64,000 nucleotides of DNA from Buxus sempervirens (Eukaryota; Streptophyta; Magnoliopsida; Buxales; Buxaceae), in NCBI GenBank assembly GCA_947561395.2, contig OX387187.1, forward strand, positions 24,037,829-24,101,828. The letters run 5' to 3'. Positions 1 to 64,000 of this stretch are shown here, in pieces. The notes below the pieces were generated by a model. That model did not search any database, was not told the origin of the DNA, and worked only from the letters and a program-made list of their open reading frames with translations. Positions within the stretch are counted from its first letter, which is position 1, and each line of letters opens with the position of its first letter. The translations under genes were made by a program, and so were the position numbers.

Positions 1-2799
1 GATTAGTTGATTTCCTGAAATAAATCGGATCATTTGATGTAAGGTGTACGCGACTGCCCCTGCTTGATGTAACCAAGGTCTTCCAATCAGCAAATTAAAG
101 GAGGCATTGATGTCCATCAACTCAAAAGTGATGAAGAAGGCCCTTTCAGCAATTGTAACTTCCAAAGTAATTTCCCCAAGGGAATCCTTCTTGGCATTGT
201 CAAACCCGCGAACATTATTGGAGCTAGGCTTGATCAAATCAGCGTTCAGTTGCAAACTGTGGAAGGTCCTGACTGGGCAAATATTCAGAGCTGACCCGTT
301 ATCTATCATGACCCGTCTCACTATTAAGTCGGAGCACCTTACAGTGATAAACAGAGGCTCCGTGTGATTATGACCTTCAGGGGGCAAGTCTGTTGAGGAA
401 AAGGATATTGCTTCTGGCGTAGCAATTATAGACATTACTGTCTCCAGCTGTTCAGGGCTGATATCGTCAGGCACATGAGTATCACCCAGTATCTTCATAA
501 GTACGTCTTTATGTTTGTCTGAATCCAATAAGAGACGCATGATGGATATCTGAGCTGGTGTCTTATTCAACTGCTGCACTAGATCATACTCCGGAGTGAA
601 GGCACTATAGTGGAGTCTTTCAATCTCTTCTTCTGGGGCCTTCCCTTTCTTTTTGTGGGTCTGTGGCAATTCAGTAGCCACATCTTTCCCTTTCTCTTTC
701 CTTGTTCTTTCTTCACTAATCTCTCCCTCTGGTGCAGGTGGAGGGTTAGGGTTTATGTATCGACCAGAACAGGTGATCCGATCGACTTCTCTTTCTGTGG
801 AAGTGATGGTAGAATCATGGTACATGAGTAGGAATTGGTAAGGTGGAGGCACAGCAAAGTAGGTTGGGTCAAGGTGACGTTGGTGTAAGTTGAGGGTGGG
901 TGGTTCCAGTAGGAAGTCCACAGGCTCATTGAATGGGTTCATCATGTCGAAGATGTTCAATGGGGGTGAGTTTGGGACAGGTGGAGGATAGAAAAGCTCT
1001 GGTTCGGGAAAGTTGAAATTCACCAGAGGGAACCCCATGAAGGTTTCTTCATTCTCCTCTTCATTAATGACATGTATCTGTTGACAGATTGCCCCTTTAT
1101 GGAGATGAATCTTGACAACTTGCCCCGGTCGTCCAATCAGTAAGGACGGGTTAACCTGTAGTTCACTGCCTTGATTACTGGTGACCTGATGTACTGTTCC
1201 GCTGCCAGAATCCTTATTATGGTTTGGGAGGGGGTTAGTGGCTATACCAGTAGGAGGAGTAGGTGCTGCTAGTGCTGGGGGATCTACAGAGATCTTCTTA
1301 CTATCTATCAGATCCTGTATGTCATGCCTCAAATCCCAGCATCGATTTGTTGAATGCCCGGGAGCTTCAGAATGATACTCGCATCTCTCTGCTGTATTAT
1401 AACTTCGTGAGTTGATCATTCTAGGGTTGGGAGGCTTGATTTGAAGGTACCCCTTCTTCAGCAGTGTAGCCAATAGTTCTACAAGTGCATAAGGCAGTGG
1501 GGTAAACACCCTCTTCATCCATGCCTCTGTTTCTTCTCTCGTTCTTCTCAAAGGCTGCCCCTGAATTTCATTCCTCTGGGTAATGTGATATGGCCGTATT
1601 GGCTGTACATAATTAATAGCCTGGGCTTCCTTCCTTCTGGGCTCTTGCCCATGGCTTCTACTACTCTGCCCCATTGCTGTCCTTCTCTGTGTAGGGCCCT
1701 GACCACTACCATCTATCTTTCCAGCCCTGACCGCATCTTCAATTCTGTCTGCCGTCAGAATCAAGTCATTGAAGTTAGAAGTACTTTGCCCCAGTAGCAG
1801 GGAAAAGAATTGTTGTCCAACTGATGCGATGAACAAGGAGGTCATCTCCTGTTCAAGTAGTGGGGGTTGGGCTAGGTTTGCCAATTCTTTCCATCTCTTG
1901 GCATATTCTCGTATTGACTCTTGATTCTTCTTGGAGAGCCGTTGTAACTGTGCCCTGGTCTGAACTATCTGACTGTTCAATCGGTATTGCTGGATGAATT
2001 TGGCAGCTAAATCATTCCAACTCTTGATCTTAGTCTTATCCAAACCCAAAAACCAGTTGTATGCTGCCCCTGTCAGCGACCTCTGGAAGAACTGTATCAT
2101 AATTTTTTCATCTTTAGCATATTGACACATATCCCCAGAGTATGATCTTAGATGGTTTAATGGGCACCCGGTGCCATCAAACTGATGCAAGTCAGGGCAC
2201 TTGAATTTCGGTGGAAGTTGAACAACGGAGAAGAAGCAAAGGCTGTCTAAAGTAGCCTCCATGGGGACCGTACTGGGTCGTAGACTTTTCAGTTCTTAAC
2301 GCAAAGCATCTACCTCTGCCTTAGTGGCTGTCATCTTTTCATCAAATTGGGCCTGCTGTGTTCTATACCAATCTTCCTCTTCTTGCCCCAGTTGGGCAGG
2401 TGCAATAATCTGTGGAAGAGGTACTGCCTGCGGAGGTGGATGTGGTACCAACGGTGCCGGGTACACAGGGTAGGGTGGTGGAGCATCCGCCTGTGGTGGA
2501 GCAATTGGTTGCTGCAAGGTCACTGGTGCAGTTGGGGGAGCCATCCTGAGTTCTCTTAATTCTGCCATTAACTCTTGGATAATAGTCCCCATACTGTCAA
2601 TTCTCTGTTGTAGATCAGTCACTGTCTGTGCCTGGCTGGACTCTGCCTGGTCCTGTCCTGGCGAGGTCTGTTCTCTTGGCTGCTCCATCTCAAGTCTTTT
2701 TCTGGATCTTAACAGGTAAGGGCTTCGAGAAGCAATTTTGGTACCTGGGAAGGGCAACCAGCGGATATTAGTGCAACTTATATTAAAGGCATAATACAT
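1..2799 (-). pseudogene. gag-pro: gag-protease polyprotein of element A (C-terminal end outside window)
   Basis: One reading frame runs from an ATG at 2799 to the left edge, broken only by a TAA at 2296-2298. An alternative, possibly better start is the ATG at 2688. The first 169 codons are Q/P-rich, typical of a Tat gag N-terminus. After the stop come the retrotransposon gag core (FFQRSLTGAAYNWF around 2110-2070), a zinc knuckle of the form C-x2-H-x5-H-x4-C near 1390-1350, a proline-rich linker, and a retropepsin-like domain with active site MIDNGSALNIC near 310-280 and the flap-side motif LLIGRPWLH near 95-70. About 765 codons after the stop contain no further break. The stop is compatible with a CAA-to-TAA change between gag N-terminus and core, so the copy is probably defective in full-length gag. 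Protease, RT and integrase completeness cannot be judged. Confidence 0.88.
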
Positions 2800-2860
2800 G
2801 ATCAAAGATTAATTCATTTGGATTATTTTGAAAATGATAGGGACTCTTAAGCTTGATCTA

Positions 2861-3125
2861 TTTTAGCCGAATGGCTGGGAAAGAGAACCCTGGTTTAGAC
2901 TGGTCTGTTTTAGCCAATCGGCTGGGAAAGGGAACCCTAAGCTGATCTGTTTTAACCAAACGGTTGGGAGAGAGAACCCGGTTTAGACTAATTTGTTTTA
3001 GCCTAACGGCTGGGAAAGAGAACCCGGTTTAGACTGGTCTGTTTTAGCCAAACGGCTAGGAAAGAGAACCCGGTTTAGACTGGTTTGTTTTAGCCAAACG
3101 GCTGGGAAAGGGAACCCGGTTTAAA
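2861..3125. repeat. Tandem repeat, about 46-bp unit, six copies
   Basis: Six imperfect head-to-tail units start at 2861, 2908, 2950, 2996, 3042 and 3088. Each contains TTTTAGCC, an ACGGCTGGGAAAG core, GAACCCGGTTTAGACT and a TCTG end. Spacing is 47, 42, 46, 46 and 46 bp. The block lies between ORF1 and gag of element A. Tandem repeats in non-coding parts of Ogre/Tat elements are a documented source of satellite DNA in plants. Confidence 0.9.
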
Positions 3126-3139
3126 AGTTTGGTTTGAGC

Positions 3140-3550
3140 TCAGTATCACGAGGTTGGACTATGTTAAGTCTCCGCAGGGGATGAGCTAAACAGCTACATC
3201 CAGGTGTACCTCAACCAATTTTCAGTTTAATCTCTGATGGTTTTAACACCTAACTTCGGCTAGTAGTTCCCGGGCGTGTCTTAGCTAGTCGTTGGTTTAA
3301 TCACCATTGACTTTGACGCCTCACAACGGGGAAGGCTATGCCAGGACGATCTTCCACCAGCTTTCTGGTTTAATCACCAGTGGCTTCAGTGCCCCAAGAG
3401 TTCGACTAGGGATACCTGAGCGTGCCTTAGCTAGTCGTTGACTTAATTACCTTTGACTTTGGCGCTCCTCAACGGGGTATGCTATGCCAGGACGATCCTC
3501 TGCCAAATTTCTGGTTTAAACACCAGTGGCATCAGTGCCCCATAGGCTGA
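3140..3550. repeat. Tandem repeat, about 146-bp unit, two clear copies plus a degenerate one
   Basis: The segment beginning CTAGTCGTTG at 3285 recurs at 3431, a period of 146 bp, with shared landmarks GCTATGCCAGGACGATC, TCTGGTTTAA and CAGTGCCCC. Bases 3140-3284 look like a third, more diverged copy. It directly follows the 46-bp array, so the ORF1-gag spacer of element A is made almost wholly of tandem repeats. Confidence 0.8.
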
Positions 3551-3599
3551 CCGTGTGATCTTTTCAATCAGACGGGTGTGATCTGAGCTCAAGGGATTA

Positions 3600-3935
3600 G
3601 GTGTTCTTTATTCAGAACCTGGGGTCTTAAACTTGAAACTTGAAAGTTTGAGAGTTGACAAGGATGGGGTGTTCTTTACTCAGAATCCCTTGGGTTTAAA
3701 GATTCTCTTGGCAAGTTCTTTATTCAGATTGTCTGAAAGTTTTAGAATTGGTTGCAAGAATGGGGTGTTCTTTACTTAGAACCCTTTAGTTTAAAGATTT
3801 AAAAGAATTTGGCGAGTTCCTTACTCAGATTGCCTGAAAATTGGGTGTTCTTTATTCCGAACCCTTGGGTTCAAAGATTAAACAATTTGGCGAGTTCTTT
3901 ATTCAGATCGCCTGAAAGTTTTGAAGTTGAAGGAT
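3600..3935. repeat. Tandem repeat built on GGTGTTCTTTA, four irregular copies
   Basis: Copies start near 3600, 3668, 3764 and 3843. Each opens with GGTGTTCTTTA and TCAGAACCC, and the later ones add AAGATT, TTGGCGAGTTC and TCAGATTGCCTGAAA. Periods vary (about 68, 97 and 80 bp), suggesting internal deletions in an original unit of about 80-95 bp. This is the third distinct tandem family in the ORF1-gag spacer. Confidence 0.8.
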
Positions 3936-4081
3936 TGGGGCCAGACTATTTGAAAAAGGAATTTGAGGATGTCTTAATTGACTTTATTAAATCTAGCACA
4001 AAATTCTTCATGGGAAAAAGAAGTACAATGCCAAAATTCAGAACAAGCAATTACATAAAAAAAAACAAACAAACCCAGAGT

Positions 4082-5515
4082 CTAGCTAGGTTGGTCATCA
4101 TCATAATGAGAGGACACGTCTCGCCTTTTCAAGGCACGCAGAAGTTTATTTCGTAGACGTCGGTCCTCTTTTGCGCATCTGCGCATGGTGTCAAGCTGTT
4201 GCTGAAGGGCCTCATTGGCCTGCTTGTTTTTACGCTCGGAATCCACGTATGCACGGTGGATTCGAGAATGAGATTCCCGCAGTTCGGCCACCTTATCCCT
4301 GTATGTGTCAGGGGGCGGAACTGGGATATCATCAGAGGTGACGATATGGAGAGGAGGTGGGCTGTCTAGGCCAGTTTCTCGAGCAATCCATTGTTCGTAA
4401 TTACGAATGTCGGATGCAGTGAAAATGTCGTCTTGCATTATGTGCACGTGTTGCCATTCCTTCACCAATTTTTTCTTCAATTCCCAGGTAAGTGGGCCGG
4501 TTAATCCTTCCGCCTCATCCTTGATTGGTATTCCCTGAGACTTCCCAAACTGTCTCAGAATTCGAACCGGATAGTATGGCATGGCATGAGTCAAGCCTAT
4601 CAATGCTAGGCAATGTCTTTTCCTGAAAGCTATGACGGGAGTATATGTTTGGTCAAATGTGCCTCCCCATCTTATATCAGTTTCTCATTTCAGTTGGAGA
4701 AAGTGGTCAAACCAGTCCTCTCTGGAGGGTAAGTCTGGTCTAATCTCTCTTCGAGCCATCAATGTGACATTGTCACGGACGTACCCATAACGTGGGCTGA
4801 CAGGTTCAGCAACCATCAGGTGATCTTGGAGCCAAATGTGTAGGAGAGGAGCGCATCCCTGAAACCTTCTAGTCCCGTTCTTGGTCATGGTCAAGGCATG
4901 ATATAGCTGAGCAAGGATTAATGGCGCAATTCGGAATTTCACCTAGAGTTGGTCTACAATTTCCATGAGGGCCAAATTAATGGTGTCTCCCCTAGTAGGA
5001 AAGAAGAGCTGTGACAGAACCACGAGGGTGAAGGTGTCCCACCAAACACGGGGTCTTTCCTGCTTTTTGTCCCTTATCTTTTCAGCAAGGAAGGTTTTAG
5101 AGACCCGAGCTAATGCTTGGTTACCTCCTAAGGTCTGGAATTCTCCTCTGGGTAGGCCAAAGAAAGTACAAGCTTCATTCTTGTAACTATCTTTGAGGTT
5201 TGGCCTGGCTGGTTCTCCATGGTCACGAAATCGGAGGAATAGCTCGAATTCCTCAATTGTGGGAGTCAACTCATTAGTTCCAAACCTAAAGAGGGAAAGT
5301 TGGGGATCCCAGAAAGGTAGGGCCACCTGAATCATGTCCCAATTAATGGGCACATTTAACAGGGACAGAGTTTGTCCCATATGATACTTATGTTCCCATT
5401 GAATTTGCTCATCTCCTTGCAATTGCCTTGTCCAAGAACGGATCCAAGGGGTATCAAAGGCACACTTCTCTATCCTAGGGAAGCGAACTCTCTTAGTCGA
5501 GGATGAAGATGCCAT
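4082..5515 (-). pseudogene. Extra ORF1 of element A, DUF7745 / plant-mobile-domain-like protein
   Basis: A single frame of 477 codons runs from ATG 5515 to the stop at 4082-4084, broken by TAG at 4943-4945 and TGA at 4685-4687. Recognisable conserved blocks are LSLLNVPINWDMIQVALPFW, LFRFGTNELTPTIEEFELFL, ACTFFGLPRGEF, LAPLILA-type and CAPLLHIWLQDHL motifs, and YYPVRILRQFGKSQGIP near the C-terminal third, followed by a charged, probably coiled-coil tail. These match what I know of DUF7745, relatives of the plant mobile domain found in plant retroelements. The protein is homologous to the antisense gene at 38765-40417. The stops align with Gln and Trp codons of that homologue, so both are single transitions. 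Its function is unknown. It sits 5' of gag in sense orientation, as ORF1 does in Ogre elements. Confidence 0.8.
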
Positions 5516-6799
5516 GCCGACTATCCAATTGAAATTCCAAGTCAATTTAGGGTTTTCCACCAAAAACTCTAAATTAGTCTAAGGCATGCAACAAGATATG
5601 CAAAAATCAAATTAATGCCTAAGAAGTTATCGCAAGAATCAAATCCAAGCACTCAAGTTATGAGATTTTGAGGGTTATGTCCTTTAAATGTTTGGAAAGC
5701 ACATTCAGGTCTTAGCCGGCCTTTTCTTTCATCTGCTCTTTCATCTGCCCCTAATGTCGGACTGAAAACAATATTTACAACTTGCCTTCGAGGGCGAAAT
5801 TTACAAAAATAAATCTGGAAAGAGAATCGCCTTTAGGGTTGTTGAGAACCCAAAAGGAGGGTACAAATTTGCCATTCGGCAGGTGGGCTGAAATCCTATC
5901 TCTAGGGTTTTTCTGCCTTTGTTCTGACCCATTTTTGTCTGATCTAGCCGGCTTTCGACTGACCCAAGACCGACTTGAATGCACGGATTAAATCGAGTTA
6001 ATTTCCTTAAATTAGGGTTAAGACCAACAAAGGCGGGGGTTAATACCCCAGATTGGTTTTACCCCTATTTGTTCATTCATGTTCATGCTCACATCAGGGT
6101 TTATCAGAAGTAATAGGTGGGGAAGGATACCCAGCCCAAGGCGCCTGCCTTCAAGGGTCTGAGCCAAGTACTAGACCCCTTCGCGTACCATGGCAAGAAA
6201 CCAATGGCGCTTGAAGAATCTAGAAACCTGGGGAGATGGGTTTACCCTGCTTTCCCCGGCAAGCCACGGGAGCGTAGGGCTAATACCATCCCAAAAGTAA
6301 GTTTCTTAATTGAAGAAGGGTGGCTGCTAGAGAGATCTAGGTTTTGGTTAAGAAGAGCATTCACATGGTGCATCCAGTATTCAGTTTGGATCATTCATGC
6401 AGACTCCCTTGTGCATGTCACCCCACACAGTTAAAAAATTCATTCACGGTGTAGTGAGGTGCTTGTATGTGCAGTGGAGCCAAGTGCTGTGTCTGCTCGG
6501 GTGATTCTCGGATAATGGGTTGATTAAGGGTTCCTTCAAGTCACTTTTATAGTGAGAATACAGAACAGTACGCAATACAATGTCTGGGTGGATCTCCAGG
6601 TAAGTGGAGGGTCACAGGGAACCGCTTAAATTCCACTTTCCTTAGGCAATTATCTCGTCCTTGTGACAGGATCCCCCAATACCATGTAATTGCATAAGTT
6701 CCATAAACCACTAAATTTGGACAAGAAGTAATTCCTAAATCTGCTTATATCCACCTAAGTTGACTCATTTGATAACAAGGGTCCAGCTGGGTTGAGGGA
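5516..6799 (-). other. 5' leader of element A
   Basis: The stretch lies between the PBS and ORF1 and contains no long frame. The part from about 6358 down to 5900 is collinear with 63344-64000 on the plus strand (shared landmarks include CCTAGATCTCTCTAGCAGCC, GCTTGCCGGGGAAAGCAGGG and GGGCTGGGTATCCTTCCC). It is therefore a conserved leader shared by several Tat elements here. I see no convincing splice sites that would prove an intron. Confidence 0.7.
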
Positions 6800-6817
6800 T
6801 CCCCAGAGGAGTCGCCA
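6800..6817 (-). promoter_or_regulatory. Primer binding site of element A, tRNA-Arg type
   Basis: On the minus strand the sequence TGGCGACTCCTCTGGGGA starts 3 nt after the CA end of the 5' LTR. TGGCGACTC is the PBS start usual for Tat/Ogre elements, which are thought to prime with tRNA-Arg. Its position fixes both the orientation of element A and the identity of the neighbouring repeat as a 5' LTR rather than a solo LTR. Confidence 0.85.
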
Positions 6818-7265
6818 AGCTGTGCGCACCTAAAACCTAGATCCTAGATCGCACACCGGGCGCACGTTCTGTGCGTGCCTCGGGACATTTGGAGTTGCCA
6901 CTGCCTGAGAGTGCAGGCAGACACGGTTTTGCCCTAATCAGGTCTAAGTCTGGTCTGCGGCTTATTAGAGATCTAGCTAAGTCCTCGGTTACGTCCGGGG
7001 AAGCCCTAAGACACCCTGGCCCGCCCCATCGGTTTGACGGGTCCCTCGGGTCTCCCTGGTTTTTGAGTCAAATTCACCCTTTTCCTAGACCAATATTCTA
7101 CCTTGTTAGGTCTGGTGGGGTGTAGACACCCCAAATTGCACTACAAAATGAGAAAATAATAAAAACATGTAATTAAAGCTTAAAACAGGTCAAAAATGCA
7201 TAAAAATTGACTAAACAGGCTTTGCCCATATTCCATTCACGGGCCGGTCGCGCCCGAGATCGCTC

Positions 7266-7313
7266 TACGGTCAGGCGCGCCCGTAGTAACTATACGGTCA
7301 CCATTGGACCGTA
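7266..7313. repeat. Palindromic units upstream of the TATA box in the nested B LTR
   Basis: Bases 7293-7313 form a 21-bp palindrome with arms TACGGTC and GACCGTA-type ends. A shorter 20-bp unit with TACGG and CCGTA ends lies at 7266-7285. They are about 215 bp 5' of the TATA box. They differ from the AACCG-N11-CGGTT units in the other B-family LTR. Confidence 0.75.
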
Positions 7314-7527
7314 GTGCATTTACGGTCACTAAAGACACGTGCGAGTTTTGTCCTTCTCTCGATTTCCGAGCTTTATCTTTAGTCCAATATATCTTTAAAT
7401 GAGCGAATTACGTATTTTATTCGCTGAAGCCACCTTGGTTGGCTATGGATGGAAATTATCTTGTATTTAACTCAAACTGAAACTCTATCTTGCCAAACCC
7501 TGGACCAACCATGCCCCTGTGCTTGCC

Positions 7528-7535
7528 TATAAATA
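7528..7535 (+). promoter_or_regulatory. TATA box of the nested family-B solo LTR
   Basis: TATAAATA in the context GCCTATAAATAGAGG lies about 410 bp into the LTR, downstream of the palindromes, as expected of a pol II promoter at the U3/R border. Confidence 0.7.
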
Positions 7536-10226
7536 GAGGTGAGATTCTCAAGCTGAGGGCCACGAAATTTTGAAGTCTAAGAAGCTCCAAGAGAAGAAGA
7601 GGAATCCCTGCTGTTCTGCTTGCTCAATCCAGGTAAGTCCCTTTTCCCTTTTATTTTCTGTCTTCAATTCTAGAAGTAATAGGATCATCTCTATTGCTGT
7701 AGAATAAGGCCATCTTTTGTTTAGTATTCCTAAACTTGTCTCTAAGTACCTCAAGAGTCTCTCTAGCCATAAAACGTGAAGAGAGAGCTAGGGGAAAAGA
7801 AAATAGGCGGATCCCTAGAATAGAACCCCATATCTGTTTTTCTCCTTTTTTTTAGAATAAAGCCTTTGATTGTGTTTGTGTAACCAAACCTATCTCCAAG
7901 TACCTCAAGAGTCTCTCTAGCCGTAAAACGTGAAGAGAGAGCTAGGGGAAAAGAGAACAGGTGGATCCGTAGGGTAGACCCCCATGTGCTCTAATTTGTG
8001 AGATGTGGCTGCTTTGAATATCCTGATCATGTTTTAATGCTTTTTATGATGAATTTGAATGAATACATGAATCCATGATGTTTATAGCATGAGATCCCCA
8101 CTTTTTGATAAATTTTGGATTTTCCACATATTTGCACCTACATCACTGTTTTTGTGATTTTTGTGGTTTTAGGCTATGATCTTGGATTTATCATGATCAA
8201 TATGATAGATCTGGATCCAGAAGCCTGAAAGTAAATTCTAGGGTTTCATGAGATGTGATTTTTGAGTCGTTTTTCATTATTGAGAGAAGACCCTATGGTC
8301 TAAATTCTCCCCTTTTGATGTTCTTTATCAACGTGGGTATTTTTGGATTTTATTTTCAGATTTAATGTGAAATTTGGGCTATATCTATATCCTAGACTAT
8401 TCAAGTTCAATTTTGAAATATTTTATAAAAATCATATTTTTCTAGATTTCTAGAATTTGACTTGAAGCCAGATTTTTGGATTTTTCACTTTAAATTGATT
8501 TTATCTTAAATTTATTTTGATCATGAAACCCTAGGAATGGTATGATCATATTTGAAAGTTCTGGATCAATCAGGCTATTCTTATGAAAAAACCATATATT
8601 TTTGTCTTTTTTGTGATTTTTCCTGATTTTTATAGCAAGATTTTTCCTTTAATTTAACATGAACAATGCCTGGCAACCACCTTGTGTGGATGAATAGGGG
8701 TGCCTAACACCTTCCCCTGTTCATAACCTAATCCCCTTACCCATCTCTGGTTCTTTTTAAAGGAGGGATATTTTTACCCTAAAATTGCCTTTTGTGCTTA
8801 TTTAATATTTTGGTGTCCATTCACACCTAGATTGAATGGTGGCGACTCTTTGTTTAATTTGATCCCGTGTGATGATTGAGGAAGTCAATGGAGAAATTTG
8901 ATTTTTTTCCCATGTCTCACATGGGGCCTCTGGAGGTGTGGGTCCCTTTTTATTTGATTTTATCTTTTTATTTATTTAAGTAAAGTGGGTCTGGCCTGGG
9001 TCCTGTTGGAAGACCCGTGGGTTGCCATGGTTGGGCCTTGGGCCCAGTTGGGTTATTGGGTAACCCATTTGGTTATTTATTTAAACTATTTACACATGCA
9101 ATGGGCTTAGTGGGCTTGGATTTGGCCCATTAGCCAAGGGTCAAGGAGCCTGGGCCTGTTTATTGAAAACAAGCTTGGTTTGGGCCGGTCTAGGTGGACC
9201 ACTCATGTGGGCCAAAAGGAGGTCTTGGTGGGCCCATTTGGGCCCACGGTCCAAAAATGGGCTTAAGTTAGCCCAAATTGTTTAAAGGGGCTGGTTCAGG
9301 TCGGTTCAGGTTGGAATATATCCATCCAGGCCGAAAAATTACATTTTTTATATTACTTTTACATTAGCCCGTATTTTCTATACGGTCCACCGTCGCCCGT
9401 AGATGAAATCCGGTTTGCCTTGCCCGTGAAGCAAACACGGTCCAGACTGGACCGTTCTGAGTTTACGGGCGCCTCCAGTTTTGCATATTTGGTGCCGACT
9501 CTTCCTGGGATCAATTCCGTGGCCTTCTCAGGTGTTCCAGAGACCTCTGTTAAGCTTCTGGGTTCCTTCAAGATGCTGCATTGGCTTCATTAGGCTTTCA
9601 AAGCCACTTTTCTTCTCTTTTCATATTCTTTGGGTCTTGTGCTTCTTTCCCTTTTTTATTTGTTCAACCAACCACAATCCTCATTCAAGAGAGGAGAGGA
9701 GATATTACAAAGATTCATGCATCTTCAAGTCATGTTAAAGAACAAAGTGGATCATTAAGTTTGTTGATTAAAGTATCCTTTAGACACTTTCTTCCTCTCT
9801 TTTTTGTAATGACCCACTCTTTATTATCATCTTCTCATGATACTCAAAAAACAGCAAGTGAGTTAGAAGCAGAGTAAAAAAAATTGTTTAAAAGAGACAA
9901 TTCACATGTATATATATTGAAAAAGAAAAAGGGTTACCACAATGTTATTCCTTTAATTTGATGATGTAGCGGTTCTTGGAAGATTCCGGCAGCGTTTCTG
10001 CATCCTCCAAATTTTGTTAGGATGAAATGGGAAGAGGTAGGGGAGGTAGTTTATGCATGGGGTTAGGAAATGAAGAGTTTTAAGCATACAAGGGCATTTT
10101 GGGTACTAAAGGAGGCTTGGGTATTGGAGTGGTAGTAATTTGGCAGGGGTTGGCCGTGGTTAACATACAAACAGAGGGGGGAGCGGCCAGGGAGAAGGCT
10201 TGTTGAAATGAGGGGGGTGCCATCTC

Positions 10227-10234
10227 TATTTATA
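10227..10234 (-). promoter_or_regulatory. TATA box of the element A 5' LTR
   Basis: On the minus strand the sequence is TATAAATAGAGATGG. The same box occurs at 45129-45136 in the family-A solo LTR, and the palindrome array ends only about 15 bp upstream in both copies. Confidence 0.75.
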
Positions 10235-10248
10235 GGCAAAATTTCCGT

Positions 10249-10463
10249 GCCCGTATTTGAAATACGGGCATGCCTTGCCCGTATTTCAAGTACGGGCGTG
10301 CCTTGCCCGTAATTCAAATACAGGCGAAAGACGCACATTTCCAAATCTCGCAGAATCGGCCGTACGGCACGCGTGTCCCACCGTACAGCGATGCGTGTCT
10401 TCTTCCAGAAGCTTGCCCGTATTTCAAGTAGGGGCATGCCCTGCCCGTAATTAAAATACGGCC
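10249..10463 (-). repeat. Phased 21-bp palindromes in family-A U3
   Basis: Five units of exactly 21 bp, consensus GCCCG-N11-CGGGC, start at 10249, 10277, 10305, 10415 and 10443. Starts are 28 bp apart within the groups and 110 bp apart between them. The first unit has perfectly complementary 10-bp arms. The same spacing pattern occurs in the copy at 44900-45114. Confidence 0.92.
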
Positions 10464-11009
10464 CAGCACGTTTTTAAAATGTTTGGATTTCAAACCTCTA
10501 TTCAATTGAGTTTATTGTAAGATTTCGTCCGATTTCTTTGATTATTTTATTGAAAAGCGAGATTCATTTTATTAAAATATTATTAAACACATTTATCTTA
10601 TTTATTTTATTGGTTTATTCCATTTTTGCTGCCTTTTTGCCACATGGGCAGTTTTTCTGAAACTTCAACTGCTCATAACTTCTTCGTCCGGTGTCCGATT
10701 TCAGCAAACTTAGTGTCGTTGGAACCGGCTCGGAACCACTTATCCATTGGGATCAAGTTTGGCAGCTGAATTGGGGTCGAGCAAAAAGTCAACTTTTCGC
10801 TCTCGAAAAGTTTGACCAACTCATATCTTGTTCATCTGGACTCCGATTCCAGCAAATTCAGTTGCGTTGGAATCGTGTCGAAATGCTCTTTTCAATGAGA
10901 TGAAGTTTGATGGCCAAATTTACTTGAATCAAAAAGTCAAATTTTAATCCCCTTAGGGTTTGACTTTTCATTTTCTTTATTTTGGGGGTGCAAAAATCAA
11001 GTGCTAACA

Positions 11010-12355
11010 CAGGGCACAACATGTCTTTTCAAGCACTGTGTATCTAACTTCGAAATTGGTAAATTTCTTGCTTAAGTAGTAGACTGCTTGCTCTTTCCGC
11101 CCTTTCTCATCGTGTTGCCCCAAAACACACCCTACAGCTGTCTCAGAGACTGTCAAATACATAATCAGGGGTCGTCCTGGGACTGGCGGGACCAATGTCG
11201 GTGGACTCATCAGATAAGCCTTGATCTTATTGAACGCCACTTGGCAGTCTTCATTCCAAACCACAGGGTTGTCTTTCTTCAGCAGCTTGAATATGGCTCG
11301 CACACAGGAGTCATCTGCGCGATAAGTCGACTAATGTATTGCAACTTGCCCAGGAACCCTCTGACTTCTTTCTCTGTTGATGGAGGAGGCATCTCCAGAA
11401 TTGCCTTGGCTTTGACAGGGTTTACCTCAATGCCTCGCTTGCCCACTATGAATCTGAGCAATTTTCTTGAAGTAACTCCAAACACGCATTTGTTTGGGTT
11501 GAGCCGGAGCTTATGCTCTCTTAGTCTGTCAAACATTTTTCCCAGGTTCACCATGTGGTCTTCTTCTTCCTTGGACTTCGCTATCATGTCGTCCACATAT
11601 ATTTCCATTTCCTTGTGCATCATGTCGTAGAATATTGAGGTCATTGCACGCTGATACGTAGCACCCGCATTTTTTAGTCCAAATGGCATCACGCGGTAAT
11701 AATAAGTGCCCCAATGCGTGATAAAGGATGTTTTCTCCATATCCCCGGGTGCCATCCTTATCTGATTGTAACCAGAGAACCCATCCATGAAAGAGAACAT
11801 CGAATGTGTTGCTGTATTGTCCACTAGTACATCAATGTGCGGCAATGGGAAGTCGTCCTTCGGACTTTCTCTATTCAGATCTCTGTAGTCAACACACATC
11901 CTGACTTTCCCGTCTTTCTTGGGAACTGGCACAATGTTGGCTAACCACTTCGGATAGTGAGTTACTTGCAAGAACCCGGCGTCCAACTGCTTGGCAGCCT
12001 CTTCCTTGATCTTCAGGGCCCATTCCGGCTTTGTGCGCCTGAGCTTCTGTTTCACAGGTACGGCCTCAAACTTTGTTGGTAACCGATGCACAACCAAGTC
12101 TATGTCTAACCCGGGCATATCCTCATATGACCATGCAAACACGTCAGAATAAGACTTAAGAAAATCAAACATCTGTTTTCTCAATAATGGTGACATCTTT
12201 TTACCAATTTGGAGGATCCTTTGTTGTGCTATTTCACCTATGTCAATTGGCTCTGTTTCCTCAATGTTAGCCTGGGGACCCTTTTCATGCCTTTCCAATG
12301 CAAGTTGTATTTCAAGCGGGATCTCCCATGATTCATTGTCGTCCTCAAGCGTTGT
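11010..12355 (-). pseudogene. pol: Reverse transcriptase of Tat element D, truncated
   Basis: The frame opens with ALERHEKGPQANIEE, then the RT entry region (KQKLRRTKPEWALKIKEE), VRMCVDYRDLNRESPKDDFP, GYNQIRMAPGDMEKTSFIT, and the catalytic YVDD at about 11588-11599. The connection/RNase H start (VVWNEDCQVAFNKIK) is in another frame: a one-base frameshift near 11290 separates 12298-11279 from 11303-11010. The end is cut at 11010 by the LTR of element A. The upstream part of D (protease and gag end) lies at 14218-16112, separated by an Athila fragment. The family is the same as element A by protease similarity. Confidence 0.88.
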
Positions 12356-12567
12356 ATTGCTGGCCTTCTAATGCTTGTGTGAGCCCCGGTGACTAATGGC
12401 ATGGCATAGTCTCTCAAAGCCCTATTGTTCTCCTCTTCTTCAATTTGATTTGCCATTTCAACTGGAGAGTTATTCAAAACTTGCCTCTTCTCCTTTTTCA
12501 ACCGCCTAAAGGTACGATCAATTTCGGGATCACAAGGAAAGATTTCAGCACTTCTAGAGTGTCGCAT
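12356..12567 (-). pseudogene. gag: N-terminal gag fragment of the truncated Athila element
   Basis: From ATG 12567 the frame reads MRHSRSAEIFPCDPEIDRTF and continues to ...SIRRPAIQ, nearly identical to the start of gag at 24960. At that point the sequence switches to D pol. The reading frame runs on for 39 out-of-frame codons, producing a meaningless fusion. Confidence 0.85.
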
Positions 12568-13754
12568 ACACAAGAACTAAAATAAAAATAAAAAATCCAA
12601 ATTAAAACTGAGAATAGATAGTATCAATATTAGTAAACAAATAAATCCCCGGCAACGGCGCCAAAAACTTGATGTACTTTTTCGCAAGTGCACGAATTCG
12701 TAACAAGTAATAAAGTGATGAAATAGAGTGTCGAACCCACAGGGAATTGTAGCTACTAAATACTGAAATTACTATCCTAAATTCTATTTGGATAATCAAA
12801 AAGTGAGATGGGTTTTTAACTAGCAATTAGAATTAACTAAGAAAATATAAGAGTAAGATTTAATAAGAGATTTAAAATACTAAGGCATTTGATTTCATCA
12901 TAAAAAAATCTGAATTAATTCTTGAATACACATGCTACTAAATGTTATAATCCAATTTGAAAGCGAAAATCCCTATTCTATCCAATGGTCTCTCTCGAGC
13001 ACCAACGAACTTACCTCCCCACGATAACTCACGATATCTCTATGTGAATTTAAAAGCAACAAGGCACATTAAGATCTATGGACTTTCATGTACAAAAACA
13101 CAAAGCTACATAAACCATGCCAATATCTCTATCAACATGTAGAATATGGTATTTTATCACAGGGACTAAAATTATATATCTCCTCTCGGTCTCAATACAA
13201 CTACCATATACAATTGAATGGTGATCACGTATTCAATTGGATTACGCACAATAATAAAATACTCACAATATGAATCATAAATCCTTTAGCAATAGTATTC
13301 AGAATTAAAACATCATGTTTAGATTACATCAAAGCCTTAGAAATAGAAATTAGTTCATGATTGAACTAAGAACAACCATCAAAAATAGAGTATGATGAAA
13401 GAAAGAGAAGAAAAGAGAAGAAATAAACTAATGAAGATCCAAGCTTTGATCTCTCCCATGTTCCTAGTTTCTTCTCACGTTCCCAGAATCCTTTCTTATT
13501 CATGTTCCAGCTCCTCCTTTATAGAAATCCCATAAGCTTTCCCAAAAATCCCTTCAAGAGAAAATAGGAACTTTCCTTCCAAAATTCCTAAGGAAGAGAG
13601 AACTTCCTTTCCTTGTATATCCACGACTTAGAAGTCTAAAAACGACCTAATCTTCTTAATTAGAAACCCCTAAAAATCCTCCTAAAAACTAGAAGAAGAT
13701 CCCCAAGAAAAAGGAAACAAATCCGCAAAGTTCGGAATTTTATAATAGGTTTTT

Positions 13755-13985
13755 CTACTTGATCGTTCGAACGACGGTCGAACGCGGGTCGAACGCTCAA
13801 GTCAAAAAGCTGTTTCCTCTTCTCTTGTTCGAATGTTCATCGAACGGCCAGCGAATGATGCTCATAATTTCTCTGTTTTTCACCAACGTTCGAACGACAG
13901 GCGAACGTTCAGCTCACGCTGCTCTTGGGTTTCTCTGTAGATCACCAACGTTCGAACGACAAGCGAACGATCAGCGAACGTTGCT
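13755..13985 (-). repeat. CGAACG box clusters in the truncated Athila LTR
   Basis: Groups of three CGTTCG/CGAACG boxes recur at about 11-bp intervals (for example 13763-13800), with a further group about every 60 bp. They correspond to the clusters at 23413-23766 and 29056-29400. Confidence 0.75.
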
Positions 13986-14217
13986 CTCATATCTTCTACA
14001 ATTTGACTCTGATTGTTACGCCGTTTGAACCGTGACTTCTATAATCACCAAGAGTATCTCTACATCAACAAATTAGGCACAATTTAGACAATGAAAATAA
14101 AATGCAAAGATGAAAGACTTTGACAATTTCTAAGTAAAATTGGGAATTAAATATGAAATAAAACTAGATAAGTCATGAATTTAATGTGCTATAATGTGGT
14201 ATTTTCATGACTTATCA

Positions 14218-16112
14218 TGGCGCTCCAGTTCTTCAGTGGTGCCTTGTCTTCCTTGTTGATAGCAATCATCTTCTCTAGTTCTTCAGCTCATACCATGTTG
14301 GCACTATCGTCAGATGAGATACAGATGGGATTATGGACTGTGCCCGTTGTACGCTTATTCTGACTTCTCTCTGATCGGGGAGTGCTGTCCAACGATACCC
14401 TTACCCATGATCCGCTGAGGGGGATTGCCATTGGTATCTGATCCTCAGGTGGCATATAGGCGATTGTGACCTCATTGGCAGGGTTGACTTTTGGCAGTGC
14501 GACAGCTACAGGTATTCCGGTTGGGATCCTAAGCACAGTGGAGGAGTAAGCTGGTGTTGCCCATTTGCCATAAGCTGCATGGTATACTTCTTCCAGTACC
14601 GGCCCTAGCACTTGGGGCATGTTGCGGAACATCCAGTTCAGTCCATCACGAGTTCCGGGGTGCGGGATATAGGGAGGTGGAGGAGGAGACCATGGCCGAT
14701 GGCTCGGCGCTCCTGAGCTGTCCTGCCCTTCCATCATGCAGACATACATGATCGGATCTTCTCCTTGGGATTCTTCAATGGGAGCGGGTGGCGGTGCTTC
14801 TACAACTACCATAGGAAGGGCTAGTGTCCCTTCAGAGATAACCGGTTCATCTTGTGGGGTGAAGGCCACAGTGACATCACCGATGGATTCCAGGGCGACC
14901 AGTGCTGGTAAATCATTTGGTGATTCCTCGGAAGCCAATGGTTCTACCTACACAGTATTTCCAGTTGTTTCCATAGATGTTGGCTCCTCCCAGAGCAACT
15001 AAGCCAGGTCTTGCAGGTAGTCTTCTTCCATGGCAGGGTTGTCCTGAAACTCCTCTCCCCACCCTTGAGGGACTATGTTTTCAATGGCCTGGGCCGCTTC
15101 ACGCTCCATGTTAGTGAAGCGGTGGTACAAGCTCCCGTGCATGCAAATGGGCCAGTGAGGGTCTCTTTCTTCAGTCCTAGCTCTTTTTCTTTCGGCGCGG
15201 TTCCCCAGGAGTCGGGAATAGTCTTCTCGCTGTGGCTTGAATCCCAGTCCGAATCCAGTGGTCTGCTCATAAGGTCGGATGGCCACCTTGATGCCCTGCT
15301 TGTATTTACCTAGCCCTTCGCCGGCTCGAAGACCCCAGTCTGCGCAGTTAGCAGCGCTGAACATGTCTATTCTTCTTTTCTTCAGGAGTTGTTGTCCCCT
15401 TTCAGATTCAGGGATGTGGTTAACCTGTACCATCTCCACAGCTTGGAAATTGAGGGTGGTTGGTAATTCATAGTCCACATAAGGTACTCCGATCCTTTCG
15501 AATTCTCGATGATCCTCGGCATGCACCGTTATAAGCTCATTACCTGATATAAACCGGACCATTCTATGCAGTGTGGAAGATACGGCCCCTGCTTGATGCA
15601 GCCAAGGCCTCCCAATCAGCAGGTTAAACGAGGTGTTGATATCCATGAGTTCAAAATCCATGGTGAAGGGCCTATCCGCAATCATGACCTCCAAGGTAAC
15701 TTCCCCTAGCGATTCTCTCTTGGCATTGTCGAATCCTCGGACATTGTGCCCACTTGGCTTGATCAGGGTGGGGCTCAACTGTAAACTGTGGAATGTCCTC
15801 ATCGGGCATATGTTCAGGGCTGACCCGTTGTCGATCATTGCATGCTTTACGATAAGATCCGCACACTTCACCATTATGTAAAGCGGTTCGGTGTGGTTTG
15901 CCCCCTCAGGTGGCAGATCGGCTGTGGAGAAAGAGATAGCCGGGGGTGCCATGATTACTGACACCACTGCCCCTAGCTTCTCGGGGTCAATACTTTCTGG
16001 TACGTGTGCGTCACCCAAAACCCTCATAAGCACTGCCCGGTGCTTTTTTGAATCAATCAGGAGTCGCATTATGGAGATTTGGGCAGGTACTTTGTTCAAC
16101 TGCTGTATCCAT
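14218..16112 (-). pseudogene. pro: Gag C-terminus, protease and G-patch region of Tat element D
   Basis: The frame starts inside the conserved block QQLNKVPAQISIMRLL. The retropepsin active site MIDNGSALNIC lies near 15840 and LLIGRPWLH near 15610. It continues with a G-patch-like segment (DWGLRAGEGLGKYKQG then TGFGLGFKP, about 15350-15230), as usual after protease in Tat elements. A proline-rich linker follows (14938-14291). In-frame stops are TAG 14999-15001, TAG 14948-14950 and TGA 14288-14290. The 5' end is fused at 16112 to a CACTA transposase gene. The 3' end is cut at 14218 by Athila. The protease is closely similar to that of element A. Confidence 0.88.
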
Positions 16113-19095
16113 TACTTATGTATCCCTTGAATTTTTTTGCCATTGATTGTGGCCCCTATGACAACAACATAATGTCCTCGGAGACGGCACAATTTGATGC
16201 TTTTAGTGTCTCGACCTATAAATAAGTGACCAAGTAGGTTATGAAATGCAATATTAAAGAACACATGTGGAGTTATAACTCTATAAATGAAATAAGGTTT
16301 CTTACATGTTCTTTAAACGACTGCATGAATTCATTATTATGTTTCTTTTGTATGTCATGTTCCCTTGCCCTTGGAGTTAACATCTTAAGAAGGCTTAGAT
16401 GGCGCCTGTAATGTAAAATACAATGATTAATTCAAAGAATATGAAAATATTGTAATATAGAAACAAATGGATGAGGTAAGCAAGTAACTTCTTACATTCG
16501 AAAACTTGCAACCCTATCGTCATTGAAAAGCACATAACGATGCGCTTGTGCCCACTCAATATTGGATAATTTATATGGTTGGGCACTTCCAATTGCAGTT
16601 TCATCATAGTTTCTTTGCGGCCGATTAGTTTTTGATTCTACATTAGGTAAGTATCGGGAATAGAATATCATACAATCTTCCGCAATATACCCTTCTGCAA
16701 TTGACCCCTACGGTTGTGCTCGATTGCGCACATATGACTTTAGGGTGTACAAGTACCTATTATGAAAAACAAAAAATCTTGATAATCAAGATGATTCGAC
16801 GGTGAAATACAAGGAAACTGTTGTAATACGTACCTTTCAATTGGATACATCCAACGATATTGGACAGGCCCCCTTCCATAGCTTCTACAGCTAAGTGAAT
16901 TGGCAAATGCACCATAATATCAAAGAACGATGGGGGAAAATCTTCTCCATCTGGCATAATACTTGTGCAATACTATCTTGAAGGCGCTTCAAGTCATCAA
17001 CTTCACAAACTTAGGAGCACAATTGATGAAAAAAGTTGCTCAACTCTATCAATACGGATGCTACATTCTTCGGCAACACTTTCCGAATAGCAAGAGGCAA
17101 TAGTTGATGCAGCAACACATGGAAATCATGACTTTTAAGACCAAATGTCTTCCGTTCTTTACTACTCACCTGTTTAGCAATGTTGGACGAATAACCATCT
17201 GGAACCTTTATACTTTTCAGCACTTTGCAAAATATATCTTATTCTCGTTTGTCTAGTGAGAAGCATGCAGCCAGGAAACATGCTTTCTTTCTATCTGGTA
17301 ACATCTGTGGATGAAGTGCGTGTCTAATACCCATGTCAACCAAATCCAAGCGTGCCTTAAAGTTGTCCTTCGTTTTTCCATCAATATTTAACAATGTAGC
17401 AAGTATACTATCACAAACATTCTTCTCAATATGCATCACGTCCAAATTATGTTTCAACAGAATATCCCTCCAATATGGCAATTCAAAAAGTATGCTCTTT
17501 TTCTTCCAATTAAAGGGCATCGCTCCTTTACCAGTGTTTTTAGAGTACTTCTTACTGGTATGCTTCCCGAATACATGTAAACTGCTCCTTAAGTGATCAA
17601 CAACATCCCACCCGATTAATCCTGTTGGAGCTTCCCTTGTCTCTGTGGTACCATCGAAGGATTGTTTCTGTTTTCGAAACTTATGATCAAGAGGTAGGAA
17701 TCGATGATGACCCATATAACAGTGCTTCCGGCTATGACGCAAATACTTAGAACACGTGTCTTTATGACAAGAAGGGCATGGAAGTTTCCCTTTAGTGCTC
17801 CAACTTGAAAGCATAGCATACCCAGGGAAATCACTAATTGTCCAAATTAACCCTGCACGTAGAGTGAAGACCTCCTTTCTTGACGCATCATATGTCTCAA
17901 CCCCAGAACCCCATAGGTCTTTTAACTTTTCTGTAAGAGGGCACAAGTACACATCAATATCATTTCCCCGCCCCTTTGGCCCAGGTATGAGTAAAGAAAG
18001 GATCATGTTTGGTTGTTTCATGCACAACTACGGTGGCAAGTTATATGGAATCAAAATGACTGGCCACGTGCTGTGGGTGATACTCATTGATCTAAATGGA
18101 TTGAAGCCGTTAGATGCTAAGCCCAGTCTAACATTACAAGGATCAAAACTGAACTCGCTATTCATAACATCAAAATATTTCCAAGTCATAGAATCCGCAA
18201 GATGCCTTAACTTATCATCATCAGTACGACCATCCACATGCCATCTCCTATCATCGGCAATCTTGGAAGACATATACAATCTTTGAAGACGCGGCTTCAA
18301 AGGAAAGTGCCTTAATATCTTTGCTGCCATTTTCTTTCCCTTTTTATTGGAATGACTGTCTTTGGATTTCCATCTGAAAGTACCGCAAATATCACACTTT
18401 TGTTTTTCACTAGTTTCATTCCAATATAGCATACAGTCATTTGGGCATGCATCTATTTTGTTATAATTAAGACCTAGGTCCAATATCATCGTCTTTACCT
18501 GTGAACTTGTTTCTGGCAATTTTTACACAAATGGAAATGTCTCTCTCAACTACTCAAGCGTCAAAGTCAATGACTTATTGCTCCATCCACTTAGGCACTT
18601 TATATGAAATAGTTTAACAATGAACGACAATTTCGTGTGGCTTTTACACCCCGGGTATAACTCTTCTCCAGCATTATGGAACAGTTTCTCAAACTGTGGA
18701 TTATCCTCTTTTGGGGTATCATCTGATGGCCTATGTGAAGAACTCGCAGATAAGTCCATTTCATCCTACACCCCATAAGCTTCTTTAACCATGAGCCTAA
18801 CTTCATCACCCACAAATTGTGCATCATCTACTTTGGGATTAACACGGGGGGGGGGGGGGGGGGGGTTGTGAATCGAGAATATCCTCCCCATGATAGTACC
18901 ATTTTGTGTAGTTTTGATCAAATCCATTGCAAATCATGTGTTTGTATGCGACTTCTTGACTTTGATACAACACATTATTACATTTTGGACAAGGACACTT
19001 CAACAACCCATTAATAGTTGCCCCGCGAGAACATGCGAATTTGATGAAACCCAAGACTCCATCTTGATAATCTTGACTAGCCCTTTTCCATCCAT
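16113..19095 (-). pseudogene. TNP2-class CACTA transposase, decayed
   Basis: Order on the minus strand: a Transpos_assoc domain (19095-18870; CPCPKCNN, YKHMICNGF, WYYHGED); an acidic linker; TNP2 (18519-17230) with CPNDCMLYW, RWHVDGRTDDDKLRHLAD, LIPGPKGRGNDIDVYL, DFPGYAMLSSWSTKGKLPCP and LDVMHIEKNVCDSI; then DUF4218-like sequence (17223-16760; VPDGYSSN, GLKSHDFHVLLHQLLP, VASVLIELSNFF, FPPSFFDIMVHLPIHLAVEA); then RYLYTLKSYVRNRA and KGYISNGY at the truncated end. Stops or frame changes occur near 19080, 18525, 18028, 17238, 17010 and 16680, so no intact product is possible. Cys/His pairs of the N-terminal domain are still visible. Confidence 0.9.
18846..18865. repeat. Homopolymer of 20 G
   Basis: An uninterrupted run of 20 G lies inside the linker of the CACTA transposase gene and would read as polyproline on the coding strand. 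Its length is prone to sequencing and slippage error. Confidence 0.9.
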
Positions 19096-21785
19096 AGTAA
19101 ACGTAACCTATTTAGTTAATAAATATAGATACACACCCTTCATCAAAACATTAAGAAATTAACATAATAAATATCTAGATCTTCTCATCCACCTTCAATC
19201 CATCTATTAGTATGTTGTGAAAGAATTTACCCGTCACTTTTGAATAAGATTACTTTCTGCAAAACATACTCTATAAATGAATCTAGCTAATAGCAAATAG
19301 TACTTATGTTAGTTTTAAAATTTATGCTTGGTTTTACCCATTTAGGAATACCAAGTACATTACTTGTTTGTCATAAGATTCATATATTTCTCCACGAATT
19401 TCGGCAGCATCTCTGCGCAGTTATTCAAATACATAAAGTTTTCTGACGTAAAGTCAATAAAAACTACGTATTTGAAGAACAAAGAGTTGAAACCAAAATT
19501 ATAATTAGAGATATATATAAATCACATGTCAACAAGTAACATACTTGATATCCCCAAACTATCAATCTGACAATCCAAGATGTTACATGTGCAAATCTAT
19601 GCCTTCATATTTAAATACTAATAGTTATTGCAAACTTACTGCAAAGATGCAATATCTTCAAAGTACACAAAATAGGATGGGCATAGTTACACATGTAACC
19701 TCTCAGACGGGTATTTGAATTGTTCCCACTTTTTTTATGAGATAAATAAATATAAAAACAATAACCAGGTTAACCCAAAAATAGAATAAAGAATTGCTAA
19801 TCATAATATCAATGCTATTAAACAGCATTAGAACAGAAATATCAAAACAAGAAACTTAAAGAGATAAATAAGGAAAAAAAATACAAATTTCGGCAGCATC
19901 TCCCCTAAAAATAGAGCATTGTCCAGACCAAATTGGTCTAAAATAATAATGGTTTAACCTGGAAACGAAAGAAGAGTCGAAATATTGCATTCATATACAA
20001 TCCAAAAAGAGCATCCACATCCATATCCACCACGATATTTATCATAAGAAAATAATCAAATAAGTGGCTTAGATACTTCATTGCCAACATTTGGAACAAA
20101 GATGGCATTAGGTTGGTTATTATTTACATTTTCTCTAGTTGGTCCCTGGTGGTTTATCCCAAGTTGATGATTCTTTGTCATATAATTCCATAAAATTTTC
20201 TCAGGCCTTGGAGTTCCTTGCAAAATCACATCTTCCAAAAATGGGGTGGGAAATTTTATCATTTCAAAGCTTTCTTTATTCCAAGGTGGGAGGATATTCA
20301 AAAAACTCGAGCTCATAAGTTCATGAGTGCTGGGCTTTAGGACGACATACTGCCTTGATTTCAATGCCAAGTAAAGTAATGGAAGGCTTCATTGTTATCT
20401 AACACCACAAAATATAAATGCACACAAGCTTTAGGTTTTTGAATCACTAAACAAAAAATTTTAAATATTCTCAGTATCTTACAGTTGTTGAAAAAAAATA
20501 TGTTTCATCTAATAAGTTTATGTGAAAATAATATTCCCATCCAAAGCAAATTTTACTAGTTTCTCCCATCAAAAATAAAATTACCTATTTGACCAAAAGA
20601 AAAAAATTACCTAGTGTACCTTTATTTTTTATAACCAAAAAAAGAAAAGAAAAGGAAATTACGTTAAAAGCATTAGTACATATTTCTTGCTTAACTAAAA
20701 ACGATAGGTCTTCTTATAATGAAAAATAAAAATTATCAATAATCTAAGCTAAGACATGGCCTAGCTAGCTACTATGGCTCATAAATTGTGCAATTTTCAT
20801 TTAAAAATTAGATGGCCATTACAATTGCATGTTACAAGCACAAGATGAAATCATACATATTTATAGTGCATCAATAAGATTAACATCTAATGGTTATTGA
20901 TACACTTGACAAAACCTAGTAATTGAGATCCTAATGACTAGCTGGCAAAAAAGAATTAGAATTTTATTTTATTTTAAATTTTTCCTAAAATATTTGTTTG
21001 TTGTTTTTTTCCATACGGCTCAATCCAAATAAAAAGTAGAGAACAAAGTCATGTTCCATTGTTTGTGTCCTCTTGGTTAGATGTAGTGACGGAATCCCAT
21101 TGGTTTGTACATAAATCATGTTTTAGATGCAAATTCAAATGGCCAGCCATCACATAAAATCATGCATAACCATAGTGAATCAACAATCACAGTAAAAAAA
21201 TAATAAAAATAATAATTGCACCTAAAGTAATCGAAACCAAAGACATCTATCTAGTTATCGCAATATCGGTTGGTGGCGGGTCATCTTCCCCAAAATAATT
21301 TAATAAAATTCGAAACCAAAACAGGCTTTATAATTGTACTGTTCTAAAGTCTCAACCACTACGCATAACCAAGAGGAAAAAAAAACATACATTTTGGCGA
21401 CGGCGACGAGCGGCTAGGCGACGGATGTATTATATTCTTAAGTCACAAGATCGGTTGCTGATCATCAGTATTCTTACTTATTCTTGGAAAATAAAAAGTA
21501 GATGTATTATATTCTTACTTATTATTGGAAAAATCTAAATGATCATCAGTATTCTTACTTATAATGTAAACCTACGTTAACGGCGAGAACATACCTGCAA
21601 CCGGCGATAGCGGCTTTGTGACGGAGAACGGTGCCGGCGGCTTGGCGACGGAGAATAGAGACGGTAGTTGGCTATGGCGACGAACGAACGGCGGTGAGCG
21701 AATGGCGGCAAGCGAACAAAACCCCGACAAGAACAGGAAATTTTCGCGCAAAGAAGAAAACCCCAATCGTGCGAATTGGGGATTT
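19096..21785 (-). other. Non-coding 5' region of the CACTA element
   Basis: AT-rich sequence lies between the transposase start and the subterminal repeats. It contains no recognisable domain. A 104-codon minus-strand frame at 20370-20056 (starting with a TTG codon) includes the stretch FLNILPPWNKESFEMIKFP. I do not recognise it, and it could be a remnant of a second CACTA gene, a captured gene fragment or chance. The remainder shows only A/T runs. Confidence 0.5.
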
Positions 21786-22400
21786 ATAGCCTTTTAGCGG
21801 CGGTAATTAGTTACCTCCGCTAAAACCCATTTCGCGCGAGCGGATATAGTCTTTTAGCGGCGGTAATTAGGTACCGCCGCTAAAAACCCATTCCGCGCGA
21901 GTGGATATAGCCTTTTCACGGCAGTAATTAGTTACCGCCACTAAAAACCCATTTCGCGTGATCGGAGTATAGCCTTTTCGCGGCGGTAATTAGTTACCGC
22001 CGCTAAAAACCCATTCCGATCGACAGTATAAACTTTTAAAGGCGGTAACTGATTACCGCCGCTAAAAACCCATTTCGTGCAATCAAGAATAACCTTTTCG
22101 CAGCAGTAATTACCGCTACGAAAAATATATATTCTAATTTAAGAAAACATAACAAATATTTTTTTATCCGGCAGTAGTTGGCATTATTACCGGCAGCACT
22201 ACCACCGGTAAAAACACGCGCCAAACCTTCACGCGAAAACTGAAGTTCGCGCCATTCTTTTTAGCGGCGGTATAAATTTACCGCCGCTAAAGACTTGTTT
22301 CAACGGCGATACACATGTCTTCCGCCGCTTAAATGAAATTACGGGCTTTTAGCGGCGGTAATTGGCTACCGCTGCAAAAAACCCGCCGCTAAAGCCCCGC
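21786..22400. repeat. CACTA subterminal palindromic repeats
   Basis: Six units with a 60-61 bp period start near 21792, 21852, 21913, 21974, 22034 and 22095. Each is centred on an inverted repeat: TTTTAGCGGCGG, about 10 bp, then CCGCCGCTAAAA. Variant palindromes continue to 22400 (GGCGGTA-AATT-TACCGCC types). Subterminal repeats of this kind bind TNPA-like proteins in En/Spm elements. Confidence 0.9.
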
Positions 22401-22412
22401 TTTTTGGTAGTG

Positions 22413-23188
22413 ACAGTTCGTCACCTCATCTCCAAGTTTTCTCTACCTACTTCATCCAATAAAATCTCAGGAGTTTGCTCTGCCTGTCAACAAGGAAAGA
22501 GCCACCGCCTGCCTTTTTCAGATTCCCAGTCTAATTCTCCTCTTGAATTAGTTTTCTCCAATGTGTGGGGTCCATCGCCTATTATGTCAACCAATGGAAA
22601 TAAATACTATGTTTCATTTGTGGATCATTTTAGCAAATTCTCATGGCTCTATCCCATTCCCAATAAATCTAATGTTATGAAAATTTTTTGCTCTTTCCAA
22701 AAATTGGTTGAACGCCAGTTTAATTGCAAAATCAAATCTGTTCAAACCGATTGGGGTGGAGAGTACCGTTCCCTTCACTCATATTTTGCCACAATTGGCA
22801 TTCACCATCGAGTCACATGCCCTCACACCTCCCAACAAAACGGGTCCGTAGAACGGAAGCGCCGCCACATAGTTGAAATGGGCCTCTCCCTTTTATCCCA
22901 TGGTCGTGTTCCTCATGCCTATTGGGATGATGCCTTCCTTATGGCTCCATACCTCATCAATCGTCTACCGACTACTTCCCTTGGAATTTCCCCTTTTGAA
23001 AAACTCTTCAAGCATGCCCCCGATTTTTCTCTTCTAAGAATATTTGGTTGTGCATGCTTCCCCTACCTTCGTCCATTTAATCGTCATAAACTTGATTTCG
23101 GCTCAAAGCATTGCGTATTTATTGGCTTTAGCAACATGCACCGTGGGTACAAGTGTCTTGATCTCTCCACTGGCAAAATTTTGGTATC
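22413..23188 (+). pseudogene. pol: Copia integrase region, 5' part (interrupted)
   Basis: The frame reads LISKFSLPTSS, a GAG-pre-integrase end CSACQQGKSHRLPF, then integrase: YVSFVDHFSKFSWLYP, TDWGGEYRSL, CPHTSQQNGSVERKRRHIVE, GCACFPYLRP, CVFIGFSNMHRGYKCLD and GKILVS. The second catalytic Asp and the Glu are present. The first, usually in a DVWGP motif, is Asn (SNVWGP), a G-to-A change that should abolish activity. The 5' side is cut by the CACTA terminus, and the 3' side by an Athila element with TSD GTATC at 23184-23188. Removing Athila plus one TSD copy (7297 bp) restores the frame into 30486. Confidence 0.9.
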
Positions 23189-23412
23189 TGATAAGTCATG
23201 AAAATATCACATTATGGCACATTAAATTCATGACTTATCTAGTTTTATTGCATATTTAATTCCCAATTTTACTTAGAAATTGTCAAAGTCTTTCATCTTT
23301 GCATTTTATTTTCATTGTCTAAATTTGCCTAATTTGTTCATGAAGAGATACTCTCGGTGATTATAGAAGTCACGGTTCAAACAGCGTAACAACCGGAGTC
23401 AAATTGCAGAAG

Positions 23413-23766
23413 TAATGGCCAACGTTCGCTGGCCGTTCGCCTGTCATTCGAACGCTGGTGTTCTGCAGAGAAACCCGAGAGCAGCGTTCGCTGACCGTTC
23501 GCCTGTCATTCAAACGTTGGTGATCTACAGAGAAACCCGAGAGCAGCGTTCGCTGAAGTTCGCCTATCGTTCGAACGTTGGTGTTCTGGAGAGAAACCCG
23601 GGAGCAGCATTCGCTGAACGTTAGATTGACATTCGAACGTTGGTGAAAAATAGAGAAATTGTGAGCAGCATTCGCTGGCCGTTCGATAAACGTTCGAACA
23701 AGAGAAGAGGAAACAACTTTTTGACCTGAACGTTCGACCCGCGTTCGATGAACGTTCGAACGATCA
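23413..23766 (+). repeat. CGTTCG box clusters in the Athila U3
   Basis: About six clusters each hold up to three CGTTCG boxes, written CGTTCG-N5 repeated at 11 bp and ending CGTTCGAACG. They are spaced about 62-64 bp apart by GTGTTCTGCAGAGAAACCC-type linkers. The array is repeated in the 3' LTR (29056-29400). Confidence 0.85.
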
Positions 23767-24002
23767 AGTATTAAAACCTGTTATAAAATTCCGAACTTTG
23801 CGGATTTGTTTCCTTTTTCTTGGGGATCTTCTTCTTGTTTTTAGGAGGACTTTAAGGGGTTTCTAGTTAAGAAGATTAGGTCGTTTTTGGACTTTTAAGT
23901 GGTGGATATACAAGGAAAGGAAGTTCTCTCTTCCTTAGGAGTCTTGGAAGGAAAGTTCCTATTTTCTCTTCAAGGGATTTTTGGGCAAGCTTAGGAGATT
24001 TC

Positions 24003-24009
24003 TATAAAG
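24003..24009 (+). promoter_or_regulatory. TATA box of the Athila 5' LTR
   Basis: TATAAAG follows AGATTTC, about 240 bp downstream of the last CGTTCG cluster. The same box is at 29638-29644 in the 3' LTR. Confidence 0.6.
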
Positions 24010-24864
24010 AAGAAGCGAGGAACGTGAAGAGGAGGATGATGCTGGGAACATGAGGAAGAACCAAGGAACGTGGGAGAGATCAAAGCTTGGATCTCATCAG
24101 TTTATTTCTTCTCTTTTCTTCTCTTTTTAATATACTCTGTTTTTGATGGTTGTTCTTAGTTCAATCATGAACTAATTTCTCTTTCTAAGGGTTTGATGTA
24201 ATCTAAACATGATTTTTTAATTCTGAATACTATTGCTAAAGGATTTATGATTCACTATTTGAGTATTTTATCATTGTGCTTAACCCAATTAAGTATTTGA
24301 TCACCATTCAATTGTATTTGATAATTGTATTGAGACCGAGAGGAGATATACAATTTTAGTTCCTGTGATAAAATATCATATTCTACATGTTGATAGAGAT
24401 ATTGGCATGGTTTATGTAGCTTTGTGTTTTTGGACATGAAACTCCACAGATCTTAATGTGTCTTTTTGCCTTTAAATTCACATAGAGATATCGTGAGTTA
24501 TCGTGGGGAGGTAAGTTCGTTGGTGCTCGAGAGAGACCATTGGATAGAATAGGGATTTTCGCTTTCAAAGTGGATTATAAAATTCAGTAGCATGTGTATT
24601 CAAGAGTTAATTCAGATTTGTTTATGATGAAATCAAATGCCTTAGTATTTTAAATCTCTTATTGAACCTTAATCTTATATTTTCTTAGTTAATAATTTTA
24701 ATTACTAGTTAAAAACCCATCTCACTTTTTGATTATCCAAATAGAATTTAGGATAGTAATTTCAGTATTTAGTAGCTACCATTCCCCGTGGGTTCGACAC
24801 TCTATTTCATCACTTTATTACTTGTTACGAATTCGTGCACTTGCGAAAAAGTATATCAAGTTTT

Positions 24865-24882
24865 TGGCGCCGTTGCCGGGGA
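24865..24882 (+). promoter_or_regulatory. Primer binding site of the Athila element, tRNA-Asp type
   Basis: TGGCGCCGTTGCCGGGGA lies 6 nt after the LTR end. It is the PBS sequence characteristic of Athila and related plant Ty3/gypsy elements. Confidence 0.92.
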
Positions 24883-24959
24883 TTGATTTGTTTACTAATA
24901 TTGATACTATCTATTCTCAGTTTTAATTTGGATTTTAATTTTTATTTCAGGTCTTGTGT

Positions 24960-27356
24960 ATGCGACACTCTAGAAGTGCTGAAATCTTTCCTTGTGATCC
25001 CGAAATTGATCGTACCTTTAGGCGGTTGAACAAGGAGAAGAGGCAAGTTTTGAATAACTCTCCAGTTGAAATGGCAAATCAAATTGAAGAAGAGGAGAAC
25101 AATAGGGCTTTGAGAGACTATGCCATGCCATTAGTCACCGGGGCTCATACAAGCATTAGAAGGCCAGCAATTCAAGCCAATAATTTTGAGATAAAGCCAG
25201 CCATCATTCAAATGATCCAATCAACCGTGCAATTCAGTGGCATGCCGAATGATGATCCCAATGCTCATATTGCAAATTTTCTGGAAATTTGTGATACCTT
25301 CAAGCACAATGGAGTTTCTGATGATGCAATAAGGTTGAGGCTCTTTCCTTTCTCTGTAAGAGATAAGGCAAAAGGTTGGTTAAATTCACTTCCACCAATG
25401 ACCATCACTACGTGGGATGGTTTGGCTCAGAAATTTTTAGCAAAGTTCTTTCCTCCATCAAAAACTGCTAAGATGAGGAATGATATCACTACCATTGCTC
25501 AATTCGACATGGAGTCACTATATGAAGCATGAGAAAGATATAAGGACTTGCTTAGAAGATTTCCTCACCATAGTTTACCCAATTGGTTGCAAGTCCAAAC
25601 TTTCTATAATGGATTGAGTCCAAATACATGGACAATTGTGGATGCCGCAGCAGGTGGAGCATTGATGGGGAAGCCTTATGAAGAAGCATACAATTTACTT
25701 GAGGAAATGGCCTCAAATAACTACCAATGGCCATCAGATCGTTTGGGACCAAGAAAAATTCAGGGAGTTCATGAAATTGATGCTTTAAATTCTTTAGCTT
25801 CTCAAGTTGCTTTGTTGTCTAAGAAAGTAGATAAAATTAATGCTGTCCAATCTCACTTTGGTTGTGAAATTTGTGCAGGGAATCATTCAAGTGTTGAATG
25901 TCAAGTTGGAAACTCCTTTGCCATGGGTGCATCCATGCAAGCCAATTATGTCTCCAATTTTCAACACCCAAATAATCCCTATTCAAATACCTACAACCCC
26001 GGATGGCGAAATCATCCAAATTTTTCTTAGAGTGGTCCTCAAAATTTCAATAAGCAACCTCCTGGGTTCCAACAGCAAGAAAAGAAGCAAAATATGGAGG
26101 AGCTGCTTACCAAGTTCATGCAAGATACTACAGAATTCATGCAAGAAGCAAGGACTACTTCCCGAAACCAAGATGCTAGCATCCGGAACCTTGAAAACCA
26201 AATGGGGCAGTTTTCAAAGCAATTGGCTGAAAGATCTCAAGGGTCCCTCCCAAGTGATACTATTACAAATCCAAGAGAACAAGTTAAAGCTATCACCCTA
26301 AGGAGTGAAAAAAATCTGGAAATTCAGCAAGAAGCTCGAAAAGAAGAGGAAGAGGAGGAAATTGAGAAGCACGTCAAAAAGACAAAAATAGATTTGCTTT
26401 CTAAGACTCCTCCTTATGTTCCTCCTATACCTTTTCCTCAAAGACTTCAAAAAAATAAGCTAGATAAACAATTTTCTAAATTCCTTGATGTGTTTAAAAA
26501 GTTACATATTAACATCCCTTTTGCAGATGCCTTAGAACAAATGCATAGCTATGTGAAGTTCATGACGGAGATGTTGTCTAACAAGAGAAAATGGAAGGAG
26601 CATGAAACGGTGATGCTAACCGAGGAATGTACAGCAATCTTGCAAAATAAACTTCCACAAAAGCTAAATGATCCAGGGAGTTTTACTATTCCTTGCACAA
26701 TTGGAAATTCTCATTTCAATAAAGCTTTATGTGATTTAGGAGAAAGTATAAATATATTGCCTTATTCTGTTTTCCAGAAATTGGGGATTGGTGAAGCTAA
26801 GGCAACAACCGTATCTCTCCAACTGGCGGATCGATCAATCAAATACCCAAGAGGTATCATAGAAGATGTTCTTGTTAAGGTTGACAAGTTTATTTTTCCT
26901 GCAGATTTCATTGTATTGGACATGGAGGAGGACAGAGAAATTCCACTCATCCTAGGCCGACCATTCTTAGCTACAGGAAGAACTCTTATTGATGTCCAAC
27001 AAGGAAAGCTTATACTTAGAGTGCAAGAGGAACAGATTGTGTTTGATGTGTTCGAATCTATGAAGCATCCCTCCACAAGTGATTCATGTTTTCAGATTGA
27101 TACCATCAACAAGTTGGTATCCGATACCTTCAATGAAGATAATCCAAGGGAACCACTAGAAGCATGCATTATCAAATCAGGGAATATTTCTTCTGAAGAC
27201 ATGAGCAATAGAGAGTGTGCACTCTATTTAGAGGCTCCACCACCTTACACTCACAAGAAGAAGCCCAAGTTTGAAGATCTTAATAAGAAAGAAGCCTCTC
27301 AAGTCCTCTTATTTGCTCCACCCGTCAACATCAAAGATGGTTTTCAGTCAAGCTAA
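24960..27356 (+). pseudogene. gag-pro: Athila gag-protease polyprotein with two Trp-to-stop changes
   Basis: The first ATG is at 24960 (MRHSRSAEIF). One frame of 799 codons reaches the TAA at 27354-27356, interrupted by TGA at 25530-25532 and TAG at 26028-26030. Gag core motifs include FEIKPAIIQMIQSTVQFSG, NFLEICDTFK and ATIAQFD-like sequence, then CEICAGNHSSVEC as a CCHC-like knuckle near 25870. The protease has CDLGESINILPYSVF near 26735 and IPLILGRPFLATGRTLIDV near 26940. In Athila relatives the active-site loop is DLGASIN; here Ala is Glu. Both stops fall where Athila gag has Trp (SLYEA-W-ERY and NFS-W-SG), so each is a single G-to-A change. Confidence 0.92.
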
Positions 27357-28821
27357 TGACTATAACCAAGCGCTTCTTGGGAGGCAACCCAAGTGTTTTT
27401 CATTTTAGTTTTTCTTTCATTTTTATTCATTTATTTTTTTTTTCAGGTTCTTGAAGGTTATTCACAGTCATACAAGTCCATCCTACAGTCCATCTCAACA
27501 TTTGAAAATCTGGGGAGTATTTTGTCCTTTTCTCTTTATTTTCATTTTACTCTTGGACATTGAAGGCAATGTTAGATTCAAGTTGGGGGGAGTTGTGCTG
27601 AAATCTCATGTTTGTTGACCTCTGTTTTGGTGATCTAAAACCCAGATATTTTTTATATAATGTGTTGAATAGCCTGCTGGTAGGATAGTTTTATTTGTGA
27701 TGTAAATTTCTAGCTCATGCCTAGCAATCCAGATAGCTTGATATTCTTGGTTAAGCTTAAATAGTTGAACACATAATCACATGACTGGGAGATCTAAATT
27801 TTGGCCTTTATTACTTATCTTTGGATAGTGTGATTTCATTTGTCTCATTTTGAACTTCGCACGAGCACACTAATGCATTATGTGTGGGGTATGAGAACTG
27901 AAACTAGTCATAGAAGTTTTGATAACTTGAGTTCTGTTGATTAACTTATAGATGGACAACTTTGGCATGATAATTGTGGTATGAGAAAAGAAATTTTTTT
28001 TCAGAGTAACAAGCAGTGCTAAGAGATTTTGAGCTCCGTTTTACTGAGTAACCGGGCCTCTTGCCTCACTAAGCAATAAGTGTTCGCGTCAAAAGGTAAG
28101 GAGTCTTAAAGTGGGTGATAATGTGGCTAGTTTAGCTTCGTAGCCTTTTTGACTCGAGTTAATAAAACCTGTAGGGGTGTCTTCACACCTAATGCCCTTT
28201 GAGCCATCTGGTTCGGGAGTCATTGGTCCAACACTCAATAAATGGGTCAATTAGAAAGCTTAAGGAAGCTAGACATTGCACAGTCCACATGTTGAAAAAA
28301 AATAAATAAAAAGAAGAAGAAATATAGAAAATGAAAGTCAAAATGTCATGCTTTGGTTGTTTCATCAAATAAGAAGTCCTCTGAATTTTGGTTTGATAGA
28401 ACTTTTATAATGGAATTATTTTGAAGCCTCATAATGATGTGTGAGATCACTTTACACCAAAGGCACTTGTGATGTTCCACTATCTAAGTATAAGTGATTA
28501 GACTCATTATTGATTTCTTAAGATTGTGAACATGGAGTTTCAAATATTAAGTTATCCTTGAATATTAACTGTTGTTCTGGGTATTGCTTTATTTTCTTTG
28601 AGAACATGTGTTTGAAATCAATTTCATGTTTGTGGGTATCATCCTGGTAAACCCTCACGAGACTATAACTCGTCCACTAGGGGCACCTAGGGGTATAAAG
28701 GTTTGTTGCATATGCTAAATGCAATCGAGAGTACCAGCGAAAGTGGTATAGTTAGGACTTTCAGTTCTAATTGTTTTAGTTCAGTTTTGCTAGGGACCAG
28801 CAAAAATTAAGTTGGGGGGTG
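27357..28821 (+). other. 3' non-coding region of the Athila element
   Basis: No frame longer than 60 codons with a recognisable domain is present. Soon after the gag-protease stop comes CTTCTTGGGAGGCAACCCAAG, a hairpin-like motif seen at the same place in Athila elements. A second purine tract (AAGTTGGGGGGAG, about 27580-27592) resembles the true PPT at the 3' LTR, suggesting duplication or a relic of an internal junction. The pol and env-like parts are simply absent. Confidence 0.7.
28803..28821 (+). promoter_or_regulatory. Polypurine tract of the Athila element
   Basis: AAAATTAAGTTGGGGGGTG directly precedes the TG of the 3' LTR at 28822, the expected position for plus-strand priming. Confidence 0.85.
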
Positions 28822-30480
28822 TGATAAGTCATGAAAATATCACATTATAGCACATTAAATTCATGACTTATCTAGTTTTATTTCATATTTAATTCCCAAT
28901 TTTACTTAGAAATTGTCAAATTCTTTCATCTTTGCATTTTATTTTCATTGTCTAAATTTTGCCTAATTTGTTGATGAAGAGATACTCTCGGTGATTATAG
29001 AAGTCACGATTCAAACGGCGTAACAATCGGAGTCAAATTGCAGAAGTAATGGCCAACGTTCGCTGGTCGTTCGCCTGTCGTTCGAACGTTGGTGTTCTGC
29101 AGAGAAACCCGAGAGCAGCGTTCGCTGACCGTTCGCCTGTCGTTTGAATGTTGGTGATCTATAGAGAAACCCAAGAGCAGCGTTTGCTGAACGTTCGCCT
29201 GTCGTTAGAACGTTGGTGTTCTGCAGAGAAACCCGAGAGCAGCGTTCGCTGAACATTCGATTGACGTTCGAACGTTGGTGAAAAATAGAGAAATTGTGAG
29301 CAGCTTTCACTGGCCGTTCGATGAACGTTCGAACAAGAGAAGAGGAAACAACTTTTTGACCTGAACGTTCGACCTGCGTTCGATGAACGTTCGAACGATC
29401 AAGTATTAAAACCTGTTATAAAATTCCGAACTTTGCGGATTTGTTTCCTTTTTCTTGGGCATCTTCTTCTAGTTTTTAGGAGGACTTTAAGGGGTTTCTA
29501 ATTAAGAATATTAGGTCGTTTTTGGACTTCTAAGTGGTGGATATACAAGGAAAGGAAGTTCTCTCTTCCTTAGGAGTCTTGGAAGGAAAGTTCCTATTTT
29601 CTCTTCAAGGGATTTTTGGGCAAGCTTAGGAGATTTCTATAAAGAAGAAGCAAGGAACGTGAAGAGGAGGATGATGCTGGGAACGTGAGGAAGAACCAAG
29701 GTACGTGGGAGAGATCAAATCTTGGATCTCATTAGTTTATTTCTTCTCTTTTCTTCTCTTTTTAATATACTCTGTTTTTGATGGTTGTTCTTAGTTCAAT
29801 CATGAACTAATTTCTCTTTCTAAGGCTTTGATGTAATCTAAACATGATGTTTTAATTCTGAATACTATTGCTAAAGGATTTATGATTCACTATTTGAGTA
29901 TTTTATCATTGTGCTTAACCCAATTGAGTATTTGATCACCATTCAATTGTATTGAGACCGAGAGGAGATATACAATTTTAGTTCCTGTGATAAAATATCA
30001 TATTCTACATGTTGATAGAGATATTGGCATGGTTTATGTAGCTTTGTGTTTTTGGACATGAAACTCCACAGATCTTAATGTGCCTTTTTGCCTTTAAATT
30101 CACATAGGGATATCGTGAGTTATCGTGGGGAGGTAAGTTCGTTGGTGCTCGAGAGAGACCATTGGATAGAATAGGGATTTTCGCTTTCAAAGTGGATTAT
30201 AAAATTCAGTAGCATGTGTATTCAAGAGTTAATTCAGATTTGTTAATGATGAAATCAAATGCCTTAGTATTTTAAATCTCTTATTGAACCTTAATCTTAT
30301 ATTTTCTTAGTTAATAATTTTAATTGCTAGTTAAAAACCCATCTCACTTTTTGATTATCCAAATAGAATTTAGGATAGTAATTTTAGTATTTAGTAGCTA
30401 CCATTCCCTGTGGGTTCGACACTCTATTTCATCACTTTATTACTTGTTACGAATTCATGCACTTGCGAAAAAGTACATCA
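28822..30480 (+). repeat. 3' LTR of the Athila element
   Basis: It starts TGATAAGTCATG and ends AAGTACATCA, followed by the TSD GTATC. It carries the same CGTTCG clusters (29056-29400) and TATA box (29638-29644) as the 5' LTR. Its closeness to the 5' LTR supports a recent insertion. Confidence 0.93.
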
Positions 30481-30485
30481 GTATC

Positions 30486-32119
30486 CCGCCATGTCATTTT
30501 TGATGACGCCTCATTTCCTTTTGCTGACCAAAACCCCACACCCGAACCATCTACAACCACTTGGAGCCCAACTGTCCCTCTCCCATTTCCCATAACCATA
30601 CATGACAGCCCTCAAGTCAACCTTGGCCCACCCACTTGCTCAAACACTCCTGCAAACCCACATTCTCATCCCCCATTAAGTGAGATGACTTCATCCTCAC
30701 CTAACACCACATCATCTCCTCCTCCTTCCCCCCAAGCAATGTCTTCCACTCACCTTTCTCCAATGACATCATCACCTACAAGTGCTCCTCTCAACTCACC
30801 TGCTCCTTTGTCAAACACATCCAACCAGTCATCGTCACCTATGCTTGCTGCAGCTACAGAATCTCCAGAGCATCGCCCTCACCAGATGATCACCCAGTCC
30901 AAGAACCATATTGTGAAACCAAAGACATACACTGATGGGACGGTGTGCTATCCACTTTCCCAGACTTTTCTTGCTGAAGGTTCTGTCCCCGACTCACCCA
31001 CCAGTTACTCTGAAGCAAGCAAGCATGCTGAGTGGCGCTCAGCCATGGATGATGAGTTCTCGGCCCTTATGAAGAATGGTACATGGTCTCTTCTGCCAGT
31101 CAAACCAGGAATTAACATAGTCGGCTCCATGTGGATATTCAAGTCCAAACGCAAGTCAGACGGTTCTATTGATCGGCAAAAGGTGCGGTTAGTTGCCAAA
31201 GGCTACCACCAGCAACCAGGGATCGACTTTGACGACACCTTTAGTCCGGTAGTGAAGGCTACGACCATTCGCCTTGTACTGAGCATCGCTGTCTCCAACC
31301 ATTGGCCCATCCACCAAATTGACATACAGAATGCTTTTCTCCATGGGAACTTGTCTGAAGAAGTATACATGCACCAACTCGTTGGTTATGTGCACCCAAA
31401 TTTTCCTACTCATGTCTGTCGGTTGCACAAAGCTCTTTACGAACTAAAACAAGCCCCCCAGGGCCTGGTATCATCGCCTAAGTGAGCACCTCATATCCCT
31501 TGGTTTTGTCAACTCAAGCTCTGACGTTTCCCTATTCGTTTTCAGACAAGGTCCGGTTACTCTCTTTGTTTTGGTATATGTAGACAATATACTAATAACT
31601 GGCTCCAGCTCCGCAGCCATATCTCAGCTCATTACAGCCCTTAGCAGTGAGTTTGCTGTCAAAGACTTGGGTGGTCTAAGCTATTTTTTGGGAATTGAAG
31701 TTCACCGTGTTCAAGATGGCCTTCTATTAGCATAGAGTCAATACATCTACAATATTCTTTGGCGCAGCAACATGCTCAATGCCAAACCAGTGTCTTCGCC
31801 AATGTCCTCTTCACAGAAGCTTTCTCTCTTCTCAGGTGCTCCCCACTCTGATCCGTCAACATACCGGAGTATCGTAGGAGCCTTGCAGTATCTATCCTTG
31901 ACCCACCCTGATATCTCATTTGCGGTCAACAAGGTCTGCCAATTCATGCACAAGCCCATTGAGGAGCATTGGACAGCCGTGAAACGCATCTTGCAGTATC
32001 TCAAATTTTCTATTTCTTTTGGTTTACTTATTCGGCTCAGCTTGTCTACACAGCTCAATATCTACTTGGATGCTGACAGGGCCAGCTGCCCTGATGACCG
32101 GAAATCCACCTCTGGCTTC
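30486..32119 (+). pseudogene. pol: Copia reverse transcriptase and RNase H, 3' part
   Basis: It continues the frame from 23188 (GKILVS then RHVIFDDASFPFA). A Ser/Thr/Pro-rich linker leads to RVT_2 motifs: AEWRSAMDDEFSALMKNGTW, WIFKSKRKSDGSIDRQKVRL, GIDFDDTFSPVVK and QIDIQNAFLHGNLSEEVYM. An extra C in the run near 31455 shifts the frame at ELKQAP. The following frame reads AWYHRL, LFVLVYVDNILITGSS, then a stop near 31734, then SIVGALQYLSLTHPDISFAV and DRKSTSGFC. The catalytic YVDD is YVDN, again a G-to-A change at an Asp codon. RNase H is cut at 32119 by the 3' LTR of element B. Confidence 0.92.
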
Positions 32120-33846
32120 TGTGAGACATGGAAATGTCACTTAAGATGACTTCCAATATCGTCATGCGGGGATCGATAAAAATGAAGAGTTGCCATCATC
32201 CATGTTAAGGTGTGAATGGACACCAAAGGGTTCATAAAAGCCAAATAGAGCCAAAGTAGCTCTAATACCAGGAAAAATCCAGAGATCAGGTAAGCGGAAT
32301 TATTTATGAGTGGGGGAAGGTGTTAGGCACCCCCACTCATCCGTCTAAGACGGTTGCCACATGTTTGCTCATGCTAAGGATTGTTTGCTAATAAAAAGTA
32401 AACACGGGATGCTTAAAATAAGCAAAAATGTATGTGATTATTCCACATGAGTAATCCAATGAACTTGGACTCTCCTTATGGATATATCACTTTAGAACTT
32501 CATGAGTGAAGGAAAATCCAAGTAAAATTTGAAGAAAAAAAAACCGATTCAAGGCAATATGGAAAATTCAGATGATAAGAACTTGAAAGCTTCTATTAAC
32601 CACAAATCACTCAATTTAAATCCAAATCACATGAAACCCAAGCCATTAGAAAGCTGGTTTGAAATAGAGTACTTAGTAAAAAAATCAGCTCAATTCGATT
32701 TAAGACAAGAAAGAAATCCACATCTGTACCTACTGTTGTAAATCAGAAAAAAACGACGAGTAAGCAACTTGGAAACCTTATTCGTGGAGTTTGGCTACAT
32801 AAAAATATATGAAACTTTGCATAGATGGAGTATGTGATGCAATCTTTCAAATGAAATAAACCTCACCCAAATCTCTATCCAGATGTGACTTGTGTGCGCC
32901 TTTGAACAGGCCTTGAAGATCACAGATTAGCTCAGGACTATGCCATTGAGCTGCTCTGAATCAAACAAACACACAGGCCCCAAATCAGATCAAAATCTGT
33001 CGAAACCAGTTGGAATGGAAAGTAGACTCCTCAAGGAAAACACAGAAACTGAAATCACTCAAAACGGATTAAATTTGAGCAAATTGTGCACCATCAAAGC
33101 GGTAAGTTTAGCAATTTAGGCTGAACTGACTTACAGACTTTGAACAAATGGTGTCAAAAATTGGCTCCATAAAAATGAACGAAAATTTCCAGATACAAAC
33201 TAGACATGCCCGTCTATAATTTGTCTTGGGAATCACTCAAAAATTCATCCGGAGGATGAAGTTATAAGCATTCTAAGACAAGCCACAGATGCTGCCCTGC
33301 TTTGAAGATTTTGAAGGAGAAAGCCAAACTAGTGCATGTGTGCAAGTGGATTTGACCAAAGCCATTGGAAGCCATGAAAAACAACCTCGTGAAGCTCTAA
33401 AATTCATTATAAAGCCTAGGATCTCAGATTTCCATATTGAACATGGAAAATCCAAGATCTGTGGAAACCGCATACACAGTGCGGTTTCCACAGAACTGTC
33501 ACTTCATGTGCGGTTTCTATGCAAATTCACCTCAACCGCACATACAGGGCGGTTCCAATTCAGTTAAACTCGTCATGATTGCTGGCGACGTGGCTCAACG
33601 GCCAAAACTTCTAGAAGCCATGTGGCAGCTCACGCAAGAAGCATGAACATTAACCGTGCTGTGTATACGGTTGCAACCGTACATACAGGGCGGTTGAGAC
33701 CAAATTATCAAAAACCGTATATTCAGTGCGGTTAACATCTTTCTTGAGTATTTTTGAGTGTTTGACACATGTCAAGGCTCAAATAAAACATTTAAAGTTC
33801 TTTTTGAGTGTTCTCTCATGTTGAGGTGCAATTTGGGGTGTCTACA
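32120..33846 (-). repeat. 3' LTR of element B (family B)
   Basis: On the minus strand it starts TGTAGACACCCCAAATTGCA and ends CATGTCTCACA, matching the nested solo LTR at 7121-8921. Length is 1727 bp. U3 contains 21-bp palindromes (33466-33733). A TATA-like TTTATAATG lies at 33405-33413. Downstream comes the conserved GTGCCTAACACC-type segment shared with the other copy. Confidence 0.9.
33466..33733. repeat. 21-bp AACCG-N11-CGGTT units in the element B LTR
   Basis: Units with perfect arms occur at 33466-33486, 33534-33554, 33652-33672, 33675-33695 and 33713-33733, with one degenerate unit near 33495-33515. The first is extended to 12-bp arms (GTGGAAACCGCA / TGCGGTTTCCAC). All lie upstream, in LTR orientation, of the TATA-like box. 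Confidence 0.92.
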
Positions 33847-33862
33847 ACTGCCCTCTCTTCGC
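33847..33862 (-). promoter_or_regulatory. Polypurine tract of element B
   Basis: On the minus strand GCGAAGAGAGGGCAGT ends exactly where the LTR begins. This identifies the adjoining LTR as the 3' one and confirms minus orientation. Confidence 0.7.
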
Positions 33863-35450
33863 TGGAATTGGAATCAGTTAACAGCGGAGAGCAAAAAGAC
33901 CTGCAAATTGCGCTTCCTGAGATCATGTCTATTCAATCATAAGTTGCAAGAATTCCAAAACATGATTTTGGAAAAAGAATTTGTTTAGAAGATCTGATGA
34001 AAAGTCCCTAACTTTAAGGGGCAGATCCTCTTCTTGCGTCTCACAAAGCACTCATGGCTATGAAGTGAGATTTGAGCAAATTTTTAAAACAAAAGTTGAT
34101 AGGGTGGTGTTTCTTACAATTTACAACTATACTGGACACGAATCTCTTGAAGGAGAAAGGAAAGAGTTTTGAAAATTCATTTTTTTGGTGCTAACCGTAC
34201 TGAATATGCGGTTTTTTACAATTTCAATACCAACCGCTCTGTCTGTGCGGTTATCTAGGTTGCAATAAAACCGAGACCGCGACCGTGGCTTCTCACTTTA
34301 CCTGTGCAAAACCTTGGAAGTCCAGAGCTTACCCTTTCCTCTTGTGACCGTAGTTTCCTTCCGGTCTTCGATCTTTTCTTCTCCGGCGTCGACACCTCCT
34401 CCGGCGACTTTCGTTTTTTTGGTGATCTCTGTTTCTCTTCTGGTGGACTGTTGCACCTTTCAGTAGGGATTCAATCAATCTCCCCTTTCTGCCGTGACTT
34501 GACCACTGTCTGGCCTGTGAGATTCGGGTGACTGGGACTCTTCCTCAACCATCATTTCAATCCATTGCCATTGGAGCTTCGGTGAGGTCAAGACTCCATT
34601 TTTCTTTGCAAAGCTTTGATTTTAGCTACTACAGGTAAGCGGCCGAACACTTATTCTTCTTGCAAGCAATCAATCCGAACACTTGTGCATGGGTTTTCGT
34701 GGTTAATTGCTGTTACACTTTGCTTTTGGGCATGTTCTGAACTGATTGCTTTTGGGCATGCTCACCCTGTTATGAAGTGCATGTTTTTGTATGCTTGGAA
34801 TGACTCTTGGCTGACTTGATCCCAATTAGCATGCTGTTTACCCCTATTCATGCTTCCATGCTTATTTCAAAATCCGATTGTAGCGAATGCAAATCAATAC
34901 ATGATTTTTACTTGGATTGAACACCTGCAAGCTTGCCTTAGTAATGTCGAACCATTGTGTTCAACTGTATTAAATTTGAGTATATGCCCTTGTACTTTAA
35001 AAGCTTCACCCAAAACACCTAGCATGGATAGGCGTAGACAGCTCCCGTTATTTTGATCATGCCCTGATTGCCCTTAGTGCTGCTTTCTTTTGGTAAACCT
35101 GAAAATGGAACAAGTTTAACCATTTAGGGACTTTCGGCAGTTAGTAACCGCATCTGAATTTCTAAAAATTTAAAAAATTCTCTTTTTGCATATAAGAAGA
35201 ATATATAAGAATTTTGTTTCCTGTATATAATTCTTATATACAACAGAAATAAAGAATTAATAAAGACTAAAAGAAATCAAATCCTGGTTCGGTTAGGAAC
35301 TTTTGGAGTGATTCTTCAGATCTCCGTTTTCCTGCAAATCACATAGAATTGATTAGTCTAAGGGCAAGCAAAATTAACCAAAACATGAAAGCACAAAAAA
35401 ATGACTCCTACTAAAACATAATAAATTTCTCCCTGCAATTGGTTTTGTAG
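33863..35450 (+). promoter_or_regulatory. Promoter and 5' UTR of the antisense PMD gene
   Basis: Two AACCG-N11-CGGTT units at 34193-34213 and 34232-34252 resemble those of the B LTR. They are followed by a pyrimidine-rich GC-balanced leader (about 34270-34634). A CAG-GTAAGC donor at 34634/34635 and a TTTTGTAG acceptor at 35450 would remove an 816-bp 5' UTR intron and place the splice junction right before the ATG at 35451. This structure looks like a cellular-type gene lying in antisense inside the element. No clear TATA box is visible. Confidence 0.55.
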
Positions 35451-38294
35451 ATGGCTCGCACACGTCGTGCTTCCCGGGGTCCTGCAGATGAGCCTTCCTC
35501 TTCGAGGGTTCGGAGGGACCCGGCCGATGTGGCATCTTCTTCTTGGGCCGAGCCGGATCCTGATCTTTCCTCTTCCAGCAGTCTAGAGGTTTCAGATTCC
35601 GATTCTAGAGCATCCAGGGGTTCGCGAGAGTCGACCCCTGAGGTATTCTCTTTTCTTTTCCAAATCCAGGCCTTTTCCTTACACATTTTACCTGACCCCA
35701 TCTTTTTTGCATTTCTAGCCTGCTACCGAGGTTCGAGGTCGCAGGGGAGCTCGCCGCAGAGGTAGGGCAGAGGTCCGGGCGACGCACATTGCCATTCCTG
35801 CGGGGATAGCGGATTAGATCCGAGATACCTCCCTTCTTCATGATCTGAGGACGCACCCTTCAGCGGGCGTCAGGGCTGACATTCCTCTTGTCTACCCGTC
35901 TTCTCATTATCGCGGGAGTTGGGCCCTTTTTACTGAGACAATGGCTGTATGTTCGGCTCCCTTGCATCGAGAGATGGGCCATTTTGGGTTCGGCCCCTTC
36001 ATCACCATCACCGGCGTTCGTCAGGATCAACCTCTGATTGCGGCCATGATGGAGCAGTTTTTTCCTGAGACCCTGAGCTTCCATTTGCCTGATGTGGAGA
36101 TTGGGATTCATCCTTCTGACTTCACTCTCATCACCGGGTTCAGGATGACTGGAGATGTCATCACTGAGTTGGATAGGCCGGCCGATTTGGAGATTGCCGA
36201 GCTTTTAGGATATGGGGAGATTCCAGTGGAGGCATGGGACAGGAGTAGGATTACTCGCATTTCCCGGACCTGGTTGAGGGAGACCTTCCTGGAGAGGGGA
36301 TATAGTACCGTGGCAGCGGAGCATCCCAGCTTCCCAGTGGCCTTCTACTTCCTTTTTCTTTTGATGATGGGGTCGTGCTTCTGCTTGGAGGATACCACCT
36401 CGGTCAGCCCCCATTTCCTGAGTCTTCTCAGGGATCTGCCTCGAGCAAGGGATTATGCCTGGGGCCAGCTTGTCTATGGTACCCTATTGGCGGGCCTGCG
36501 GCGAGTGGTCTTTGGCCTGTCTTCTCCTAGAGGGGCTGGGGTTGGTTGCAGGTTTTTCTGGCCTTTTCTGCAGATATGGATTCATTTCTTTTTTTCTTTT
36601 CTTCTTCCTCTTTTTTCTTTCTTTTCTTCTTTTCTTCTTTTTTCCTTTTCTTTTTGCTTATCTCTCTTTTTTTTTCTTTTTTTTTTCTCTTTTTTTTTTC
36701 ATTTCTTTGCTCAGGTTTATGTAGCCCACTTTCGCCCGATCTCCACATTGCCTGAGGGGACATTCCTTATGGCCCGTAGATGGAGTCAGATTAGGCGCAA
36801 CTCAGAGAAAAGTCGCCCTAGGTCGGCCAGGGCTCACCTGGACAGGACCTTTATGAGAGAGGTAAACACTTTCCTCTTATTCTTATTTTCGTTTTTCCCC
36901 TTATTTGAAAGAATTTGACATTCACCCTTGTTTATTTTTAGCTATCTGTCCCTCGTCTAGATGGCCTTCATGAGGAGTTGGCTTTTTAGCCATTCGTGGA
37001 CGAGGCGTTCGCTCTAGATCAGCGACGTCAGAGGTACTCGTTTATCGAGTAGCTGGGTAGCATATGGTACCTCGGCGAGCACTTCTTCTTCCAGCACATC
37101 GGCGAGCTCCGGATCCTCGTGGCTCCTCCAGATACAACACCTTTCACCCCTCCTGGTCCATTTGACCCAGCTCATTTTGGCGATTGGGAGGCTGGAGATG
37201 CCCTTTTAGCCGAGGGTGACTATGACGCCTGGGTCGGGCAGGTCTCAGTGGGTTGTCTTATGCAGCCCATGCCCGTTCGAGGTGGAGTTACCGAGATCGG
37301 AGGGGTGGTGATCCGCCTATATGATACTACGGTATAAATCTCCTCCTGCTCCACTCTTCTTAGCTTCTTCCTTGTCTGAAGTTATTGATATCATTTTCTT
37401 CTCATTTCAGGAGGCACAGTTAGGGGAGGTCCGAGCTAGGTATGTGGATCCAAAGCGTCAGCTGGATGAGAGAGATGCTGCTATAGCTGAGAGCGACGTC
37501 ATCATCACTGGGCAGGCCGCTCTTATCGCTGATTTGCAGGCTCAGCTGGCCAGTGCTCAGGGCCAGGCGGGGCCTTCAGGAGTTCAAGTCATCCTTCTAT
37601 CCTTTTCAACTTCTGCTTTTTTATCTTTTATATTCTCTGTTTTTGATCGATCTTTCTCTGCTTTCAGGAGGACGTGGCCGCTTCACCATCTAGCTCTCGT
37701 ACCTTGTCTCTTTCCGTAGGGACTGCAGAGATCCCACAGGGAGATCCAGAGATTGCGGCCGAGGCTACTTCTGCTGCCGTTCCTGAGCCAGCTGAGTTGC
37801 CAGAGGTTGCTTCTATGCCTGAGAGTGCTCCTGAGCCTGAGACTGCTCCTAAGGAGGATCCTGTGATTGCCACGGAGCCAGCGGAGGGTGGCTTAGAGGT
37901 TTCTAAGATCCCTGAGGCAGCTGAGCCTGCGAAGGAGGAGGATGTGCCTGATGTAGCCGAGCCTGAGGTGGCAGAGGTGCGTAAGGCAGCAGACCCCATA
38001 GAAATTGATTCATCTCTGGCTGCCAATGATTCTTGGATTCTAGATCTGGTCCCCTTGGTGACAGACACTTCCGTTTCTTGCTTCATGGACCTCTCCCGTG
38101 CCGATCCAGGCGATCCAGTTCCTGCCTCTTCAGTTGAGCCGGCGCCTCCTATAGAGCCAATGGCTTCAGTCGATTTGCCTCCTACTGCTGGTCCTTCCAC
38201 TCTTGCTGACCCGTCTTCTCCTGCTAGGCTGCGTTTCTCAGATCATTATTTTATCCGACAGCGACGGCGGTGGGGATTGACCTGCAGGAGATAG
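35451..38294 (+). pseudogene. Antisense accessory gene 1 of element B: plant mobile domain protein
   Basis: Probable exons: 35451-35642, 35719 to about 36576, about 36717-36861, 36942-37331, 37411-37587 and 37668-38294. Donors and acceptors are GT-AG, except the second intron, whose donor is not clear (TGG-ATTCAT, possibly a mutated GT). A basic, Ser-rich N-terminus precedes a PMD core in exon 2: HFGFGPFITITGVRQDQPLI, FFPETLSFHLPDVEIGIHPS, FTLITGFRMTGDVI and GCRFFWPFLQIW, the last resembling the GCLLLLQLW motif of PMD/MAIN-like proteins. Exon 5 is heptad-like (coiled coil), and exon 6 encodes a tail of P-E-A-rich acidic repeats. In-frame TAGs in exon 2 (35815) and exon 4 (two) show decay. The gene runs opposite to the element. 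Its function is unknown; cellular PMD proteins of the MAIN/MAIL type act in silencing and genome stability. Confidence 0.75.
36590..36715 (+). repeat. Long pyrimidine tract in an intron of the PMD gene
   Basis: About 125 bp of nearly pure C/T on the plus strand ends at TTTGCTCAG. It is best read as an extreme polypyrimidine tract before the acceptor. It keeps an open frame (poly F/S/L) only because of composition. Confidence 0.75.
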
Positions 38295-38520
38295 ACTTAG
38301 ATTAGGATTATTTTCCTTCTATATCTGATATCTGTATATATAAACTGGTGTATGAACTTGCATTTGTATAAAAGAGAAAATTGTTCCTTTTTTGCTTCTT
38401 TTCTTTTATTTTTTTGTCTTTTATTTATGTTTATCATGTTATGATTGTTATACAGGTAACAGGTACCCTTCGGAAACATGACTTATTAAAAGAAATAGAA
38501 AAAAACTGTTTTTGTGCAAA

Positions 38521-38638
38521 AACCGCACATAGAGGGCGGTTGTGCAAGAACCGCACTTGTTCCGCGGTTTTTAAATTCCGCGGAAATGCAACCGCACATT
38601 GGGTGTGGTTCAGGCACAACCATTCTGAGTATGTGGTT
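38521..38638 (+). promoter_or_regulatory. Four 21-bp palindromic units upstream of antisense gene 2
   Basis: Units occupy 38521-38541, 38549-38569, 38590-38610 and 38618-38638; starts are 28, 41 and 28 bp apart. The first two are perfect AACCG-N11-CGGTT. The last is AACCA-N11-TGGTT, both arms changed together so that pairing is kept. They lie 126-244 bp before the ATG at 38765, a promoter-like position, and match the units in the B LTR. Confidence 0.85.
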
Positions 38639-38764
38639 TTGCCCTCTTGTAATTTTAAAGCCGCGATCACGGGTAGAACGTCACTTTGACGTATTGCTTA
38701 GGTCAGAAACCCCTTTTTCGATGATTCTCTCTTCTAGCTGCCTTTAATCCACTTTTGACCATTA

Positions 38765-40417
38765 ATGGCCTCTGATTCAGCTTCTGCACCTTCTTCATCC
38801 TCTGTACCTAAAATATCAACCTCCAGACCAAACATTAGATCCAAACCTCCAAATTTGACAAGGTACGCCATTGTAGATGCCTGCTATGAGAAATGGGTTG
38901 ACTCAATGACCCATCAAGATAAAATAGATTGGGACTTTACCAATCTAGGCCATATCCTCTCACTCCCAAAGGTTCCCCTAAAATGGGAAATCATAGAGGC
39001 ATTGATTGGGCATTGGGAACCCCAATTAAACCTTTTCATGTTTGGGGAGAGGGAGATGACCCCTATGGTGAAGGAGGTTGAAACGATCCTCAATATTAGG
39101 TTCTCCCAGAAGGTAGTCAACCCACCACTCAAACCAAGCTTCAAAAAGGAAGCCTCTACTTTTTTGGGAATTGGAAAGAAAGAGTTAGGGGAAGCTGACG
39201 CCTTATTGACCCTATCAAAGTCCTTTTTGACTGAAAAGCTATTGAATAGCTCGAACCAGTCGGCTCAGTTCAATGCTTTGACCTTGATAGTGGTCAATCA
39301 ACTTTTATTCCCCCGAGATGATAGCAAGGTTGATTTATCCCTCATTTCAGTCATCTGCCAAGTTAGGGAGTGCGAGAGGCTTGCCCCTATGATTCTGGCT
39401 GAAATATACCAGGCCTTGACTGACTGCTATCATCGGAAGAAGAAAAGTTTCCTCGCCTGCGCCCCTATCCTTTAGGTAAAATCTGAACCTCTTTGTTGAA
39501 TTACAGTTTTTATTGTACAATTGAAATTTTCTAACTTGAAAAAGCTTCCCTTTTCTTTGCAACTCTAGCTTTTGGATCATCTGTCCCAGGTGGAGGAGAT
39601 AGACAGGCACTTTGCCCGGAACATGGATGTTCTCACTTTGATGAACAACCGGGGGTGTCCTTCTATCCCAGGAGGCAAGAGGGGGTGGTTTGTCTTCTTG
39701 GGGACGTTCCAGGATGACTAGGTGAGATGGCCTGGTACTTATTAGCCTTCTACCGAGACAGTGATCAGCTTCCCTGACCGGAATTTTGCCGCGCTTATGG
39801 GCTTGAGGTCTGCCCTGCTCTATTTGCCTTTGAGAGTCATCCGGCAGTTCAGAGAGGAGGCTCAAGGGATTCTGGTAACTCAGGGCTATGAGGAGTTCAT
39901 TGGTCCTCTCACATCGGCCACCATGGGGCTATGCTATCGCCTAGTGAAGGATTGGTCTCATGCCTGCTTCTTGAGTGGTCTTGTCTTCTCCAAACTGCAT
40001 GAGAAGGACTACCTCTTCTGGATTAGGGAGTAGACATAGAGTTGCGCTTCTATACCAGTGGATCCTCCTGCTGTCCCATGTCCTACTTATGCGGATCTCC
40101 TGGAGACTGAGAGGGCTTCTCATAGGCGGCTCCAGCACATATGGATAGAGGAAGCCCGAGCTATGAGACTGGAGAAGGAAGACTTGGATAGACGGCTCGC
40201 AGAGCAGATACGGGCCCGTCCCTTCGAGGTTAGAGCCGCATGGTGTAGGCATGATGAGACCATGGCCAGGCTCAAAGATATGAGGACCAGATAGACCCTC
40301 TCAGATGATGTCATTTCTTTCCTAAGTGACCCGGATGCAGAGGGGGCTGAGAGGCTAGTCACGGTTCAGGCGGCTTGGATCAAAGAGCTCGAGGAGAGGC
40401 TAGGGGATAGAGATTAG
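38765..40417 (+). pseudogene. Antisense accessory gene 2 of element B: DUF7745/PMD-like protein
   Basis: Exon 1 (38765-39477) encodes ILSLPKVPLKWEIIEALIGH, LFMFGEREMTPMVKEVETIL, STFLGIGKKEL, LTLIVVNQLLFPRDDSK, LAPMILAEIYQALT and CAPIL. A GTAAAAT donor at 39478 and a CTCTAG acceptor near 39569 define an intron. The second exon continues with LLDHLSQVEEIDRHFA, ALLYLPLRVIRQFREEAQGI and a C-terminal coiled coil (about 40058-40417). Conserved blocks match ORF1 of element A in the same order. In-frame stops include the TAG at the end of exon 1 (Trp in the homologue) and others near 39720, 39753, 40031, 40037 and 40292. The gene follows gene 1 on the same strand, 470 bp apart. Confidence 0.78.
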
Positions 40418-41480
40418 CCCCTTTACTATATAGTTTTTTCTTTTTTACACTTTTGTACAAAGAGAAACTCCATTAGCGGAAAGATAAATAATACAAAATA
40501 GATTTTTATACTATTGGCCTCAGAACTCTCATATGCTTGTAAAAACTTACAGTTTAATGAAAAGTTATTGATTTCTTATCATCGGCCAAAATATAATTTT
40601 TCTTTTTTGTTTGTTGTGTTGTAAATTGGTCCATGATGCTTTAATCCCATATAATTTGATGAATTAAAGTAAGTTGGGCAAAAAGGTATTTTAAATAATA
40701 AAGAAGAAGCCATTCCATCAACCTTTGAACCTTTAGACTCATCCCCAAATTTCATTCCCATTTCCAGGGATGATACCAATGCTTACTGGTTCAGTCCTGT
40801 GCTGAAAATCTGCTCAACTCAAATCTGCTGTTCAAAACCGTGCATTCAAACCGGTTTGGCGAAAACCGCCTTTGATATGCGGTTGCCTGACCATTCTGCC
40901 GAAACCGTATGAATAGTGCAGTTTGGACCAATCTGTACCCAAAGTGCAGTTTTTGACCCCTTTCTTTCTGTTTCTTTTTTCTTTTGTTCTTTTTTTCTTT
41001 TGCCTTTTTCTGGCCAATACTGCCCCTAGTGCCTGTTACGATTTTCATTAGGGCCGACTCATTTGTTCCGTCATTGCCAATCCAACACCGTGAGTTGAAG
41101 GAATGCACCGAGATCACCGAGGGCTTGATCAATAGGATGAAATGAAGGTTAGGTTTAGTTTATGAAAGAAAGTTATTATAGGCTCAAAATTTTGATATTT
41201 TGAAATAGGACAACTGGGCTTACAGTTATGATGGATATGACCTCAATTCCCAAAATTTGCCCTCTTTCTCTCTTTTTGTATTTGGCTTTCATTTGCCACC
41301 TTATTTTTCTTCTTTTCTTTTTCTTTATTTTTGCCCCTATTGGCTTTGCCCCAGTTGCAACTGTAAGCCCCAGTTTGGGTTCTTAAAACACGAACAGGCT
41401 CAACTTGGTTAAGCTAGGGATTTTAAAATTTTTGAGGGATAAAGAAAAATGGCCCCGGATCATTTCCTAGTGATATTCTT
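40418..41480. other. Spacer between accessory gene 2 and the end of pol in element B
   Basis: No domain-bearing frame is visible. Three more 21-bp units occur at 40836-40856, 40864-40884 and 40903-40923, the last with one arm mismatch, spaced 28 and 39 bp. The rest is T-rich sequence with short C/T runs and possible polyadenylation regions for the two convergent transcription units. Confidence 0.75.
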
Positions 41481-44339
41481 TCAAGGGAAATATCGCTTAA
41501 CTGCGTTAGAGTTTATTGGCTCAGGAAAGTCCTTCCCATCCATTTCTGATAAGATGAGAGCGCCTCCTGATAGGACCTTCTTCACCATATAAGGTCCTTC
41601 CCAATTTGGCTTAAACTTTCCACGAGGGTCCTCCAGAAATGGTAATATTTTCCTTAAAACCAAATTACCCACTTGGAAAGCTCTGGGCTTCACCTTCTTA
41701 TTATAGGCCCTGGCCATTCTCTTCTGGTACAATTGGCCGTGACAAAGCGCATTCAGACGCTTTTCCTCTATTAAGTTGAGTTGCTCATATCTAGACTGAA
41801 CCTATTCAGCTTCTTCAAGTTCTGTTTCCATAAGCACTCTCAGTGATGGGATTTCCACTTCAACAGGTAAGACTGCCTTCGTTCCATACACCAAGGAATA
41901 CGGCGTTGCCCCCGTAGAAGTTCAGATTGAGGTTCTGTAAGCATGGAGAGCAAATGGTAGCATTTTGTGCCAATCTCTATAACTCACCACCATTTTTCGA
42001 ATTATTTTCTTTATGTTCTTATTTGTTGCCTCTACTGCCCCATTCATCTTTGGCCTGTACGGGGCTGACTTGTGATGAGTTATCTGAAACTGCTCACACA
42101 TCCTCTTCATATCCTTGTTCTTAATATTTGAAGCATTGTCTGAAACTATGGCATTTGGCAATCCATAGCGACAAATTATGTTGTGCTTCAGAAACTTAAG
42201 AACATGGTTTCCTGTGATATTTGCATATGAGGCAGCTTCAACCCACTTTGTGAAATAATCAATTGCCACGAGGATGAATCGGTGTCCATTTGACGATTTT
42301 GGAGAAATCATCCCAATGACATCAATACCCCACATAGAGAAAGGCCATGATGAGGTCTTGCTGTGTAGCTCACTTGGCGGTGCATGCTTATTATCAGCAT
42401 ATATTTGGTACAAATGGCACCTCTTAATATGTACGCAACAATTGTGCTCCATTGTGGACCAATAATATCTCAATCGCAGTATTTTCCTTGCGAGCATGTG
42501 TCCATTCATATGCAGCCCACAAACTCCTCCATGCACTATTTCTATCATTCTTTCTGCTTCAACCTTGGTGACGCATCTGAGTAGGACATTATTGTAAGAT
42601 ATCTTGTATAACTGCCCACCACTTAGGAGGAACTGCCCTGCTAACCTCTGTATCGTTCTTTTTTCAGTGGAAGTAGCACCCTCTTGGAAACCCCGATTAT
42701 TCAAGAAATTCTTGATATCTTGAAACCATGGTATTTCTGTTTCTTGCGCTCCTTCTAGAACAAGACAGTAAGCTGGCTTGTCTCTGACCTCAATTTCAAG
42801 TGGTTGGATGTCTACCCCTTCTGGAATGCTAACCATCGAAGCCAATGTTGCCAAGGCATCTACAAATTGATTCTTAGACCTTGGCATATAGCTAAAAGAA
42901 ATTCGAGTAAATTTGGTACTTACTTCGTCCAAATACTGGTGATATGGGATCAACTTGTGATCTTTGGTTTTCCATTCACCAGTTGTTTGGAAGATGATAA
43001 GACTCGAATCCCCATATACGTCAAGTTCTTGAACATCATGATCTAGAGCAGCCTATAATCCAATTATACATGCTTCATACTCTGCGATGTTGTTCGTGCA
43101 CTGAAACCTCAACTTCACTACGATTGGGATATGCGAACCATCCGGCCTCACTAATACTACGCTGATCCCATTTCCATTCATATTTGCAGCCCCATCGAAG
43201 AACATCTGCTAGGAGTCTTCATTTTCCTCTTCTTCAGCAAATAAGATAGCCTCATCAGGGAAATTTGTCTTAAGAGGCTGATAATCTGGTAACGGATGCT
43301 CAGCTAGATGATTAGCAATTGCCTGACCATTGATTGCTTTCTGAGTGATGTAGGTTAGGTCAAATTCTGAAAGCAAAAGCTGCCATTTCGCCATTCTACC
43401 AGTTAAAGCTGGCTTTTCAAACAAATACTTTAAAGGATCCATCCTTGAAATCAGCAAAGTTGAATAACTTAAGAAATAGTGCCTAAGCCTCTAAGTTGCC
43501 CAGACCAAAGCACAGCAAGTCTTTTCCAAAGGCGAATATCTCGTCTCATAATCTGTGAACTTCTTGCACAAATAGTAGATAGCCTTTTCTTTTCTGCTTG
43601 TTTCATCATGCTACCCCAATACATATCCCATTGATGTTTCTAAAACCGATAGATACAGAATCAAAGGTTTTCCTGGAGTTAGCGGTACTAGAACAGGTGG
43701 ATTTAACAGATAATCCTTTATTTTATCGAATGCTTGCTGGCAATCCTCATTCCATATGGTTGGGTTGGTCTTCCTTAGAAGCTTAAAGATCAGTTCGCAA
43801 ATAGCAGTGAGTTGTGCTATGAACCGGCTAATGTACTGAATTCTTCCCAGAAAACCCCTAACTTCTTTTTCTGTTTTAGGAAATGGCATCTCGATGATTG
43901 CCTTTGTTTTAGACGGGTCTATCTCAATCCCTCTTCTGCTTACAATGAATCCCAATAATTTCCCTGACGTGGCTCCAAAAACACACTTTGTTGGATTAAG
44001 CCTTAAACTGTATTTCCTTAAACGGTCAAATACCATCTTTAGGTTAATCAAGTGGTCATCTTCTTCACAAGACTTGGCAATCATGTCATCTACATAGACC
44101 TCCATTTCTTTGTGGATCATGTCATGAAAAATGGCCGTCATGGCTTGCTGATACGTTGCCCCGGCATTCTTTAGTCCAAAGGGCATGACTGTGTAATGGA
44201 AAGTTCCCCAAGCCGTGATAAAAGCGGTTTTCTCTTGATCTTCCTTTGCAATCTTGATTTGGTTATATCTGGAAAAGCCGTCCATAAATGAGAACAAGCT
44301 GTGCACTGATGTGTTATCAACCAAGATGTTAATGTGTGG
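41481..44339 (-). pseudogene. pol: Pol of element B, C-terminal part: RT end, RNase H, second RNase H, integrase
   Basis: One frame with several stops. RT: GYNQ-type SRYNQIKIAKEDQEK, FGLKNAGATYQQAM and YVDD (44085-44096). RNase H follows from about 43700 (LILYLSVLETSMGYVLG, LEKTCCALVWAT, KYLFEKPALTGRMAKW). A second, archaeal-type RNase H (43208-42870; FFDGAANMNG, NNIAEYEACI, YGDSSLI, FVDALATLAS) is diagnostic of the Tat lineage. Integrase (42600-41922) has an HHCC region in which the last Cys is Tyr (CHLYQ), then WGIDVIG, VSDNASN and NGAVEATNKN, keeping D, D and E. The C-terminal end is FKPNWEGPYMVKKV. Stops include Gln, Arg, Trp and Lys codons turned to TAG/TGA. The N-terminal RT part is at 46758-47211. 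Confidence 0.92.
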
Positions 44340-44899
44340 TGTAGACACCTGACTTTTGCACCCCCAAAATGAAGAAAAATGAAAAGTCAAACTAAAAGTC
44401 AAACACTGAGGGGGTCAAAAATTGACTTTTTGATTCAAGTAAATTTGGCCATCAAACTTCATCTCATTGAAAAGAGCATTTCAACACGGTTCCAATGCAA
44501 CTGAATTTGCTGGAATCGGAGTCCAAATGAGAAAGATATGAGTTGGTCAAACTTTTGGGGAGCGAAAAGTTGACTTTTTACTCGACCCCAATTCAGTTTC
44601 CAAACTTGATCCCAATGGATAGGTGGTTCCGAGCCGGTTCCAACGACACTAAGTTTGCTGAAATCGAACATCGGACAAAGAAGTTATGAGCAGTTGAAGT
44701 TTCAGAAAAACTGCCCATATGGCAAAAAGGCAGCAAAAATGGAATAAACCAATAAAATAAATAAGATAAAGGTGTTTAATAATATTTTAATAAAGAGAAT
44801 CTTGCTTTTTAATAAAATAATCGGAAAAATCGAATAAAAATCTTGCAAAAAACCAAATTGAATAAAGGTTTGAAGTCCAAACATTTTAAAAACGTGCTG

Positions 44900-45114
44900 G
44901 ACCGTATTTCAATTACAGGCAGGGCATGCCCGTATTTCAAATACGGGCAAGCTTCTGGAAGAAGACACGCATCGCTTGTACGGCGGGACACGCGTCCCGT
45001 ATGGCCGATTTGCGAGATTTGCAAATGTGCGTTTTTCGCCCGTATTTGAATTACGGGCAAGGCATGCCCGTACTTCAAGTACGGGCAAGGCATGCCTGTA
45101 TTTGAAATACGGGC
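44900..45114 (+). repeat. Phased 21-bp palindromes in the family-A solo LTR
   Basis: Units start at 44900, 44928, 45038, 45066 and 45094, all 21 bp, with starts 28, 110, 28 and 28 bp apart: the same layout as in the element A LTR. The unit at 45066 has both arms changed (TACTT and AAGTA instead of TATTT and AAATA), keeping a perfect palindrome. Confidence 0.92.
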
Positions 45115-45128
45115 ACAAAAATTTTGCC

Positions 45129-45136
45129 TATAAATA
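45129..45136 (+). promoter_or_regulatory. TATA box of the family-A solo LTR
   Basis: TATAAATAGAGAGG lies 15 bp after the last palindrome, as in the element A LTR. Confidence 0.75.
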
Positions 45137-46757
45137 GAGAGGCCACCCCCCCTCATTTCAACAAGCCCTCTCTCCTGGCCACCTCCCCTGCCCTCCTGAA
45201 GTTTGCCTCGACCAAATGCTGCCCTCATGCTGTCACTCTAGCATCCAATCTCTTCTTTTTCCTAAACTACCCCTAGGTTAGTTAAACCATGCCAATATCA
45301 TGCAAAAATCCTCTCTAGTCTAACTCTCAAACCCATCACCCAGCCAAACCCTTTTTCTAACAACTTTGAAATATTTGGAGGACGCGGAAGCGCTGCCCAA
45401 ATCTTCGGAGAACCACAAATCCAACAAAACAAACTAATTATATTGTAAGTATACTATCCTCTCTAATTTGAATAAATTTTGCTTATTTCATTCTCTTCTT
45501 TACTCATTTTTTTTATCACAATACCACTAACTTGTTTGCTGTTTTGGATGCCATGAGAGGAGCCATGAGAGTTTAGAATTAAAGTATTAACCTTTGTTGG
45601 AAATGAGGAAAAGAAAGTGTTTTTCTTGATTAAAAAAATGGTCATCTCTAACCCTTTAATGTGGAAGGATTAAGCCTTGCTTAAGGATACGTGAGATTCC
45701 CTGTAAAACTCCCCTTTTCCATGCTAAAAATGAACTGGAGATTATTCATGCAAGGCAGTGTTTCTTCAAGAAACACTAAAAGAAAAGGAAGATGGTCATT
45801 TGGGCCAAATGAGGCAAATGAAGCCCCTGGAAGAACCTGCAATCTTTTCTAAAGCTACCAAAACATCTGAGAAGGCCACGGAACTGATCCCAGGAAGAGC
45901 CGGCACCAAATATGCAAAACTGGAGGCCCCCGTAAACTCAGAACGGTCCAGTCTGGACCGTGTTTGCTTCACGGGCAAGGCAAACCGGATTCCATCTACG
46001 GGCGACGGTGGACCGTATAGAAAATACGGGCTAATGTAAAAGCAATATGAAAAATGTAGTTTTTCGGCCTGGTTGGATCTATTCCAACTTGAACCGGCCC
46101 GAACCAGCCCCTTTAAACAATTTGGGCTATCTTAAGCCCATCTTTGGACCGTGGGCCCAAATGGGCCCACCAAGGCTTCCTTTTGGCCCACATGTGTGGT
46201 CCACCTTAGACTGGCCCAAACCAAGCCTGTTTTCAATAAACAGGCCCGGGCCCTTTGACCCTTGGCTAATGGGCCAAATCCAAGCCCAAATAAAGAATGT
46301 AAATGAATAAAATTTAAATAACCAAATAAGGGTTATCCAATAACCCTACTGGGCCCTAAGCCCAACCATGGCAGCCCACGGGTCTTCCAACAGGACCCGG
46401 GTCCGACCCACTCCACTAAATAAAAAGATAAAATCAAAGTAAAAGGGACCCACACCTTTAGAGGGCCCCGCCAGACCCAATAAACAGCATGTTGGTCTAG
46501 GAAGGGTGAGCTTGACTCAAAAACCAGGGAGACCCGAGGGACCCGTCAAACCGACGGGGCGGGCCGGGGTGTCTTAGGACTTCCTCGGACGTAACCGAGG
46601 ACTTAGCTAGAACTCTGAAAAGCTGCAGACCAGACTTAGACCCGGATAGGGCAAAACCGTGTCTGCCTGCACTCTCAGGCAGTGGCGACTCCGAATGTCC
46701 CGAGGCACGCATAGAAAGTGCGCCCGGTGTGCGATCAAGGATTCGTAGGTGCGCACA

Positions 46758-47211
46758 CGTGGCAAGGGAAAATCGTCCTTCGGGCTTGCCTTATTCAAGT
46801 CTCTGTAATCTACACACATCCTGACTTTTCCATCATTCTTTGGAACCGGGACTATATTAGCTAACCAATCAGGGTATGTAGAAACCGCCAAAAATCCAGC
46901 TTGAAACTGCTTCACCACTTCATCCTTGACTTTTAAAGTCCACTCAGGCTTCAACCTTCTCAATTTCTGCTTAATAGGCTTTACTCCTAGCAGGATTGGC
47001 AGCTTGTGTACAACCATGTCTGTATCCAACCCTGGCATATCCCGATAAGACCATGTGAACACGTCCTTGTAATCGGCCAAGAACTGGGACATTTCCTTCT
47101 GCTACATATCAGACAAGCATGCACCAATCTTTACAATTTTTGGGTCCTCTTCGGTTCCCAGGTTTACGGAGATGGTTTCTTCAATATTAGGTTGAATACC
47201 CTTTTCGTGAC
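46758..47211 (-). pseudogene. pol: Pol of element B, N-terminal RT part
   Basis: The frame continues from ...YQLERH (54260) with EKGIQPNIEE, then FTWSYRDMPGLDTDMVVHKL, KQKLRRLKPEWTLKVKDE, WLANIVPVPKNDGKVRMCVD and YRDLNKASPKDDFPLP, where the family-A solo LTR intervenes. One in-frame TAG lies near 47101. It is bounded on the right by a family-C solo LTR with TSD GTGAC. Confidence 0.92.
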
Positions 47212-49076
47212 TGTGCGCGCCTGAAAAACGGTCGCACTGGTAGAAAACTAGAAATCGGAGTCGCCACTGCCTGATGGGGTGCAGGCGGACACCTGGGTGC
47301 CTAAGTTAGTCTAATTGGTTGGTCTGCGGCGTGAGATTCTAAGTAAGGTCTCATCTGTTGTTCGGGGAAGTCCGTAGACACCCCAATCCACCCTGTCGGT
47401 TGACAGGTCCCAAAGAGCTTCCTAGGTTTGAGTCAGCTGTCCATTTTGGTTCTCACCCGGTTCCTAATCCAGCATGCCATTTTATTTAGGTCTCGGCGGG
47501 ATCACCTGAGTGGTGTGGGTCCCTTTAGTTGATTTTATCTCGCTTGAATTAGGTGATCTGTGTCTGATGGTGTGGGCCCCGTTGGAAGGTCCACGGTGTC
47601 CTTGGTGGGCTTGGGTAAGCCCATGTACCCATGTGGGCCTCTGTCTAAGCCTAGGAGGCCCTGTAGGCTTTGGTGAAGTGAATTGATTTTTCCGTAAAGT
47701 TTAATTTGGGCATTTATGTGCTTTCCCTGTAACAAATGGGTCTGCATTGATTTGCGGGCCCCTAGGTGGGCCCCCATGATGGTTGCCAAAACGTTTTCAA
47801 ATTATCTTATTTAAATTCACCAAAGGGTTGTGGACATTGGGGCTTGGGGCCCGTAGTCCAATCTTAGGCTTGCAAGCCCATGTTCCTGAAGTTTAGGGTT
47901 TTAAACCCTCACTTGGTTGGTTGGTGGGCTTTGATGGGCCCGATAGGCCCTTGCCCTTGGTCTCGGCCAAACCACGCAATTTAAACATCATTCCACAAAC
48001 AAAGTTAGGGTGGGCCGCTGTGCGCACCTGATTTTGGTCGCACGACGAGGCGCACGCAAAACGATGCGTGCCTCGGGGTTTGTTTGGAGTCGCCACTGCC
48101 TGATGGGGTGCAGGCAAACACCTGGGTGCCTAAGTTCTTTTACTAAGGCTTGGTCTGCGGCTTGAGATTCTAGGTAGGTTCTCGGTTGCGGTCTGGGGAA
48201 GTCCGTAAACACCCTAGTCCACCCCGTCAAGTGACGGGTCCCATAAGTTTCCCTGGTTTGAGTCAACTTTGGTCTCTCACTCACCCGATTCCTATTCCAG
48301 CATGTAATTTGATTAAGTCTGGCGGAACCGCCAAAGTGGTGTGGGTCCCTTTACTTGATTTTATCTTTTTAGTTAAAGTGATGTGAGTCTGATTGGGCGG
48401 GCCCCGTTGGAAGGCCCGCGGATTCCTTGGTGGGCTTAGTTGAGCCCACGTGTCCCTTGGTGGGCCTCAGTCTAGCCTGAAAGGCCCTTTGGGCTTTGGT
48501 TCAGTGAATTGATTTTATTTAAATTCCAAGTTGAAGATTAAATTTAGTTCCATGCAAAAAGTGAGTCTGGATTGACTTGCGGGCCCCTGAGTGGGCCTCG
48601 GCCTGGTTGCCAAGTGTTTTGAGTTTATTTTGATTAATCTTTGCCAAAATGGACCAGGCTTTGGGCTTTGGGCCCTTTACCTGGGCTTGGGCTTGAAAGC
48701 CCAAGGCTTCTTGAGTTAGGGTTTTGAAACCCTAACCTTGGTTGGTTAATGGGCTTGGTGGGCCCGATAGGCCCTGCCCTTTGCCTCGGCCAAACCACAT
48801 CTTAATCTAGGTCTGCATGCTTCAATTTGGGCTTTGGTGGGCCTCAAAATGGTCCGGCCCACTTAATTAATTGGGTTTACTTATTTAAGACAAAGTGAGT
48901 TTGTTAGGCTTGGTGGGCCCCGTTGGAAGGCCCACTATGTATCAAATTGGACCGGAGGTCCAAGTCCCATCTTGGGTTTCCGGTTGACCCGGAAACCCTT
49001 CTGGTTCATTTGGGTTGATCAAACGAATCAAGAAAACAGCACACTATCACAAATTTAGCAAAAATGCAGTCTGGCA

Positions 49077-49225
49077 GTGTAGCCGGCCTGAGATGCCGGT
49101 TACACACAAGGTTCTGTGTATCCGGCATCTTTAGCCGGCTACACATGGGTTTCAGTGTATCCGGCATCTTTTGCCGGCTACAAGTGGGCTTCTGTTGATC
49201 CGGCCTGAGTTGCCGGATCAACACA
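49077..49225. repeat. 25-bp CCGG palindromes, 39-bp phase, in the nested C LTR
   Basis: Four units start at 49079, 49118, 49157 and 49196, exactly 39 bp apart, each built as CCGG-N9-CCGG with flanking GTAT/ATAC-type extensions. A different conserved palindrome, GGGTTTCCGG-N5-CCGGAAACCC, lies at 48974-48998. Confidence 0.92.
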
Positions 49226-50542
49226 CAGAAGCCTCTTTTTTTGATTTTTGCATTGGGGTTGAGTTTTTGGGTCTCTTGGGATGTTCTAGCATTTGGGTGG
49301 GCCCCTGTGTGGGCCCACAGTTGTACAGAGAGAAGGGGAAGCCTCCACTTTTGTCTTCTTTGGTGGGTTTTTCAACAAGGAAAAGGAAAGGGAAGGCATG
49401 GGATGCTGCCTCCCTTCACATGAACCACATGCTATAATTCCACAGGGGCTACTTGGCCCCTGTTCTAGTCCTTGATCCGAGTAGAGCAGCAAGTACAAGG
49501 GTTACCCAAGAATACAAATAACAACACCTAAACATGCCAAAATTCCAAAGAGATGGTCATGCACATTCTTCCTACCAAGCATGAGGGCTTGGTGGTTAGG
49601 AAGCATGCTTGACAGCATGCTACTGCTGGGGACTTGAGGCACTCGAATGAGTTAAAGTATTAGGTAGTAAAGGGGCTGGAGGAGCATGCATATTGGCATA
49701 AAACAGTAAGTACATGGGACAACAAATCATGCTCACATGCACATGGAAGTAGTAAGAATAAGAGATTAAAGGAACATGACAATGCTAGAAAACAAGAAGA
49801 CAACCTCCAGGGGTACGACCAGCAAGAGCACACCCATGAGAAGTTGTGAGAAATTAAGGGAAGAGCAGAAAAATGAATCTAATTTAGAAGGGAAATGGGG
49901 GGTTACTTGGGGTACATAAGATGGCATGCACAAGAGGAACAAACTCCCACTTTAAATGAAACAAATTAATAGACCAAAAGAACCATTAAGAGCATCTTAT
50001 ATGTTACCCTCTTCCTCCCTTGAAGACATGCTTGAAATGGTAAGACATGCTTGAAATGGGGAAGACAAAGTAGATAAAGAAAAGACAAGACATGCTTGAA
50101 ATGGTAAGAAACACATGGTTGAAAACACATGCTCATATGGAGCTCATTTTTATATATTATGAACAAAATACCATGGGGAACATTACCTTGGGGCCTTGTG
50201 ACCTTCGAGTGGTGTGCTCACCCTTTCTTGAAGCTTGAACACTGTTAGAACACCCCCTTCAAGGCACCACCAGCAGCTCCTTTGAGTTGCTTCTTAGGTG
50301 GAGATGAAGAAGGCAAAGAGAGAAGAGGGTTTTGGGAGAGATGGAGAAGAAGGTCTTGGGAGAGAGCAAGAGAGCTTGGGGGAGATGGGGGATCAAGACA
50401 AAAAAATGATCCCAACACAATGAGCCGACCTCTTCTTTGTGCTAGGGTTTTTCTTTTTATAAGGAATGACCAAAAGTTAATTAATTTCTTGCTTTATCAC
50501 CAAAACTTTACCCACTTTTCATTTGTGCCCTTTTTTAAATAC

Positions 50543-50640
50543 AAGCAATGATTGTGAATCATTGCTTCAAGACTTAGCCTCCAAGTTTTACTTGGAGGCC
50601 AAGTCTTGCTTGGACGAATTCTCCACATGGAGAATTTGTC
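50543..50640. repeat. Three strong inverted repeats upstream of TATA in the nested C LTR
   Basis: 50543-50567 has 11-bp perfect arms (AAGCAATGATT / AATCATTGCTT). 50569-50607 has about 17-bp arms with one mismatch. 50613-50640 has about 12-bp arms with a mismatch. In LTR orientation they precede TATAAAAAG (50452-50460). At the same place other C copies have CCGG palindromes. Confidence 0.85.
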
Positions 50641-53429
50641 CAACCACATATTATATTTTTTTATTTTTTTTATTTTCTTTTTCTTATGTACTTTTATTAT
50701 TATTATATTAGGATTTTTTTGTTTCAAGCCTTGGATGCACATGCATCTTTTAATTTTTTTTCTTTTATTTTAAATACTTTAATTAGACTTTTAGCAAAAA
50801 TATTATTTTTTAGTTCAAAACTTTTCATTTTGCTGCTCTTTCTTCACTATTTGCCACGTGTGCAGATTTTCAAAAACTTCAACTGCCCACAACTCACTCA
50901 TCTGATATCCGATTTTAGCAAACTTAGTGGCGTTGGAATTAGTGCGAGATTCCCAATCCACTGAATTTCAGTTTAGCAGCAAATTCGAGTTTTTTAGCAG
51001 AAGTGCCGAGCCGCGTCCGGGAGCCGGTTTTGCTCATATTTCCTTATCCGGGACTCCGATTCCAGCAAACTCAGTTGCATTGGAATCATGTCGAGATGCT
51101 CTTTCTGCTGGTATCAAATGAGGTAGCTGATCTGGGGTTTAGAAGAAAGTCAATTTCTGCTTTTCTCAGATTTGACCAGCCTATAACTTCTTCATCTGGA
51201 CTCCGATTTGAGCAAACTCTGTTCCATTAGAATCGTATCAGAATCCTCTTTCCAATGGTAGGAAGCATGGAAACTGCTTTGCACCAGATTAAAAGTCAAC
51301 TTTTTGACTTTCTCAAGTTTGACTTTTCTCAAGTTTGACTTTATCAAGTTTGACTTTTCAATTAAAATTTCATTTGCTGCATTTTGGGAGGTGCAAAAAT
51401 GAGGTGCTTACAGCCACATTAGGTTTGGCCCATCCGATTTGATTGGTTAATTTCACTTAATTTTGCTTATTTGCATGCTTTCCGGTTCATCGGGCTTGGT
51501 GGGCCCCGTTGGAAGGCCCACGGATGTTCCAAATTGGACCGAGGGTCCAGGTCCCATGTCGGGTTTCCGGATGACCCGGAAACCATACCGGTTCGCTTGG
51601 TTCACTTGTGAGGTTATTCAAATTAACAAAAACCAAAAGTCACACCCAACCATGCATTTTTAAGGGCTTTGCAATGGGGGTGGTTTTTGGGCTTCCTAGG
51701 AGGTTCTAGTGACCATGTGGGCCCCTGTGTGGGCCCACAGTGGTGAAAAGTGTGGGGGAATACCCAATTTTGGGTCTCTCTAGGGACCTTTGAACCATGG
51801 GTGAGGGGGAGAAGGCTACGGGCTTTGCCTTCTCCCATTTACATCCAAATCAGCAGTGAAACAGGGACTTGAGTGTCCCTGTTTTTTTGGCATCTTCATT
51901 CCATAAATCTACAAGCAATCAAATAAGGTAAAAGGGGGACAACCACATAGGTCTTGGTGGCATGACTTAAACCCTAATAAGTACTCATATAACATGTACA
52001 TATGAAGCGAAGTGGGTGCTCATGTAAACAAATTAAATAATAATGCAAGTAAAAAAGAGTGACCTAGCATGCTTCTAATGGAGAAGTGTGCATGTATTCA
52101 AGAAATACAAATGTACATAGGCATGCTACACAAATTTATAAAGAGAAACCACGCTGCAGGTGAGCCAAACCAGCAGCTGTTTGGAGGGGATTAGCATGCT
52201 AAAAGGGGGCTAGAAATGGAGGGAAAGTGACCTAGCATGCCACTAAGTTGGGGATAGGTGTGTGCACTTGGTGTGCGTGGAAGTAATGATCCTACCATGC
52301 AAACATATTTGAATAAAAGCATGCTGTAGGTGCCTTGGACAGCAGCTAGTAATGGTGATTGACCATGCCAAAAGGGTTGGAAACCATGGGGATTAGGGAG
52401 GGGTAAAGCCACCCCTCATTCGGGATACTAACATGCTGAACCTAGGGGGTTTTGGTGGGGTGAAGGAACACTTTAATGGACCCAATACAGCAAGCTATGG
52501 GGGGGGGGGGGCATAACAGCGGCCAAATGAAGGGGCTTATCAATATACAATACCACAAACTAAAAGGGGCTAAGGAGGACTCAAAAACAATAGCATTCCG
52601 AAGGAGAAAGGGGAACACATTTATACATGTGAGTATGCATATTTCAAAATCAATAAATCCTACACAAGAGAGAACCATTCATCATGAGAAAACACACAAA
52701 AATAGGAATGAAAACCACAAAGAAAGGAAGCAAAGGGATAGTGGGGCTTACGTAGGGGGTACATTGGATGAGATAGAAGAGGAACATACTCCTCCTTTTG
52801 ATGAAAATAAAGCACAAATAAAAGAAATACAGCAGCCAAACAATAACCTATGAACTCTCTAAATTAGTCAAAAATGATCTCCTTCCTCTCTTTATACTAC
52901 CGGAAGCTATTCCCCCTTACCATGGGGTTATCTACAAATTTAGGCTAGCATGAACTCAAGACAAGGGGGTGAAACATACCATGATAAGAACAGCAAATGT
53001 ATGACACTAGAAAAGAAATAAAAAGTGCTCCAATCATGCTAATATTCAAGTATGTTAAATAAAAATACATAAGGGAACTCACCTTGAGTTTACAAAACCG
53101 TTTAGAGTATTCTTGACCTCCTCTTGTGCTGGAGCAGCACTTGAGCAGCACTTCCTCTTCTCCAAATGCACTCCAAAGATCTCTTTTAGTGTTTAGAAGG
53201 AAGAAATAAGTGTAGAGAAGTGATTAGAAGAGATTTGAGTAGGGTTTCAAGGCTTGAGATGGGGTTGGAGTGGGTTTTGGGATCATTTGGATAAGGTGGG
53301 GTTGCTGGAGAAAAGGGAGAGAGGTTGGAGAGAATGGAGAGAGGTTCGAAAATGGGAGCTCCCCCCTTGGAAGTCTTGGAGAAAAAATCCTTTTAAACCT
53401 TGGAAGATGGATGGTTGTCTTGGGGAGAG

Positions 53430-53600
53430 CCATGGTTGCTTGGGGAAGTCAAGAGTCTTATGGGGAGGTTAAGAGTCTTCTTGGGATGTTAAGAGTCTTA
53501 TGGGGAAGTCAAGAGTCTTATGGGGAAGTCAAGAGTCTTTGTTGGGAAGTTAAGAGTTAGTGGGAAGATGAAGGGTTAATGGGAAGATGAAGGGTTGGTG
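53430..53600. repeat. Short tandem repeat of GGGGAAGTCAAGAGTCTTAT type in the outer C LTR
   Basis: About seven imperfect units of roughly 19-22 bp, most containing AAGTCAAGAGTC or AAGTTAAGAGT, run head to tail, followed by GGGAAGATGAAGGGTT twice. The position corresponds to the U3 segment where other C copies have palindromes. Confidence 0.8.
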
Positions 53601-54254
53601 GGAGATGACACATGTGAAGCATGCATTGGGTCCATGTGGCATCTCATGTGGAGCCCCCATGTGCACACGTGGCATCCCATGCGAGCACTCCTTGTGCACA
53701 CGTGGCATCCCATGTGGCATCACTAAAATTCCAATAATGCCCCTAGCTTTGACTGCTCATATCTTCTTCATCCGAACTCCGATTTGAGCAAACTCAATTG
53801 CGTTGGAATCATATCGAAGTCCTCTATCTATTGGGATTGGGCTAAACACCTGGCTCGGGGTTCGGCAAAAAGTCAACCTTCGGCTCATTCTCAAGTTTGA
53901 CCGCCCGCAGAACCCTCAATCAGACTCCGATTCCAGCAAACTCAGTTGCGTTGGAACCGTGTCGAGATTCTCTATCCAATGGTATAGGGCAAGGTACTTG
54001 GCATGGAAATCGAGGAAAAGTCAACTTTCAGCTCATCCTCAAGTTTGACCGCCCGTAGAACCCTCATCCGGACTCCGATTCAAGCAAACTCAGTTGCGTT
54101 GGAACTGTGTCGAGATTCTCTATCCAATGGTATAAAGCAAGGTGACTAAATTTTATCTGATTAAAAGGTCAACTTTCCACCCCTTAGGTTTTAACTTTCT
54201 GTCCAGGGTTTGCATTTCCGACACTTCCGGGAGTGCAAAAATGAGGTGCTTACA

Positions 54255-55336
54255 GTGACGTTCCAATTGATATGATATTTCTCTTAGATGGTCATCTTCT
54301 TCGGCCTCGGTATCCTCTTCGACCCCCATTAGGTCGAAGTCGAAGTCGAGCTCGAGGTCGAAGTTGTATTCAACTCGCTCTAATTCGGTCTGCAGATATG
54401 GTTCATAAGCAGTCTGAACCATTTTGAAAGCTTTAGATTTTCTAAAAAAAGTTGAAAAATCTTTTTGGGTTTTTTCAGAACCTTCTAAAGAGGCTTTTTC
54501 TGAAGATGAAGGTTTATTAAAACCTTTAGGAAAAGGGCAATCCACTAATGGAGTTTTTTTTTGGAGGCCGCAGTTGATTGCCAACCATATGCAGCCTCAA
54601 ATGTCAAAGGGATTTTCTCCCAATTTCTTAAAACAAAGCCTTCTAGAGCAGGTGGTATAGTGCGAACCCGCTCCTCCTCAAGCTTTGGATCTGATACCAT
54701 CATTACCGGATTTGAAAAACTGCCCTTTTCTGCTTCGGGGTTGAGTTCAGATGTGACTCCATCTGGGATCTTGATCTAGGTCCAGTCAATAAAAGGAACC
54801 TCATTTTCTGCTTTCTCTTTTCCTTCATCCTCTGCCATTGCGAAGAATGCCCCAGCCTCTTCTGTGAAGTCCTGCTGCTCTCGTGGCAGTGGCTCAGGCT
54901 CACCCATGGTTTTAGGTGCACAACTGGGTGAAAGTGGGATGAAAGGTTGAAGGATTGAGGTAAAAGGTTTTTTTGAAAGGATTATCATTGATGTATGGAG
55001 GTTTGGAGGAATCCACGGGAGGAGCTGATTGAATGGTATGAGAAGGCTTCGGAAAAGTTTCCCTTAAATGAGGGAATTTTTCTTGATTCTTTTCCTTTTC
55101 ACTGTTATTCTATTTCTGCTGTCCCCTTTTCCGTCTCCTTATCTTAGTTCCTAGTCCTACTCGTGGGACCAGCTTCTGTGCCTTTATAGGCTCCAACCTT
55201 CCTTGCAGATTGATTCCCAACCCCTTTCCTGGATGGAAATCCCACTCTTTTAGAACTTTCTCCACCATTTTCTCGGCGCATGTAAACTTCTCCTTCTTTT
55301 TTAAACACCCCCAGGTATGAAGTTGACTGTTTCAAA
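54255..55336 (-). pseudogene. Protease-RT linker of element B with G-patch-like segment
   Basis: On the minus strand, following the protease, a segment reading FHPGKGLGINLQGRLEP and LVPRVGLGTK (about 55240-55145) resembles the G-patch that follows protease in Tat elements. A less conserved linker follows, with NWEKIPLTFEAAYGWQST (about 54640-54570) and then an acidic stretch up to ISYQLERH at 54260. Frames change several times; one shift is at the 9-base T run 54554-54562 (A run on the coding strand). The last part is in frame with pol once the inserted LTRs are removed. Confidence 0.7.
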
Positions 55337-57857
55337 CTAAAAACAATGAAACGCAATTTTGTCGGCCGTTAACTCTACATTAATGAATGGCACATCAGGT
55401 GGTATGACCGGAGGGACTAAACTCTCAGCTAGGACTGTTACCACCCTCTGACCCCTTATATATTTTACTCTTTGGTGAAGGGTAGATGGTATCGCGCTAG
55501 CTGAGTGGATCCATGGCCTTCCTTGGAGAAGATTGAAGGCAGCAGGAATATCTATCACTTCGAATGTGATATTGAAGATATTCGGTCCGATAGTAATCGG
55601 CAATTCACTCTCCCCTAGGGAGTGTGTTTTGGAGCTATCAAAAGCTCTCACTATCCTTCCGTTCTGTTTGATTCTGGATTGATCCAGACCAAGCCTAACA
55701 AATGTGACTAAGGGACAAACGTTTAAGGCTGACCCATTGTCTTTTAGGACTCGGGCTATCATGCTACCCTTACAAAGCATTGTGATGTGCAAAGGGTCCA
55801 CATGATAACATCCGCCAAGACTTATCTGACTTTCAGAAAAGCTTATTACATTATGAGATAAGATCTGGCCGATCATCATCCCAAGCTGGTCTGGATCGAT
55901 CGTTTTTGGCACATGAGCACTCTGAAGTACCTTCATTAATGAGTCCCTATGCTTTTCTGAATTAAGCAACAATCCCAGTATTGATATCTGGGCAGGGACT
56001 TTAATTAGTTGGTCGACAATATCGAATTCACTCTTCTTCAATATTTTTAAGAGTTCTGCTGCCTCATTATTGATGACCTGAGGGGTGTCTTCCCCTATCT
56101 TGGCCTTCCCCTTCTAATTCTTTTCTGACTCTTTCTTTTCTTTTTCTGATTCTTGCTCTTTTCCCTCAACACACCTTCCTAATCTCGTCATGAGATTTAC
56201 TTCCTCTTGGATCCGATCCCTAGCCACTGGGATAGTGGTTGTAAAACCCTTGCTGTAGTTCCAAGGTACAACGGTTTCCGAATAAAAGGGTTTAGGAACA
56301 TTGAATATCAGAGGCTGAAGGTGAGATCTTGGTGCAGGAGTTGATGTGGGAGTAGGGTTGGAAGGAGGCACTTCAATGACCAGAGACGGGGATTGCCTGG
56401 ATTCCTTTGGTTGAGAGGATTTTAAGGTCCAAGAAGAAACAGAGGTGATTGATGCTGTGGTGGGGTCATAATTAATGACCAAAGGCGGTTTAGATGATGG
56501 AGTGGGTGGAGAAGCAACAGCTTGGTTACAGTTAATGATGAGTGGGGGTTTGGATACGTTAAGTTGGGCCATGAGAGAAGCGGCCCGGTTTAAAGAGGCA
56601 TTAATGTCCTCTACAGTCTTGACATTTCCTTTATTTCCTGAAATGACATTGACTTGTTCCTCTATCTCTTCTTGGTCAAAATAGACCTTAACGGACGTCG
56701 CTATAGGCGCAATCAACTGCAAGGGGTCAAATGTCCTAGGTCTAGAAGATACGGCCCCTACAAAATTGGAAGGGCCTGCCCCATTTTGCTGGGGCAGAGG
56801 ATTCTGGCCAATGTCAGTCCTGGCAGGAGAGGGCGCAGTGGTGTTAAACAACAGGGTCTTCTGATCGATCAAATCCTGAATGGCATGTTTTAATGGCCAG
56901 CACTTGTCTGTAGGGTGTCCTGGTGCACCCATATGGTATTCACAGGTGGTGGAGGGATCGAAGTTATTTCCCTTTGAAGCATTCGGATTTGGTTCTTTCA
57001 AAGTGACATACCTTGCGTTTAACAAGGTTGGCAAAAGCTGTGATGGAGTCACGGGAAGAGGGGAAAAGACCCTATTCATCCTAGACGCCATCCAAGTGTC
57101 CCTCTCCTCTTTTGAGACTACCCTTTTTTGGTTGAGCATTGCTGCTTGAGGAACATTAATGTTGAGAGGGTTTTGATAGGTCGATTGTGGTTGCATTGGG
57201 ATGGACGGGGGTGTAGGAATGTTGATTTGGAGAGGTTTCTTGGAGGGTTGGGGTTGTACCATATTTACTTCCCCTTCTTTCTTCCCTCCATTCCTTCTTG
57301 CCCCATTTCTTTGCTTCTGGGTAGAAGAATCAGAAGTGGGCTCTTGTTGACGAGCCGCGGCAGAGTGGTTATAGATTCTCCCGAATCTTATTCCATCTTC
57401 GATCCGGTCCGCGACTTGCACTAAGGCAGCAAAACTGGTGGTAATTTGACCCACCAAGTGGTTGTAAAATGGTTGCTCTAGTGTGCCAATAAAGGTGGTG
57501 ACCATCTCGGGCTCCATCATGGGCGATCTGACTTGGGAGGCGGCCTCTCTCCACCTTTTGGCATATTGCCTTACTGTCTCTTCTCTTCCCTTGCTCATTT
57601 TCATCATATCGTACCTGTCTGGCACGATGTCAGCATTAAATCGGTATTGAGCTAGGAAAGCATCAGACAGATCTTTCCACCTTCTGATTCTGCCATGGTC
57701 CACTATTGCGAACCACCTCAAGGCTGCACCAGTCAAGCTCCTCTGGAATAGTTGGATCAAAATGCCGTCATCCCGGCCAAATCGGCACAATGCCCCACAG
57801 TAGAGCTTCAGATGGCTCATTGGGAATCCTGTGCCGTCGTATTTCTTGAAGTCCAGT
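55337..57857 (-). pseudogene. gag-pro: Gag-protease of element B
   Basis: One frame of about 840 codons broken only by TAG at 56114-56116. Gag core: LDFKKYDGTGFPMSHLKLYC, LIQLFQRSLTGAALRWF, DLSDAFLAQYRFN, ETVRQYAKRWREAA and MVTTFIGTLEQPFYNHLVG. The knuckle is CEYHMGAPGHPTDKC near 56940. A long Pro-rich linker follows. The protease (56041-55400) has VLKDNGSALNVCPL near 55735 and LLQGRPWIH near 55520. Gag is cut at its N-terminal side at 57857 by a family-C LTR, so the beginning of gag, the leader and the 5' LTR lie outside the window. Confidence 0.92.
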
Positions 57858-58428
57858 TGTAGCACCTCATTTTTGCGCTCCCAGAAGAGCTGGAAATGCA
57901 AACCTTGGACAGAAAGTCAAACCTGAGGAGTCGAAATTTGACCTTTTGATCAAGTGAAAATTGGCCACCCCGCTTTATACCATTGGATAGGGAATCCCGA
58001 CACGGTTCCAACGCAACTAAGTTTGCTGGAATCGGAGTCCGGATGAGGGTTCAGCGGGCCGGTCAATCTTAAAGGAGAGCCGAAAGTTGACTTTTCCTCT
58101 AACCCCTTGCCAAGTGCTTAGCCCTATGTCATTGGATAGAGGGCTCCGATACGAGTCTAACGCAATTGAGTTTGCTCAAATCGGAGTTCGGATGAAGGAG
58201 ATATGAGCTGTCAAAGTTTCCGAGTAGTAAAACCGGAAACTGCACACGTGGCGCAGGAACTGCACACGTGGCAGCCAACGCAGCAAAATATCTCGGGGAC
58301 TAAATCTTAAATATCCAAAAATCTTAGGGACTAAACCAAAATTCGCAGGGGGCAATCCGTAGATATCCAAAAGTGTCAAATCGGTCGAATCGGTCAAGTC
58401 GAGGGGCAAATCCGTAATTTTTTGATTT

Positions 58429-58673
58429 GTATCCGGCATTTAATGCCAGATACACTTGCTCCCCTTCATATCCGGACTCAAATGTCGGATACAAAGATTT
58501 GATTGGCGAGATTCGCACCGATTCTCCGACAGATTCGCGGCGGCATTAATTTTGGCAATAATTGTGTTTTGTATCCGGCATTTAATGCCGGATACAAACA
58601 ACCCTTAGTGTATCTGGCCTCCAAAGCCGGATACACATAGGACATAGTGTATCCAGCCTTCAAGGCCGGATAC
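58429..58673 (+). repeat. 25-bp CCGG palindromes upstream of TATA in family-C U3
   Basis: Units start at 58429, 58468, 58571, 58610 and 58649, exactly 39 bp apart within each group. The unit at 58571-58595 is a perfect GTATCCGG-N9-CCGGATAC palindrome. The array ends 14 bp before the TATA box. Confidence 0.93.
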
Positions 58674-58686
58674 ATTAAGTTTTTTT

Positions 58687-58694
58687 TATAAAAA
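58687..58694 (+). promoter_or_regulatory. TATA box of the family-C LTR
   Basis: TATAAAAA in a T-rich context is followed by a GGGGGCAGCAGCC segment that looks like the start of R. Confidence 0.65.
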
Positions 58695-60052
58695 GGGGGC
58701 AGCAGCCCCCTTTCAAAGGGTTGGCTCATTCCACTCTTCTTGGACCTCCTTGCCCCACTTTGTCTCATCCGAACCTTCCCTCCCTAGCACCCATTGGCCT
58801 CCACCACCTTCCTAACCACCCCAAGGCAGCTCCACCCCTTCTCCTCCTTCTTCATCTTCATGGTCACCCCAACAAGAGAAGGCCTTTTGCTGTAGTTGCT
58901 GGAGAGGAAGTCTCCAGCCCTTATTCCACCTCCAAAAGATGCCTCCAGCTTGCTCAAAGACTTGAGAGCCACCAGCTACTCTTGCCTCCATACAACCCCC
59001 CACCATCACTCAAGACCACCACACCTCTTGCATTCCTCTTCTTCTCCATCTTCATACTAAACCAAGGAGAGACTGGTTGCTGTTGGTGCAAGAAGAAGCA
59101 ACTTCTAGCTGCTGTCCATCATCAAAGAAGGGTTCCCACCTTGCTTCGGAGTGCAAGAACACCCAGGTGAGCATCTCTAGTACTTTGTATTACCCATACA
59201 TTAAAATAGGAATTTTCTAAGGTGTTTGCCAAAGTTTGTCTTCTCCCCTAGCATGAACCTGTTTGAGGACTTCCTTTACATATGTTTTCTTTTGTTTCTT
59301 TGGTAACATGGAGGTCTCTAAAGGTGAGAGAGACCCCATGCATGACCCATGAAGAGATGGGGAACTTGGCCACACCATTTGAGGCCAACAAGGTTGCGGT
59401 TTTGGGATCCTTGGAGATTCAGTAGGGGGGAGCTTGTTCCCCCATAATTTCATCCAATGTACCCCCATATATACCCCCTTCTCCTCCCCTTCTCTGAATT
59501 TTTGCCAGGTTTAAGCATGAGTCTTGGGTTCATATATCGCTAAGAATCGTAGGAAATGCATATTAGATCATTGCTCTTCTCATTGTTCTTCTTGCATGTG
59601 TGTTTTGTTGCCACTTTGTCTTTCTTGCATGCATATGGATCTGATGGTTTTCGGCAACCGTCTCCTTGCTATTTTCTTTTGCTGGAAAAGGCCATCACAT
59701 GAGGATGCATGCCCATGCCAATATTAACTTATATTCTCTATGTATGGTGGGGGGTCTCCTTGTCATGTGCCTGTTATTTTCCGCTTAGACGTTATTGTTT
59801 TCGGGCAGCCATTCCAACAAGTCCCCCTCCTTTTAGGCTTGCTGTTTGGTGTTTGTTTTTATGTGCATAAATGCCTACAGCATGGTTTCACTTTGGTTGG
59901 TTTAGGCATGCATGCCATATTAACTTTCTGAATTTTCTTTGGAGATTGGGATACGTGTTTCCTTTCTCCAGCTAGTTGCTATTGGAAAGCCCATGAGCAT
60001 GATCCCCTTTACCCCTTTTTAAGTGTACTCTGAAAGCTTCAAAAACCTACTC

Positions 60053-60425
60053 CAGGTGCTGTCATGGACAGCAGCAAGCCTTTGTTGCTTGCTGCTGTTC
60101 CAGGACCTCCAGCAGACCCACCTACGTGCCTAGGCATCCCCCAAGCCTGGCCTCTTAACCCACTGTCATGCTCCCTAACCCCTTTTCCATTAACCCAAGT
60201 AAGTTGCTGCTGGGGACAGCAGTAAACCCCCACTGTTTGCTGCTGTCCCAGCAGGTTGGAAGGCCTAAAATCATCCCCAAGACTAGCTGCCATAGCACCT
60301 ATCGGCAAGCCCTCATCTTTAGGGAAGCATGCCCCCCATCACCCCTCCATTCCCTTTGCCATGACCCAAATGAGTGGCTGCTGGGGACAGCAGCAAACCC
60401 TCATCATTTGCTGATGTCCCAGCAG
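60053..60425 (+). repeat. Long inverted-repeat units in a family-C LTR
   Basis: Units at 60207-60254 and 60378-60425 are inverted repeats of CTGCTGGGGACAGCAG with its complement and arms of about 20 bp. A degenerate copy lies at 60053-60117. Spacing is about 160-170 bp. Related CAGCAG sequence occurs in the minus-strand C LTRs. Confidence 0.75.
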
Positions 60426-61065
60426 ATTTGGAGTCCCAGAATCACCCCAGTGTTGACCCACAATCAAGTCCCGTATTTATGCCAACTTCCATGGTCTTTT
60501 TGGTTAGGAATGCATCCTTGCCTTCTCAAGTTACTTGTTGCTCATGAACTTAAGAATGCATGAGCCCATCACCCCTCAACCCAACCCATTGAGTACTAGA
60601 CATGCATGCACCCCTTCACTTGATCTCTGGGCATTCACCATTCCCATCAGCATGCTTAAAGCCCACCTAAGGTCTCTCATTTCACTGCTGTCCCTTCTTC
60701 TTTACTGTTGCTATGCCATGATTTGTAGCATGTTCAATTTTGTGTATAATATGCGTAGTGCAAGACCTTGTTGTGGGGCTTTCATGGCCCATCGAATACT
60801 GAAGCGTGACCACCGAAGTAGGGGTACTAAGGCCCCTACACATTGCTGGAATTGCCGGAGAGAAATGAGAGGGGCAGCGGCCCCAATGTCTTCCTCTCCA
60901 CCTCTTGTTTTGGTGAGAACCCCCCAAAAGGGATTAAAGTGGATTCCTTCCCAAACTTGAACCAATGTGAGCCCCACCCAGGGGCCCACATGACTTGTGA
61001 AAACCCCTAGGAACCCCCTTGAGACAACCCCAAGGGCCTAACTCCGAAAAAAGGTATTCTTAAGG

Positions 61066-61129
61066 TGATCCGGCAACTCAGGCCGGATCACCTAGGGCCT
61101 GTGTGTATCCGGCATCTAAGGCCGGATAC
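61066..61129 (+). repeat. Two CCGG palindromes near the 3' part of the truncated C LTR
   Basis: Units start at 61066 and 61105, again 39 bp apart. The conserved GGGTTTCCGG-type palindrome follows at 61212-61236. They correspond to the array at 49077-49225. Confidence 0.88.
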
Positions 61130-61838
61130 ATGATAAAAATACAGTTTTTATGATTTTTGTGTTCCTTGCCGAATTTTCATGTCATTTTTAGTAAAACCAA
61201 ATAAACCAACAGGGTTTCCGGGCCATCCAGAAACCCAACTTGGGACTTGGACCCTCGGTTCAACTCGGAATACCCGTGGGCCTTCCAACGGGGCCCACAA
61301 GCCTATGAATCCAAAAGCATGCAAATGAGGAAATTGAGTAAAAATGAACAAGTTGAATCGAGCGGGCCAAACCCAATGCGGCCCACCCGAACCTTGTTAT
61401 GTGTAATGAATATATGAATTGCATGGTTTGGCCGAGACCAAGGGCTAGGGCCTATCAGGCCCGCCAAAGCCCACTAAAGGTTCTGCGGGCAGTCAAACTT
61501 AAGGGAAGGCCAAAAGTTGACTTTTTTTTGGGAATCCGTGCCAAGTGTTTAGCCCCATGTCATTAAATAGAGGGCTCCGATACGAGTTTAACACAATTGA
61601 GTTTGCTCAAATCGGAGTTCGGATGAAGGAGATATGATCTGTCGAAGTTTCCAGGTAGCAAAAGCCGAAAACTGCACACGTGGCGCAGGAACTGCACACG
61701 TGGCAGCCAACGCAGCAAAATATCTCAGGGACTAAATCTTAAATATAAAAATTTTGTACGGGCGATCCGTAGATATAAAAAAGGGTCAAATCGGTCGAAT
61801 CGGTCAAGTCGAAGGGCAAATCTGTAATTTTTCGATTT

Positions 61839-62084
61839 GTATCCGGTCACATATACCGGATACACTGCCTATCCTTCATGGCCGGACTTGAAGACCGGAT
61901 ACATAAAGATATTCGCGCGAAATTCGTGCCACTTGGCCGACAGATTCGCGGCGGCATTAAATTTTGAAATGATTGAGTCATGTATCCGGCCTGAGTTGCC
62001 GGATACAAAGGGGATCTAGTGTATCCGGACTACAAGTCCGGATACGAATAGGACTTAGTGTATCCGGCCTGAGTTGCCAGATAC
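61839..62084 (+). repeat. 39-bp phased CCGG palindromes in the second C LTR, U3
   Basis: Units start at 61839, 61878, 61982, 62021 and 62060; spacing within groups is exactly 39 bp, matching the first copy. Centres (N9) differ among units and between the two LTRs. Confidence 0.92.
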
Positions 62085-62969
62085 ATTAAGTTGCCTACAT
62101 AAAGCAAAACAGCAGTTCATTTCGGGGTTGGCTTTTGGTTTTTTGTTTCCCAGCTCTCTTCTCTCACCTACCCACCCCGAATCCCTCCTCTTTTACCTCT
62201 CTCAACCCTCTTTCACCTCCAAGTATAGATCAAAGCCATCCCAGCCTTGGCCTTCTTCTCCCTTTCCTTTTTCTGGTGGAAGCAAGAAGGAAGCACTGCT
62301 GTAGCTGAGGAAAAAAGGAGTTCCAGCTGCTGTCCAGCCCCAAGGAGGTACCCATACTTTGCTCAAGAGGCCAAGAACCCTCAGGTATTGTTCCTTAACA
62401 CATTGTATTCAACATATATTAAATCTAGATTTTTTTGAAAATGTATGCTTCCATTTGTTTTCTTGTTCTTCATGGCCTTGTTTTAGCATGATCCATGCAT
62501 ATATTTGGTGTTCCTTCCATGGCACTAAGCCACCTATAGCATGACACCCACGTAGGGATCGTTTAAGAGGCAAAAGTCCTGTCTCATATGCATTCTAATA
62601 TGCTGTATTTCCTGTTTGGAGATTTAGCTTAAGGTATTTTGGGGAGGAGCATGTTCCTCCTTGGTGTGTAATCAAATGTATCCCCATGATAAGCCCCCTC
62701 CTTTCTCCTTTCTCCAAGATTTTACTTCTCTAATGCATGACTCATTCCAATATCTTATTGCTGTTTTTTTGTGTGCAAGCATGCTCCATCACCCCCAAAC
62801 CCCCATTGGTTTTTGCTAGAAGAGATCCAAAAGGAGAAGCCAAGTGTGGCTTCTCCCAAACCTGAACATACGTGGGCTCATCCAGGAGCCCACGAGACTC
62901 TTAAGATGTTCCTGGGAACCCCAGGAAGTCATCCCAAGTGGCAGAATACCCAAAATGGCCATTTCAGGG

Positions 62970-63213
62970 TGATCCGGCAACTCAGGCCGGATCACCTGAG
63001 GCCTAGGTATGTCCGGCAACTAAGGCCGGATAACCTAGGGCCTCTGTGTATCCGGCCACTCATGCCGGATCACCTGCAGACCCTGTGTATCCGGCCTGAG
63101 TTGCCGGATACACACAGCAGCATGAATTTTGTATATTTTATCCCTTGCCGAATTGTGGATGATTGGTGTCAAAACCATTGAACCAGCAGGGTTTCCGGTC
63201 CACCCGGAAACCC
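62970..63213 (+). repeat. 39-bp phased CCGG palindromes near the 3' part of the second C LTR
   Basis: Four units start at 62970, 63009, 63048 and 63087, all 39 bp apart. The palindrome GGGTTTCCGG-N5-CCGGAAACCC follows at 63189-63213. Confidence 0.92.
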
Positions 63214-63343
63214 AACTTGGAACCCGGACCGATCGTTCCAACTTGGTACAATAGTGGGCCTTCCAACGGGGCCCACCAAGCCCAATGAACTCCAAAGCAT
63301 GCTAATTAAATAAATCTAAGTAAAAAGAACCAATCTAATCGGA

Positions 63344-64000
63344 TACTGCTACTTCTTTACCAAAACCTAGACCTCTCTAGCAGCCTACCCTTCTTATTAC
63401 TATAAACTGATCTTTGGGATGGTATTAGCACCTACGCTCCCGTGGCTTGCCGGGGAAAGCAGGGTAAACCCATCCCCCCACTTTGCTGGAGTCCGTTAGC
63501 ACCACTGGTTTCTTGCCGTGGCACGCGAGGATCCAGCACTGGTCCAGACCCTTGTAGGCTTATGTCTCGGGCTGGGTATCCTTCCCCTCCTAACGTTTCT
63601 GATTAAACCTTGCGTTGAGCATGAGAGGGTGAGTAGGATGTGAATGATGAATAAAATTGAAATAAAATCCAAAGTCCATTTGGGGCAGCAACCCCCGTTC
63701 TTTGCATCAAATTGAGTAAACCCTAGATACTGGGCTACCTCGACCCTAGCTTAGGAAGCTCACCTAATTCTTGATCAGGGGAACCACCCCAGATCCATGC
63801 ATAGAGTCCTGTATGCTATGGGTCTTGACCCATTAGAGTCCGCTGGGAGCACTTTAAGTCCAGATCGGTCTTTTAGAGCAGACGAAAGCCGGCCAGATCA
63901 GACAAGCAGATGAAAGCATGCCAGATTAGAATAAGGGCACTAAACCCTAGATCTAGGAATTTTTAGCCTACCCGCTTGGAAAGCAATTTTTATCCTCCCT
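63344..64000 (+). other. Leader of a plus-strand Tat element, homologous to the element A leader
   Basis: The sequence is collinear with the reverse complement of about 6358-5900: CCTAGACCTCTCTAGCAGCC, GGGATGGTATTAGC, GTGGCTTGCCGGGGAAAGCA, TGGTTTCTTGCC, GGGCTGGGTATCCTTCCCC and GCCGGCCAGATCAGACAA. No PBS is visible. A deletion of LTR end, PBS and about 445 bp of leader would explain the junction at 63343/63344. ORF1 would start beyond the window. Confidence 0.75.

Follow-up and report, generated by a model that had tools for sequence, protein, structure and literature searches.

Element B and its 21-bp units

Why would a retrotransposon carry one short palindrome both in the U3 of its long terminal repeat (LTR) and beside two genes that run antisense to it? 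The question is raised by element B, which lies in the 64,000-nucleotide stretch of Buxus sempervirens DNA analyzed here (the window). A Tat-type Ty3 retrotransposon on the minus strand, element B carries plant mobile domain (PMD) and DUF7745 genes in antisense. On the minus strand, its pol comprises a first part of the reverse transcriptase (46607-47101), a second part with the first RNase H (43611-44414, containing RT_RNaseH_2), and a piece with RVT_3, the second RNase H, followed by H2C2 (below cutoff) and rve, the integrase (41922-43052). Integrase thus follows RNase H, the Ty3 order, and a second RNase H lies between the two, as in the Tat lineage (Ogre/Retand). The 3' LTR (32121-33846, minus strand) begins TGTAGACACCCC at 33846, just past a purine-rich tract; its end was taken from alignment with a solo LTR at 7121-8921. 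Gene 1 (35451-38294, plus strand, exon limits provisional) matches the plant mobile domain PF10536 (1.1e-14), an extra open reading frame (ORF) known from the Ogre clade. Gene 2 (38765-40417, plus strand) is DUF7745/PMD-like (DUF7745, 3.1e-20; PMD, 7.7e-9), and in-frame stops interrupt the window copy.

A first-pass annotation had listed 14 units of the form AACCG-N11-CGGTT, and all 14 were present where it placed them: 11 exact and three (38590, 38618, and 40903) in which one or two letters of the arms differ. Exact units occupy 33466-33486, 33534-33554, 33652-33672 (its center in reverse orientation), 33675-33695, and 33713-33733 in the U3, and 34193-34213 and 34232-34252 5' of gene 1, where a GACCG-N11-CGGTC unit (34346-34366) also recurs in copy L011. 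Four lie 5' of gene 2, two exact (38521-38541 and 38549-38569), one with a single CpG transition (38590-38610), and one with two (38618-38638). The remaining three (40836, 40864, and 40903; 40836-40923) lie between gene 2 and the end of pol, at no recognized promoter. The 11 exact sites all fall inside 33466-40884, and 100 shuffles of the window produced none; the wider pattern CCG-N11-CGG occurs 49 times against 2.6 expected.

The annotation had assigned the U3 units to an LTR promoter. They are indeed in the U3, but the window LTR no longer has the core promoter region of its relatives: compared with copy L008, about 690 bp are missing beside the last unit (junction at 33460-33465), including the TATA box, which in four other LTR copies measured lies 199 bp past that unit. 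A 37-bp palindrome (33458-33494) is located at this deletion junction.

Spacing, centers, and decay of the units

Is the length of the unit as strict as it seems? The claim that it is always exactly 21 bp holds for all 14 units but not for a further U3 unit at 33494-33515, which has 22 bp (N12) and one CpG-decayed arm in the window copy; counted by eye in an alignment of 12 U3 rows, one of them from the window, this unit has 22 bp in 9 and 21 bp in 3. Genome-wide, AACCG-N11-CGGTT occurs at 19,195 sites and the N10 spacing at 184. At about 100 times the frequency of its one-base-shorter version, the pattern was not refuted by the frequency check that the annotation had set. In the U3 alignment, arms score 0.931 against 0.766 for the rest of the U3, the latter value being lowered by rows L009, L010, and L012, which are non-homologous in the first ~130 columns.

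Two further details of the annotation did not stand. The centers do not vary freely: they fit an oriented consensus, approximately YAYAYWCAGKG (score 141, versus at most 59.5 in 200 shuffles, each unit being scored in its best orientation), and occur in both orientations. The change in both arms at 38618, read as pairing-preserving, is a double CpG decay. Each of the four arm deviations seen across the 14 units is a CpG transition, and 38590 and 38618 are intact in a second B copy; hence, we rejected compensatory evolution at this unit. We likewise rejected a palindrome reaching beyond 21 bp in B, since pairing there was not above cross-unit pairing (p 0.32).

The two half-sites covary. Among 141 distinct CCG-N11-CGG 21-mers, pairs 0/22, 1/21, 2/20, 6/16, and 7/15 exceeded all 1000 shuffles, a test weakened by kinship among the sites. 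Pairs -1/23, 8/14, and 10/12 did not exceed the shuffles, and 9/13 was below expectation. The control spacings offered only 7 to 22 distinct sites each, and in one of them, d = 13, the outermost positions paired at 0.80. This covariation supports the suggestion that the units may be recognized by a dimer.

Units at gene 2 loci across the genome

Do other copies of B keep the units? They do, whereas the annotation would have been undermined by copies without them. Among the best 30 of 150 scored gene 2 loci, window included and many of them chosen by the AACCG pattern itself, exact units occurred within 420 bp 5' of the gene 2 ATG in 30/30 (73 sites) and 3' of the gene in 25/30 (50 sites); a 708-bp coding piece of gene 2 contained none in any of the 30. 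Agreement with the majority 5' of gene 2 was 0.976 for non-CpG arm letters, 0.917 for flanks, and 0.897 for centers. The median dN/dS of gene 2 was 0.16 (135 pairs of 17 open frames among the 30 loci), and by this measure purifying selection acts on it.

Unit types differ between lineages

Three LTR families in the window have CCG-N11-CGG in common, each with its own flanks. An F2-family LTR inside B's reverse transcriptase (44340-46757, plus strand) carries GCCCGTA-N7-TACGGGC units at 44900-45114, with related units at 45928-46031. The 5' LTR of element A, of the same family (6820-11010, minus strand), has units at 9367-9470 and 10249-10463. Nested inside it is the solo LTR, kin of B's LTR (7121-8921, plus strand; target site duplication TGGGG), with GACCGTA/TACGGTC-type units at 7279-7327. 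In an F3-family LTR region (57858-63341, plus strand; the LTR begins at 57858 and a second copy at 61479), the units are ATCCGGC-N7-GCCGGAT, 39 bp apart. Element A has a gene 2 homologue of its own, a PMD/DUF7745 gene in sense orientation between the 5' LTR and gag (4082-5530, minus strand).

The examined stretches of a sister element, C, whose integrase is 85% identical to B's, contain 16 ATCCGG-N9-CCGGAT sites. These sit in both LTRs, in the 5' leader, before gene 2 (where they stop shortly 5' of a TATAAA), and before gene 1. Comparable places in B have 11 AACCG sites and none of the ATCCGG type, a comparison that sets one element against B. This switch and the pattern common to three LTR families are new relative to the annotation. 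The annotation's proposal that LTR and accessory genes are co-regulated, despite its errors over free centers and unit 38618, gains from the fixed units at 30/30 gene 2 loci and from the switch of all unit types in C; together, these sequence comparisons lend strong support to co-regulation through common units. Since unit types switched at several places together, the switch implies a putative matched trans-acting dimer. A tag that is present in the switch region and before the accessory genes, and that differs in the sister element, suggests a private code by which a protein may recognize its own DNA.

What might read the units

We propose that the unit is a putative site for a DNA-binding protein that is symmetric and probably acts as a dimer; it would read two inverted 7-bp half-sites (NNCCGNN) with 7 bp between them. 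Each retrotransposon lineage would have one site version, shared by the LTR and the regions upstream of the accessory genes, and a single version kept per lineage would let one matching protein act at every one of these places. The candidates are the element's own gene 1 PMD protein, gene 2 DUF7745 protein, or both; binding would hold the LTR and accessory promoters active, or clear of silencing marks, much as in the VANC/VANDAL system. Taken whole, from lineage-specific dimer sites to an element-encoded protein and active or anti-silenced promoters, we consider this account evenly poised between right and wrong. Several observations weigh against it. Athila-like LTRs in the window carry 21-bp dyads of other kinds, and the cluster at 40836-40923 is away from any recognized promoter. 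Homology searches recognized no known DNA-binding fold in PMD/DUF7745: a PDB profile search found no relative at E <= 1, and a model of the gene 2 N-terminal part built from three sequences was too low in confidence (mean pLDDT 37.7) for a fold search. A protein database search returned 348 candidates, none at E <= 1e-5, and viral_contigs searches with gene 2 and with a Ty3 reverse transcriptase both gave no match.

Perhaps a host factor reads the units instead? One or more host transcription factors recognizing CCG/CGG half-sites might drive the LTR and accessory promoters while lineages drift or shift between factors, shifts that could serve, for example, escape from small-RNA silencing. We regard this main rival as a genuine possibility, though a doubtful one. 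Palindromic CGG-CCG motifs in Sireviruses, another superfamily (PMC2829016), fit it, as do dyads in the U3s of other LTRs in the window. It also fits that unit type does not simply match PMD kinship: the PMD N-terminal parts of A and F3 are 84% identical and their unit types differ, and the sense-oriented F3 PMD is only 31% identical to B gene 2, yet F3 shares ATCCGG-type units with C. However, C's switch takes in the LTR and both accessory promoters together, and the CCG-N11-CGG geometry is retained while the flanks covary; hence, one co-evolving protein would be the simpler explanation. By analogy, we favor an element-encoded PMD/DUF7745 protein acting in a VANC-like manner.

The element PMD might also act in the opposite sense at the units, by repressing, by controlling copy number, or by competing with host MAIN/MAIL1-type PMD complexes. 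Host MAIN and MAIL1 take part in silencing as well as in gene expression, and genes expressed through them have a promoter motif in common (PMC7156037, PMC9899485); even so, we think this role improbable. Still less probable is a functionless spread of units within the element, with recombination or gene conversion copying them between the LTR and the internal region. Short dispersed repeats can homogenize, and distances of 28 and 39 bp recur among the units. However, the 14 units are 95% identical in their arms and only 26-29% in their 7-bp flanks, so the flanks are unrelated; arms are conserved above flanks in the 30 gene 2 loci, the coding piece is free of units, and positions are constant between copies. 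That the units are RNA or DNA hairpins, or sources or targets of small RNAs, is highly improbable: all of the units can fold, at -2.2 to -10.0 kcal/mol, and 21 nt is a plant siRNA length, but center pairing in B is below cross-unit controls (0.31 versus 0.43), half-site spacing rather than stem length is conserved, and the whole window gave no Rfam match at gathering score.

Comparison with known systems

Element-encoded regulators acting on repeated 21-bp LTR sites have a precedent in HTLV-1, whose Tax protein acts on 21-bp repeats in the U3; sequences and proteins are unrelated to those considered here. The closest precedent for the units themselves is the palindromic motif of Sireviruses, as described by Bousios et al. 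2010 (PMC2829016): a CGG/CCG core, family-dependent sequence, and numerous copies, placed in the 3' LTR (its upper half) and upstream of an ENV-like accessory gene. Of 13 motif-bearing Sireviruses, 12 had it in the LTR and 9 before the ENV-like gene, and B likewise has its palindrome in the U3 and before accessory genes. Sireviruses are Ty1/copia elements, however, and B is Ty3; their motifs, of 10-20 bp with a short or no spacer, are unlike 21-bp N11 units, and that account describes neither a cognate protein nor a matched switch in a sister element (PMC2829016).

VANC binds short family-specific motifs in noncoding DNA (PMC5735166). As in B, VANDAL motifs form several clusters per element, and motif and encoded protein differ together between related families (PMC5735166, PMC10398659), as we propose here. 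VANC motifs share one orientation, whereas the units of B have palindromic arms and centers facing both ways. The gene 1, gene 2, and element A pieces had no match to the VANC domain DUF1985 at E <= 10, so the PMD pieces of B and A are not VANC homologues by this search. VANDALs are also DNA transposons and B is a retrotransposon; for B, anti-silencing is a putative role.

Tat-type Ty3 elements with PMD proteins are known from Ogre, where the account of Neumann et al. 2019 (PMC6317226) reports no cis-motifs, unlike B; 57% of Ogre elements carry a PMD extra ORF. The antisense TRP28 ORFs of Retand, described in 2025, lie between pol and the 3' LTR as the genes of B do, and a regulatory, DNA-binding role has been proposed for them (PMC11963269). 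Their domain is Transposase_28, which had no match in the gene 1 and gene 2 pieces scanned (the ends of gene 1 and the first part of gene 2), and U3 palindromes are not among the features described (PMC11963269).

For PMD proteins encoded by transposable elements, an anti-silencing role has been proposed, and in 2017 PMD function was called undetermined (PMC5418596). We tentatively suggest, at somewhat less than an even chance, that Tat-type Ty3 elements recognize themselves: the element PMD/DUF7745 protein would read a 21-bp dyad private to its lineage (two 7-bp half-sites around a 7-bp gap) in the LTR and each accessory promoter, protein and code changing together at lineage splits. If so, thousands of copies from several families could coexist without cross-activation, and sequence-specific self-recognition, known from DNA transposons, would extend to LTR retrotransposons, the chief constituent of most plant genomes. 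The units are a concrete candidate DNA target for transposon PMD proteins, with natural variants of the AACCG, ATCCGG, and GCCCGTA types.

Element B and its palindromic units

The layout of element B is that of Tat-type Ty3 elements. Its pol runs leftwards on the minus strand. The reverse transcriptase, identified by domain matches, comes first and is interrupted by an inserted LTR from a different family, F2, which separates its two parts (46607-47101 and 43611-44414); the second RNase H and integrase follow (41922-43052). The 3' LTR, placed by LTR alignment, starts at 33846 (TGTAGACACCCC) and reaches to near 32121 on the same strand. Two plus-strand genes sit between pol and this LTR: gene 1, which matches the plant mobile domain (PMD, 1.1e-14), and gene 2, which matches DUF7745 (3.1e-20) and PMD (7.7e-9) and whose window copy is broken by in-frame stops. 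Among elements of this type, a PMD has been described in Ogre (PMC6317226) and antisense ORFs in Retand (PMC11963269).

The first-pass annotation had placed fourteen 21-bp units of the form AACCG-N11-CGGTT in the B LTR and around the two genes, and all were there: 11 exact, against 0 expected from 100 dinucleotide shuffles, and near units at 38590, 38618 and 40903. With up to two mismatches the window holds 45 sites versus 13.8 expected, so some of the loose matches elsewhere are due to chance and others to different unit families. The centres, thought to vary freely, do not: once oriented, they follow about YAYAYWCAGKG. Nor did the arm changes at 38618, described as pairing-preserving, prove to be compensatory. 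We attribute them to decay, since every one of the four changed arm letters across the 14 units is a CpG transition and units 38590 and 38618 are intact in L011, another B locus 83-88% identical to the window over the gene-1 and gene-2 promoters. Two of L011's own gene-1 units have lost one CpG each. The window LTR lacks about 690 bp that another locus, L008, has beside the last unit. Missing with this stretch is the TATA box, which lies 199 bp past that unit in the four LTR copies measured. The junction of this internal deletion (33460-33465) adjoins a unit, and a 37-bp palindrome (33458-33494) coincides with it.

Conservation among genomic copies of B

Might other copies of B lack the units? 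Searching the 676.5-Mb genome at the protein level with the N-terminal part of gene 2 gave 5,708 candidates, and all 150 scored were 85-100% identical. The best-scoring 30 of these 150, the window's own locus among them, all carried one or more exact units in the 420 bp preceding the gene-2 ATG (73 sites, four fixed places). Exact units also occurred within 1.5 kb downstream of the gene-2 piece at 25 of the 30 loci (50 sites), and none lay inside the 708-bp coding piece at any of them. The match to the column majority was 0.976 for non-CpG arm letters, 0.910 for CpG arm letters, 0.917 for flanks and 0.897 for centres; 39 of 43 changes at CpG arm letters were C>T or G>A. Stops were absent from 17 of the 30 gene-2 pieces. 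Because median dN/dS was 0.16 over 135 pairs of stop-free pieces, a value somewhat biased by the choice of open frames, we conclude that purifying selection has acted on gene 2. Over 12 aligned U3 rows, three of them non-homologous at their 5' ends, the match to the window was 0.931 for arms and 0.766 for the remainder. At three loci (L009, L010 and L012), B-type LTRs keep the unit-bearing part behind a first ~130 bp unrelated to B's; these LTRs are possibly recombinant.

Unit type in sister families and half-site structure

F2 LTRs lie at 44340-46757 and in element A (11010 to 6820), and an F3 LTR starts at 57858. The two families are homologous, with 66% identity across 418 columns aligned at the 5' end. 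Each carries two plus three units upstream of the TATA box, of a type that differs between the families, and where the units lie identity drops to 33-44%. The repeat distance of the units is 28 bp in F2 and 39 bp in F3, and both distances occur in B. In element A, a sense PMD/DUF7745 gene lies between the 5' LTR and gag. Its N-terminal part shares 34% identity with gene 2 (E 3.9e-40). A search for relatives of this gene gave 5,371 candidates; the 150 scored show 93-100% identity, and many have a 498-aa open frame. Followed past the right edge of the window, the F3 element also has a sense PMD gene, which shares 84% identity with that of A along 193 aa and 61% along another 82 aa. A 46-bp sequence containing AGCCNNACGGCT-like dyads is tandemly repeated in the leader of A, between gag and the PMD gene (2854-3123).

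In two further related minus-strand LTRs, from 51411 and 54253, the corresponding stretch of U3 holds different dyads or direct repeats, so turnover of this module is rapid. The first has three different long dyads (50543-50636), with ATCCGG-type units nearby (49081-49218); the second has direct repeats in place of dyads (53440-53700).

The proposed genome scan gave 19,195 AACCG-N11-CGGTT sites versus 1,691 for the backward control; shortening the gap between the arms by one base gave 184 (control, 1,467). Not all 19,195 belong to B, other families being among the sites listed. In the window, CCG-N11-CGG occurs 49 times versus 2.6 expected, mainly as AACCG (B), ATCCGG (F3) and GCCCGTA/GACCGTA (F2 and a solo LTR); other spacings up to 36 gave at most 14 each, and spacing 37, the inter-unit distance, gave 26. 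Covariation was examined in 141 distinct CCG-N11-CGG 21-mers, taken from the window and the loci retrieved: outside the core, five position pairs exceeded 1000 shuffles and the inner three did not. We therefore read the unit as two putative inverted 7-bp half-sites with a 7-bp gap.

A matched change of units in element C

Element C (C1:3441494-3464309), a sister of B, is recent, as its LTRs are identical over 2,271 bp. Identity to B is 88% in reverse transcriptase, 85% in the integrase part, 84% in protease, 63% in gene 2, 62% in gag and 54% in gene 1. Its unit type is ATCCGG-N9-CCGGAT: four per LTR; three in the 5' leader, with one AACCGG-CCGGTT variant; three plus one decayed at 131-268 bp before gene 2, closely followed by a TATAAA box; and two roughly 1.6 kb upstream of gene 1's PMD match. 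B has its units before both genes at corresponding distances. The stretches examined hold 11 AACCG and 0 ATCCGG sites in B, and 16 ATCCGG sites and one AACCG site, the leader variant, in C. The seven ATCCGG sites found among the 30 B loci are confined to two of them, lie well away from the gene-2 promoter and resemble other insertions; ATCCGG-type units of such insertions were seen near two B gene-2 loci (the L042:2935-3073 region and L023).

The LTR, gene-1 and gene-2 promoters are non-homologous yet changed in a matched way, which, judged from sequence, is best explained by one protein that would read the units in all three alike. Sireviruses have been reported to carry palindromic CGG/CCG motifs both in their LTRs and upstream of an accessory gene (PMC2829016), so motifs of this kind are already known. 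The new part is the joint switch with the accessory promoters. The literature searched, in which subscription journals are mostly uncovered, yielded no report of PMD-bearing Ty3 elements with such units.

Which protein might read them? The best candidates would be the element-encoded PMD/DUF7745 proteins, since they are conserved by selection and strongly diverged between B and C. Two further reasons are that VANC proteins offer a functional analogue (PMC5735166, PMC10398659) and that host PMD proteins have been tied to a promoter motif (PMC7156037, PMC9899485). A putative host factor reading the units in their stead nevertheless keeps about one third of our belief, because B-C divergence of gag equals that of gene 2, F3 and C share a unit type while their PMD proteins are distant, the N-terminal parts of the A and F3 PMD proteins are similar but the units of the two elements differ, and neither a gene-2 structure model nor a PDB profile search turned up a DNA-binding fold.

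Other palindromes in the window

Dyads of 21 bp of the form CGTTCG-N9-CGAACG, without the CCG core, occur at 13764-13969, 23434-23762 and 29068-29397, in the U3 of Athila-like LTRs (23189-24858, 28822-30480) and in a third copy. Tandem 20-34-bp palindromes (AGCGGCGGTAATTA..) at 21784-22291, near a Transposase_21 gene (17239-18522), are presumably CACTA subterminal repeats.
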